Under the pieces are notes generated by a model, which worked only from the letters and a program-made list of their open reading frames with translations, did no database searches and was not told the origin of the DNA. A stretch of DNA of 64,000 bases from Polytrichum commune (Eukaryota > Streptophyta > Polytrichopsida > Polytrichales > Polytrichaceae), in NCBI GenBank assembly GCA_950295325.1, contig OX485806.1, forward strand, positions 50,031,169 through 50,095,168. The letters run 5' to 3'. This document shows, piece by piece, positions 1 through 64,000 of the stretch. A program made the translations under genes and the position numbers. Position 1 is the first letter of the stretch; each line of letters begins with the position of its first letter.

Positions 1-1127
1 ACAAGGAGATGCCCAAAGACAATCTTCAGAGGCGAGGGCTGAAAGGCTAAAGGGCCGAATGCAACACCAGGAGGTGTGCCGCAGGAGGGCCACTTCCAGC
101 TAAGGGATAAGGTGAACAACACCGGTAAGAGGCGAGCAAGAGGGGAGGCAGCCTTGACTCCTCAAAATTTCCCCCTCCTAGTTTTCCCAAGGACTCTGCC
201 GCCCAGAGTCTATGCTGCAAAATTGTGAGGAAGCACGGAAATGCGCAGAGGGTGGAAGATTTGCAGGGCAGCTGAATGCCGCTCCAAGGAATCATGGGCC
301 TTGCCGAACACATATGCTGCTGCTGGGGTTGCAGATTGATAACATTCTGGCGAGTGAAGGGCAACTTCTATAGTGAGCTGAATGCGGATGGGATCCCAAT
401 CTGATTCAGGTAGTAAGGTGCTGCCGAGGGAGGAAATGAGGCAGGGAGTCCAGGAGAGTGTTGGACCTTCCTACATCACATCAGGGCTAGTGGGCTTATT
501 GGACGTAAGGGGCAGGAGAAAGTTCTCATGGCAGGGAGTGGGCCTCGGTTGCTGGATGCACTCCTGGGAAGGCTGAAGCATTGGACAGCCGCTGCTAGGT
601 TCCGGTCAACAATGGAGTAAGCATTGGAATTTAAATCAGCAGTTGGAGTACGGGGACAGTGGGGTCCTACTGAGGGTCAAGGAGGCATGTCCTTACTAGA
701 AGTGGGGGTTTGGTAGATTGTAAGGTGGCGTTAAAGGGTAGGAATGGGGGTAGGATGATCAATTAAGTGTGGATGGATACGGGTAACTACATGTAAGATT
801 GGGGTGACTTCATGCTAATCACACATTGTTAGATTAGTTGAGTAGCCATGGTTAGGGGTAGGGTTTGAGGATTTAAGAGTTGAATGTTGGGTGTTAATGA
901 TCATGAGGTTGGGAAGTATTTTTCAATGCTTCAATCTTGTGCCAATTAAAAAAAGATGTGGGACTTTATATTTGCATTGTGGGGTGCTGGAAGCCAAATC
1001 ACGAATGCCAAGTAAGGGATCAATCACATGTGAGCCTGATGCTCTCACCTGGACTACGACGCATAAGGGTGGGGGTTTTTAGGATGATAGGATGACTGAA
1101 ATTATACCATAACCACACGCTTCATAG
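1..1127. other. No recognisable gene
   Basis: Both strands hold only short open frames without a recognisable motif. The left part is G-rich on the + strand, but I see no LTR end, terminal inverted repeat or tandem array. The gypsy fragment to the right begins abruptly near 1128 without an LTR in front of it, so this stretch is probably flanking or unrelated repeat sequence. Confidence 0.4.
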
Positions 1128-2139
1128 GTGGCAACTCCTTCTAAGTTGAGTGATGAAACATCATCAGAGACTGATACACTTAGGGAAGGCATCCCGATAG
1201 AAATTGATAGGGACATAGGAGTGGATACACCAATCACCATGGCTCAGGGGGGAGGCGGAATACCACCCATACCACCTGTACCCCCCATTGATCCCATTGA
1301 TCTATTGGTTAGACCGAGAGGTCTACCAATTGTGGTTCCACAAAACTTAGCGGCGGTGGATATGCCATCCCACCTTCCTAAGTTTTATGGAACTAAAGAC
1401 GAGGATCCATTTAGGCACATGGAGAGGTACATTGAAAGGTTGGCTAGTTCTCTTGTGACTAATCCGGGATATTGGTTGGTTTGGTTTCCTACCACTCTAG
1501 AGGGTGACGCTTATGAGGGGTATAGTGACCATGCCGAGGAATATTTTAGAAGATGGAAGCAATTGCAAAGGGAGTTTTTGAATGAGTTTAGGCTAGAGGT
1601 CGGTCAAAGCACGGCTTTGAGGGCATTGGCTTCATTGAAGCAAAGAAGGGAAGAGGAAATTTCGGCTTACATTAGGAGGTTTGATTTAGTGTGTACACGA
1701 TTTGTGGACACCATGCTCAATGATGACACACTAAAACAATTCTTCATTCAAGGATTCTTTAAGTCGGGAACAATTAGGGGTGTTCTTGAGACAGATTTTT
1801 CATCCTCCGGCGGGATTGCAAACGGCGATTGGATACATTCCCATTCAAAATAGGCAAGGGGGCCTACAAAATTTCGATAATAAGAGGCAAGCTCCCCCTA
1901 CGGATCCGAGTTCGTCTAATTCTCATGATATCAGGTTCATGGATGGTGTAGTGGAGTCGCATCATGATGAGTCTATTTCTTTTCAAATGGGTGTTGGCGA
2001 GGAGCAAGGTCAATGGCCTCCACACAACAATGCCATCACCTATGAGTTGAGGAATTTAGATGATGAGATCACTCATGAGGCACCGGCGTTGGCGGTCACC
2101 ACTACGGCTATGAGGGGGAATGCTCAGGTAGAGGAAGAT
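1128..2139 (+). pseudogene. Degenerate Ty3/gypsy gag fragment
   Basis: The frame from 1128 to about 1790 matches residues ~67-300 of the intact gag-pol protein encoded by elements 1 and 2 in this window. It includes the Pro-Ile-rich linker and the capsid-like stretch around PSHLPKFYGTKDEDP. After about 1790 the sequence jumps, with a frame change, to the region that lies downstream of the zinc knuckle in the intact protein. The knuckle and its surroundings are therefore deleted. The fragment lacks the first ~66 residues and any 5' LTR. It continues after the solo LTR at 3532. It is an old relative of the two young elements, in the opposite orientation to them. Confidence 0.85.
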
Positions 2140-3531
2140 TGTCACCAAAAGTTCCCCACCCTTCGATTTTGTCCTAGCCCGAGTGGAAATGCTATAATGA
2201 CACGTAGAAAATCCTCCCTCGGTAATTCAATGTATAATTCCAATATAACCTTAGAATATACACAACTTGACTAATCCCATACTATGTCATCTTATATTCC
2301 TTAATTTCGGGTAAGATCACATCCTTAGCCTTCTCTAATGCCCACCCGGCCGCCTTAGCTACGCATGCATTTAATGATTTCCCTCGTGTGAATCTAGTCC
2401 TAGGCGTTGATTCCTCGCTGGTACATGACACCTCGCGTGTTGATTCCATGAGCACATAAGTCTTTAATGCAAGTATTGAAAAACACTTACATGACTTATC
2501 ATCGGCCCCTCTCCCTTAAGTCAACACAACTACCTCATTTTCTTAGTTTATCCCACACCCTCAAATATCACAGCAGCTCTACGCTACAGATAAGATGCAA
2601 ATACGCAGCTCTACGCTACAGATATGTTGTAAATACGCTGCAAATACGTAGCTCTACTCTGCAGATACTAATCCATCCAGATGCGCAGCTCTGCGGCTGC
2701 AGATACGTTGCAGATACGCTACAATACGCAGCTCTACTGCTACATATACACAGCTCTACGTTGAAAGTACGCTGTGAATACGCAGCTCTACTGCTGCAGA
2801 TACTAATCCATCCAGATGCAAATTCATAACTTCTAACAACATCACATGCCCCAACTTTTAAATAAGAGACTTTGCACATCCACAGAAGTATATGACTAAT
2901 CAATGTAAATCCAAGTACTCAAACAAAGCCATAAATTGAACTTTAAATCATTCACACCCAAACTATTACTAACAAGAGGTCAAACCCTCTTCAAGGCCAA
3001 CTAGCCTTGGCTCCTAACCTTACACCCATGCACACACACGTGTTCCTATCTTGCTTCCCACACACCCACACTTATAACCAGTGGGGTGCCAAGGAGCACG
3101 AAAGAAAGAAAGAAAGAAGAAATGAAAGAGGGAAGTCTTAAGTAGCAAAGAGGAGGAGAGGGCATGAGGTAGGGATAGGGTGAAAGGATTAGAGCCTCCA
3201 ATCACAACCCTTTAACCTTCTCCTTCTAAGTAGGGACTCATCCCATCCACAAGGCTCTTCCATTCCTAAACCAACAAGGTGGATCCTAATGTGGGCATTT
3301 AACCCGCGGATCCCCTCTCGCCTCACTTTACTCCATACTCACCTAGTTAAGGCATTACCTCATTGAACTTAAACCTTGAGACAATCACACAACGCCCTCT
3401 AATGTCTAAACTTAATCCACACCACACTTCACTCTTTTTATATTTTTGTGAATAATTAATAACCGTTAAAACATAACTTCTAATGGTCTCAAAGACTTAA
3501 GAACACATGTGGGCACCATTTTGGGCTCACA
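2140..3531. repeat. Solo LTR of a gypsy element related to elements 1 and 2
   Basis: The stretch starts TGTCACCAAAAG and ends TTTTGGGCTCACA, closely resembling the ends of the LTRs of elements 1 and 2. It is flanked by the perfect 5-bp duplication AAGAT (2135-2139 and 3532-3536). Removing it rejoins the gag-pol fragment in the expected order, so it is a true insertion reduced to one LTR by recombination. It is 1392 bp long, against 1709 and 1643 bp for the LTRs of elements 1 and 2. Its middle holds a minisatellite that the other LTRs lack. Confidence 0.9.
2572..2825. repeat. Minisatellite inside the solo LTR
   Basis: Variants of the motif GCAGCTCTACGCTACAGATA recur irregularly, mixed with TACGCTGCAAATACG. 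A longer block containing CTAATCCATCCAGATGC appears twice, near 2667 and 2802. The array looks like slippage expansion within the LTR. Confidence 0.7.
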
Positions 3532-5085
3532 AAGATGTAGAGGGTCAGGAGGAGTATTCTTCGGAAAAGACTCCTCAATTGTCAGATTTAGAGAGGGTAG
3601 CTAGGACAGCTAGTAGAGCCACTAAGGCACTAAAGAAGGAGAATGTGATTCTCCAAGATAGGGAGAGGCCTAATGTCATTGATGATTTAGAAGGTAGTGA
3701 GATGGGAGAGTGGGAAGGACCGGAAATTCCTTTGGATGAATTTAATGGTGTTGGCAATGCCAAGGTAAAGAAGCCAAATGGCTATGATCTATGGGCCGAT
3801 CTTAGCTCACTTAAGGCCGATATTACCTTTAGACAGTTGTTGGAGATATCACCCATGGCTCGTAAGACTTTCAATGAAGGAATGCCAGTGACTAGGAGGA
3901 TTAGGAAGGTAAACACTAGGGCGGCCGCTAGAATTCAATTGCAAAGAGGGGGGCGTGATGTCAAAACAATTGAAATTGAAGTTATGATGGTGGACAAAGT
4001 GGTTCCGAATGTGCTAGTAGATGGAGGTAGTGGGCTAAACATCTTGCCGGAGCACACCATGAAGAGGTTGGGTCTTAGTCTTACGGGTCCATCACCTTTC
4101 ATCATCAACATGGCGAATTAAACTCCGGCCATACCTTTGGGAATGATTAAGGATTGTAGGATTAACACCGGAGGAGAAGAGTATGTGGTCACTTTTCATG
4201 TCATCAAGATGCATTCTAACAAGGGTACATTTCCCATCTTGTTAGGTAGGCCTTGGTTGAGAATGTCGGATGCCATAGTGGAGTGGGGAGGAGTAAAGCT
4301 TTTCATTATTTATGGTCCTAAGGATAATAGGGTCAAGGTCTCCATAGGGTCATTAAGGGGTTGGGTGAGGAAAGAAATTGCCTCATCTTCGGACGATGAA
4401 GGTGATGATTAGGAGGACGACAAGAATGGTGAGGCATTGGTAGGAGTGGTTCATTCGGGTGGTTATGGGCCTATCATAGATTCAAGACCGGGAGGCTTAG
4501 GTCCTAGTGTCTATCATTATGGGAATGACGGGAAGTATGCACAGTGGTTGAGGGATTATCCCGAGTCGGACTTTGATGTGATGGTGAGGTCTCACTTTGC
4601 ATGTTTGAGTGATGAGAGGTTAGATTTTAAGAGTGAGGAATATTCTTTACTGGAGTCATGTGAGGTGCTTACCGAGGAGAAGTGGATTTTAGGGAGGTTG
4701 ACACCTTAGGTAGATAGTGTGGAGGAGAGTGACGTGAGTCTGGTACATGTGGATGGGACTCATGATGAGGAGGCTATTATAGAAGCTGCTAGGTTGGAGG
4801 AACCTTTGCACTTCAAGACCACGTCAACTGGGATAATGGTTGGACATGATATCAAGGATTATCCTAAGGTGCCTCCGGATTAATATAGGAACAAGGATGA
4901 GCAAACTCATGTGTCGGAGGCGGATTGGAAGTATGTGGATGTGACAACAAGAAATGGGAAAGTTAGACAAATGAAGATGGGGTCTAAGTTGGAGGAGAAA
5001 GAAATCAAGGAATATAGCGAGTTGGTGGATGAGTTTAGTAACACCTTTGCTTGGTCGTATGATGAGCTTAGTAAAAAACTAATTC
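3532..5085 (+). pseudogene. Degenerate Ty3/gypsy pol fragment (protease region and spacer)
   Basis: This continues the 1128 fragment after the solo LTR. The aspartic protease motif NVLVDGGSGLNILPE lies near 4010-4055. The following spacer matches residues ~930-1155 of the intact polyprotein. Stops interrupt it near 4119, 4410, 4707 and 4880. At 4911-5085 it reads SEADWKYVDVTTRNGKVRQ and then continues into sequence upstream of a reverse transcriptase. That part is missing from elements 1 and 2, so this fragment shows what their internal deletion removed. It ends abruptly near 5085 without a 3' LTR. Confidence 0.85.
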
Positions 5086-5220
5086 AACTTGGTATGCTTT
5101 AACAATTGATCTATTTTTGGGATTTTTATACAATGTTTGATCTTCAACTCTTGTTTGATTTTTATATGTTTGTTTTCATGTTTATGTTAAAAATTGAAAT
5201 TTTATTATGTATTTGTACGT

Positions 5221-5440
5221 ACAAAGTGAAGTTGTTGCGGCTATAGACGAGGCATATAGAATTTATAATCAGATTACACCTTCTGTAGAGAGGTCAAAAC
5301 AACGATTGGGAGAGGTAATATCAAAGACACATATAAAAATCATCAAAAGTATCAGGAGCCAAAGAGTTTGAGAAATTGCTAGCTGTTGCAGATCCGGAAA
5401 ACGGGGTGGAGCTTTTGGAAGAAGTGAATTTCATTTCTCA
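5221..5440 (+). pseudogene. Fragment related to the methyltransferase-like gene at 55.7-58.3 kb
   Basis: The + strand reads as a plausible coding stretch beginning SEVVAAIDEAYRIYNQITP. After a frame change it continues KEFEKLLAVADPENGVELLEE. The last part resembles LAVADPANG at the start of the larger locus at 55752. I see no catalytic motif here. It may be an exon or two of an old copy of that family. The match is short, so the call is tentative. Confidence 0.4.
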
Positions 5441-7901
5441 TTTTTACTCTCTTTTATTATGAGTAATTTCTTATCACTTTTGTATATTTAATTTTTTACA
5501 TGTTCAAATCTTACATACCTGAAATTCTGCAAACTTGACTCTTGATTTTTGTATTCTTAGATTGTAATATATGTATCTTTTGCATACTTAGGTCTTGCAT
5601 ACTTGAGCTTTACATGCTTAAATTTTTGTATATGTGTATCTTGGATTCTTAGATACTTGAATTCATTTATATTTAAATTTTTGCATAGTTGTATACTTGA
5701 TTTTTACATACTTTTATTATTGCATACATTAATATTATATATTTGATATACATTCATGATATAAGTTTTTATCCAAGTTAACACGCATTGGAGCTCCAAT
5801 CCAGATTCGGAGACGACATTGGAAAAATTGTTCAAAAAAAATGGTTGCTTACAGAACCAAATAAAATGAGGTGTATGAAATAACATGCGGTTTAAGAAAA
5901 AAATGAACAACAATTGGGCTCCGAGAAAAACAAATTGGGGTAAAGTCAAAAAAATTGGTTATTTGAAATATTAAAAAAATGTAGTATAAATTAAATAGGA
6001 TATTTTCAAATGAATCCACCAAAAAATTATAATGACTCATAGGGTGTATTAAAATACAAGCATTTACTATTATTTTGAAAAAAACCATACCTTATAATTT
6101 TTTTTGCAAGGTAAATAGCCCCCGGATATCTAGGTCCTAAGCGCACGTGTATGCATTAATTAAAGAGGGAGTGACCTCCCCATGGGCAACAGTGGACCAT
6201 AGTATATGAATACACTTGTTTTGGTTTTGTATTTTATTTGATTTGACAATTATTTTGATTTTGAGAATTTTGAAAAAATTACCAATTTTGTTGGACACAA
6301 TGTGGAGATTGCTTGATGAATGCAATGTGTTGGGTTTTGTTTTCAAATTTCTAAACTTGGTCTTCATGGATTTCAAGTCTTTTGTCATTGAGATCATTTA
6401 TCCATTAAGGTACTTCTATTGGCATAGCATTTTTTAACAACGTGTTGGCCACTTCTATTGACTTTGGAATTTAAGAAACAACCTAAGCATTCGCACATAA
6501 TCAAACTAATGTAAATTAATAAAATAAAAACATTTTTTTTAAATCCCCCTTCATATTCTCATGGATAGTGTTCATATATTTCATGTCAAAAATCCATGGT
6601 TATAGGATACAAGTGAAACCAACATCCTTTCCCTCCTTAGTGCTCACATGTCACCGCTCACTGCTCATTGCTCACTGCTCATTGCTCACTGCTCATTGCT
6701 CACCGCTCACCGCTCACATGATAGCACTCCCCGATATTGCAGAGTCCATACAAAAAAAATTCTCTAAATCCACGGTAATAGGATAAGCAATCATAGGTAC
6801 TAATATTTACTTAAAATAATAATTAAAAAAAATGACAGTTATTTGAATTATATTTTCTTACAAAAATCGGGGAAAAACATTTTAAGGCTCCGTGCTCACA
6901 AGCTTTATGCTTGCAGCTCACAAGCTTGCACACTAGCGTTGTTGGCTTCCTTCTTGATTTTATTGCTACTATAAGAGTATTAATCTATTGTTGACGTTGT
7001 CTTATGTCAAGAAGAAACTAAAAATTTATTCATTTATGACATTGGTTATCAACATACAACATATGTATATGTATCCAAAGGCACCCAAGATGCACATTTA
7101 AACTTGAATCTTCAATAACACCAAGGTATTGATTTGAAAAATGTACTTGGAAAAACAAGTTAATTTTAAATCGGGTCAATTTTGACACAAATATATAAGA
7201 TTTAAAGTATGTAGCTCAAATACATAATTTTGTTCATGGAGAGGCCGTTCATTAGGGATGTTTATTATTAATACCTTCCATAAACTTACATATGGAAGAA
7301 TTTTGATGACCTAATTTGGTTATTTCTATTCAAATTTATTAAGTATGTGCTTTGGTGTGACTTCAAGAAGGAATATCAAATGAAAACTACTAAAATAACA
7401 TTGCACTTTGTGTTCAATCCATGGATTCCCATTCTAGGCTACATGGCCAATGTAATCGTTGGGACGTATATGAGCATTTAAATCTTTGTAATATCTTGTG
7501 CATCTCCTACTACGGGGTTTTATTTTCATGTCCTATCGATTGGACTTGCACAACAGAACATTTTTTACATTAGCAAATCTACGATAAAGCATCAATAAAA
7601 AATTTAAAAAAAAAACACTAGCTTGATTTAGTTATCGTGATTGAGAGTACGTGTTTGTGGATTCCTTAATGAATACATAGGCCTTCCCAATTGTGTTCAC
7701 TAACAACCATTGAGAATGGAATGATTTATTGAATTTGACCACGTGTGAGGATTTGGCTTTTATTATTTGGTCCTCACCTAAGCACACACCAAACAAATCT
7801 AGGTGTTCATGTAAGTAAAATAACCAAATACCACCCTCATACCTCAATAGTTTGTTTCATATTCTATGAAACTAGTGGGCTAGTAGGAGAAAGTAACCAT
7901 C
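5441..7901. other. AT-rich intergenic sequence
   Basis: No gene is supported; open frames are short and of low complexity. It holds the GCTCA-type array at 6646-6722 and a looser cluster of the words GCTCACAAGCTT and TTGCAGCTCACAAGC near 6890-6935. Confidence 0.4.
6646..6735. repeat. GCTCAYYGCTCA short tandem array with conserved right flank
   Basis: About ten units of CTCACTG/CTCATTG/CTCACCG run in tandem and end in CTCACATGATAGCACTCCCC. The same array type and right flank recur at 59086-59152 (CTCACATGATAGCACCCCCC). In both places a short word like CACGGTTATAG or CATGGTTATAGGA lies nearby. This marks a dispersed repeat rather than a one-off microsatellite. Confidence 0.6.
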
Positions 7902-7904
7902 TTA

Positions 7905-8004
7905 GGGTTGCTTCACACTATGGCCAAAGGTTGAGAGGCCGTCGACCACAAATCAGATTGCAAGAAACCAAGAATTTTGCCTCTCAACCCTTCACATTAG
8001 AGGC
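7905..8004. mobile_element. Tourist/Harbinger-type MITE, left part (split by element 1)
   Basis: It begins GGGTTGCTTCACACTATGGCC. The right part ends with the reverse complement of GGGCCGCTTCACACTATGGCC, giving long imperfect terminal inverted repeats. The outer ends are flanked by TTA (7902-7904 and 18419-18421), the 3-bp duplication typical of PIF/Harbinger and Tourist elements. Taking out element 1 leaves a non-coding element of about 560 bp. The 5-bp duplication GAGGC at 8000-8004 belongs to the later insertion of element 1. Confidence 0.75.
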
Positions 8005-9713
8005 TGTGAGGCCAAACCCCCCACCCTTAAGCGTCCGTAGTCCGAGTAGTGGGTTTGGGCTCACATTCCTCCGCGGTATTGGATTTGGACTTGGATGAGT
8101 CCATAGTGCAAGGTTCACCCTTCAAGTGGTCTTGGATTTAACTTTGGTCTTTGCTTCCTTTGTCTTGCCATCGCGAGAGTGCTCCACATTCTCCATTAAT
8201 TTGTGCACGTGGTTTATTTTTAAAGAGAGGATGCAAGTGTTAAAAAAAACACTATTCTCTATAGTCAATCTCAAATACATTTACTTGTGAAAGCCACCAT
8301 AACACTAACTAGCATAATGTAACTAACTACTTGTCTATGAGCTAATTAGGTAGGCTATCTACTAAGCTCCTTCATGAACCCAGCTCCTTACTTTCTAACT
8401 AAACAAACCCAGCTCCTTCATGAACCCAGCTCCTTCATGAACCCACAACTTTGTAGTTGTAATCCCCAACTACCTCACTAATTATTCAAGCCCTTAACTA
8501 ATCTTCCTACCTAATTTCCCTAATTCTACTAACAACCCCTTTCTAATCACACAATTCTTCTCTAATCCTAAAATCCTAAAATCCTAGAGAGGAGAGGGGG
8601 AGAGAGAATTTCCTAACTTCACTAAGACTAACTAATCCACACAAGTATATTTTTGCACTCATCACAACATCAAGTGCTCAACTCTTAAACATGGAACTTG
8701 CAACCACGTGTATTCAAAACATGAACTTTAAGTACCACAAATTGGAATCATGAATTAACTTTAAAATCCTTCACGTCAACACTAATTCTACCAAGAGGTC
8801 AAGCCCTCTTCAAGGCTAACAAGCCTTGGCTCTCAAACTAAAAACTAAGCACACACATGTGCTCCAATATGGCTTCCCACACCCACACTTATAACTCGTG
8901 GGGTGCCTTGGAGCACAAAGGAAAGAGAGAGGATGAGTGAGGGAAGAATGAGGGATTATATAGTAAGCTTGAGGGGGTGAGCACCCTCAAGGCTTACGAT
9001 AAGCCCTTGAGATTTCCTCCTACTTAGTAGGCGCCAATCCTATCTTCTAAGTCTTCCTCCCTCAAATGATCAACAAGGATCCTAATTCGAACATTTAACT
9101 AGCCTTGGCTTTCTACCTACCACACTTTACCAAACTTGGGATGCTTAACTAGCCTTGGCTTTCTACCTACCACACTTTACCAAACTTGGGATGCTTCAAC
9201 CCAAACTTAGCCTCCTTCGCTTTCCGCCGCCATAACTTTCTCCCCTTACTTTCCCAAATCGTCGCTCACCACTTAATTCAAACCACGATGCTTAACTCGT
9301 GATTTGATTGGTGCTTTGAGAATTTGCTTATCCTCCACCTTGCATTCTTCCTTGGGCCTTCCCCATTAAGTGGCCATGATGAGGTGGTCCACTTGTGCGC
9401 TCCATGTGATCCTCCATTCATCCCAATTCGAATGCACTTGCCTCTTGAGTCACTTTGGTTGTCTCCATCCATTTGTACTAGCCTACTCACTAACTACTCA
9501 ATCCAAGTTCTCCTTACCTATCCTCATTCACTCAAATCCTTCCGAAGGTAAAAACACAATAACAACTCACATCCTAGCCTCTTACAACATGGTACTTCTA
9601 AGACTAACATTTCACTCTTTTTATATTTTTGTGAAGTAACATGCTACTTCAAAGTGCATCAACTAACGTTTCAAGGGTCTAAGACTAAATGTGGGCACCC
9701 TTTTGGGCTCACA
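8005..9713 (-). repeat. 3' LTR of element 1
   Basis: A 1709-bp repeat bounded by TG and CA, nearly identical to 16242-17950. It contains clustered variants of AACCCAGCTCCTTCATG near 8378-8450 and a 49-bp tandem duplication around CTAGCCTTGGCTTTCTACC at 9099-9196. It lies downstream of the gag-pol stop on the minus strand. Confidence 0.95.
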
Positions 9714-9774
9714 TAATTGGCGACCATCGGGGGATGAATCCAAACATCTCTTGCTCCAAGGGTAAGTTGCCTAG

Positions 9775-12700
9775 TCAAGCTCGGTATTCCTTACATCTAC
9801 TTCCCGATGTACGGGTAGGAAAGAGCTCACCATTCAACGTTTCCAATTGAATTGAATTATTAGGAAAGACCTCATAGACAAGGTAAGGTCCTAACCATAC
9901 CGCATTGAATTTCGCCGGAAATTCAAGCTTTCGTGCGTCTTGAATCATGACCATCATTCCCGGTGTTAGGGCCCTTCTCTTATGTCGTTTGTCGAAAGTA
10001 ATCTTTCTCCTTCTTTGGATTGCCTCAATATGTTGAGCCGCCATTCTCCTCCCTTCGTCAAGTGCTTCCAAATCGGTTAGTCGATTTCGTAAGGATTGAC
10101 TTTCGGTAAGTCTCGTACTCACGGCCACCCTAAGTGACTCGACTTCATATTCGATTGGTAGTGTCGCTTCAAGACCATAGACTAAGGAAAATGGTGTAGC
10201 ACGCGTAGTTACCTTATAGGTTGTACGGTATGCCCAAAGTGCCGCCGTTAGTTTCGTATCCCAATCCCGCTTCGAGTCTATAACCGTCTTGCGTAGTATA
10301 CTCACCAAAATTCCGTTAACCCTTTCCGTTTGTCCATTGGTTTGTGGGTGGTAGGGAGTAGTCTTCCGGTGATCAATTTTAAATTTCTCTGTCATCTCTC
10401 GAATCAAGTCATTCAAAAAGTGAGTACCCCTATCGCTTACTAGGATCTTCGGCACCCCGAACCGCGAAATTATGTTTTCGTACATAAATGTTGCCGCGTG
10501 TTCCGCCGTGTCGGTCTTCACCGCTTTGGCTTCCGCCCACTTGGTGAGGTACTCGGTTGCCACCACAATATATTTCATTCCTTTTGAAGATTGGGGATGG
10601 ACCTCACCCACATAGTCGATGCCCCATTTTTCGAAAGGAATTAAGGGTAATGATACATGTAAAGGCATCTCCATTCTAAGGTCGTCTCGGGCATACCGTT
10701 GGCAAGCGTCGCATTTCCTTACGTAGTCATGGGCGTCCTTAAATAGTGTAGGCCAAAAGTAGCCCGCTCTAAGTATTTTTTGCCCGGTGAGTTGACCCGA
10801 GAAGTGACCGCCGCAAGCGCTATCGTGGCAAGCGATTAAAATCGCTTCAACCTCCGTTTTTGACACGCATCGTCGTAAAATACCATCGGACCCCCTTCTA
10901 AACAACCTATGGCCCACTACAACAAATTGCCTACTATTTACCCTCACCTTCCTTCTCTCTTCTTTTGTCCACTCTTTGGGCAACTTGTGGGTTGTTAGAA
11001 ATTCCACTATGCCCGCATACCACTCCGGTGTAGAAGTGACCACAAAGAGGCTATCATCTACTAACATATCATTTACCGGATTTTTTCCTATCTCCTCCGA
11101 CAACCTAGACAAGTGGTCCGCTTGTAAATGCATACGACCCGGTTTATATTCCACCGTGTAGTCGAATTCTTCTAATAACAAAACCCACCTAGCTAACCTA
11201 CCACTTAACTCCGCCTTGTTAATTAGATACTTGATAGCCATGTGGTCAACAAAAAATACAACCGGGTTGCACATGAGGTAATGCCTAAACTTTTTAACGG
11301 AAAACACCATGGCTAGGCACTCCCTCTCCGTTGTAGAGTAGTTTCTTTCGGCGGGGGTCAATTGCTTACTCGCATAAGCTATAGGTTGATCCTTCTCTTT
11401 TTCTCCCGTTGCTTGACAAAGCGCACTCCCTATTGCCACATTACTAGCATCACAATAGACGTGAAAAGGTTTACCACAATTGGGTGGTATCAACACCGGA
11501 TAGGTGCTCAACCTATCCCGCAATTCCTCAAAGGTTTTTTGACAAGCATCCGTCCACTCGAATTTGACATCATTTTTTAGCAAATGGGTAATGGCCACCG
11601 CTATCTTTGAAAAATTAGGAATAAGTTCCCGGTACCATCCCACATGTCCTAACAACTTAGAGATCCCCTTGGAATTGGTTGGAGTTGCCAAGTCGCTTAT
11701 GGCCGCAATCTTATCCGGATCGGGTTCTCTACCTTTCTCACTAACAACATAACCCAACAACACTCCCTTATTCACTCCCAAAAATGTCTTATCCGGGTTT
11801 AATGCTAACCTCATCTTCCTACACCTAACCAATGCCTCCCTAACACAATGTAGGTGATCATCCACATACCGCCAATCCGCTTCCGACACATGTGCTTGCT
11901 CCTCTTTGTTCCGATACCAATCGGAAGGCACATTGGGGTAATCTTTCACATCTTGACCTACAACTATCCCCGTAGACGTGGTCTTGAAATGTAAAGGCTC
12001 CTCCAATTTCGATGACTCAATAATCACATCCTCCTCTTGAGTCCCATCTACATGAATTAAACTAACCTCACCCTCTTCCACGTCATCTACCCAAGGTGTT
12101 AACCCACCGCTAACCCACTCTTCCTCGGTGAGCACCTCACATGGCTCCAACAATGAGCCCTCTCCTAAACTAACACTAGGAAATTCACTCCCTAAGCCTA
12201 CTTGGTGAAATGTAACCATTACATCAACCTCGGACTCGGGGTACTCCCTTAGCCATTGGGCATAATCCCCATTATCCCCATAATTGTAAAAATTAGGACC
12301 TAGACTTCCCGAGCCCGAATCTATAACAACCCTTTGACCTTCGGGATGGACGACTCCCACCAATGCCTTGCCAATCTCATTCTCGTTTAAGTCATCAATT
12401 TCCTTCTCCAATGGCAAATACATCTCCTTCTTCATCCATCCTTCTAATGAACCAATGGACACTATGACCCTATTACCCTCCGGACCATAAGTGATGGATG
12501 GTTTAGGTCCACCCCAATTGACCATAGCATTCGCCATCCGCAACCAAGGCCTACCTAGCAAAATGGGGAAGGTGTCCTTGTTGGAGTGCATTTTAATGAC
12601 ATGGAAGGTGACCAAGTACTCCTCACCTCCCGTAGTCATTCTACAATCCTTGATCATCCCCAAAGGCGTAGTCGAACTTTGATTTGCCATATTTATGACC

Positions 12701-15333
12701 AAAGGTGAAGGCCCCGTGAGTCCAAGTCCCAATTTTTTCATAGTATCCTCCGGTAGTATATTTAGACTACTCCCTCCGTCGACTAGCACATTAGGAACCA
12801 CCTTATCTACTATAACAACTTCTATTTCTATAGCTTTCACGTCTCTTCCACCTTGTGATTGGATCCTAGCGGCTATTTTAGCTTTCACCTTCCTCATCCT
12901 CTTGTGTACCGGCATTCCCTCCTTTAATGTTTTCCTTGCCGTGGGTGAAATTTCCAATAGTTGGCCGAAAGTAATATCCGCCTTGAGTGTACTAAGGTCC
13001 GCCCACAAGTCGTACCCGGTAGATCTTTCCACCTTAGAATTACCCACTACGTCGAATTCGTCTACGGGAACCCCCGGTCCTTCCCATTCACCCACATCGC
13101 TATTATCCAAGTCATGTACCGCATTAGTCCTCTCCCTATCTTGTAAAATTATATTTTCCCTCTCCACATCCTTAGTAGCTCTTCTAGCTACCCTATCCAA
13201 CTCGGAGAGATTAATCTCTTCATCCGAAGAGTAATTTCCTTGCTCTCCTATTCCTACCTCCAACGGGGCATCCCCTCTCCTAGCCCTAGTAGTTACCGCT
13301 AGTGCAGGTGCTTCTTCAACCACACCCTTACCCTTCACTAACTCATATGTAATAGCATTGGTGTGAGGAGGCCATTGACTTTGCTCCTCTCCAATTCTCG
13401 TTGGGAGAGGAAGCATGTCATCACATGTGGCCTCCAACACTCCATCCATGAACCTAACATCTTGGGAGTTAGATGGTCCCGGATCCGTTGGAGGCGCTTG
13501 TCTCCCGTTACTACCATTAGGTGGAACTCCTTGTCTATTTTGTATTGGAATGTAACCGGTTGTAGTTTGCAAGCCCGCCGGTGGATGAAAAGTTTGCCTA
13601 GCATTACTATGGTCATAGTATAAGTTAGGTGGCCTAAGTTCATTGGCCGGTACTCCTTGTGGCCTAGCACCTCGCATATTATCCCTTGCTTGTTGTTGTG
13701 GATTAGCCACCGGGTAAGGGACATTAATTATTTTGTCCGGTTGGCGACACGTATCCGAGGGATGACTTCCTCCACAATTGCTACAATTAAACTCTTGACC
13801 TTCGGACCAACATTGTCCTTGAGCGTGCCACCTTCCACAAAAAGGATGAAATTCCTTCTTCTCTAAATTTTGGCCACCTTGCCCTCTAGGTTGTGGTCCT
13901 CTATTGCTTCCATTTCCATAGTGAGGTGGCGCTTGACCTCGTTGATTTTGTTGAGGTGGGTTACCGTTTCCTCTTTGGTCACGGTTTTGTCCACTTCTAC
14001 AAAATTGACGCGTGTGGCCCGGTTGGCCACATTGGACACACCATAATCCGGAAGAATGCCTACCCGACTCAACCGGGGGTGGAGGCCCCGGTTGTTGACT
14101 CCGGATCATTAATGACATTTGATCCGTGAGGCTTTGCATTTGTTTTATCATAGCCTCTTGGAATCCTAGTTGGCTAGCACCTAGTCTTCTCTCAACCTCC
14201 TCCAAGTGTGGATCCGTTCTAGGGGCCGGTAGTGCCAAAAGAGGTGCCGGTTCCCTAACCGCTAAAGGTCGGGGACCGGTGTCCACAATGGCATATGGAA
14301 TTTGGTTCTCATACTTAGCGGGTTCTACCGCTACCACCCTAGGGCGTATGGGGATGAATTGTGGGATCAATTCATCCTCCCTTCTCCATAGCCTTTCGTG
14401 ATCTTTATCCAAGTTTTCAATATCTCTAGCCGCACGCTTGGCATCCGCCAAGGTCAAGGGATTCCTTTCTAGAACACCCCTAATAGTTCCGGACTTAAAA
14501 AACCCTTGAATGAAAAATTGCTTTAGCGTGTCGTCGTTGAGCATGGTACCCACAAATCTAGTGCACACTAAATCAAACCTCCTAATGTAAGCCGAAATTT
14601 CTTCCTCCCTTCCTTGCTTCAATGACGACAATGCCCTTAATGCGGTACTTTGACCCACTTCCGGCCTAAATTCGTTAAGAAACTCCCTTTGTAATTGTTC
14701 CCATCCCCTAAAATGTCCCTCGGCATGATCCCGATACCATTCATAGGCTTCCCCCTCTAGAGTGGTAGGAAACCACACTAACCAATAACCCGGGTCGGTT
14801 ATGAGGAAGCTAGCCAACCGTTCGATATACCGTTCCATGTGCCGAGAGGGGTCCTCATCCTTGGTCCCATAAAATTTAGGGAGATGAGATGGCATATCCA
14901 TCGCCGCTAAATTTTGTGGAACCACAATTGGTAGGCCTCTTGGCCTAACCAATGGGTCTATTGGAGGTATAGGAGGTATGGGCGGAATTGGGGGTATGGG
15001 TGGTGGATCCATCCCCCGTTCCTCGGCCATGGTGACCGGTGAACTATTCAACAATCCCCTATCAACTTCTACCGGGAATTCTTCTCTAAGTGTGTAATTT
15101 TCCGAAGAAGTCTCACCACTCAATTTGGAGGGAGTGATCTCCTCTTCAAGTTGAGCTCCGAGTTCTAAGGTGTCTAGAATTGACCTAGTCCTAGGTTCGA
15201 CGTTCAAACAACTCTCTATTCTAACATTATCTTGTTCTAATCTATCACTGATTTTAGAGGACCGCCTCTTTCGAGTAGATTTCTCTAGTCCTACTATCAA
15301 ACTTGGTTTTTGTGAGCGAGTCCTACCTTGCAT
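9775..15333 (-). CDS. Gag-pol polyprotein lacking the reverse transcriptase core, element 1
   Basis: One open frame of 1852 codons. In order: basic N-terminus; Pro-Ile repeat linker (~108-127); capsid-like gag (~148-300); CCHC zinc knuckle CVQCGQPGHTRQFC (~432-445) followed by a second Cys-rich patch; protease with the variant active site VDGGSS (~850); a long spacer; RT remnant; RNase H (~1287-1408, acidic residues in CDAS, TERE, VDH, ADH); integrase with an HHCC finger (~1499-1540) and D, D, E in GIDYVG (~1570), VSDRG (~1630) and QTERVNG (~1666). RT motifs upstream of YVDD are absent: EADWRYVD runs straight into DHLHCVREAL at ~1156. Compared with the old copy at 4911 and with usual gypsy RTs, some 200-300 residues are missing in frame. 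All other catalytic residues look intact. Product: virion-like protein, protease, RNase H and integrase, but no complete polymerase. Confidence 0.95.
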   Translation of the reverse strand: MQGRTRSQKPSLIVGLEKSTRKRRSSKISDRLEQDNVRIESCLNVEPRTRSILDTLELGAQLEEEITPSKLSGETSSENYTLREEFPVEVDRGLLNSSPVTMAEERGMDPPPIPPIPPIPPIPPIDPLVRPRGLPIVVPQNLAAMDMPSHLPKFYGTKDEDPSRHMERYIERLASFLITDPGYWLVWFPTTLEGEAYEWYRDHAEGHFRGWEQLQREFLNEFRPEVGQSTALRALSSLKQGREEEISAYIRRFDLVCTRFVGTMLNDDTLKQFFIQGFFKSGTIRGVLERNPLTLADAKRAARDIENLDKDHERLWRREDELIPQFIPIRPRVVAVEPAKYENQIPYAIVDTGPRPLAVREPAPLLALPAPRTDPHLEEVERRLGASQLGFQEAMIKQMQSLTDQMSLMIRSQQPGPPPPVESGRHSSGLWCVQCGQPGHTRQFCRSGQNRDQRGNGNPPQQNQRGQAPPHYGNGSNRGPQPRGQGGQNLEKKEFHPFCGRWHAQGQCWSEGQEFNCSNCGGSHPSDTCRQPDKIINVPYPVANPQQQARDNMRGARPQGVPANELRPPNLYYDHSNARQTFHPPAGLQTTTGYIPIQNRQGVPPNGSNGRQAPPTDPGPSNSQDVRFMDGVLEATCDDMLPLPTRIGEEQSQWPPHTNAITYELVKGKGVVEEAPALAVTTRARRGDAPLEVGIGEQGNYSSDEEINLSELDRVARRATKDVERENIILQDRERTNAVHDLDNSDVGEWEGPGVPVDEFDVVGNSKVERSTGYDLWADLSTLKADITFGQLLEISPTARKTLKEGMPVHKRMRKVKAKIAARIQSQGGRDVKAIEIEVVIVDKVVPNVLVDGGSSLNILPEDTMKKLGLGLTGPSPLVINMANQSSTTPLGMIKDCRMTTGGEEYLVTFHVIKMHSNKDTFPILLGRPWLRMANAMVNWGGPKPSITYGPEGNRVIVSIGSLEGWMKKEMYLPLEKEIDDLNENEIGKALVGVVHPEGQRVVIDSGSGSLGPNFYNYGDNGDYAQWLREYPESEVDVMVTFHQVGLGSEFPSVSLGEGSLLEPCEVLTEEEWVSGGLTPWVDDVEEGEVSLIHVDGTQEEDVIIESSKLEEPLHFKTTSTGIVVGQDVKDYPNVPSDWYRNKEEQAHVSEADWRYVDDHLHCVREALVRCRKMRLALNPDKTFLGVNKGVLLGYVVSEKGREPDPDKIAAISDLATPTNSKGISKLLGHVGWYRELIPNFSKIAVAITHLLKNDVKFEWTDACQKTFEELRDRLSTYPVLIPPNCGKPFHVYCDASNVAIGSALCQATGEKEKDQPIAYASKQLTPAERNYSTTERECLAMVFSVKKFRHYLMCNPVVFFVDHMAIKYLINKAELSGRLARWVLLLEEFDYTVEYKPGRMHLQADHLSRLSEEIGKNPVNDMLVDDSLFVVTSTPEWYAGIVEFLTTHKLPKEWTKEERRKVRVNSRQFVVVGHRLFRRGSDGILRRCVSKTEVEAILIACHDSACGGHFSGQLTGQKILRAGYFWPTLFKDAHDYVRKCDACQRYARDDLRMEMPLHVSLPLIPFEKWGIDYVGEVHPQSSKGMKYIVVATEYLTKWAEAKAVKTDTAEHAATFMYENIISRFGVPKILVSDRGTHFLNDLIREMTEKFKIDHRKTTPYHPQTNGQTERVNGILVSILRKTVIDSKRDWDTKLTAALWAYRTTYKVTTRATPFSLVYGLEATLPIEYEVESLRVAVSTRLTESQSLRNRLTDLEALDEGRRMAAQHIEAIQRRRKITFDKRHKRRALTPGMMVMIQDARKLEFPAKFNAVWLGPYLVYEVFPNNSIQLETLNGELFPTRTSGSRCKEYRA

Positions 15334-16218
15334 TCCATAAGAATCGATCGACCCTCACTTGACCACACATAATCCTAGCAATTCCCCTCTTAATATTTTC
15401 ACTTGTCTTGGTGTGGTTATAATTTTTTTAGGAGGTGAGGAAAATAACCTGCAAGCCCACTTAGGTGAAAGAATCCCAATAGGGGATAGGCATGTTCATG
15501 TTAATTTTTTGGTTAAGTCGGAGCATCACCTCCGCACCTTCCCGCAAATTAACACTCACCACAATACCGATTGTGAGGGGGTGACCTTCCGAGTAGATTA
15601 TGTTAAAAGTCGAGGCTTCACCCTTCAACTTCTCACACCATCCACAATTCGGGAATTACCCTCTACAACGGATAACAACAATCACGAGTACAAAAGGCAT
15701 TCCTTAATTAGTTAATGAGTTCACTTTGAAGAAATAAACATACCTTGAGCAATCGCATCCCCCTGTGAGTTAGCACTCCCCTCAATCGTGACTCAATGTA
15801 ACAACACCATAAACTTTGTGAAATATTAATTTAATCTAGAGCATGAAATGACAACTCCCAAAACTTTGAGACTCACCCGAGGTGAGTGTCAAAGTTCAAT
15901 GTCCTAAGGTGAATTTACCCTCTAATGTTTTAATGAGCTACTCGGTTATAGGTTCCTTTTAAGTTCTTAGCAAATCCCCAAAAAGGTTGAGGACGTACCT
16001 TCGCCGCGCTCCTTCCTCAAAAATGAATTTGCGTAATTGACAATGCAATTCATTCCAAGGAATAGTTGAAATACAATGAATTCAAATGTAACCCAAAGAG
16101 AGAATACTTACCGAGTTTCGGGTGCTCCTTCCCTTCTCTCAAGTTTGTGTCTCCAATTTTTCCTAGTTGCCTCCAAGTCTCCTAGTCGCCTCCAAGTCTT
16201 GTAACTACCTTCCGCTTC

Positions 16219-16237
16219 GCTCCCGGCAGACGCACCA
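16219..16237 (-). other. Primer binding site, element 1
   Basis: On the minus strand TGGTGCGTCTGCCGGGAGC starts 4 nt (TAAT) inside the 5' LTR, the expected place and form for a tRNA-primed site. It would pair with a tRNA ending in ACGCACCA. I cannot assign the tRNA with confidence. Element 2 differs by one base (TCC instead of TCT). Confidence 0.7.
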
Positions 16238-16241
16238 ATTA

Positions 16242-17950
16242 TGTGAGGCCAAACCCCCCACCCTTAAGCGTCCGTAGTCCGAGTAGTGGGTTTGGGCTCA
16301 CATTCCTCCGCGGTATTGGATTTGGACTTGGATGAGTCCATAGTGCAAGGTTCACCCTTCAAGTGGTCTTGGATTTAACTTTGGTCTTTGCTTCCTTTGT
16401 CTTGCCATCGCGAGAGTGCTCCACATTCTCCATTAATTTGTGCACGTGGTTTATTTTTAAAGAGAGGATGCAAGTGTTAAAAAAAACACTATTCTCTATA
16501 GTCAATCTCAAATACATTTACTTGTGAAAGCCACCATAACACTAACTAGCATAATGTAACTAACTACTTGTCTATGAGCTAATTAGGTAGGCTATCTACT
16601 AAGCTCCTTCATGAACCCAGCTCCTTACTTTCTAACTAAACAAACCCAGCTCCTTCATGAACCCAGCTCCTTCATGAACCCACAACTTTGTAGTTGTAAT
16701 CCCCAACTACCTCACTAATTATTCAAGCCCTTAACTAATCTTCCTACCTAATTTCCCTAATTCTACTAACAACCCCTTTCTAATCACACAATTCTTCTCT
16801 AATCCTAAAATCCTAAAATCCTAGAGAGGAGAGGGGGAGAGAGAATTTCCTAACTTCACTAAGACTAACTAATCCACACAAGTATATTTTTGCACTCATC
16901 ACAACATCAAGTGCTCAACTCTTAAACATGGAACTTGCAACCACGTGTATTCAAAACATGAACTTTAAGTACCACAAATTGGAATCATGAATTAACTTTA
17001 AAATCCTTCACGTCAACACTAATTCTACCAAGAGGTCAAGCCCTCTTCAAGGCTAACAAGCCTTGGCTCTCAAACTAAAAACTAAGCACACACATGTGCT
17101 CCAATATGGCTTCCCACACCCACACTTATAACTCGTGGGGTGCCTTGGAGCACAAAGGAAAGAGAGAGGATGAGTGAGGGAAGAATGAGGGATTATATAG
17201 TAAGCTTGAGGGGGTGAGCACCCTCAAGGCTTACGATAAGCCCTTGAGATTTCCTCCTACTTAGTAGGCGCCAATCCTATCTTCTAAGTCTTCCTCCCTC
17301 AAATGATCAACAAGGATCCTAATTCGAACATTTAACTAGCCTTGGCTTTCTACCTACCACACTTTACCAAACTTGGGATGCTTAACTAGCCTTGGCTTTC
17401 TACCTACCACACTTTACCAAACTTGGGATGCTTCAACCCAAACTTAGCCTCCTTCGCTTTCCGCCGCCATAACTTTCTCCCCTTACTTTCCCAAATCATC
17501 GCTCACCACTTAATTCAAACCACGATGCTTAACTCGTGATTTGATTGGTGCTTTGAGAATTTGCTTATCCTCCACCTTGCATTCTTCCTTGGGCCTTCCC
17601 CATTAAGTGGCCATGATGAGGTGGTCCACTTGTGCGCTCCATGTGATCCTCCATTCATCCCAATTCGAATGCACTTGCCTCTTGAGTCACTTTGGTTGTC
17701 TCCATCCATTTGTACTAGCCTACTCACTAACTACTCAATCCAAGTTCTCCTTACCTATCCTCATTCACTCAAATCCTTCCGAAGGTAAAAACACAATAAC
17801 AACTCACATCCTAGCCTCTTACAACATGGTACTTCTAAGACTAACATTTCACTCTTTTTATATTTTTGTGAAGTAACATGCTACTTCAAAGTGCATCAAC
17901 TAACGTTTCAAGGGTCTAAGACTAAATGTGGGCACCCTTTTGGGCTCACA
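16242..17950 (-). repeat. 5' LTR of element 1
   Basis: A 1709-bp repeat matching 8005-9713. It is followed on the right by the target duplication GAGGC. In minus orientation it should carry the promoter; a TATATAA-like box lies at 17192-17199. Confidence 0.95.
17192..17199 (-). promoter_or_regulatory. Putative TATA box in the 5' LTR of element 1
   Basis: The minus strand reads CTTACTATATAATCCCTC, a good TATA-type box roughly in the middle of the LTR and upstream of the leader and gag start. The same box is present in all four LTRs. No transcript data support it, so it is a motif-level call. Confidence 0.4.
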
Positions 17951-17955
17951 GAGGC

Positions 17956-18418
17956 CAAAGTCCAAAGACCATCGCTCTCCAAAATGCCTACATGGCAATA
18001 CCTTTTGACCAAGGCGACAGGCTCTCAAAGGAAGTTTGGGTCAGACATGAATGGAAACCCAAACTAGGGTCGAGAGGCCATTGATTTTTTTTCAATAAAA
18101 AAGAAAAAAGGAACCAGATCTTGGCCGTTAGATTGGAGGGGTTGTTTTGGGCAGGGAATAAAGTGGGGTGCTCCTCCATGGGTTTGGACTTTGGAGGCTT
18201 CACACTATGGCCATCCAAGTCGCAAGGCCGTGGGCGTTCAAGCCCAAAGGTTTGGACTTTGGGCTTGGCCTTTGGAGGCTTCACACTATGCTCAGCTGAA
18301 GTCTCCATTTCCTATATTTTATTGGTTGTTTTCAACCCATTTCTTTGGACTCTCAACAAAGTTTGACCATTCAATCCCACAACCTCTCAACTTGGACGGC
18401 CATAGTGTGAAGCGGCCC
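17956..18418. mobile_element. Tourist/Harbinger-type MITE, right part
   Basis: This continues the element that begins at 7905. It ends GGCCATAGTGTGAAGCGGCCC, followed by the TTA duplication at 18419-18421. Internal copies of TTTGGAGGCTTCACACTATG at about 18191 and 18271 show that the terminal motif is also repeated inside. There is no coding capacity. Confidence 0.75.
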
Positions 18419-18421
18419 TTA

Positions 18422-20289
18422 GACCCATTAAGCTTATATAAGAACCACCATGGGTGACAATTTTCAGAGTGGAGTGTTTGATTTTTGCTTAAATTAATGT
18501 GGCATTCAATGGATGCATGCATCAAGGGAAAAGAGAGGTGGCAGATATTAGGCGGCAAGTCTTGAACCGTTTCTTAAAAATGTAGGGGCAGGAAAGGTAT
18601 GGTTGGCCTGAACTTGCGAATCCTTCCCACCTCATCTGATTGGAAATCAAGCCAATTAATGTGCAGTGGATGTTGCCTTAGCTATCCATAGGCCGCCCCA
18701 AGCGACAGGTATAAATTAGGCCCAAGAAATCGAGAGTTCATTTTCCCAAACATTTTTCTCTAATTGCACGCTGATGATTTGGGTGTCTCACAGACACCCC
18801 CACCCCCATAAAGTTTTATGTCACTGTATATAAACTTCATACATAGAGTCCATAAATACAGGATATACTCTAGATTTTAGATGTTTCACTTGGATCAACA
18901 TAAACTCTATTCACCTCGATAAGACACTACTTGAAAAGTTATTTTGATGAAGGATATTGAGAGTCGGTGTTCACGTTGATCTAGATGAACTGTCACCTCC
19001 AAACATACCTTTTCAAAACATAATCCTCAATTTTCAATGGAATGTTCTTATCGATCAAGGTGAAAATAAGTAGTCAGGATGACTATAAGGTAATTGGCGA
19101 TCAAGGTGAATATGGTCCACTGGCTGGCATTACATTGTCATTGGAAATAAATTTGAACTAGAAATTCGTATTTAAGAATTTGTCTTGAGTCGTTGCCACT
19201 TAGCCTAGAGATAGCCATGGGGGCTTTTCTTTTTGCCACATGTATTGAATGTTCAACTAGATAGTTGTCTACAAAGTTAAGATTTAAGTTGTGTTTTTGG
19301 TCTCTTGGGTGCAAGCACAGTAAAGTAGATAGCTCTTAATTCATGTCTAGTGTTAAGTGAAAGTGATTCAAAACTATACACTGACTTTTAATTTTATGAA
19401 GAAAAAAATCATAGACATTTAAGAAAACATATTGATCTACAAAGCCAAGCAATTTATGATGGCAAAAAAAATTTCAAGAAAAGCCTACATATTTTAGAAG
19501 ACAATGCAAGTGATGCAAGTAGGTGATATTGAACAAGTAACTATCTAAATTTGTTTGAAATATGATAAAAAATACATTAAATTGATGATTTTCTACAAAT
19601 TTTTGGGATGATGCTTTCACGTGGATAATGAATTCAAGAAATTTAATATTTAAAATATTTAAAATATTTAAGGTCATGAAATCTACATCCAAGACCAAAT
19701 TCAACCATTTGTTTTTCAACATCACATGTAATGATAAGTTTTGAAGACCTCAACTTGATATTCTAAATTTGAGTATTTAACACAACAATAAAGGTCATCA
19801 TGAAAAAAAATCCAATTTAAACAACACTTTGCTACTACTTTAAGGCCTTTGACCAATTATATTATGGTTTTAGTATATCAGAGCACTATTTTGATCTACT
19901 TAACCATGCTTGCACCCTCTTCTGTTGCAAAACGGATTTTCAAGAAAATACATATGTGCTTCCTTATTGTTGGTCATGCCCATGATGACATTGATGCCTT
20001 AATCGGATGATGGACTATGAAATTGCACAAGAAAGATTGTCTTACAATTCCACACCTAATGAAATCCTACATGGATTTGGAAAATAATCATGTGATTCCA
20101 CATTTGATATGGAGGCATCTAATTTTAAAGCATTCATTGACCATTACCTACTAGGAGGGTCTGAACAACTCATGGGCTTTTTAAGGCTCAAACAATTTCA
20201 ATAAAATTGTTCATGATCCGTTCAATCTTGATCCGTACATTTCACTTTGCATTGGAGGCACGAAAGAATCAAAATGGCCCTGTGAAAAT
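18422..20289. other. Intergenic sequence, no gene recognised
   Basis: AT-rich sequence with short frames only. I see no terminal repeats, conserved motif or splice-compatible coding stretch. Confidence 0.4.
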
Positions 20290-20395
20290 TGTCGTGTAAA
20301 TAGTGATCGTGTGTTACTGCAACTCGAGTACCAACCACCACTAACAAACAATACTAAAACATAGCAAAGTCACACATAAACAACACACCTCAACA
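20290..20395 (-). repeat. Short (about 105-bp) LTR, copy C
   Basis: It starts TGTCGTGTAAATAG and ends ACACACCTCAACA, bounded by TG and CA with a TGTCG/CGACA-type inverted terminus. On the minus strand it is preceded directly by a polypurine tract (CTGAGGGGGGGCA), so it reads as the 3' LTR of a minus-strand retroelement. Related copies lie at 32743-32847 and 33184-33288. Confidence 0.65.
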
Positions 20396-20594
20396 TGCCC
20401 CCCCTCAGTTGACTATGGAGTCCCACCAAGCAGCTAGGACCAATGCCAATCAAAAGGGCATGAATATTGAAAGATTGCTCCGCAACTAACTAATGTGGTA
20501 AACGTCATTCCAAGGAATTGTAGGCTGGTAGCAATGTGAGCCCCATCCTTAATCGCCTCTGATGTTTGGCCATCAGATTTCGAAGAATTAATTC
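20396..20594 (-). pseudogene. Retroelement 3' tail next to short LTR copy C
   Basis: On the minus strand this encodes a short tail containing SEAIKDGAHIATSLQFLGMTF and then a stop, followed by the polypurine tract and the LTR. The same tail occurs at 33289-33487. The homology ends at the same point in both (AAGAATTAATT). I do not recognise the protein. It has a hydrophobic stretch near its end and could be the C-terminus of a pol or an extra frame. Confidence 0.5.
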
Positions 20595-22925
20595 TAATAA
20601 AGCAAATAGCTCAAACCTACTACATGCAAATGAGGTTAATAAAAAGATGGCCCAATTTCTAATTCAAAGTAGTATTGAGATTAGAATGTGGTGTTTCAAA
20701 ATACCTTGCACATTGTAAAGAGAAATTTTGTGGAATATTTCATAGATGTGATTATCAAATATAGATTGTAGAGCTTGCACATTGCACACGGTGTAAATAC
20801 ATGTGTGTGTCAAAGTTTTATTAATTATTTACTTGTAATAAAATGATTATTCATGTTAATGGGCCTATAATGTTAAAGTAATTTTGTATAGGATGATAAC
20901 TATGCATCTAATGATTGTTCCCGATGTTCCCCATTTAAGGTATTATCTTCCAATTGCACAATATTCCCAAAGAAATGTCATGGTTCATGAATTAACATAA
21001 TTAATTTAAGACTCCCAAAAGTCCAATTGTACCTAATATGGTGTTTTAAGTGATTAATACCATTGTGTGCTTTATACTTGCTGCACGTAAAACATCAATC
21101 CCAATCCCCTCCTGGTTATATTGGAGCGCTGCAAAACAATGTCAAAATGACTACACTGCAAAGTAAAAGTGAAAAAAATCACCATGGTTTATTACCTGCA
21201 TGTGTGACTGGACGATGCTATCATACACTAGAATAGAAAAATTATTACTAAAGAAAGGGTAATGAAACCCATACATTTATAGACACATACAATAGGTAGA
21301 GATATTGGCTAGCAAAATCATGTACTAATGGGTTGATGTTTATATGTCACCTGGATAGAATCCTGAATGGCATTGATGCCAGAAATGGGTCCCTCAGCAC
21401 AAGGTGTCAAGATGATCTGCAATACAATATTCTAACCACAAAAATTCTGAAAATAACCTTGGACATTAGTACGCAACCTCATTTACAAAGTTTTGACTGA
21501 TTGCATCAGTGGTGCCCAGTCTCTTGAACAAATGTGTTAATTCTTGCTTTAAATTACTATTGTTTAGGCCAAACAGTCCTAGTAATGCTACTCACATGTG
21601 CTACCATGTTTTTCTCTTCTAAATCCAACCTCCCAATCTAATGGCTCCCCTGATTAACCAAGTCTTGGCCTATGGGACCAAGGCAACGTCCTTGAGAAGG
21701 GAAGTGACCATCAGCTCAAAGAAATGAATTTTTATAGGCTACAAGCATCTCTTTTGGGGTTGGACATATGCCACCCACCTTAGCCAACCTCTCCCCAACC
21801 TTGTCACTATTGTCTAGGACTCCAATGTAAGGATTAGGAGCAAAGTCAATACAAATGCTCTCTTCCATCAATGGAACTTGACCCTAACTAATCAAGGTGT
21901 ACGGCATTTGAGGATTGGTCACATCCCCCAACCAGGTCAGCCTCAACCCCCTTCCCTTGCTGCTGACGACCCAATATTGGTGCCAGAGGTGCTTGGGAGT
22001 TACTCCAAAAACTCAACCACAAGATACAACTTGATCAACAACCATCTTGTCACAGAACAAGAAGCAGTTGGTTCCTCGCAATGTGTATTGGACAAATTTC
22101 ACACATTAGCAATGCAACAATGCTTTCAGTATTTCCATTTTCACCGAGTGATGCAGCTTCAACAGTTCATTACTCAAATAAAAATCGAATGATAGTGTTG
22201 TGGATAGCTCTCTTGGGTAAAACAAAATTGTGATATAGCACAATTGCCTACAAAGGTGAAAAACTTGTACTATGTTCCGAATAAACAAAAAAAAAAAAAA
22301 ATCTCAATTTTGGCTTTCCAAAAGCCCTTCAATAATCATAGACCACTGGCTCACAATGAACTCATACAAGATTGATATCACATAGATGAGAGTCTCAAAG
22401 CAGCACATAAATTGTTTGCTACCAGATATAGAAATATACAACTTCAAGCCAACCATCATCCATATAATTTTGATTTTTGATAAATAATAAACATGTGTAC
22501 CATTATATTTGGAGTGGGTGGCACATTGAGTATGGAGTTCAAGTGGAAATATCCTTGTGGTCATCATTTAGTTACAAACATTAATCTCAAATACCTGACA
22601 ATGACATGGTTGACATAGTATCTATGTATATTTACTTCAGTTACTTATTACAAGATGCATTTAAGAGCAGGATTCAAGGCTTTTAGAAATCACAAGAAAT
22701 GAGAATCTTGATCCAACTCTGTACATCAAAGTAATTTGAGTTCTTTAACCTGCACTCCACCTAAAACCTTGACAAAAAGCCGTTGTTCAGAAATTAATCA
22801 CATCTCCAATTAATGTTGAAACTCAATGACGTCAATCAAGCTGGTTTCAAATAATAAGAATACAAGGATCAGGGTATAGGTTAGATTCAGGTTAATTATT
22901 CCAGTGGTGTCTTGTGGCACAGCCA
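20595..22925. other. Downstream flank of the GH3 gene, no gene recognised
   Basis: No supported coding region. Short frames (for example 21878-22192) show no motif. The part nearest 22925 may contain the 3' untranslated region of the GH3 gene. Confidence 0.35.
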
Positions 22926-25900
22926 TTAACAAACTATTGAGATGAACATGACGCTTACTAGAGGTAATGCGCCATCGATACCAGGTAATTTTGCATAGCA
23001 TGATGGAAATATTACATTCACCTCATTGTCCTGTAGAATCATCCCACGAGATCGTAAGAAATCATTCATGAGCCAACTTGTGCTACTGGGCCTACTTAGC
23101 TCATGTATGTTAAATTGGAACAGGAAGAGGTTAAAATACCTGTTATTCTGTAGCCCCATGGTCAATCCGAATCCAAAAGAGAACAAAGGATCATAATGTT
23201 TGTCACCTATATTCATGGGCAACTGATTAATGTTTCGGAACCAAGTTCTTGAGAGCTTTCCAGTGAAGTCATACGACCCAAAAAGAACATCTGCGATGCC
23301 TAGGCCCGCCTCTGTACCTGGCAGCCAAGCTGCAACAAGTGCATCCATTATATGCAAATGCGGCTCGATCAACAGTGGCCTTCCTGACATGATCACCACC
23401 ACACACTTCACATATCGACAGGTGTTCCTGATAGTGTGTGTTCCCTGAAGGGGTATGGTGAGGTTGGTGTTGTCACCGTAGCTTTCTGCATATGGTGGCT
23501 CCCCAACAACCACAATTGCATATTTAAACCCTTTATCCTTGATGAGGCTCATCCTTGCTCTTCGAGAGTACACCACTTCTGTGGAGACAGATACCATTTG
23601 TCTGACAGCCTGGAGGACTGTCGTTCCTATTGAGCATGTGCAGAACAAAAGTCACACTTCATGGATGTACAATGCAAAAGCCCATACTTCACATAAAGAC
23701 CATTACTGCTAACAATATTCCATGGCAAAGATATTTTCATTTGTCAGAGTTTCATAGATTGAGGGGGTTGCATACCAGGAGTTATGTCTCCAAATCCTCC
23801 TTGCCAGTGTATGGTCCATCCTCCACATTGCAAACCAATATCATCCGCATGTGAGCCGACCACAAGAATTTTCTTTGCATTCCAATCAAGAGGTAAAAGA
23901 GGAGTGTCTGGAGTCTTTCCATTCTTTAGAAGGACAAGTGATTTTCGCACTGCTTCACGGCTCAATTCCCTGTGTGTCTGTATTGTTTTCCAACACAAAG
24001 ACTGTCATGCACACAATTAAATCCCTCATTGAAAGTTCTTTCAGAACGAATGTAGTTCATAATATATTCTACTGTTAAAGATATACATGATTTCATTTTA
24101 TTCGGAGCCCCCAACTTAAGAGTCACTAGGTAGCAAACAAGCAGTGAGGAAAGGCAGACCTGTAGGTGAATAATCCTTACAGTTTGGCCAACAGAATATT
24201 GAAGCTTCATATCTGCATATGGACTCTCAAAGAGACCCATATGAAACTTGACACGCAGAATGCGGGTCACAGCATCATCGATTCGAGACATTGGAATTGC
24301 CCCACTTTTCACCATGTTGGTCAAGTTGCCAATAAACTCGGTGTAAGCAAAAGGAACCATGATCTGCACATAAATCAGCAAAACAAACAACTGAAGTGTC
24401 TCATATGGCAGCACAAGACTATTTGAAGACACAAGCCCTTACAAATCCCTAGGCAACAACAGTTCATGGACATGATAAAACTCTATATTAGGTAATTTGA
24501 AGTTTTTTGGACATTTTGAGACATTTACATAAATAACATTATAGGAAAAATCACAAAAATATTAGGGAATGGCATGTGAAACTCAAACATGCGCACATTT
24601 AAGAGTGGTGATTACATCAATACATGCACAAATGAAGGGCACAACTCAAATATGAACTCAAATTAAGATGGTTTACATAGGACAACCCAAATAGGAGACA
24701 CTATGGAGGAGAAAGGAGATTGTCATAATACGTGAAATAAAATATTAAGCCCTTGCTTGGTCTCACACAAAGTTAGTGTCAATAATAATTATACTTGATC
24801 CAATCAGGCTTTGTACGTTATATGTGGTCCAGGCTCCAGTCAAATGCTAATCACTGGGAACTTGGCACTTTAAATGTGGTCACTTATATGACCACAATTT
24901 AGAACATGATCAAGGGTCGTAGCCTTTGGAAGAGATGACGATAATGTTGCTCATTGTGATTCAGTTCACTTGGTTTTAACAATGACCTCTTCCTTGCCAT
25001 GACAATGCAATATTAGTTGGTAATAGATCTCACCATATCAAGGCCAGCATGAATACCAGCATACACAGAGAAAGTGTAGTTAGAACCCGGAGGATCTGTA
25101 ATCAGGTCAATACCCATGTAATCAGAGATGATGAATCCCTTGAATCCCAATTGATTCTTCAGGACATGAGTGAGGAGGAACTGGTTGGCGTGCATTTTCA
25201 CACCATTCCAACTGCTGTAGGAAGCCATGATAGTGGTCACACCCTTCTCAATGGCATCAACATAGGCACTCATGTGGATGTTCACCAGATCATGATAGTT
25301 AACTTCAGTGTTATTCCCATTCACACCATCAGTCGTGCCTCCATCCCCAACAAAGTGCTTTGCACATGCAGCTACCCTATCACTGCATTTCAGCATCACG
25401 ACAATAAAAACCTATAATCGGGGCTATCAGAATGTCCACCAGAGTTTCGTATATCTACCAAGAGTGAGTACATAATTGGATGACTGGAAAGGAGGGTGCC
25501 TCATATGCTTATGTAGTATGAAGTGTACTCCAGGTTATACTGCAGGAGCACATTGGCAAGATTGTTGGGCATCGCTCGTGCGTTCTGTGAAATTAGTCAC
25601 ATCCACCTATACCAAATGTGGTCATTAGTGTATGCCACACTTACTCTGAAATCTAGTTGGATGGGTGCCACACAGTGCATTGCAACTGTGTACTCAAGGG
25701 CAGACAAACACATGCACATGCTCATTTTGCTAAATTTGCACACTAATCTCCCACCCATAGTAATGACCATATTTAATATACCTGTTCTCAATGTATGGTC
25801 CAGTCCAACCCACAGGCGCTTTCCCTTGAAGCCCATCAATGATGGTGGTCATACTGCGAACAACTTCCGGGTCTTCACTGTAGCTCTCATAACATCGTCC

Positions 25901-28490
25901 CCATCGTGGATCCCGACATACCTGACATTGGATTATTAAATGTCACTTGTTAAATTATGGATGTTATAGATGACAGCTGGAATCACCTGGACATGGATAA
26001 TAGCAGAGAAAACTCAACATAAAAATTGATTCTAGATTTGGTTCAACCTAGACTTCAAGCTAGACTGTGTCAAGAAATTAGTGCAACTCCAAACCTATCT
26101 TTTTGTGGTGTGGAGCTAGTCAATCACCCCTCAGAGCATCCTCAGTCCATCTGGGTAAAGCTCACTGCAAACCAAGACCTATCTTGCTTAAAATTGCTCA
26201 AGATTTAGAGGGAGTGCACCAAATCTTGCTTAAAAATGGACAAATCCTCCCACACTCCCTCTAAATGTCAAAAATTTGGAGGGAGTGTGGGAGGATCTTT
26301 CCATTTTTAAGCAAGATTTGGTGCACTCCCTCTAAATTTTGAAAATGTGGTGTTTTCAATGAGGGATTTCACCTACGTCAAATTTTTACAATTCTTTTTT
26401 CTTGAGAAATATCTCACGTTTATTTAGGTGTGCTTCTAATGATGGTAATTTCAGTTTCTAATTTTAGGTCAGTCAAAAGATAGGTTTTGGTTTGCAGTGA
26501 GCTTTACCTAGATCGACTGAGGATGCTCTCACCGAGTGCCTTCACTAGACCATGAAGGATGTCAGAGCACATCAAAACAGACATTATTATCACAGATTGT
26601 TTGGTCACTTTCGTTAAAATAGAAGCTATCAGCTAAGGGACAGCCAAAACATCAGCTAGTGCTTGGAAGTGCATCACAAAACTAGAATTATACACGGAAC
26701 TGTCCTTCATTTGTATCAAGCTTACAGCAATACAAGGAGCAAAAACATATGATATTCCTGTAGCGCGAGTCTCAAGAGCAGTGGCAGCCCCAATGCGCGC
26801 CACGAGTGCAGGGTCCCTACAACAGACAAAGATGACTTTGAGAACTGGGTAAAGGTGTATCTCCCAATTTGGTCAGCACATGAAGAGACTGAATAATTAG
26901 CTACAAACAAAGGCTATTTATGTAACCAAAATATGACGCTGATTGATTTGACCTGTTTCAAGAGGATCGGACCTTGTGCAACCTAGGCCAATATTGTGGG
27001 GGTAGATGGTAGACCCATAAACATTGTTGTTCCCATGCACTGCATCAATTCCATAAATGAGAGGAATCCCCAAACGTGTGTTGATCGCTGCTTCTTGGAA
27101 ATAGTTAGTCATGTTGTCCCATTGAAGCACGGTTGCATTTACTGCAGGGGAGCTCCCTCCGCCACTCAATACACTTCCTGCACAAACATCAATTCGCAAC
27201 TTTAATTAATCTACAAGAGTTTTCAACCCACATAGAAATCTGCTCTTCACAGATGAAATCTACCAGAAATATACTGATTTCCAGCATCTTGTGCAAACTG
27301 AGTCATCACAGTACCTCAGACAGGAAGAATGATAACATCATGCCAGGAAAAACTCAAATGTGATCCCTCCTCAGGCGTAAAATTGCCATTCGATGGTGAG
27401 TTGGATATAATCTCATATTCACGGTTGGCCATATATTCTTTCACGGGGAACTCTGATGTCTCAGAATATGAAACTGTAATAACTGGACTAGATGATTTGA
27501 CAATTACCAAGATGTTCAGCTGGCGCTGCTGATAGGGAATTCCTTAGCAAGCAAATTTGACACAGCAATCCCCCACAAAACCTTTCGCTTGATGTTGCAC
27601 CTAGAAATATAAGAATAGAGAAGATATAGGACATCGGTGAATCACTCGAGATAAAGGCCCAGCGTAATCCCATTTCCACCACCGGCCCTCTCCCTGCCGG
27701 GGTAATAGCGTATTAGGAAGTCTTCGACTTGACTGATACTGTTGAAAATGCTCCCCGTTAATGTCTACAGTCTTACGCATAGCTGCAAAGGAAAAACACT
27801 GCCAATCAAGCCTAGCGTGTTGAGACTGTCAAAATGTTCCGTGGGTGCTAAATTTCCTGGGGCGATTAATTTCAAGGCACCACCACGTCATCATTTGATC
27901 ACGTCAAGAGGATTCCGCATTCCAATCGGTTTATCCTAAAGCCTTCCATCTATGAAATCTCTCTTGTCGACGATTCAGGTCAAGGGATCTTTCTCATCCG
28001 GAAGTAGCTTCAGATTAACCGCCGAGATTACTGTGGACAAAGACTTCAATCGACACGAGCCACTCATATGTAAACGAGGAGTACATGCGGAGGACCGAAT
28101 GTGACCCATCGCAACATTCCAAGGGTGGTGTCCCCCGAGCAGCAGTCTAGCCAGGGTGTCCACCTCCTTCAAGGAATCTTGTCATTAAGAAAACCGCCAC
28201 CCGATTATAGTCCGAGGCAATAAAACGTGGAACGCATACCCACCAATGCTGTACTCTTTGATGTTGGTGTAGTTCGTGATGGATCGCTCAGTCTGAGTCA
28301 TCTGGCCAATCTTCTCCAGCAATGTCATACGGGACAGGAGGTCCTTCACACGTTCCTCCACAGGCTGGTGCATGTCCTGGTACAAGCGGTAGAACCTTTC
28401 CTTCGGTACCCGCTCCTTGACATCAGTAGCATCAGCCAGGAACGCCAGTGATGTGATCAGCAGCAGTAGCATTGCCGCAGTTGCAGCCAT
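22926..28490 (-). CDS. GH3-family beta-glucosidase / beta-D-glucan exohydrolase, secreted
   Basis: Exons read on the minus strand: 28244-28490, 26973-27177, 26726-26816, 25782-25921, 25034-25382, 24181-24363, 23776-23977, and a last exon starting at 23626. All introns are GT-AG and the frame is kept throughout. The N-terminus ([21 protein letters not shown]) is a signal peptide, so the enzyme should act in the cell wall. The GH3 N-domain shows [33 protein letters not shown] and the nucleophile motif [11 protein letters not shown]. The C-domain shows [26 protein letters not shown] and the acid/base region [14 protein letters not shown]. It ends near PLFSFGFGL. Read unspliced, the last exon reaches a stop at 22926 (705 residues). 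A donor at 23139 would give about 640 residues, nearer the family norm, so the C-terminus is uncertain. Known members remove glucose from beta-glucans. No break is visible; this is probably the one live host gene here. Confidence 0.9.
26134..26528. mobile_element. Foldback MITE in intron 3 of the GH3 gene
   Basis: Terminal inverted repeats of about 50 bp start GAGCATCCTCAGT and are flanked by a 3-bp duplication TCA (26131-26133, 26529-26531). Inside, a second inverted repeat with arms of about 62 bp centred near 26271 (AGAGGGAGTGCACCAAATC in both arms) would fold into a long hairpin. It is non-coding. It lies within the intron 25922-26725 and leaves the splice sites untouched. The family is not assigned; the 3-bp duplication would suit a PIF/Harbinger-like element. 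Confidence 0.8.
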
Positions 28491-29100
28491 GCCCTATCAC
28501 AACTGACTGCAGTTTGTAAAACCTGCAGGTGAACCGCACGTCCATAGCATCAGGAGGCCCCAGGAAACACCCAACCCCTTGCAGCCTCAATAACAGCCCC
28601 GGTGCACCATTGCAAGCAACCATGGGACATGGATTCCATCAAGGCAATTGTAACATACGAAGCCAAAAATGGCGCGGATGCTCTGAGAGTTATTCCGGTT
28701 GAGGCCAGGTTAAGTGTACTTGAAAGAAGAGGGGATTAATTGAGCCTGCTGCCTACAGCGAAGACATTGATTGCTATTAGTAGCAGAAGACTTGAGCGGC
28801 GAGATCCACGGACCACCTGTCTCAACTGGAAGGACAAGGAAGAAGATGTCCAGCCAATACCTAGGCAGGCTGCCGCGTAAAGAAGATGGGCACGAGAAGC
28901 TGCAGTTCCAGCCTGCACTACATGGGAGCTGTGCCCTCCCTCTTCTTGACCTGCATCTTTCAATTTGAACCAGCTGGAGCAGGGCGAGAAGCTGTAAGCC
29001 CCAAGTCTCAATGACCAGGCAATGACCTCAGCGCCACTAAGCACTTATACCGCCAAAAAATGAAGCAGCGCAGAGGACGGTGGAAAAAATTCACGAAGAC
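28491..29100 (-). promoter_or_regulatory. Upstream region of the GH3 gene
   Basis: This is the sequence before the GH3 start codon on the minus strand, where the 5' untranslated region and promoter should lie. It is more GC-rich than its surroundings. I could not single out a convincing TATA box or start site. Open frames here (28432-28623, 28736-29044) carry no motif. Confidence 0.3.
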
Positions 29101-31932
29101 TGCCTTAGTGTGAGCTGCTACCATGGATCGATGATGGAGACACAACACAAATAAAAGCGGCCTGTTACACACTAGACCCGCAAAGACGCCTCCACTCCTT
29201 GTTAAATTACCGAATTGCGGACCGGTAGCGAGTCTTCCGTGAGATTGCGAATCTGGGTAAAATGTCGCACTCTCTCCGACACCTCAAACTCATGGAAGCC
29301 AAAATTTCCTCGCAATCTGCTCAGGGACTTTCACCATCGCCAAATGCCACAAATTTCATAGCATATTGAGTTTTCTTGGCTAGGCACTTTTATCTACCGA
29401 AATGAGGGCAGATCGTCAGTAAGTTATGGCGACAGAATTAGTGATGTTTGGGGATGTATGCCTTTCGTAAGGCCGATTTTTTATTTTCCATAAGGTAAAT
29501 GGGCCTTAAACGGACACTTTTCAGGCTGCACCAACTCCTCGCAGGATTGACACTCGCAATTGGTGCGAGATGATTACAGTAATTGCAAATGGTCTCTGAA
29601 CCTGGGCACATATAATGCCCACCTCACACACGAGCCAAGAGCCGTGACCATGAAATTGTGAGAGCCCAAAAGAAAGTGTCCAAAGGCCATCCCAAGACGC
29701 CTCCAAAATCATGTAGTGTGGTCCCAAACCCAAGTGTAGTGTGAAGTCATATGTGACCAGGTCCTCAACCAAATGCTAATTCAATGAAATTCTATTTATG
29801 CGGGTCCTCACGCATGATAAATTAGAATAAATCAACGGTTGTGAGCGTTGAGAGTGCAATGGTCTCCCAGTCTTGTGTTTGGCCTACCTCCAACATGTGG
29901 TTTTTGAAAATAATCCAATTGACCATGAAACATGATCCATTCGATGCCATGTAAGAATCCATGTAGACTTTACATCCATCTTGCATTCACATACTCCATT
30001 GGTCCCTCACGGGTAGTGTGAAGCAAACTTGGACCGGCTATGCCCTTTCCACCAATGAGAGTGCTTGAACTGTAATGGTCACGGGCTCTCAAGTCTTGTG
30101 TGTGAAGTGGCCCTAAAACAAGTAATGGAACAGCTGCCGTGGGTTATTTGAGAGCCGCGTTCAGTAGGAAACCATGGCGGCGAGGGGCCAGCCCCACCAG
30201 GACACGCGTCTTGCAACTGGAAGAGGCACTGTGGACCCGCTGCTGACGACTTCATCCTCTAAGGATGGCTCCTCATCCGACAGTTTTCGTTGAACTTCAT
30301 CCAGTCAGGGTTTAGGATAGGGAAAGAAGCTACATGGTTAGGCATTCAAGGAGTTGTACTTTTCTCTCTGCACCCACTTCTCGTAGGATATAGAACACGC
30401 AATTTGTTCGTTAATCCAAAAGTTCAAAATCTCAGTTGCGAACTTAATGTCAAAGAGTAGTCATTATTTGACTCCTTGTAAATTCTGCATCTCAACTCCC
30501 ATTAAAACACCTCAAATGACTTTCAGTAAAGTCTCGCAATTGCTAGCTGGATGTGATACAATTTGTGAATGTGTATGTGGAGTTGGAAGTGTCCATTAAT
30601 GTCGGCTTACCTAAACACATCATAAATTCTTGTGCGAATGAGCTTGGACGGAATTCATGGTCTGAAGTAATTCACAAATTGCAAACTGTTTTTCCTACGG
30701 GAACGTGAAGAAAATCCCATGTCAAGGAACCCAACATTTGCAAAGAAATATTGTAACAAAACTAACAGTTAGACCGAAACATCATGATGCACACCCTTTA
30801 AGAAGACTCCAGAATCTGCACACAATTATATGATGCATCATTGCTAAGTGGCTAAAGCCTACTTCGTACAAGACGGCTACACACGACAGAATTTCGCAGA
30901 ATTTGATAGAAAGGCAGAAAGACAAGCAGTGGCGGTACAATGTGTAGACAGCTAAAAAAGGAGTGTACCATCTGCCGCAAATTCCAATTTGGGCTCTGAA
31001 TTTATGACGGCAGATTGAATCTCTCTCTCTCTCTGTGCTAATTACTTGCTGCAAACTTCGATATTTATTCCAATTCGAAACATGCACATCGACATTTTCA
31101 TAAACACGCACACAAACATCTTCATGCAGCTCTCGCTCCCTCTCCCTCTCCCTTACTATGCGTGCGAGAAGAGATTCTGATGGCATTTTATGTGGTCCCT
31201 GCAAAATCTTGACAGGTGTCGGTCCCTGACAGCTTCCTAGAAACGGAAGAAGCCTAGGGTTTATTGCAAGAGCATGGGACCAGTGTGTATGTGTGACAAA
31301 TTTTATTTGACATTCAACTTCAAATCCAAAGTGTCAGGTGACATTTTCAAAAACAAAATAATGTCCATTGACATTTACATTTTCATCAATTATCCACCTG
31401 TGAACTGATAAAAGTCCAATATCACACTCAAATCCACAACTACTATTTTTTTCCCTCTAACAGAATCATACGGCTCATTTTTTTTCCATGTCCTACGTGA
31501 TCCTCTGAACTTCAATTCAAGCATTCTATGGAAGCATTACGATTTTCACATTGTACATTGAACTCAATTGAAAGGAATCCTGCACTATGCAAATCTACCA
31601 CCTCAAATCATCAAGTCAGGCTAAAATGGCTAATCAACCTAAATGACCAAAGATTGGACTAGGTGGGAACTGACCATAAGAGAATATGTAGCATGAATGT
31701 AGATGGTATCACTAGTGAAAGTGGAATATCTACCATTATCCTAGATATTGTGACAAACTTAGGGGATGAACTTCAAGACCTTGTGAACATTGATAGCATT
31801 CCATTCACAAACTCAACAACAAACACGATATTCAATATTTTGAGAGAGTGGGATCCTCTCAAAATAATATTGGCCATTTGGACACCTAAAAGTCATGTTA
31901 GGTTGATAAATACTAGATTATACTTCAGACGT
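29101..31932. other. Intergenic sequence with MITE-like words, no gene recognised
   Basis: No coding region is supported. The motif GTGTGAAG or AGTGTGAAG recurs at about 29727, 30014 and 30100, echoing the terminal repeat of the MITE at 7905/18418. A decayed relative may span roughly 29.5-30.1 kb, but no matching ends were found. A CT microsatellite lies at 31019-31036. Confidence 0.35.
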
Positions 31933-32332
31933 GTAGTTTCCATTAAAATGAGAGTATGTTAAGCTGGGAAATCGACTCACTTAGGTTGAGTCGACCTAAA
32001 TGAGGACAATATTTTGTCAATTTAAGTTGAGTCGACCTAAATGAGGATAATATTTTGTCAATTTAGGTTGAGCCGACCTAAATGAGGACATTATGTCAAT
32101 TTAGGTTGAGTCGACCTAAATGAGGATAATATTTTGTCAATTTAGGTTGAGTCGACCTAAATGAGGACATTATGTTGTCAATTTAGGTTGAGTTGACCTA
32201 AATGAAGACATTATGTTGTTAATTTAGGTTGAATCGACCTAAATGAGGACAATATGTTAGTCAATTTAGGTTGAGTCGACCTAAATGAGTCGATTTCCCA
32301 GCTTAACATACTCTCATTTTAATGGAAACTAC
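31933..32332. mobile_element. Foldback element with palindromic internal repeats
   Basis: A perfect 47-bp inverted repeat (outer end GTAGTTTCCATTAAAATG, inner end ATCGACTCA) bounds the 400-bp element. Between the arms are eight tandem units with a period of about 41 bp. Each carries the palindromic core TTTAGGTTGAGTCGACCTAAA, so the whole element is nearly self-complementary. It contains no protein-coding frame. I saw no target duplication. Confidence 0.8.
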
Positions 32333-32742
32333 GGCGGAAAATCAAATGTTATTTTTTTACTTGTACTCTACAACTTTCCAGTGGTTTTCATTTCATTCTT
32401 GGATTAATAATTTGCTTTATGTACTCTCAATTCATTGGAAAACTCTCATTTTAATGAATATTGTGTTATCATTATTGATTCCAATCTAACATCAACTCAA
32501 ACATTGCATTGAATCAATGAGAATTTCACATTTTATATTAAACTTAATTGAAGGGGATCTATGCCCTGTGCAAGACCTCAAAATTCAAATCATTTTAAGT
32601 TGAGATGGTTATTTTCCCCAATTTTTAATAAAAAAAAACATTCTAAATCTCTTCCCGTTTTTTAAATTTCAAATCAAATGACTTAGGGATTGACCATACA
32701 AAAATATCTATCACAGATATAGCCAGTGCCACTGGTAAGAGT
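32333..32742. other. Intergenic sequence, nothing recognised
   Basis: AT-rich sequence between the foldback element and the short-LTR copies. No coding or repeat signal was found. Confidence 0.35.
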
Positions 32743-32847
32743 TGTCATGTAAATAGTGATTGTGTGTCATTGCAGCTCAAGTACCAACTGCCACTAACAA
32801 ACAATACTAAACACACTAAAGTCATACATAAACAACACACCTCGACA
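32743..32847 (-). repeat. Short LTR, copy A
   Basis: 105 bp from TGTCATGTAAATAG to ACACCTCGACA, closely similar to copies B (33184-33288) and C (20290-20395). A 336-bp spacer (32848-33183) without an obvious primer site separates it from copy B. I found no common target duplication around A plus B. Confidence 0.6.
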
Positions 32848-33183
32848 GAGAAGGAAGAGAGTCAAACACTCATAAAAACTTTAATCTCTCTTCAAATGCA
32901 CACAATGAGTCAAGCTATCTCTCACTCCATTACGGAAGAATCCAAGAATGTAAGAAAAGGGAGAAAAAATCATAATTTATTGCAAACACATGCAATCTTC
33001 ACCTCACACAAGCTCTCTCCACACACTCACTCACAAAACTTGATTTGGCAAGAATGCCAAGCCAAGGAAGAGGCTCCTCACTTAGGAGCCTTTCTCTTCA
33101 CAACTAAGATTCATTCATCCAAATCTAAATGAATGAATCCCAACGGATAAGGTGCGGCCGTCGACGCCGCATACCACGACAGC
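32848..33183. other. Spacer between short LTR copies A and B
   Basis: 336 bp, starting with the purine run GAGAAGGAAGAGAG and ending with a GC-rich palindromic patch (GCGGCCGTCGACGCCGC) next to ATACCACGACA. A TRIM-like internal domain is possible, but no clear primer site or polypurine tract in matching orientation was seen. Confidence 0.35.
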
Positions 33184-33487
33184 TATCGTGTAAATAACGA
33201 TCGTGTGTCAATGCAGCTCGAGTACCAACCACCTCTAACAAACAACACTAAATATAGCAAAGTCACACATAAATAACACACCTCGATATACCCCCCCTCA
33301 ACTGACTATGGAGTCCCGCCAAACAGCTAAGACCAATGCCACTTCAAAAGGCATGGATAATGAAAGATTGTTCCACAACTAACTAGTGTGATGAATATCA
33401 TTCCAAGGAACTGTAGATTGGGTGCAATGTGAGCCCCATCCTTAATTGCCTCTGATGGTTGGCCATCATATTCCAAAGAATTAATTA
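33184..33487 (-). repeat. Short LTR copy B with adjoining 3' tail
   Basis: The LTR-like part 33184-33288 runs TATCGTGTAAAT to ACACCTCGATA, with both terminal TG/CA dinucleotides mutated. On the minus strand a polypurine tract (GTTGAGGGGGGGTA) directly precedes it, with the short coding tail SEAIKDGAHIAPNLQFLG upstream. The block matches 20290-20594. It could be the 3' end of the methyltransferase-bearing element to its right, but the match to copy C stops before any recognisable pol sequence, so this is unproven. Confidence 0.55.
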
Positions 33488-33575
33488 TACCGCCTCATTT
33501 TGATTGCGTTTCTAAGCCATAATTCCTCATTCTCCATTTGGGAAGGCATAAGATGATGAAAACCATACAAGATCA

Positions 33576-34082
33576 TTAAGTACGATTGGTGGAAGCACCA
33601 AGTACCGAAGATCCTCGACAACGACGACAACTCCACTGTCCAGATGGTAAAGAAGTCAAAGGTGGCCCCAAGCATATTATGTGCCAGCCACGTTGACACT
33701 TATCACACAAGAACATAGTAGCCATTCCTTTCTTCTTTCCACACACAAAACATGGAAGACCCTCTGGCACGACGGTCAGTTCAGGATGAACTGTACCCTC
33801 AATGGGTAGATGACATGGGGCATAATTTTTAGAATGCTCGCGATACTCCTTGCCATCCTTGCTTTCCAACAGCAACAAACCACTCGGCAACACCTCCTTC
33901 ACCCGAAGGATAGTGCGGCCTGCCCTGACATCCAATGTCATAGGCGCCTCACGTTGGAGATAAACATAATCCCCTTGCCGGAATCTCCACAACTGAGGTC
34001 GGTAAGCACCACTGCGAATGCGTGCATAACGCAAAGTATCACGGTGTTGAACAATGGACAAATTCTCCATGGCCATAGGCAT
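33576..34082 (-). pseudogene. Integrase C-terminal region fused to a PHD finger
   Basis: An open stretch of 168 codons. The first ~100 residues are the integrase C-terminal part (LWRFRQGDYVYLQREAPMTL, then LPSGLLLLESKDGKE). Residues ~111-155 (33618-33752) form a PHD-type zinc finger: CFVCG, LCDKC, GWHIIC, then LPSGQWSCRRC, giving the Cys4-His-Cys3 pattern. The frame then ends within about a dozen residues. Many plant gypsy elements carry a chromodomain at this place; a PHD finger is unusual. PHD fingers commonly bind histone H3 tails, so a role in choosing integration sites is a reasonable inference. This part is free of stops. Confidence 0.8.
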
Positions 34083-34860
34083 GGCCCTCTAGAAGAATTG
34101 AGCCCGCTCCTGGAAACACTCTGCCCAAATGTTTGGATCATCCAAGTCCACAACAGGAGCTAGCTTTTCCCAAATAGAACTCGGGAGTACAGGCTCACGT
34201 CCATACAACAACTGATACGGGCTCTAGGACACCAAAGAGGCATGCCTACTAAATCGATAGCCCATAGCACTCCAAGGTAACATGAGGTCCCAATCCTGAT
34301 GGCTTCCCGGAAGTAATCCATATTTCCTCAAACCACGTTTGGTTGTCTGAATAACCCGTTCAGCCAAGCCATCCGCCTCTAGATGATCCCGAGAGGTGGT
34401 GCGGTGATCTATGAGCGCCTTAGTGCACAACTCCTCAAAAACACCGTGGAACTCCCTCCTTTGGTCTATCAATACCTCAGCCGGTGCTCCAAAACGTGTC
34501 AACATACGATCCAAAAAAACGGTCGTGGCCAACTTTGCAAAATTTTGGGGTAAAGCAACAAGCTTAATCCACTTACTAAAATGTTCCACCATCACCAACA
34601 CGTACTTTGCTCCACGTGGCATGACAACCAACGGTCCCGCAAAGTACAGCGACCAACGGTAGCCCAATCTCATAATATATAAGGGCTGTAATTGAGGTGA
34701 CAAGGTGTTAAAGCTAGACTTGACCCGGTTACAAACTTCACATCTCCCAACATAAGTAGCCACCTGCTGATACATGCCAATCCACCAATATTGGCCACTC
34801 AACATCGAATGTATCTTGCGTATGCCAAAATGGCCAAGTTCCTCATGCACTTGTCACACC
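34083..34860 (-). pseudogene. Integrase core of the methyltransferase-bearing element
   Basis: The HHCC finger (HEELGHFG, then CEVCNRVK) is followed by the core: RWSLYFAGPL, VLIDQRREFHG and DGLAERVIQTTK. The first catalytic Asp is replaced by Tyr, the Gly after the second Asp by Arg, and the Glu is kept. A stop near 34221 interrupts the frame. The sequence continues as SPYQLLYGREPVLP, typical for gypsy integrases, and then has another stop near 34090. Confidence 0.85.
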
Positions 34861-34916
34861 AAGGAGGCCCTCTGATCCGGCCTAGGGACAATATGCCTTG
34901 TCCCATCCGACCACAA

Positions 34917-35681
34917 TCAAAATAACAAAACGTTCTCCCAACAAAACATTGTTATTCGATGTCCAATCCTATCCCTTTCCATTGCCGAGGTAGACGAAGG
35001 AAATGTCCCCTGCTGAAGCTTATGCAATACAGGAAGATCCTCCCATATATCCGCAATAGCTTGAGGTCGATCAGTCTCATCATCTGAGCCATGTATCGGA
35101 ACCTCAACAGATGCACCAGAAAATAAAGTGAAGTAAGCAGCCGCGTGCCAATTTGCAACCGCCTCTCGATCACAATCTCCATGCCACCTGGCCCCGATTA
35201 AGTCCTCATCCGAAGGACTTGGATTGCGTGAGAGTCCATTTGCATCCAGATTGGTAATTCCAACACAGTGCACCACCTCAAAGTCATACTTTTGGAGCAA
35301 TAAAGCCCACCTGGCAAGCTTGCTAGTAAGCTTATTTGACTCCATGAGCCACCGTAAAGGTTGATGGTCAGTCACCAAAGTAAAGCGCTGACTATAAAGA
35401 CATGGCTGGAAATGGGCGATAGCCCACACTGCTGCCAAAGCTTCTCCCTCATAGGACAAATAATTAGCCTCTACATTGTTGTTGCTTCGCGAAGCATAAG
35501 CAACAACATACTTCCGACCAACGTCGTCCTTCTGAATGGGAACTGCTCCCAACTCAATGAACTCCAGTCTATATGCAACTAGAAGGATTTGGAGACATAC
35601 GGACGTCGAAGCACTAGAGCCATACCCAGTCTTTGCTTCAAAATTTCGAATGCATGTTGTTGCTCCCGACCCCAGGTCCAA
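34917..35681 (-). pseudogene. RNase H region of the methyltransferase-bearing element
   Basis: Recognisable by YVVAYASRSN, LSYEGEALAAVWAIAHF, TLVTDHQPLRWLM and TNLDANGLSRNPSP, which follow the gypsy RNase H pattern with Glu and two of the Asp residues. The stretch carrying the first Asp (QLHIDWSS) lies in another frame, so a frameshift splits the domain from RT. The downstream part links RNase H to integrase. Confidence 0.8.
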
Positions 35682-36708
35682 GGTTGGTCTTTATTCATGA
35701 GAATGATGAGAGGCTTGACGATCAAGTTAAAATTCTTGATGAATCGTCGGTAGTAATTCGCCAAGTCCAAGAAAGCACGAAGTCTCGACACATTAATTGG
35801 TGCCGGGATCTTCTGCAAGGCGTCAACCTTAGTTTGTTGCACCCCAAGACCTCCCGGAATAATCATATGACCTAGGTATGCCAGTCGGTCATGGAAAAAC
35901 GTACACTTGCCATGGTGTAAGCGCAATCCTCACCGCTGCAAGCGTTCAAAAATGGCTTGCAGGTGCTTAACATGCTCTTGTGGTGTCCTGCTGAAGATGA
36001 TCACGTCATCAATGTAATATCGAGCAAATGACAAGCCAGAAAGGACCTGGTTCATCATTCTCTGAAACTCAGCATGTGCATTTTTTAGGCCAAATGGAAG
36101 AAACTTCCAATGGTACAGTTGATCCTTCCTATCCTGATCAACTCCCCAGAATGCGGTCTTCATCCGGTCTCCCACAAGTAATGGGAGCTGGTGATAGCCA
36201 GATCTTAAGTCCAAAGTGCTAAAGACTCGAGCAAATCCGAGGGCATCGAACAACTCCTCCAGGATTGGCATGGGATACCGATCTGACTTGGTCTTTCGGT
36301 TAATTGAATGGTAATCTCCGCACATCCGCTTCTTCGTCCAATTGCCAAAGATGTCCTTCTTCGATGGCATAACCGTAGCACAAGCATACTCCCCGTTGGA
36401 GACTTCGATTGGTCTCGTTGTCAAGAGCTCTCGGCAACAAGCCTGGAAGCCAATCCTCTAAGTGACACTGAGCCTGTAAGGTCTCCGAAAAATAGGATGG
36501 TTGTCCTCCAATTGAATGTGGATAGGTTTTCCTTTGTAGCCTTCAAGGTCTTGAAGACTAAAAGCAAAACACCCACAGTATGAGCGAATGAACGCCCGTA
36601 CCCTCCGTGTCTCAGCACTAGTGAGATAAGGGCCCAACTCCAATGGCCAATCAACAAACTTTGTGGTCTCCCTCTACACCAAAGAGGAACCACCTGATGT
36701 TGGCACAT
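35579..36708 (-). pseudogene. Reverse transcriptase of the methyltransferase-bearing element
   Basis: The N-terminal part (IQLEDNHPIFRRPYRLS, 36458-36643) precedes the palm: TKKRMCGDYHSINRKT, FSTLDLRSGYHQLP, KFLPFGLKNAHAEFQRMMN and the catalytic YIDDVIIFS. The thumb/connection follows (LAYLGHMIIPGGL). The catalytic triad is present, but frame changes near 36424 and 35926 break the gene. This RT is quite diverged from the remnant in elements 1 and 2, so it belongs to another lineage. Confidence 0.85.
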
Positions 36709-37065
36709 ACTCTAACTGCTACTCAGGAGAGGGAGCATCCACCATGCCCCCAGCCTCAGTGCCAGGAGAACATTCTAGTCTCCCTTCATTACCACCATCG
36801 GTTGATGATGAAGCCACCACTGGAGGCAGAGAATTGACTGAAAACATTTGTGGAAACATTCTCTACGCCTCCTTCTTCCCAAAATCGAAAGCTAAAGCAT
36901 CAAAAACCCGTTGAGCTCGAAGCTCTTCTATCACCTCCTATTTGAATCGAAAAATTCGTTTGGCTCCCTTAACCTTGGTTTCCCCTCCTTCCTCCATGGA
37001 TGTGGACCGTTGTGCCCCATGACCAGAGTCCTCTGCCCCTAGAGACAACAACTGGTCACCACAAT

Positions 37066-38046
37066 GCCTTTGCAATGCAAGGCATAAACCAACAGTCCAC
37101 ACCATGGTGCTAAAATCCATGGCTTGGCCCAACACGAACCGTCGTTGGCCCTCAGAAAGGCCATGAGTTGTTGTGGTTCCAGATCGGAATCCCATGGCAT
37201 GTTCCCGCTCATCGGCAGATGGTTCATAGTGGCTTTGAGTGTGAGCATCCCACACCATGCCAGGCCCTCAATCGTGGAATGCGAATGACTGTGGAAAAGT
37301 CATCAATGTCGGGAAGGCCCTCCGAGGTGCCCCCACTTTGTTAACCGATGCTAACGGAGGTAGATCATCTCGAACAACTGGCAAGGATGTCCGGTTTGGA
37401 TCCAATATGTCATCTACCTTCTGATCCGAAGGTAGAGGCACTGTAGGAAAGGCTGCAACAAATTGAAAAGCGGTGCGAGGTTGGTCCAAAACCACCGAGG
37501 GCGGTGTGAATACGAACCAAACCCCGCGGCATCCACACAAATGGGATCTCCAAGGTGCTGGCAAACATAATGTCTACCCTCCAACACCTTAGCTCGAAAG
37601 TCTCCCAATAGAGATACGTTCTCAAATATGTAGCCTGGAGGGGAAGGTTGGACAAACCACCACTGCATGAGCAGAATGAGGTCCCAGAAAATACCACACC
37701 TAGGATCCTCTTAACCTTGACCTGCTCTAGCACATCAATGACCTTGGCATGGCCATCCTGCGATCATTAAATCCACGGGACCCAACCTCCGTAAGTCTTC
37801 TTCACTGATAAGTGTAATATCACGAGGAAGACGTCCAAAGCACCCACGCATGGCAGTCAGTGATAACTGTTGTGGGTACAACACCATCAACCGGTGTAAA
37901 TGGTGACGAGCCGCACAAGTGGATACCGGGTTGGTATCCACATAAACATATTGTCAAACCGCGAGGCCAACCTTCAACACGGCCGCCAATCCTATACCGA
38001 TGCCCCCAAACAGCTCCACCAAGGTAATTCCCTCGTCTAGTGGATG
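37066..38046 (-). pseudogene. Cytosine-C5 DNA methyltransferase domain within a retrotransposon
   Basis: Canonical motifs occur in canonical order on the minus strand. Motif I is LVELFGGIGIGL (37987-38022). Motif IV is AGWPCQGH with the catalytic Cys (37739-37762). Motif VI is FENV with the catalytic Glu (37615-37623). Motif VIII is SHRPRWFWTNL (about 37480-37515). A short target-recognition region follows, then motif IX-like DEREHAMGF and motif X-like RRFVLGQAMDF. The domain is about 330 residues, the size of a compact methyltransferase with little regulatory N-terminus. Motifs I to VIII share one frame apart from stops at 37954-37956 (TGA where CGA is likely), 37735-37737 and 37711-37713. 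A frameshift follows motif VIII and another stop lies at 37265. It sits between protease and RT. In life it would have added 5-methylcytosine to DNA. Confidence 0.85.
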
Positions 38047-38054
38047 CCATGGTA

Positions 38055-38991
38055 TGTCGCGCACCTCTCCATGAGGAGTGCCCGCAACACCATGGGCACA
38101 AGGGGGACCCCAGAGTGACACCCGGGATTTGTGGCGCCATTGGTGAGAGGGCCCAAGTACTCTTGGTGTGGGTGAGGCCCCGGGCGTTGAGAACGCCTCT
38201 CACCCACGAGGACTAAGAGTCATGAGGGTAAGGCCATAAGTTATGAGTAGCTTATGGCGGTGGAATTCTAGAATGCTAAGGAACACCTCAATCGGAGGTG
38301 CTAGCTAGGAGATATGGCCATTTGAGTGGGGCACTGTCCCGGGACAGCACCTTGGGACATCAGTGACCTGGGAGTGGTGCCCGGGACTGCCAAGGTTTGA
38401 AGAGCCATAACTTCCTCCATACTTGCCCGAATGGGGCAAGTGAGGAGTTCATCGGCATCTACGCAAAGAGTAGGTGACGATAGAGTGGTCGCTTAATAGC
38501 ATCAGACATCATATGTAGAAGTTATGGTCGTCTGAAGCTGCTGGGGGGGTTCTAGCCCCAGCGGCTAAGGGAAAATGTCCACTTGGCCCCAACCCTTGTA
38601 GAGAGACAAAAGGATACTTGATGGTGGGGTAGGGGCCCCGCCCAAAGTCCTAGAGGCTTATATGGGTGAGGCGGCTTAGCCGACCGACCCCCCCGGAGCA
38701 TACTTGGCAATGTGCTCCGGGTAGTTGTAGTGTTGTTTTGGCAACACGATGATCAACTCAAGAGTGGACTTCCATGGATGGAAGTCCACCTTAGCCATTG
38801 GCTACCTACTAAGGGGAGAGTCCCGAATGCATGTGTAGGAGGGTTTGGTGACCTAGCCATGAGCTTGAAGGTCCGCGGTTTTGGGAGCTAACCATGCATG
38901 TGCGTGGGATGTGCAGGTTAGCGCTCGTGGCACTTGCTAGGTTGGAAAGGCGGTCAAGCTAAGTGAAGGAAAACTAGCAAGGGTTGCGACA
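38055..38991 (+). repeat. Solo LTR of a second LTR-element family
   Basis: A 937-bp stretch from TGTCGCGCAC to GGGTTGCGACA, with inverted termini TGTCGC/GCGACA. It is flanked by the 5-bp duplication TGGTA (38050-38054, 38992-38996). It separates the protease from the methyltransferase of the surrounding minus-strand element and has no open frame. The first ~150 bp recur at the right edge of the window (63852-64000). Strand is given as the one reading TG to CA; the true orientation is unknown. Confidence 0.85.
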
Positions 38992-39098
38992 TGGTATGGG
39001 ATGTGCCAACGCTGTTTGGTGTCCGGTATGACTGGTGTCATCAAACGCAAAGAGAGGACAATGTCCTCACAAATCTGGAACAACTCTTGAGAATCGCA

Positions 39099-40424
39099 TC
39101 AGGGAGGAAGAGGATCCTTGGGATGGCGCATTAACAAATCCTTAGGTGATATCACCCGCTGGTCCTTAGTGCTCCCCATGAATACTAGTGACTCCTCCAA
39201 TAAGATTGAGCCACATGTCAATGTGTAAATAGTAACACCACATCCAAAGACCATGGATAATGGTGCTATGATCGCGGCAACCGCGAATGCCACAGGAATA
39301 AGCTCTCTCTTGCCGTCGCTAGCCGACCAGTTTGGTTGGATCCACGCCTCTTTGGTCCAGTTATCTAAAACAAAACCGAGAGGGTAGAGGGCCTGCTGAC
39401 CAACTAAAATGTCGTAGTTGGTCGCATTCGTCATCGCGCACCTAAGAAGAAGAGGTGCAGGTGGATCTCCAAGTTTCATTTGGAAGGTAAGGAATAATGG
39501 ACGTGATGATGGTGAATGGGCAAGGAACCAAGTCCTCGGCTGTCAACCTCAGCTCCTCGGCAAGCCTCTTGCCGATCATGATTGGCTGGGCCCCTGAATC
39601 CATCATCACATAATGGGGAGCAACCTAAATGGCGTTGACCCCAGTCCAACCAACTACTAGAATGTCGGTGTCATTCACCATGTGTACGACGCCTGGTTGA
39701 ATGCCTCGGCGCTCGCAGGCAGGTCTAGTAGCTACATCGGACATGTAAGTTGCTCCTATGGCCATTGGTAAGCCATGAGATGTAGAAGGCCCCTCACCAT
39801 GAAAGATGTGTGCATCGAAAGACGCAATGGCCTCCGCTGCAAGCACGAATCCTGAGCCACTTTTAGGGAAAGTACGAATACCTTCCTTTCCAAAATCTTA
39901 CTTGCAAGGTGGAACACCTTAGCAAGTTGGATATCTAACGATGACAACTCCATCGCCGTGAACAATGGTGAGTGTAACACCTTTGACGCCAAGATATTCA
40001 CCATGTTGGACGAAGAATTCGTCGCCTCCGTGCTTGAATGTCGACCACTAACAGATTGGACAGCATCTGCCAATCCAGAAGAGTGCGGCAGTCATGCCTG
40101 GCCAATATGATCTGCGGGACCATTGTCCCAAGCTCTCAAGATCACCACGAAGTCCCCTATAGTTGGAGGTGTGGCTCGTGACACGGATTGAGCACGTGAC
40201 ACGGCAACAGAGCTTACCACCTCTCCCACAGCTCCGAGCATATAGTAATATGGTGTGGAGGAGCTAGCCTTAGCTCCGGATGAAGCCGAAAGGGTCAACA
40301 TTTGGCCAGACAAAGCCAAACTCTTGAATTTCTCCTCCAAGTCACCAAGTTTCGCCTCCATCGTTTTCTCCTGTACGGAGAGCGGTCGATGGAGAATGAA
40401 GCAGTGGTCCACGGTGATAGGCAT
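39099..40424 (-). pseudogene. Gag remnant and aspartic protease of the methyltransferase-bearing element
   Basis: The protease is recognised by VMMDSGAQPIMIGKRLAEELRL (active site DSGA at 39589-39600) and, after a frame change, by NATNYDILVGQQALYPLGF. Upstream, 39625-40424 is a gag-like or linker region with a short coiled-coil-like start (MEAKLGDLEEKFKSLALSG) and no visible zinc knuckle or capsid motif. The gag part is short and probably truncated at the right edge. Several stops and shifts separate the pieces. Confidence 0.65.
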
Positions 40425-40600
40425 TTTATTGACATGTCAAGTACGCCATTGAAATGTCGAGCATTTTTTTTGTGACAAACAACAACTATTTAGTTGTACC
40501 ATCAATTTGTACTACATACATTTTATATGGATATACATAAATATTTCTATATATGTAGAAATGATGAATAATCGCGTCCATGCCCTTCACCTCTATGCCA

Positions 40601-41692
40601 TTACACATTTTTTGCAACACCCGCAAGCTCAAGAAGTCGCATTACCTTATTGTAGCTAAATGTCGGTGCATGAATGAACTTGTCAATGGCATAGTCAACC
40701 TTGCACAAATACATGAAAACGTAATACAAATGCTTGCATGAAACCCATTGACCCCTCGTTCCCACTGCCAAAGACAACATTTTCGCAAAGTCCGGGCAAG
40801 TGCATTGCGGAATATATGCAATGGAGACAAGGTATGTCTTCTTCTCTTTGGAAACTATGGTTATGATGCATCCATATCCAGGGTATGGAATGGGAGTCAC
40901 ACCAACCACATAGTACCCATCCATGTGTGATGCGCTCTCCCATTTATTCATGTGCTCTGATAATGGTGTTGCCATGTTCCGTCGAACTGCCTTGGAAAAC
41001 CGTGTATTTGGATGCACATCTGGGTTTGGAGGAACACGGAAATGTGAACGAGGGATGGGGAGGTTTGTCATTATTCTCAATTGACGACGTGGTGACAATG
41101 CCTCTTTCTGTTGCAATTGAAACCCAACATCTTCCAATGCAAACACCTCCTCCCGTGTAAGGTTTGTATTAACCTTCACCGGCCACACCTTAGGGAGATT
41201 TGGCCAATCAAACACCCATTTCTTCTTGCTCCCCTTCACACATCGATTTATGTCATCTGCACAAAACCAAAAATATGTCGGAACGTGGTTGTTGGAACGG
41301 TATTCCTTTTTCATGCCTATGTATGTTGGTGCAAGTGTGCCATGTGTATTTTTCCTAACTTTAGTCCAACATGGATGTCTAGTATTTGCCTGCAATGCTT
41401 GACACTCTTTCTTGGACGGATAAAGCAATCGTGAAATACACCATTGGGATTTAGGACACTCTGATTCCAAGACATTAGTGGTGTGTGACACTACATTCTC
41501 ATCACGCTTCAAGGATTCATCTATACGTGCCCTCGTTGACCTTGTATTAGGGTGAGGGATGGAGTAGTTCACTTTGTCAGGACGATGAGAATCATACTCA
41601 GATCTAGGTGGTAAGTCTAGTTTCCTCTTGGTTGATCCAAACAACTCAGAGCCCTCCAGTGCATAATTCCTTGCATTAAGATCCTCTGTCCC
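40601..41692 (-). pseudogene. SWIM zinc-finger transposase-like protein, C-terminal part
   Basis: An open frame of about 360 codons. The SWIM-type finger reads PQCTCPDF, then SCKHLYYVFMYLCKVD (Cys-x-Cys, then Cys-x-His). Upstream are long Lys-rich and Trp-containing stretches typical of this plant multi-copy family. The gene continues on the far side of element 2 at 51507. The reading frame passes smoothly across the 5-bp target duplication, so element 2 broke a frame that was open here. Confidence 0.75.
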
Positions 41693-43335
41693 TGTGAGGC
41701 CAAACCCCCCACCCTTAAGCGTCCGTAGTCCGAGTAGTGGGTTTGGGCTCACATTCCTCCGCGGTATTGGATTTGGACTTGGATGAGTCCATAGTGCAAG
41801 GTTCACCCTTCAAGTGGTCTTGGATTTAACTAGCTCCTTCATAAACCCAGCTCCTTCATAAACCCAGCTTCTTAGCTTCTAACTAAACAAACCCAGCTCC
41901 TTCATGAACCCAGCTCCTTAGCTTCTAACTAAACAAACTCAGGTCCTTCATAAACCCAGCTCTTTACTTTCTAACTAAACAAACCCAGCTCCTTCATAAA
42001 CCCAGCTCTTTACTTTCTAACTAAACAAACCCAGCTCCTTCATAAACCCAGCTCCTTCATGAACCCACAACTTTGTAGTTGTAATCCCCAACTACCTCAC
42101 TAATTATTCAAGCCCTTAACTAATCTTCCTACCTAATTTCCCTAATTCTACTAACAACCCCTTTCTAATCACACAATTCTTCTCTAATCCTAAAATCCTA
42201 AAATCCTAGAGAGGAGAGGGGGAGAGAGAATTTCCTAACTTCACTAAGACTAACTAATCCACACAAGTATATTTTTGCACTCATCACAACATCAAGTGCT
42301 CAACTCTTAAACATGGAACTTGCAACCACGTGTATTCAAAACATGAACTTTAAGTACCACAAATTGGAATCATGAATTAACTTTAAAATCCTTCACGTCA
42401 ACACTAATTCTACCAAGAGGTCAAGCCCTCTTCAAGGCTAACAAGCCTTGGCTCTCAAACTAAAAACTAAGCACACACATGTGCTCCAATATGGCTTCCC
42501 ACACCCACACTTATAACTCGTGGGGTGCCTTGGAGCACAAAGGAAAGAGAGAGGATGAGTGAGGGAAGAATGAGGGATTATATAGTAAGCTTGAGGGGGT
42601 GAGCACCCTCAAGGCTTACGATAAGCCCTTGAGATTTCCTCCTACTTAGTAGGCGCCAATCCTATCTTCTAAGTCTTCCTCCCTCAAATGATCAACAAGG
42701 ATCCTAATTCGAACATTTAACTAGCCTTGGCTTTCTACCTACCACACTTTACCAAACTTGGGATGCTTAACTAGCCTTGGCTTTCTACCTACCACACTTT
42801 ACCAAACTTGGGATGCTTCAACCCAAACTTAGCCTCCTTCGCTTTCCGCCGCCATAACTTTCTCCCCTTACTTTCCCAAATCGTCGCTCACCACTTAATT
42901 CAAACCACGATGCTTAACTCGTGATTTGATTGGTGCTTTGAGAATTTGCTTATCCTCCACCTTGCATTCTTCCTTGGGCCTTCCCCATTAAGTGGCCATG
43001 ATGAGGTGGTCCACTTGTGCGCTCCATGTGATCCTCCATTCATCCCAATTCGAATGCACTTGCCTCTTGAGTCACTTTGGTTGTCTCCATCCATTTGTAC
43101 TAGCCTACTCACTAACTACTCAATCCAAGTTCTCCTTACCTATCCTCATTCACTCAAATCCTTCCGAAGGTAAAAACACAATAACAACTCACATCCTAGC
43201 CTCTTACAACATGGTACTTCTAAGACTAACATTTCACTCTTTTTATATTTTTGTGAAGTAACATGCTACTTCAAAGTGCATCAACTAACGTTTCAAGGGT
43301 CTAAGACTAAATGTGGGCACCCTTTTGGGCTCACA
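41693..43335 (-). repeat. 3' LTR of element 2
   Basis: A 1643-bp LTR matching 49864-51506. Its left portion carries about ten variants of AAACCCAGCTCCTTCATAA (41832-42066), where the LTRs of element 1 have unique sequence plus three or four units. Confidence 0.95.
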
Positions 43336-43396
43336 TAATTGGCGACCATCGGGGGATGAATCCAAACATCTCTTGCTCCAAGGGTAAGTTGCCTAG

Positions 43397-46300
43397 TCAA
43401 GCTCGGTATTCCTTACATCTACTTCCCGATGTACGGGTAGGAAAGAGCTCACCATTCAACGTTTCCAATTGAATTGAATTATTAGGAAAGACCTCATAGA
43501 CAAGGTAAGGTCCTAACCATACCGCATTGAATTTCGCCGGAAATTCAAGCTTTCGTGCGTCTTGAATCATGACCATCATTCCCGGTGTTAGGGCCCTTCT
43601 CTTATGTCGTTTGTCGAAAGTAATCTTTCTCCTTCTTTGGATTGCCTCAATATGTTGAGCCGCCATTCTCCTCCCTTCGTCAAGTGCTTCCAAATCGGTT
43701 AGTCGATTTCGTAAGGATTGACTTTCGGTAAGTCTCGTACTCACGGCCACCCTAAGTGACTCGACTTCATATTCGATTGGTAGTGTCGCTTCAAGACCAT
43801 AGACTAAGGAAAATGGTGTAGCACGCGTAGTTACCTTATAGGTTGTACGGTATGCCCAAAGTGCCGCCGTTAGTTTCGTATCCCAATCCCGCTTCGAGTC
43901 TATAACCGTCTTGCGTAGTATACTCACCAAAATTCCGTTAACCCTTTCCGTTTGTCCATTGGTTTGTGGGTGGTAGGGAGTAGTCTTCCGGTGATCAATT
44001 TTAAATTTCTCTGTCATCTCTCGAATCAAGTCATTCAAAAAGTGAGTACCCCTATCGCTTACTAGGATCTTCGGCACCCCGAACCGCGAAATTATGTTTT
44101 CGTACATAAATGTTGCCGCGTGTTCCGCCGTGTCGGTCTTCACCGCTTTGGCTTCCGCCCACTTGGTGAGGTACTCGGTTGCCACCACAATATATTTCAT
44201 TCCTTTTGAAGATTGGGGATGGACCTCACCCACATAGTCGATGCCCCATTTTTCGAAAGGAATTAAGGGTAATGATACATGTAAAGGCATCTCCATTCTA
44301 AGGTCGTCTCGGGCATACCGTTGGCAAGCGTCGCATTTCCTTACGTAGTCATGGGCGTCCTTAAATAGTGTAGGCCAAAAGTAGCCCGCTCTAAGTATTT
44401 TTTGCCCGGTGAGTTGACCCGAGAAGTGACCGCCGCAAGCGCTATCGTGGCAAGCGATTAAAATCGCTTCAACCTCCGTTTTTGACACGCATCGTCGTAA
44501 AATACCATCGGACCCCCTTCTAAACAACCTATGGCCCACTACAACAAATTGCCTACTATTTACCCTCACCTTCCTTCTCTCTTCTTTTGTCCACTCTTTG
44601 GGCAACTTGTGGGTTGTTAGAAATTCCACTATGCCCGCATACCACTCCGGTGTAGAAGTGACCACAAAGAGGCTATCATCTACTAACATATCATTTACCG
44701 GATTTTTTCCTATCTCCTCCGACAACCTAGACAAGTGGTCCGCTTGTAAATGCATACGACCCGGTTTATATTCCACCGTGTAGTCGAATTCTTCTAATAA
44801 CAAAACCCACCTAGCTAACCTACCACTTAACTCCGCCTTGTTAATTAGATACTTGATAGCCATGTGGTCAACAAAAAATACAACCGGGTTGCACATGAGG
44901 TAATGCCTAAACTTTTTAACGGAAAACACCATGGCTAGGCACTCCCTCTCCGTTGTAGAGTAGTTTCTTTCGGCGGGGGTCAATTGCTTACTCGCATAAG
45001 CTATAGGTTGATCCTTCTCTTTTTCTCCCGTTGCTTGACAAAGCGCACTCCCTATTGCCACATTACTAGCATCACAATAGACGTGAAAAGGTTTACCACA
45101 ATTGGGTGGTATCAACACCGGATAGGTGCTCAACCTATCCCGCAATTCCTCAAAGGTTTTTTGACAAGCATCCGTCCACTCGAATTTGACATCATTTTTT
45201 AGCAAATGGGTAATGGCCACCGCTATCTTTGAAAAATTAGGAATAAGTTCCCGGTACCATCCCACATGTCCTAACAACTTAGAGATCCCCTTGGAATTGG
45301 TTGGAGTTGCCAAGTCGCTTATGGCCGCAATCTTATCCGGATCGGGTTCTCTACCTTTCTCACTAACAACATAACCCAACAACACTCCCTTATTCACTCC
45401 CAAAAATGTCTTATCCGGGTTTAATGCTAACCTCATCTTCCTACACCTAACCAATGCCTCCCTAACACAATGTAGGTGATCATCCACATACCGCCAATCC
45501 GCTTCCGACACATGTGCTTGCTCCTCTTTGTTCCGATACCAATCGGAAGGCACATTGGGGTAATCTTTCACATCTTGACCTACAACTATCCCCGTAGACG
45601 TGGTCTTGAAATGTAAAGGCTCCTCCAATTTCGATGACTCAATAATCACATCCTCCTCTTGAGTCCCATCTACATGAATTAAACTAACCTCACCCTCTTC
45701 CACGTCATCTACCCAAGGTGTTAACCCACCGCTAACCCACTCTTCCTCGGTGAGCACCTCACATGGCTCCAACAATGAGCCCTCTCCTAAACTAACACTA
45801 GGAAATTCACTCCCTAAGCCTACTTGGTGAAATGTAACCATCACATCAACCTCGGACTCGGGGTACTCCCTTAGCCATTGGGCATAATCCCCATTATCCC
45901 CATAATTGTAAAAATTAGGACCTAGACTTCCCGAGCCCGAATCTATAACAACCCTTTGACCTTCGGGATGGACGACTCCCACCAATGCCTTGCCAATCTC
46001 ATTCTCGTTTAAGTCATCAATTTCCTTCTCCAATGGCAAATACATCTCCTTCTTCATCCATCCTTCTAATGAACCAATGGACACTATGACCCTATTACCC
46101 TCCGGACCATAAGTGATGGATGGTTTAGGTCCACCCCAATTGACCATAGCATTCGCCATCCGCAACCAAGGCCTACCTAGCAAAATGGGGAAGGTGTCCT
46201 TGTTGGAGTGCATTTTAATGACATGGAAGGTGACCAAGTACTCCTCACCTCCCGTAGTCATTCTACAATCCTTGATCATCCCCAAAGGCGTAGTCGAACT

Positions 46301-48955
46301 TTGATTTGCCATATTTATGACCAAAGGTGAAGGCCCCGTGAGTCCAAGTCCCAATTTTTTCATAGTATCCTCCGGTAGTATATTTAGACTACTCCCTCCG
46401 TCGACTAGCACATTAGGAACCACCTTATCTACTATAACAACTTCTATTTCTATAGCTTTCACGTCTCTTCCACCTTGTGATTGGATCCTAGCGGCTATTT
46501 TAGCTTTCACCTTCCTCATCCTCTTGTGTACCGGCATTCCCTCCTTTAATGTTTTCCTTGCCGTGGGTGAAATTTCCAATAGTTGGCCGAAAGTAATATC
46601 CGCCTTGAGTGTACTAAGGTCCGCCCACAAGTCGTACCCGGTAGATCTTTCCACCTTAGAATTACCCACTACGTCGAATTCGTCTACGGGAACCCCCGGT
46701 CCTTCCCATTCACCCACATCGCTATTATCCAAGTCATGTACCGCATTAGTCCTCTCCCTATCTTGTAAAATTATATTTTCCCTCTCCACATCCTTAGTAG
46801 CTCTTCTAGCTACCCTATCCAACTCGGAGAGATTAATCTCTTCATCCGAAGAGTAATTTCCTTGCTCTCCTATTCCTACCTCCAACGGGGCATCCCCTCT
46901 CCTAGCCCTAGTAGTTACCGCTAGTGCAGGTGCTTCTTCAACCACACCCTTACCCTTCACTAACTCATATGTAATAGCATTGGTGTGAGGAGGCCATTGA
47001 CTTTGCTCCTCTCCAATTCTCGTTGGGAGAGGAAGCATGTCATCACATGTGGCCTCCAACACTCCATCCATGAACCTAACATCTTGGGAGTTAGATGGTC
47101 CCGGATCCGTTGGAGGCGCTTGTCTCCCGTTACTACCATTAGGTGGAACTCCTTGTCTATTTTGTATTGGAATGTAACCGGTTGTAGTTTGCAAGCCCGC
47201 CGGTGGATGAAAAGTTTGCCTAGCATTACTATGGTCATAGTATAAGTTAGGTGGCCTAAGTTCATTGGCCGGTACTCCTTGTGGCCTAGCACCTCGCATA
47301 TTATCCCTTGCTTGTTGTTGTGGATTAGCCACCGGGTAAGGGACATTAATTATTTTGTCCGGTTGGCGACACGTATCCGAGGGATGACTTCCTCCACAAT
47401 TGCTACAATTAAACTCTTGACCTTCGGACCAACATTGTCCTTGAGCGTGCCACCTTCCACAAAAGGGATGAAATTCCTTCTTCTCTAAATTTTGGCCACC
47501 TTGCCCTCTAGGTTGTGGTCCTCTATTGCTTCCATTTCCATAGTGAGGTGGCGCTTGACCTCGTTGATTTTGTTGAGGTGGGTTACCGTTTCCTCTTTGG
47601 TCACGGTTTTGTCCACTTCTACAAAATTGACGCGTGTGGCCCGGTTGGCCACATTGGACACACCATAATCCGGAAGAATGCCTACCCGACTCAACCGGGG
47701 GTGGAGGCCCCGGTTGTTGACTCCGGATCATTAATGACATTTGATCCGTGAGGCTTTGCATTTGTTTTATCATAGCCTCTTGGAATCCTAGTTGGCTAGC
47801 ACCTAGTCTTCTCTCAACCTCCTCCAAGTGTGGATCCGTTCTAGGGGCCGGTAGTGCCAAAAGAGGTGCCGGTTCCCTAACCGCTAAAGGTCGGGGACCG
47901 GTGTCCACAATGGCATATGGAATTTGGTTCTCATACTTAGCGGGTTCTACCGCTACCACCCTAGGGCGTATGGGGATGAATTGTGGGATCAATTCATCCT
48001 CCCTTCTCCATAGCCTTTCGTGATCTTTATCCAAGTTTTCAATATCTCTAGCCGCACGCTTGGCATCCGCCAAGGTCAAGGGATTCCTTTCTAGAACACC
48101 CCTAATAGTTCCGGACTTAAAAAACCCTTGAATGAAAAATTGCTTTAGCGTGTCGTCGTTGAGCATGGTACCCACAAATCTAGTGCACACTAAATCAAAC
48201 CTCCTAATGTAAGCCGAAATTTCTTCCTCCCTTCCTTGCTTCAATGACGACAATGCCCTTAATGCGGTACTTTGACCCACTTCCGGCCTAAATTCGTTAA
48301 GAAACTCCCTTTGTAATTGTTCCCATCCCCTAAAATGTCCCTCGGCATGATCCCGATACCATTCATAGGCTTCCCCCTCTAGAGTGGTAGGAAACCACAC
48401 TAACCAATAACCCGGGTCGGTTATGAGGAAGCTAGCCAACCGTTCGATATACCGTTCCATGTGCCGAGAGGGGTCCTCATCCTTGGTCCCATAAAATTTA
48501 GGGAGATGAGATGGCATATCCATCGCCGCTAAATTTTGTGGAACCACAATTGGTAGGCCTCTTGGCCTAACCAATGGGTCTATTGGAGGTATAGGAGGTA
48601 TGGGCGGAATTGGGGGTATGGGTGGTGGATCCATCCCCCGTTCCTCGGCCATGGTGACCGGTGAACTATTCAACAATCCCCTATCAACTTCTACCGGGAA
48701 TTCTTCTCTAAGTGTGTAATTTTCCGAAGAAGTCTCACCACTCAATTTGGAGGGAGTGATCTCCTCTTCAAGTTGAGCTCCGAGTTCTAAGGTGTCTAGA
48801 ATTGACCTAGTCCTAGGTTCGACGTTCAAACAACTCTCTATTCTAACATTATCTTGTTCTAATCTATCACTGATTTTAGAGGACCGCCTCTTTCGAGTAG
48901 ATTTCTCTAGTCCTACTATCAAACTTGGTTTTTGTGAGCGAGTCCTACCTTGCAT
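43397..48955 (-). CDS. Gag-pol polyprotein lacking the reverse transcriptase core, element 2
   Basis: An open frame of 1852 codons whose product appears identical to that of element 1. It has the same gag, zinc knuckle, protease VDGGSS, RNase H and integrase, and the same in-frame loss of the RT core (junction YVDD near 45479-45490). The base changes I noticed inside the frame (near 45841 and 47465) are silent. The protein should be able to assemble, process and integrate, but it cannot copy RNA by itself. Helper RT from a full-length relative is required if the family is active. Confidence 0.95.
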   Translation of the reverse strand: MQGRTRSQKPSLIVGLEKSTRKRRSSKISDRLEQDNVRIESCLNVEPRTRSILDTLELGAQLEEEITPSKLSGETSSENYTLREEFPVEVDRGLLNSSPVTMAEERGMDPPPIPPIPPIPPIPPIDPLVRPRGLPIVVPQNLAAMDMPSHLPKFYGTKDEDPSRHMERYIERLASFLITDPGYWLVWFPTTLEGEAYEWYRDHAEGHFRGWEQLQREFLNEFRPEVGQSTALRALSSLKQGREEEISAYIRRFDLVCTRFVGTMLNDDTLKQFFIQGFFKSGTIRGVLERNPLTLADAKRAARDIENLDKDHERLWRREDELIPQFIPIRPRVVAVEPAKYENQIPYAIVDTGPRPLAVREPAPLLALPAPRTDPHLEEVERRLGASQLGFQEAMIKQMQSLTDQMSLMIRSQQPGPPPPVESGRHSSGLWCVQCGQPGHTRQFCRSGQNRDQRGNGNPPQQNQRGQAPPHYGNGSNRGPQPRGQGGQNLEKKEFHPFCGRWHAQGQCWSEGQEFNCSNCGGSHPSDTCRQPDKIINVPYPVANPQQQARDNMRGARPQGVPANELRPPNLYYDHSNARQTFHPPAGLQTTTGYIPIQNRQGVPPNGSNGRQAPPTDPGPSNSQDVRFMDGVLEATCDDMLPLPTRIGEEQSQWPPHTNAITYELVKGKGVVEEAPALAVTTRARRGDAPLEVGIGEQGNYSSDEEINLSELDRVARRATKDVERENIILQDRERTNAVHDLDNSDVGEWEGPGVPVDEFDVVGNSKVERSTGYDLWADLSTLKADITFGQLLEISPTARKTLKEGMPVHKRMRKVKAKIAARIQSQGGRDVKAIEIEVVIVDKVVPNVLVDGGSSLNILPEDTMKKLGLGLTGPSPLVINMANQSSTTPLGMIKDCRMTTGGEEYLVTFHVIKMHSNKDTFPILLGRPWLRMANAMVNWGGPKPSITYGPEGNRVIVSIGSLEGWMKKEMYLPLEKEIDDLNENEIGKALVGVVHPEGQRVVIDSGSGSLGPNFYNYGDNGDYAQWLREYPESEVDVMVTFHQVGLGSEFPSVSLGEGSLLEPCEVLTEEEWVSGGLTPWVDDVEEGEVSLIHVDGTQEEDVIIESSKLEEPLHFKTTSTGIVVGQDVKDYPNVPSDWYRNKEEQAHVSEADWRYVDDHLHCVREALVRCRKMRLALNPDKTFLGVNKGVLLGYVVSEKGREPDPDKIAAISDLATPTNSKGISKLLGHVGWYRELIPNFSKIAVAITHLLKNDVKFEWTDACQKTFEELRDRLSTYPVLIPPNCGKPFHVYCDASNVAIGSALCQATGEKEKDQPIAYASKQLTPAERNYSTTERECLAMVFSVKKFRHYLMCNPVVFFVDHMAIKYLINKAELSGRLARWVLLLEEFDYTVEYKPGRMHLQADHLSRLSEEIGKNPVNDMLVDDSLFVVTSTPEWYAGIVEFLTTHKLPKEWTKEERRKVRVNSRQFVVVGHRLFRRGSDGILRRCVSKTEVEAILIACHDSACGGHFSGQLTGQKILRAGYFWPTLFKDAHDYVRKCDACQRYARDDLRMEMPLHVSLPLIPFEKWGIDYVGEVHPQSSKGMKYIVVATEYLTKWAEAKAVKTDTAEHAATFMYENIISRFGVPKILVSDRGTHFLNDLIREMTEKFKIDHRKTTPYHPQTNGQTERVNGILVSILRKTVIDSKRDWDTKLTAALWAYRTTYKVTTRATPFSLVYGLEATLPIEYEVESLRVAVSTRLTESQSLRNRLTDLEALDEGRRMAAQHIEAIQRRRKITFDKRHKRRALTPGMMVMIQDARKLEFPAKFNAVWLGPYLVYEVFPNNSIQLETLNGELFPTRTSGSRCKEYRA

Positions 48956-49840
48956 TCCATAAGAATCGATCGACCCTCACTTGACCACACATAATCCTAG
49001 CAATTCCCCTCTTAATATTTTCACTTGTCTTGGTGTGGTTATAATTTTTTTAGGAGGTGAGGAAAATAACCTGCAAGCCCACTTAGGTGAAAGAATCCCA
49101 ATAGGGGATAGGCATGTTCATGTTAATTTTTTGGTTAAGTCGGAGCATCACCTCCGCACCTTCCCGCAAATTAACACTCACCACAATACCGATTGTGAGG
49201 GGGTGACCTTCCGAGTAGATTATGTTAAAAGTCGAGGCTTCACCCTTCAACTTCTCACACCATCCACAATTCGGGAATTACCCTCTACAACGGATAACAA
49301 CAATCACGAGTACAAAAGGCATTCCTTAATTAGTTAATGAGTTCACTTTGAAGAAATAAACATACCTTGAGCAATCGCATCCCCCTGTGAGTTAGCACTC
49401 CCCTCAATCGTGACTCAATGTAACAACACCATAAACTTTGTGAAATATTAATTTAATCTAGAGCATGAAATGACAACTCCCAAAACTTTGAGACTCACCC
49501 GAGGTGAGTGTCAAAGTTCAATGTCCTAAGGTGAATTTACCCTCTAATGTTTTAATGAGCTACTCGGTTATAGGTTCCTTTTAAGTTCTTAGCAAATCCC
49601 CAAAAAGGTTGAGGACGTACCTTCGCCGCGCTCCTTCCTCAAAAATGAATTTGCGTAATTGACAATGCAATTCATTCCAAGGAATAGTTGAAATACAATG
49701 AATTCAAATGTAACCCAAAGAGAGAATACTTACCGAGTTTCGGGTGCTCCTTCCCTTCTCTCAAGTTTGTGTCTCCAATTTCTCCTAGTTGCCTCCAAGT
49801 CTCCTAGTCGCCTCCAAGTCTTGTAACTACCTTCCGCTTC

Positions 49841-49859
49841 GCTCCCGGCGGACGCACCA
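49841..49859 (-). other. Primer binding site, element 2
   Basis: TGGTGCGTCCGCCGGGAGC on the minus strand, 4 nt inside the 5' LTR. It differs from element 1 at one position (C for T). Such differences can arise when the tRNA primer sequence is copied into the new element. Confidence 0.7.
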
Positions 49860-49863
49860 ATTA

Positions 49864-51506
49864 TGTGAGGCCAAACCCCCCACCCTTAAGCGTCCGTAGT
49901 CCGAGTAGTGGGTTTGGGCTCACATTCCTCCGCGGTATTGGATTTGGACTTGGATGAGTCCATAGTGCAAGGTTCACCCTTCAAGTGGTCTTGGATTTAA
50001 CTAGCTCCTTCATAAACCCAGCTCCTTCATAAACCCAGCTTCTTAGCTTCTAACTAAACAAACCCAGCTCCTTCATGAACCCAGCTCCTTAGCTTCTAAC
50101 TAAACAAACTCAGGTCCTTCATAAACCCAGCTCTTTACTTTCTAACTAAACAAACCCAGCTCCTTCATAAACCCAGCTCTTTACTTTCTAACTAAACAAA
50201 CCCAGCTCCTTCATAAACCCAGCTCCTTCATGAACCCACAACTTTGTAGTTGTAATCCCCAACTACCTCACTAATTATTCAAGCCCTTAACTAATCTTCC
50301 TACCTAATTTCCCTAATTCTACTAACAACCCCTTTCTAATCACACAATTCTTCTCTAATCCTAAAATCCTAAAATCCTAGAGAGGAGAGGGGGAGAGAGA
50401 ATTTCCTAACTTCACTAAGACTAACTAATCCACACAAGTATATTTTTGCACTCATCACAACATCAAGTGCTCAACTCTTAAACATGGAACTTGCAACCAC
50501 GTGTATTCAAAACATGAACTTTAAGTACCACAAATTGGAATCATGAATTAACTTTAAAATCCTTCACGTCAACACTAATTCTACCAAGAGGTCAAGCCCT
50601 CTTCAAGGCTAACAAGCCTTGGCTCTCAAACTAAAAACTAAGCACACACATGTGCTCCAATATGGCTTCCCACACCCACACTTATAACTCGTGGGGTGCC
50701 TTGGAGCACAAAGGAAAGAGAGAGGATGAGTGAGGGAAGAATGAGGGATTATATAGTAAGCTTGAGGGGGTGAGCACCCTCAAGGCTTACGATAAGCCCT
50801 TGAGATTTCCTCCTACTTAGTAGGCGCCAATCCTATCTTCTAAGTCTTCCTCCCTCAAATGATCAACAAGGATCCTAATTCGAACATTTAACTAGCCTTG
50901 GCTTTCTACCTACCACACTTTACCAAACTTGGGATGCTTAACTAGCCTTGGCTTTCTACCTACCACACTTTACCAAACTTGGGATGCTTCAACCCAAACT
51001 TAGCCTCCTTCGCTTTCCGCCGCCATAACTTTCTCCCCTTACTTTCCCAAATCGTCGCTCACCACTTAATTCAAACCACGATGCTTAACTCGTGATTTGA
51101 TTGGTGCTTTGAGAATTTGCTTATCCTCCACCTTGCATTCTTCCTTGGGCCTTCCCCATTAAGTGGCCATGATGAGGTGGTCCACTTGTGCGCTCCATGT
51201 GATCCTCCATTCATCCCAATTCGAATGCACTTGCCTCTTGAGTCACTTTGGTTGTCTCCATCCATTTGTACTAGCCTACTCACTAACTACTCAATCCAAG
51301 TTCTCCTTACCTATCCTCATTCACTCAAATCCTTCCGAAGGTAAAAACACAATAACAACTCACATCCTAGCCTCTTACAACATGGTACTTCTAAGACTAA
51401 CATTTCACTCTTTTTATATTTTTGTGAAGTAACATGCTACTTCAAAGTGCATCAACTAACGTTTCAAGGGTCTAAGACTAAATGTGGGCACCCTTTTGGG
51501 CTCACA
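49864..51506 (-). repeat. 5' LTR of element 2
   Basis: A 1643-bp LTR with TG/CA ends, next to the target duplication GTCCC at 51507-51511. It should drive transcription of the minus-strand element. Confidence 0.95.
50748..50755 (-). promoter_or_regulatory. Putative TATA box in the 5' LTR of element 2
   Basis: The same TATATAA-like box as in element 1, reading ACTATATAATCC on the minus strand. Motif-level evidence only. Confidence 0.4.
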
Positions 51507-53816
51507 GTCCCATGGTATGACCTCATTGCCTTTGCAAGAAGCTTGGGATCACCGGTGCGTGCTGTAGCTTTGAGCTTCAATGATACTTGATTTGGCCCTT
51601 TCCCTGAATAGCCCCTTTTAAGCCAAAAACGATAATTTGCGATTTGCATGAATGCGCACATCATGTCATCCACGGTTGCCTCGTACACATATGTCATTTT
51701 GTTCCGTGATTGTTGCAACCACTTGTTATGTATTGTTTCTGCTAGGTTGCAAGTTAGCATCTCAGGGCATTGATCCAAAGTAAGATCCTGCAGTACATAT
51801 GGGAGATATTTTTAGTTTAAAAAATGAAATAACACAACAATCTCATCAATTATAAAGGAGGGGCACTTGTGTATAGGAAGAATTTACAATGAGCATGTGA
51901 CCTCCCCATTGTCTATATCGATAATGCCAAAACCCCAACCATTCCGACAAGTTGTACATGCCTTCCTCAGTGGTTGCCTCTGATGACAACCACCATGCCC
52001 GTATTCCATGGTATTTGATGTCAGCGTCTTCCAAACTCTTGGCATCCTTGTAATCTTTACGAAGTTGTTTGTATTCATGTTGCAATGAAGGTCGGATGTG
52101 TTTTTATGTTATTTTATCCAAATTGGCAGACCAATTAATGAAAAAGACATGCACGCTCGCGACCCTTGAGGGGAACAAATGGGTCACCATCCCCGTAAAT
52201 CTTCCTCACAACAATCCAATTTGCTCGGGCACTGTCCGCCATGAATCCTTTGAAATTGACATTGGGAACATCATTCTCCAACATGATAACATTTATATTT
52301 TCCCAAAAAATGTTCTGGGCCCGAGCATCCTCCGATTGCATATCGTAATATGCTATTGTGAGAACCTTGCAATGTTTGCTATCGTAGACATGACACGCCA
52401 TTGTAGTCGAGTCTCGTAAATGCTTCACATGGTCAAACATGATCCACAAATTTTCCATGTCTCCTCCATACTGCATGCACTTCACCAAATCGACTCCGCT
52501 TCTAGCAAGATCCACAGACATCTTGAACACAAAGACCTTATCTTTGGATTGCTCTAGAAACCGAGTATCATGCACATATTTGAACCCATAGTGGTTTTCC
52601 AACGCCATGATGCTATCCAAATAATCCATTCCACTACGAATGAAATGTTTGGAACCCACCACAAAGTTCCTACAGTTAGGGTAAGCCAAAGTGGAGAATT
52701 TTTCCATTACCACCTCCAAGGATGCTCCATGAAGATGGTTATTTTCTCCTAGGAGAGGGGGTTTGAGGATGTAATATGCCAAAAATTGTTAACTGGCAGC
52801 CATAACAATAGTTGAGTTCTTTGCAGTTGGAGTTTTAGCCACCTCATTTGCCACACATTGGTAAGCCATGTCTAGTGATTCACGACACGCTCCACTAGAC
52901 ACAGGGTGGTTGTGAACACCCAAATGAATACAAATACGGGACATGTTTGACGATTGTGAATGCACGTATATAATTTTTGCATAGCAAACATCAAGACATA
53001 TGGGACCGGCATGATAAACCTTCCATTAAATCTTAGGTTTCTCTGGTGGGTCTGTACCAACCATGAAAAGAGTGGGTGTAATACCAACCCATTCAATAAA
53101 GTTGCAAACTCCACCATTTCGTGAAAAATACACACACGAATCGTTAGGGCATTGGAGATGACCAACGCATGAAGACCTCCGAAAAGTCAAACTAAAATCA
53201 TTATGAATGTTTGTTGTTTTGAATTTGCACCAAGCATGCCCATCGTAAATCATGTCCATGCCATCCATCACCTTGTCATAAGCATCTGGAATTCCTGTCT
53301 TGACCGGTGGCAAAATGAAAAAGGACGTCCCCATTGAAAAAAACGGCAGATACTTTACATCCTCTATAGCAATGTTATCAAAGCCAATATTTGTGACATC
53401 GGATTTGGATCTTCTACGACACTTGGTGATTTTGAGGGCTTCTAATACATGGACATTAGATATAGATGACGTAGGATAAACATTAAGTTTTATGGAGGGT
53501 ATGTGTTGATAAAAAATACTCGAGTGTGTGGTTTGTAAGGGGAAGGGTCATTGCCAAACGGAGATTATATAGAAGATGTAGAAGGAAAAGAACACAAAGA
53601 TTGAAATAGATAAGACGAAGTCCGTGCAATGTCCACCACTTGGATGCTATCTTCATCTGAATCACTAAGGACCATCACATCATCTACCTCCAATTTAACC
53701 TTGCGAAGAGAATGGCTTTGGGGTTCAGGTGTAATGGACTCATTTGTCAACAATATTGTAGATGCATCCATCTCCAATTCTGACAATCCTATCACTTTGA
53801 ATGAACCTACACCCAA
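51507..53816 (-). pseudogene. SWIM zinc-finger transposase-like protein, N-terminal and core part
   Basis: From right to left on the minus strand: an acidic start (VDDVMVLSDSDEDSIQ, 53565-53816); a segment with WCKFKTTNIHNDF, CPNDSCVYFSRNGGVCNFIEW and GTDPPE; a Cys/His patch (CIHLGVHNHPV); then GASLEVVMEKFSTL, VFVFKMSVDLARSGVD, WIMFDHVKHLRD, GFMADSARANW and RERACLFH; then KDYKDAKSLEDA and LSEWLGFWHYRYRQWGGHM. This order matches a multi-copy plant family of SWIM-domain proteins that are probably transposase-derived. Acidic residues in MFDHVK and FMAD are candidate catalytic positions. Frameshifts (for example after RERACLFH at 52135) and stops show it was already decaying. The rest lies at 40601-41692. 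Confidence 0.75.
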
Positions 53817-54444
53817 TAACCAAAGAGAACCATGGGCAAAGCCTCAAATTACAATTGAAGTTCGAGATTTTCCGAACACTTATATATGCACTTTTGATAA
53901 ATCTAACATATATACCTAAAATAATAATAAAACAAATATGAAAATATCAACATGTACCCTATGGGACTTGGAAATACTAGGTTCACAATAGACTATGTCC
54001 AGGAACCTCCCTGTTGATTTTTCACAAATTGGAAGCAAAGTTTGAGACTTTCCGAATACTCACATATGAAATTTTGATAAATATATGATATATATCTGAA
54101 ATGAGGAAAAAAATCTGAAATTATCAACATGTAACCTATGGGATTTGGAAACATTAAGATTGCGACAGACTATGTCTTGAACCTCTCGGTTGATTTTTAT
54201 AAATTGTAGGTGAACTTCGAGACTTTTGAACACTTACAAATGCACTTCTGATAAATCTAACATATATACATGAAATAAGAAGAAAATAAATCCAAAATTT
54301 TCAACATGTAACTTGTTGGACTTGGAAACATTAGGATCCAGTACGACTATGCCAAAAGCCTTAAATGTCCAAAAGCAAACCATTGTTCTTTAAACGAGGA
54401 GGGAGAGCTGATCACCCCCTTCCACATTTACCCAACAAAAATCT

Positions 54445-54534
54445 GGCAAAATTCTGCAAATGCAAAATTTTGTCAGTTGTACCTTCGACAACAAAAGTAC
54501 AACTGACAGAATTTTGCATTTGCGGAATTCTGCC
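54445..54534. repeat. Hairpin insert 1 in the satellite
   Basis: Arms of 38 nt (GGCAAAATTCTGC to GTCAGTTGTAC and its complement) surround a loop of about 14 nt (CTTCGACAACAAAA), with only a few mismatches. It sits in the long satellite unit 54301-54582. Confidence 0.8.
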
Positions 54535-54905
54535 AAGTTTGTGCATAATACACCTCAAAGAAGAAGAAAAAAATTGAAACCATCAACATGTAACCTGTGG
54601 GACTTAGAAACATTAGGATCAGGGCAGACTATGTTCAAAAACCTCCGGGTTGATTTTTCACAAATTGCTAGCAAAGTTTGAGACTTTCCGAACACTCACA
54701 TATGCATTTTTGATAAATCTAACATATATACATGAAATAATAATAAAACAAATCTAAAATTTTGAACATCTAAATTGTTGGACTTGGAACACTAGGATCC
54801 AGTACGCCTATGCTGAAAGCCTTAAATGCCCTAAAGGAAACCATTGATCTTTAAATGAGGAGGGAGGGTTGATCATCCCCTTCTACATTCACCCAACAAA
54901 AATCT

Positions 54906-54995
54906 GGCATAATTCTACAAGTGCAGAATTTTGTCAGTTGTACCTTCGGCAACGAAAGTACAACTGACAGAATTCTGCACTTGCATAATTTTGCC
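54906..54995. repeat. Hairpin insert 2 in the satellite
   Basis: The same structure as at 54445. At two stem positions both arms changed together (CAAATGCAAAATT in copy 1, CAAGTGCAGAATT in copy 2), so pairing is kept. Confidence 0.8.
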
Positions 54996-55751
54996 AAGTT
55001 TGTGCTTAATTCACCTCAAATAAGAAGACTCAAACTTGAAATCATCAACATGTACCCTGTGGGACTTGGAAACACTAGGATCGCAGCATACTATGTTCAG
55101 AAACCTCCCGGTTGATTTTTCATAAATTGCTAGCAAAGTTTGAGACTTTCCCAACACTCACATACGCATTTATGATAAATCTAACATATATACCTAAAAT
55201 GAGGAAAAGAATCCAAAATTATCAACATATATCCTGTGGGACTTGGAAACACTAAGATTGTGACAGACTATGTCTTGAACCTCCCGGTTGATTTTTACAA
55301 ATTATAGGTGAAGTTCGAGACTTTCGAACACTTACAAATGCACTTATGATAAATCTAACATATATACATGAAATAAGAAGAAAACAAATATGAAATTCTC
55401 AACGTGTAACCTGCGGGATTTGGAAACACTAGGATCGCGACAGACTATGTCTTGAACCTCCCCGTTGATTTTTACAAATTGTAGGTGAAGTTTGAGACTT
55501 GCAAATACTTACGAATGTACTTGTGATAAATCCAAAAAAATCCAAAAATAAATATATAAAGGGTTGAAGATATCAACATGTAACCTGTTGGACTTGGAAA
55601 CATTGGGACCAAATATGACTATGGCCAAAAACTTCTCGTGTTGACTTTGAGAAAATAGTTGGTTGAAAATCAAGACTTTAGAGAAATTGCCCATTGGCCA
55701 AAACTATAGCTGCAATTGTCATATTGTTTAAAAATAATAATTTGATAATAT

Positions 55752-58340
55752 GCTCGCAGTAGCGGATCCTGCAAATGGAGATGATTTCATGGTGGAGGTA
55801 TGTTCTTATGCGAAATTTTCTAAAATCGTTGTAATGTGTTTCAAAAAAATTTAGTTTTAATTTATGAATATTTTTGTATGCAGATTAATAAACACTGGAC
55901 ATCCTACTTTAAACCAGAACTCACGCTAGAGAAGCTTCAGAAAATAACCACTACTTGTGTACCTAGCCAATTTAAAGCCAGATGGCTTAGATGGTGGAAT
56001 TCTAGTTCTATGTCTCGGGTTTCCCTGCATGTGACTTCAAATGATACCAAAGACTATGAACTAGATGCATGGTTATTAAAAGCATCATTTTGGACTTAGG
56101 TACCTCTATTTCCATTGATAATAAGTAGTTATTTCTTAAATGTATGATTTCATATTGGAATGGATAATGTATTGATGTGTTGATGTATTTTTTGATATAG
56201 GTGGAAACAACCGTTGTCAATGAATTTGAATCAATGAAAGATGAAATAAGAAATATCGAATTTAACACAAGTGCGCTATCGCTTCCACATTACATTGAAA
56301 AGTGAAGAATTTTGCTATGGGGAAAAACATTTATGATAATAATAAAAGGAAATCCACCATTTACAAAATCTATCCAGCTCACAAAAATTCCTGAAGTATA
56401 TTTAATCATTAAGCGTGTTCTTTACAGGTGAATATTGAGATGTAATTTGGTTATTATTATGCTCATTGCAACGATTTCTTCTTGATGTTATTTAATTACG
56501 AAAGTTCTTTCAGTTTGTTTGTAGCTATTTGTTTCAAATTATTTTTAACTTCTTTCAATTGAAATTTATTGTAGGTATTTACGACGAGAATTGGTGGCGA
56601 AGGGAGCTATTCTTGAACAAAGTTTGCCTCAATACTTGGTAGCGTGGGTTGATAAATCCAGTGGTCTTTGTATTTTCAAAGCATTTCATATGAAAACATG
56701 GCTCTAAGAATTTTGCAATCGTGTACATGGTTTTTAGAATGTACGCTCATATTTTGTACTGCAGAAAAAGAATAAAAAAAGAACTCTATTGGCGATGATG
56801 TTTCTCTTCCAAAATTAACTCCATCAGAAGTTGTTTGTAGTGTTGTTCCAGAGGTTTGTACAAACTGCAAACGTGGTTTGAAAGTAACTAACACTCTTTC
56901 TCAAGAAAATGTGATCTTATGATCATCAGGAACAAAAAAACATATGGTGTCAGGAGCATTTGCAAGTGATGAGCATGTGGACCTCGCATAATATGATAAT
57001 TATGTGCAAATGATCGGGATATCAATAATGAAAGTATTGCCTCGAATCTCTGCTCAAGTTATGTTGGAAAATACTTTCATTTTTAAGGTTGTCACTAGAG
57101 AATCTCTTGGAGTGTTGTTGAAGACAAACAAATTTGTCAAACAAATAAGTATTTTGCCAACATTTATATGTTTTTATATTGTCAGTTTTTTTTATAAAAT
57201 TAAGTTTTATTGTAAGCAATATTGATAATTTTTTGTTGTTTGCAACAGTTTGATCGTTTGAGAACTACAAATGTGTCCAAGGACACATGCCTACAACGAG
57301 GTTTTGATTTGTTAATTGCAGACTTACTTGAAGGTCTCCCTGTGCCGCATATTTCTTGTCCTCCTTCGGTTGTTCCGAAATGGAATAAGTACAATACCAC
57401 CGAAATTGAATCAATATCTGAGTTCACATTTTTGTTCCTTTACGACAATGCATTCATTCTTTTGTTCATTTCGGAATGTAAAGATGTATGTTAAGATGTT
57501 CCTACATATTCAGCTACTTACGGCTTCACTTCATTGAAAGATTGGTGGGGTGTAAATGGCATGAAATTGTGCTTTGGTATCGATGCATTTGCCAGAGTAA
57601 GTACAGTTTTTCTCCTCAACATTTTTAATGGGTTTTGAATTATCCAAAATAAAATTATATAATTTTTATTAATATGTGTATTCTTTTGTGGAGTCACGCA
57701 AATTCCGAATCTTGTATATTGTTGTGAGAAGAATGCACATGTGAAAGTATCATTCAACAAAAATATTGAGTTTGAAAAGCAAGGTGTATGTGTTGGCAAA
57801 GATGATGTCTATTTTAATTATACAATTGAGAAAATTCAATTAATGAATCATTTTGTGCCTTGGCGAGGAGCTCATGAAAAACATCCTATTTTAATGCAGA
57901 TGTTTATTGAGGCTTTATGTAAGCCTGAAGCGGTAGCCATTGATGTCACAGCTTCTACTGGTGGCTTTACAATCTTAATATGTACCATCGACATTCAGTT
58001 TTTCTATCTTAATGATTAAATAGACTTTCTTTTATCCAATGCATTGTAATGCTTATGAAACAAATACTGCATATTGTTTTTAAAATATTCATTTCAGGTG
58101 TCTCTGTCCATGCATGTTGTAAAAGTGGACGCCATCTTGTTGCTTATGAGGCAGATGATCTAATCTGCAATAAGATACTTCAACCGCTTTGCGAGTTTTC
58201 ATCTCAAAATCCCGTAGTTGGTCAATCATCACAACCACCTTCATTGGAGGAGAATGATGAACCTCCTTGCAAAGTAACAGAAATCACGTTTGAGTATGTG
58301 AGTTTTGCCAAACCTATTGGAATTTATGATTATTTGTAAA
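55752..58340 (+). pseudogene. Amino-methyltransferase-like gene with introns, probably degenerate
   Basis: Coding blocks separated by GT-AG-like introns are visible: LAVADPANGDDFMVE (55752-55798); INKHWTSYFKPELTLEK (55884-56098); VVNEFESMKDEIRN (56201-56430); YLRRELVAKGAILEQ (56577 on); FDRLRTTNVSKDTCLQRGF with DLLIADLLEGLP (57250-57420); YGFTSLKDWWGVNGMKL (57510-57597); PNLVYCCEKNAHVKV to HFVPWRGAHEKHP and IDVTASTG (57705-57969); and SVHACCKSGRHLVAYEADD (58102 on). The last two together give a motif-I-like S-adenosylmethionine site in the order of beta-class N4/N6 DNA methyltransferases (DLLIADxxxG-like block, then HEKHP, then DVTASTG and GRHxxAYEAD). Stops at 56304 (EK*) and elsewhere suggest decay. 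The substrate is not known. Confidence 0.45.
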
Positions 58341-58611
58341 CTTGTGTATCATCAAAGTTACTAACCCTCATTGTGTATATCTAAATGTAGTGTTGGCAAG
58401 ATGATGGAGCAATTGTCATCTCCTCCCAGGTCGTTGTTGCTTCCTGTATATGTGTAGAGCATTGCTCTTGCACAAGCGGCCACATCGACACCTCCACGTC
58501 GGCCAAAATCTCGCAAGTTTAATTCCAATGTGGAGATGTTGTTTCATTTAGAGGTATCAGATAACAATGGGGGCATTTAGATAGTTGAAAATACCATCCA
58601 CTATATGCTTG

Positions 58612-58632
58612 ATTGGATTGGATTGGATTGGA
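58612..58632. repeat. ATTGG pentamer microsatellite
   Basis: Four tandem GGATT units within GATTGGATTGGATTGGATG. Slippage repeat. Confidence 0.7.
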
Positions 58633-59085
58633 TGTGGTTGGTTTGAAATGTGAAATGACATTGGATTTGGCATTCCAATAAAACAGAAAAATTGAAGCAA
58701 CTGCTTTGCATTGTTTTTGAATTACCACAACTAGTGGAGACTGATTTTATGTGAGCAAATTCCTCTTATTCATAAACGATATGCCCAAATAATTTAGTCC
58801 CTCCCCCCCCCCAAAACGCCTCCATCAATTCATTTCTCAATACTTAAAATGTGTTTGCATTTGTTTTGTTGAATCTAACAACAATGTTAAGATTCATCCT
58901 GAAACTCTCATGCCAATCTTGTGGTTATTGATTTTCAAAGTAGAATCGCAATAAATTCATTAGGTTTGTTGCATTTTGTTTGCACTCCCCATTTCTAGTA
59001 TTATAGAGAAATACGCAATCAATTGTGCCAAAATACCACGGTTATAGAATAATATTGGGTGTAATTCCAAATATTTTTCATCCAT

Positions 59086-59152
59086 CACTGCTCACAACTT
59101 ACCGCTCATTGCTCACCGCTTACCGCTCACAACTCACATGATAGCACCCCCC
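59086..59152. repeat. GCTCAYYGCTCA array, second copy
   Basis: CACTGCTCACAACTTACCGC and related units end in CTCACATGATAGCACCCCCC, matching the right flank of the array at 6646-6735. It lies about 0.7 kb downstream of the methyltransferase-like gene. The first array lies about 1.2 kb downstream of the gene fragment at 5221. Confidence 0.6.
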
Positions 59153-61864
59153 AACATAGGTAGTCATTTGATGATGAATAATGCGATGCACATTAAACTA
59201 AACATGTAATATAGCAACTTCATTATCAAGAAAATTTGGGCTAAATAATCATAGTTCTTAACATATAAAAAAATATGGACCACATTAATAAATTTGTTTT
59301 CATATTATGTTATATTTAAATGTAATAATTTATTGATAAAATTTTATATTTTTACTATATTTTTAAGCTAACTGCAAAATATAACTATTAATTCTAGGAT
59401 TCTATTTTTTAAATTACATATTTTCTTGTAACTTAAAGAACAACATGGTATTTTTATCTAATTATTAAAATTAATTATCCATTAATTATGATCATTTTTA
59501 GTTCATTATGTTTTTTTTCACACTTTATAGTAAGTACAAAATGAAACCATGAATCTTGGGTCTTAAAAAAATTATCTAAGTACTCAAAAATTGATCTATA
59601 AATAATAATAGTATGTAGTTTTGGTATTACTCTCATTGTCTACCATCTCTGATGTGGATAGAAATTATGCTTGAAGTATAAAACATAAAACATGAACTAA
59701 GACTACAAAATTGCTAGAAACTAGTATATTTGTTCAAAATGAAAGAAGCGGGCAACATGAAAGTATATGCTAGCCAAAAAAATGGCATGTTGATTACACA
59801 ATCTATTCCAAAAAAATATATATATATATATATATATATACATACACAATTGTTGGCACAAGCCACAGTTGGCTATATTTTCAAGAATGCTATAAAGTTT
59901 ACTATAGAAATTAGAAAATTTATTCTTCATGACTATCTTATGAATGTATAGAATACCAATTTTTTTTTAATGAAATTCCAATAGGCCTATAATTTGGGCT
60001 ATCAATTGATACTTTACTCTAGTTTTCAACCATTTTCTATTTGTAAAAGTAAATTCTAATGTATAATTATCTATTTAATTATTTTTTGTGTCAAAATAAA
60101 AGTTCCCATACACATATTGTTTTTTTTCTACAAACAAATCATGTTCATTATTTGTTTGAAATTTATATATATTGATAAAGAACAAATTATCATTATAATA
60201 GATGTGAACGATGCTATCATAGAGGATTCTATATCCAAAGATTCAACATGAAATGAAAAAATTTGTACTAAAATGCAATTGGCCGATATTTGTTGGACTA
60301 CCATCTAAGCGAGTACATATATGAATTGTAATATTTGATTGTTAATGAAGATGATGATCATACTTCTCATCAAATGTGGATATTACATTTTATTTATTTA
60401 TTACTTGTAGTTTTATCTCCAATGTTCTTGAATGTCTTTCCTTCATGAAGTGATATTTTAGATGAACGATATGGAACAATATTACTAGCAATTTTAGGTC
60501 TAAATGAATAACGATGATTTTTATTTTTACCTAGATTTTCATAAAGAAAAATCCCTTCATAATAAATATTTTCTAACTCTGAAGTAATTTTATATGTGCC
60601 TTCATCTAACATGTTTGGAATAAAAATCTAAATAATATGATCTACCACCATGTTTTTGGTATTTAGAGTCACTTTGACATCATCAAATATCACAAGAAAT
60701 GTTGATAGGATAAGTTATAAAGAATCATATTGAAATATATATTTTCATTTATAATCTATATTATTGTATTCACTTAAGTTCCAATATTTTATTATAATGT
60801 CTTGATATTAAATTATTTAATATGGTACATTAATTATATGCATTGTTATTCATGTTGGTAGATTTAAAATATAATAGAGTTACTTAACGCACAAGATAAT
60901 TTCACCTCACATTGTATTATTAACCCCAATAGAAAATTGATTTCTTTCTCATCAATAAATATTTTGTAGCCTTCGACAAATGCATAATAACATGATAGAG
61001 TTTAAATTATGAAACCTCAATAGTTTCATAAGTTTAATAGAAACTTACAATATATTTTGTAATCCAAATTCTAATGATTTTGACATAATTTATGTATATA
61101 TATATATATATATATAGGAAATTACTATGTGTAATTACACCTTTGAGAATGTCTATATCTTCACAGTTAAATAATGTTAGAAAAATATGATTATTTAATG
61201 TATATTCTAAAGAAATTGCATTGTTGAATGACATTATTGAATTTCATTTTTAAAAGTATCATTCTTTGCAATTTTTCCATTCACGTGGTTTATCATGTTT
61301 GTGACTCTTGGATTTTTTTATTGTTTTGTCTTTTGAGGTTTGATGAAGATGTCATTATGTACAAAAGCTCAAAAATACAAACAAAATAATAAAATTATTA
61401 TTAAATGATGATTATTGTGCAAATAATTTAGATATGTAATACCATTAGAGTAATGAAACATAATATATCTTTGTCCAATAAGAACAAGAATAAATTATAT
61501 TTAAGCAAATAAAAAAAATTATAAACATCAATCTTGAACATAAAGTAGAATGAAATCCAATATTTTACATTAAGGATGATTTGAACTGTTCGATGAATTT
61601 ATAAACCAAAATGAGAGTTATTTATTTGATTTTCTAAGGAAATAATAATGTAAATATGCATTTGATAATTTTTATGTTTATCTTAACTTTATTTCTTTTC
61701 TAGAAAAATGGCTCCAAAGAGACCATTTTTTGGAATTGTGTGCATGAATTTCAAGAACAATATGTGAACTTTATGGAATACTTAATAGGTTGTGATTAAT
61801 GTTATTAATGCGTAGCTAGGGCATTGGTAACATTGGTCACAAAACACTGCGTCTTTCATAACTC

Positions 61865-62770
61865 TCACATACAATGACCTAAATCATTGGAAACCATTAA
61901 TAATGTTATCATTTCTTTGGAAGTCACTACCTTGTGCTGCTCAACACAAGTAAAGCCCCTCGTGAAGCTTGCAAAACATTTGCGAGATATGTCATGTATG
62001 TCAAGGATTTGTTTTCTATGCATTGGGTTTGTTTGAACCTCTCGGTTTTTGCAAGTAGCAGTATAAGGTGAGTCACCGACATGTACTGAACACTCTCCAA
62101 CATCAATCTTTTCGGAATCTATAGCATTTTCTAGCAATGGAATTACGCGCTCCAGATAATCCACATTACTATCCTTGTTTGTGAGTATTAGCAGAGAACT
62201 TGGGAGGTGGTTAGACTATGTTTTTTGTACTTGATTAATGACACTGATATTGTCATTCCAAGTCAATCAACCTTGATCTGTATCACCTTCTAACCCATCT
62301 TCTTTTGTAGAATCCCCCATAATACTATGCATATGATCAAACCATGGTGATGTGAAACTTGTACTACCCGTCTATTTCTTAGACTAAGTCATTTGTCTTC
62401 AATATTTAGCATTCAATTTCCCAATTTTATTTTTGATACGAGTTTCCAACTTTTTAAGCTCGTTGGGCACCTATTGCTCATGCTCCTCGCAAAATAAGCC
62501 CAATGTTTCTTTGCCAAAGATCTTTGGTTGGTGCAATGTCACTCATTTTTGTACAAATCAATGTTGTTGGAGATGATGGCATTCCGACCACCTGCCTCCT
62601 ACTGGTACATCCGCAGGTGTTAGTACAACCCTCTTATTTATTAATTTGTTTGGGAACACTGACCGGTTGTGAATCAACTAATGGCGGGGCTTCAAAAGCG
62701 ATCATTGGGAAGGATGTTTCACCAACAAATGTTGGACTAACATTCAAGATATTATTCTCACATTCATTTT
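61865..62770 (-). pseudogene. Degenerate Myb/SANT-like (trihelix-type) coding region
   Basis: The open end 61865-62164 contains VDYLERVIPLLENAIDSEK and VQTNPMHRKQILDIHDISR. Upstream on the minus strand the coding signal continues through stops and one shift: TLICTKMSDIAPTKDLWQ, ELKKLETRIKNKIGKLNAKY and TGSTSFTSPWFDHMHSIMG. The second and third blocks resemble the helix and Trp-Phe-Asp segment of plant Myb/SANT-like DNA-binding domains, which also occur in ORF1 of Harbinger-type transposons. Most stops are TAG or TAA where Gln codons would fit. The family call is tentative. Confidence 0.4.
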
Positions 62771-63851
62771 AACTTAAAATGCCTAAACTCCCTTCAACTC
62801 ATTGTGACTACTGTTGCTACAAATCTAATGGACTATCCTATGCGCAGTTTCAACTAAGTTTCAGCAAGAACCGATATAAACAAAAACACCTCAAACCCTA
62901 AGAGTTGTGCAGTTGAGGTTTGTAAATATGCGTTGGTCGCTTTGTACCCTCAACATCGTGTTTGTACATGGCATTTTAAAATACTAAATCACTTGCATAA
63001 ATCCCTGTATTTTACCTCTAAGTAAAATCCCTATACCTCGGGCCTTGCCGCAACGGTAGTTGTCGCCCATGAAATACCTGCTACAACCACAGGCCCAACG
63101 GCAGGCACAACCATGACGGCAATTGACACCATGGCCTATGTGCCAAGTCTATATGGCGTGACCACAAGCACCCTCTTTTTGGCACTCCCACGGCCCCATA
63201 TTCAAAGACCGTTCAAATGACTCTTTTAAAGGCCATTAATATTGGAGATGCTCTCGATAAATCCAACCATTTTCCTCATAATTTTTAGAACTTAAATGAA
63301 TATCTTATTCATTATCAAAATAAATATTTTCATGCTTATTAAATGTTCAAAGAGGTCCCCTCAATTATGTTGACTATTTGAGCCTAGAATGGCAGTTGTT
63401 AAGCCTTCCCCTACAAACTTTGGGGGAGGGGTTTAATGGATAAAGGCAACCATTAAAGAAATTGAACAAAAATTTGAACCTTTTCAAGAAAACATTGCCA
63501 GCCCCATCCAACTTCAAAATGAAGTTGATTTGTTTTTCTTAAAAACCACCTTTTCCAAAAAAAACCCCTAATTTGTAGACCTCATTTTTAGGCCTAAATT
63601 CTAGTATATATGTTGAATACTAGTTAATACATAAAAATTGAATAGGATTTCATTCCCAAAGTATAACCATCAATATTTTGCCTCACAAATGTTACTCTTC
63701 ATAAACTGCCACATAACACCTCCACCATCTAACTACTCCACAAACACCATACTCTTCAAAAAGTTTTACTAGACATTTGCATACAACATTCTAACTCATA
63801 CATTTTTATTTATTATCCCCTTGACATGTCTTACAAACCTCACACAATATC
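62771..63851. other. Intergenic sequence, nothing recognised
   Basis: No coding frame of note and no clear repeat ends until the partial LTR at 63852. Confidence 0.35.
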
Positions 63852-64000
63852 CGTCTCACACTTCTCCATGACAAGTGCCCAAAACACCATGGGCACACAA
63901 GGGAACCCGAAGTTACACCCAGGACTTATGATGCCATTGGTGAGAGGGCCCAAGTAATCCTAATGTGGGTGAGGGCTTTTGGCATTGAGAACGGCTCCCA
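63852..64000 (+). repeat. Partial LTR of the 38055 family, cut by the window edge
   Basis: From CGTCTCACACTTCTCCATG onward it aligns with the start of the solo LTR at 38055 (TGTCGCGCACCTCTCCATG). It shares CACCATGGGCACA, GCCATTGGTGAGAGGGCCCAAGT and GTGGGTGAGG. The first T is C here. The rest lies outside the window, so whether it is a solo LTR or part of a full element cannot be seen. Confidence 0.75.

Follow-up and report, generated by a model that had tools for sequence, protein, structure and literature searches.

A Dnmt3-like DNA methyltransferase domain resident in a Ty3/gypsy retrotransposon family of the moss Polytrichum commune

A decayed element in the window

The window (the whole 64,000-nt stretch analyzed, positions 50,031,169 to 50,095,168 of Polytrichum commune contig OX485806.1) includes a decayed C5-cytosine methyltransferase (MTase) domain, inside a dead copy of a Ty3/gypsy element. 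The recognizable parts of this copy all lie on the minus strand, and are listed below from 5′ to 3′ along the element. Amino acid (aa) positions are those of ORF1 in an open copy from the same genome, L009; the motif numbers follow the usual scheme for C5-cytosine MTases.

39852..40472, minus: remnant of ORF1 5′ of the protease (tblastn and blastn; aa 421-623)
39024..39843, minus: protease region of ORF1, in pieces 39843-39496 and 39500-39024 (tblastn; aa 644-930)
38057..38989, minus: unrelated 933-bp insertion splitting ORF1, protease from MTase
36728..38055, minus: Dnmt3-like MTase domain, decayed, with the C-terminal tail of ORF1 (tblastn; aa 940-1364 of 1366)
38022-37996, minus: MTase motif I, LVELFGGIG
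37761-37738, minus: MTase motif IV, AGWPCQGH
37629-37615, minus: MTase motif VI, IFENV
37518-37477, minus: MTase motif VIII, GSYSHRPRWFWTNL
37210-37187, minus: MTase ERE..MGF stretch
37132-37112, minus: MTase motif X, LGQAMDF
36713..36721, minus: in-frame UAG followed by CAGUUA (UAG CARYYA), at the ORF1/ORF2 junction
33579..36718, minus: ORF2, decayed, with reverse transcriptase (RT), RNase H, integrase zinc finger and core, and PHD finger
33183..33286, minus: repeat B1, about 107 bp, at the 3′ end (blastn)
32848..33175, minus: repeat A2, whose partner A1 is missing here (blastn)
32743..32847, minus: repeat B2, the 3′ end of the element (blastn)

The MTase motifs run in canonical order from 38022 to 37112, and the catalytic PCQ and ENV are both present. 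This I-to-X order on the minus strand, already read in the initial annotation, is borne out by the coordinates and by tblastn alignment to the MTase of a further open genomic copy (L007), which is identical at 145 of 200 residues to 38055-37459 (285 bits, E = 1e-89) and at 110 of 159 to 37528-37052 (E = 4e-65). Overall the window pieces align collinearly, with 61-73% identity, to an open copy of the same genome, and the likeness is beyond chance. Four stops or more and one change of frame interrupt the reading frame. A proposed Pfam search with PF00145 was divided in outcome: open genomic copies scored over the cut-off, while six of seven window pieces gave no match at E up to 1 and the seventh, the motif IV piece (37953-37738), only a weak one under it (12.8 bits vs. 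22, E = 0.08).

The MTase had also been placed between an aspartic protease and an RT on the same strand, and it does have remnants of the protease region upstream and RT (RVT_1, E = 3.8e-19) downstream. In the protease region the sequence MMDSGAQ can be seen by eye; a Pfam scan of the piece at 39099-39542 gave no match, and aspartyl-protease models stay under their cut-offs in the open copies L009 (E = 0.0026) and L012 (E = 0.0012) as well. The spacer between protease and MTase was considered as a native part of the element and rejected: it is the 933-bp insertion, with ends TCGC/GCGA and a 9-bp target duplication, CATACCATG, at 38998-38990 and 38056-38048. The insertion may be MULE-like. Pieces related to it occur within or next to three copies of the MTase element (L040, L051, L067) and at window positions 63859-63997. 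Beyond 40472 the 5′ part of the window copy is gone, including the gag region, the first CCHC knuckle and repeat A1. ORF2 has Pfam matches to RVT_1, RT_RNaseH, Integrase_H2C2, rve and PHD, in the RT-RNase H-integrase order that defines Ty3/gypsy elements, and is 83-86% identical to the ORF2 of L009 (tblastn).

Three other features of the window deserve mention. A 402-aa open frame (40601-41809, minus) lies just upstream of the 5′ truncation; it has a SWIM-like CxCx..CxH by eye, and a Pfam scan at E up to 0.1 matched nothing in it. A second fragment of the MTase element, at 20591-20290 (minus), consists of 3′ UTR and B1 and stops at the end of B1, with no A2-B2 behind it. Finally, another Gypsy element, without an MTase, is present in two copies (43397-48976 and 9775-15354, minus) that are 99.96% identical over 5,580 bp, the first of them holding a 1859-aa open frame; this is a second recently active family.

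Organization of open copies

Two open copies were read, L009 from subfamily A and L012 from subfamily B. In both, ORF1 (1366 and 1386 aa, respectively) has the order gag region-CCHC-protease-MTase. PF00145 is over cut-off in these frames and the protease and zinc-knuckle models are below it (E 0.001-0.004); the Pfam gag models gave no match, and the label “gag region” rests on position and on the CCHC knuckles. ORF2 (1048 and 1047 aa) has the order RT-RNase H-integrase-PHD, with RT, RNase H, integrase zinc finger and core, and PHD all over their Pfam cut-offs. A single stop separates the two ORFs, which are in the same frame. Intact relatives with protease, MTase and RT in one frame had been anticipated; as an uninterrupted frame this is not what the open copies have, a UAG splitting MTase from RT.

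The UAG is followed by CARYYA at 36 of 42 aligned ORF1/ORF2 junctions (44 places tried, the window included); the other six comprise four UAG with an altered hexamer, one UAA and one AAG. With equal base frequencies, CARYYA would follow a given stop by chance 1 time in 512. UAG CARYYA is the type I readthrough signal of tobamo-, beny-, and pomoviruses, as described in PMC5382211. The element shares with these viruses the sequence of the signal and a downstream ORF in frame with it, but has it between the gag region-protease-MTase and the RT of a retrotransposon. In type A elements the first Met of ORF2 is at residue 117, 11 residues before the RVT_1 match, and type B has one at residue 14. The two types share 86.5% identity over residues 21-116, with dN 0.096 and dS 1.5; these residues evolve as protein and so are translated, by ribosomes arriving from upstream, which favors readthrough. 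RT is thus probably a readthrough product, and the MTase is probably produced in the amounts of Gag. Among database relatives, the proteins P0001, P0002, and P0004-P0022 end 57-141 residues past the MTase (some may be cut by contig ends) and Marchantia P0025 ends 75 residues past it; others, including P0145, P0180, and Marchantia P0144, are predicted as a single protein that spans MTase and RT with no stop between them.

The ends of the element were read in six copies with fetched flanks. Five of these (L009 and L011-L014, with flanks L017-L026) do not have identical long terminal repeats at the two ends, but a split layout A1...B1-A2-B2: the 5′ end carries repeat A (333-440 bp) and the 3′ end B-gc-A-B, with B of 105-107 bp. 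Terminal repeats were looked for in the sixth (L010) and not found. By eye, all five elements end in TGTC..GACA and are flanked by 4-bp target duplications (gatg, ggtt, gaag, gaag, tctt), TG..CA ends and duplications of this length being as expected of a DDE integrase. A G-rich tract directly precedes B1, and there is a palindrome, GACAGCTGTC, at the B1-A2 junction.

Split direct repeats are found in PAT-type elements as well. The likeness of the present element to the DIRS/PAT group lies in its A1...B1-A2-B2 repeats; unlike them it has an integrase core and 4-bp target duplications, and Pfam found no tyrosine recombinase families in the translated ORFs scanned. A pol of Gypsy type, with an integrase and 4-bp target duplications, is here combined with DIRS-like split repeats. 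At the RNA level B-A could amount to an ordinary LTR, the integrated form then being a circular permutation of the LTR form.

Distribution in the Polytrichum commune genome

The source assembly (GCA_950295325.1) totals 407.8 Mb in 64 contigs, nearly all of it in seven contigs of 42-78 Mb. Mosses of the Polytrichaceae have n = 7. In a genome search with PF00145, the best 123 of 353 candidates were scored and all 123 were over the cut-off, with L007 at 47.1, L009 at 46.1, and L012 at 45.5 bits (cut-off 22); many of these 123 lie in an uninterrupted reading frame (1366 or 1386 aa). A search with the PHD-end piece of the window, for which the best 150 of 565 candidates were scored, found many in frames of 1047-1048 aa. 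The genome has hundreds of candidate copies of the MTase element. Contig C4, with 14.5% of the genome, has 42 of the best 150 listed PHD-end hits (binomial p = 1.4e-5); it may be a repeat-rich or a sex chromosome.

A systematic sample was drawn by taking every fourth of the 150 PHD-end hits, for 37 places, or 36 after removal of L015; for each, 2.3 kb was fetched, spanning the expected meeting point of MTase and RT. More than 100 aa of MTase are found upstream of RT in 31 of the 36, 26 of them with protease in the same stretch. The MTase is partial in two (48 aa in L041, 86 aa in L054), and absent from the 2.3-kb stretch in three (L045, L052, L064); RT is present in two of these three stretches, and the third has no RT either. 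The MTase is therefore part of the element. The initial annotation had described it as carried by a plant Ty3/gypsy element, which these counts and the open copies over the PF00145 cut-off confirm for a resident domain; it had also pointed out that copies lacking the MTase would mean a chance insertion, and 31 of the 36 sampled copies have the MTase instead.

Class of the methyltransferase

Over the whole domain, the best matches among solved structures are DNMT3A (44.3 bits), DNMT3B (41.5), and NtDRM (38.4), followed by 3g7u (33.1), HaeIII (25.3), and HhaI (24.5). For motifs I-IV alone NtDRM (4onj) leads with 33.0 bits, ahead of DNMT3A and HhaI at 28.5 each; sequence similarity is thus a modest guide to class. 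Plant DRM enzymes have a Dnmt3-related catalytic core in common with the element MTase, but their motifs are rearranged, VI-X preceding I-IV: in each of two host DRM loci (L065 and L066, 52% to NtDRM), the ENV exon comes before the I-IV exon. The element MTase has its motifs unrearranged, I to X, in the window and in the other copies, which rules out an origin from DRM. In comparison with solved structures and the two host DRM loci, it classes as Dnmt3-like and not as a captured DRM. No host Dnmt3 gene was found; one candidate for it, L067, is another broken copy of the element. An alignment of 26 relatives shows no variation at the C and Q of PCQ or at the E of ENV.

Age, selection, and decay

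Within each of five copies A1 and A2 are 99.3-100% identical, so these are young insertions and the family has moved recently. A complete open MTase is found at 20 of 51 loci (18 distinct places; 47 loci have a match), and 17 of these 20 keep PCQ, ENV, and HRPR. Among the 190 pairs compared (57 outside the bins, and two places counted twice), the median dN/dS of the MTase is 0.61 in 25 pairs with dS of 0.02-0.1 and then, over further bins, 0.26 (29 pairs), 0.20 (24), and 0.13 (55, with saturated dS). A falling ratio is the pattern predicted for a selected active lineage that leaves neutral dead copies, and by this measure the MTase is under purifying selection. Between subfamilies A and B, where dS is near or past saturation, dN/dS is 0.142 for the MTase, 0.141 for the gag region, 0.111 for the protease, and 0.04 for RT. 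Estimated selection on the MTase is then about that on the gag and protease regions, and weaker than that on RT. ORF1 is 55% and ORF2 87% identical between the subfamilies; separate histories of the two ORFs need not be invoked, dS being near or past saturation in both.

Relative to L009, the window copy has C-to-T changes at 17.8% of CG, 19.9% of CHG, and 9.7% of CHH sites; A/T-to-G/C transitions stand at 9.0% and transversions at 4.6%. In older copies generally, the window's included, C-to-T at CG and CHG exceeds that at CHH (the MTase element family alone was compared); young copies show little or no C-to-T excess. In the window the excess fits CG and CHG methylation after insertion. It is as compatible with silencing by the host as with self-methylation, and its presence in older copies speaks against lasting escape from methylation.

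Relatives and phylogeny

An MTase-bearing LTR/Gypsy element, KnitGypsy-Dnmt3, has been described from Klebsormidium nitens (de Mendoza et al., 2018; PMC5890265). Three protein searches for relatives of the present element gave 45, 86, and 2852 matches (the best 120 of the 2852 listed). Green holders among the matches listed are Marchantia polymorpha, Calypogeia fissa, Closterium, Klebsormidium nitens, Chara braunii, Haematococcus lacustris, and Myrmecia bisecta, with the MTase present in some, not all, of their listed proteins; those of this kind from Marchantia and Closterium were already in public databases as unnamed predictions.

A survey of domain order in 241 proteins and the four ORFs of L009 and L012 distinguished two placements of the MTase: before RT or after the protease (placement 1: bryophytes, Closterium), and between RNase H and integrase (placement 2: for example, Haematococcus P0106). 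P0046-P0129 form a large set of elements with mostly placement 2, one of them from Haematococcus lacustris. A Gypsy polyprotein with this type of MTase, P0094, is in a record labeled as a Minisyncoccia MAG. Minisyncoccia are bacterial, and misbinning of a contig from a eukaryote is the probable explanation.

A careful RT tree was built from 42 sequences picked by hand. In it the MTase-bearing elements, together with 12 sequences whose upstream part was not seen, form one clade (support 100/99), and those with placement 2 one clade (100/100). The Polytrichum commune elements are near those of Marchantia and Calypogeia. Three K. nitens pol proteins (P0170, P0202, P0219) fall inside the MTase clade, the streptophyte subclade having support of 97/89; their listed models have no MTase, and they may not be the published copies. 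The MTase-less P0235 and P0240 are outside the clade; Myrmecia P0228, whose protein ends after RNase H, could be of either kind. A quicker RT tree, with 82 of 165 eligible sequences, has the same MTase clade (SH-aLRT 100), with two kinds of exception, all absent from the careful tree: the MTase-bearing P0126, on a long branch, is outside it, and Haematococcus P0205 and P0208, in which no MTase was detected, are inside it, their RT reaching to near the protein ends, which are possibly cut short. A tree of the MTase itself (82 sequences) also groups placement 2, except for P0037 just outside; it is rooted on DNMT3A only, and so cannot test the number of captures. The simplest history that these trees, built without host Dnmt3 genes, suggest is one capture of a Dnmt3 and one later domain move. 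It differs from the independent acquisition of the MTase in the K. nitens lineage proposed in the 2018 paper (PMC5890265). Retrotransposon-borne MTases look older and commoner in green plants than has been thought, judging from relatives that extend from green algae to liverworts.

Proposed mechanism and alternatives

On balance, we lean toward a joint reading in which the window holds a dead copy of a recently active Ty3/gypsy family with a resident Dnmt3-like MTase, a leaky UAG, methylation of cDNA within the particle, and a single early capture. Most ribosomes would stop at the UAG, giving MTase in Gag-like amounts that could enter the particle, and a small share of readthrough would supply RT and integrase. 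In the particle, the MTase would add methylation de novo to the cDNA of the element ahead of its insertion by integrase, and new copies would arrive already methylated. The element might benefit in that its cDNA would look like host DNA and its own expression would be damped after arrival. The MTase would have been captured once, early in the green lineage, and then kept by selection. We infer the readthrough, the Gag-level dose, packaging, cDNA methylation, and the benefit to the element from sequence. As reported in PMC5890265, the Dnmt3 borne by a dinoflagellate DIRS element carried out de novo CG methylation in yeast; KnitGypsy-Dnmt3 gave no methylation there, a result its authors judged inconclusive.

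Other explanations can be set against parts of this reading. The window by itself might suggest a chance insertion of the MTase, or a captured fragment of a host gene, in one degenerate copy, given that the copy is broken, that the 933-bp insertion adjoins the MTase, and that PF00145 matches only below cut-off; the same MTase position in 31 of 36 sampled copies rules out chance insertion, and with open MTase copies, purifying selection, and relatives in other species this explanation retains a negligible probability. Expression of ORF2 by re-initiation or from a separate mRNA, with CARYYA incidental, would make use of the Met at residue 14 in type B and at residue 117, 11 before RVT_1, in type A, or might depend on a non-AUG start. 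It is very unlikely in view of the translation of type A residues 21-116, upstream of the first Met, and the retention of UAG and CARYYA in both subfamilies. Methylation of RNA by the MTase, or a structural or nucleic-acid-binding role of the domain within Gag that involves no methylation of DNA, would suit an element whose genome travels as RNA, and also the lack of activity of KnitGypsy-Dnmt3 in the yeast assay (PMC5890265). The joint presence of PCQ, ENV, and HRPR in 17 of 20 open loci, the invariant catalytic residues in the 26 relatives, and DNMT3A and DNMT3B as best solved relatives over the whole domain make this quite unlikely.

Action in trans, on host chromatin or other elements instead of the element's own cDNA, would be favored by a Gag-level dose and perhaps by the PHD finger that follows the integrase, and the genome-wide CG methylation of Symbiodinium has been discussed in such a light (PMC5890265); placement in the Gag-protease product argues for a particle protein, the K. 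nitens methylome is described as land-plant-like (PMC5890265), and we consider action in trans unlikely. Independent uptake of Dnmt3 by bryophyte, Klebsormidium, and chlorophyte elements would account for the two placements, and trees without host Dnmt3 genes leave room for it. It seems rather unlikely beside a single RT clade (100/99) for the MTase-bearing elements, with P0235 and P0240 outside, and the grouping of placement 2 in the RT tree and, but for one sequence, in the MTase tree. A more specific version of the joint reading, in which methylating Gypsy elements are one ancient green-plant clade from a single Dnmt3 capture, its streptophyte branch supplying MTase at Gag dose via a leaky UAG so that insertions are born methylated, is possible, though doubtful.

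Relation to known elements, and significance

The principle of a Gypsy element with its own Dnmt3 is already known from KnitGypsy-Dnmt3; what is new is the land-plant setting, the Gag-side MTase with a leaky-type stop, and the wide clade. The two elements have in common an unrearranged Dnmt3-type MTase in an LTR/Gypsy element with purifying selection (PMC5890265), a DIRS-like repeat layout with Gypsy domains (PMC5890265, Fig. 4 legend), and, for the K. nitens pol proteins, the same RT clade (100/99). They differ in that the present one is in a land plant with hundreds of candidate copies, has its MTase in ORF1 with gag region and protease, before the leaky-type UAG, where KnitGypsy-Dnmt3 has it in the Pol polyprotein ORF (PMC5890265), and had its TG..CA ends and 4-bp target duplications seen directly. 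The dinoflagellate elements SymbioDIRS-Dnmt3 and SymbioLINE-Dnmt (PMC5890265) are likewise retroelements with a DNA methyltransferase, but of the DIRS and LINE classes, whereas the present one has Gypsy RT and a DDE integrase.

No published land-plant element of this kind was found in the open-licence PubMed Central literature, in keeping with the earlier remark that no well-described land-plant case was known. The available text of the 2018 paper (PMC5890265) makes no mention of Marchantia, readthrough, or PHD. A 2022 review of land-plant transposons gives DIRS elements as known only from green algae, and has in its available text no mention of an MTase-bearing element (PMC9033089); a 2025 paper cites the 2018 paper for Dnmt3 in streptophyte and dinoflagellate retrotransposons (PMC12344493).

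The RT tree bears on the question of whether the K. nitens capture was independent. If the enzyme is active, a mobile element would supply its hosts' own silencing mark, at Gag dose and before integration, and the question of why a transposon carries a methyltransferase could be put to the test in land plants. With its hundreds of copies, a bryophyte would be a handier bench for this than dinoflagellates, and moss methylation mutants exist (PMC6453930). If the more specific version of the joint reading is true, a host genome carrying such copies by the hundred would have de novo methylation delivered by its parasites.
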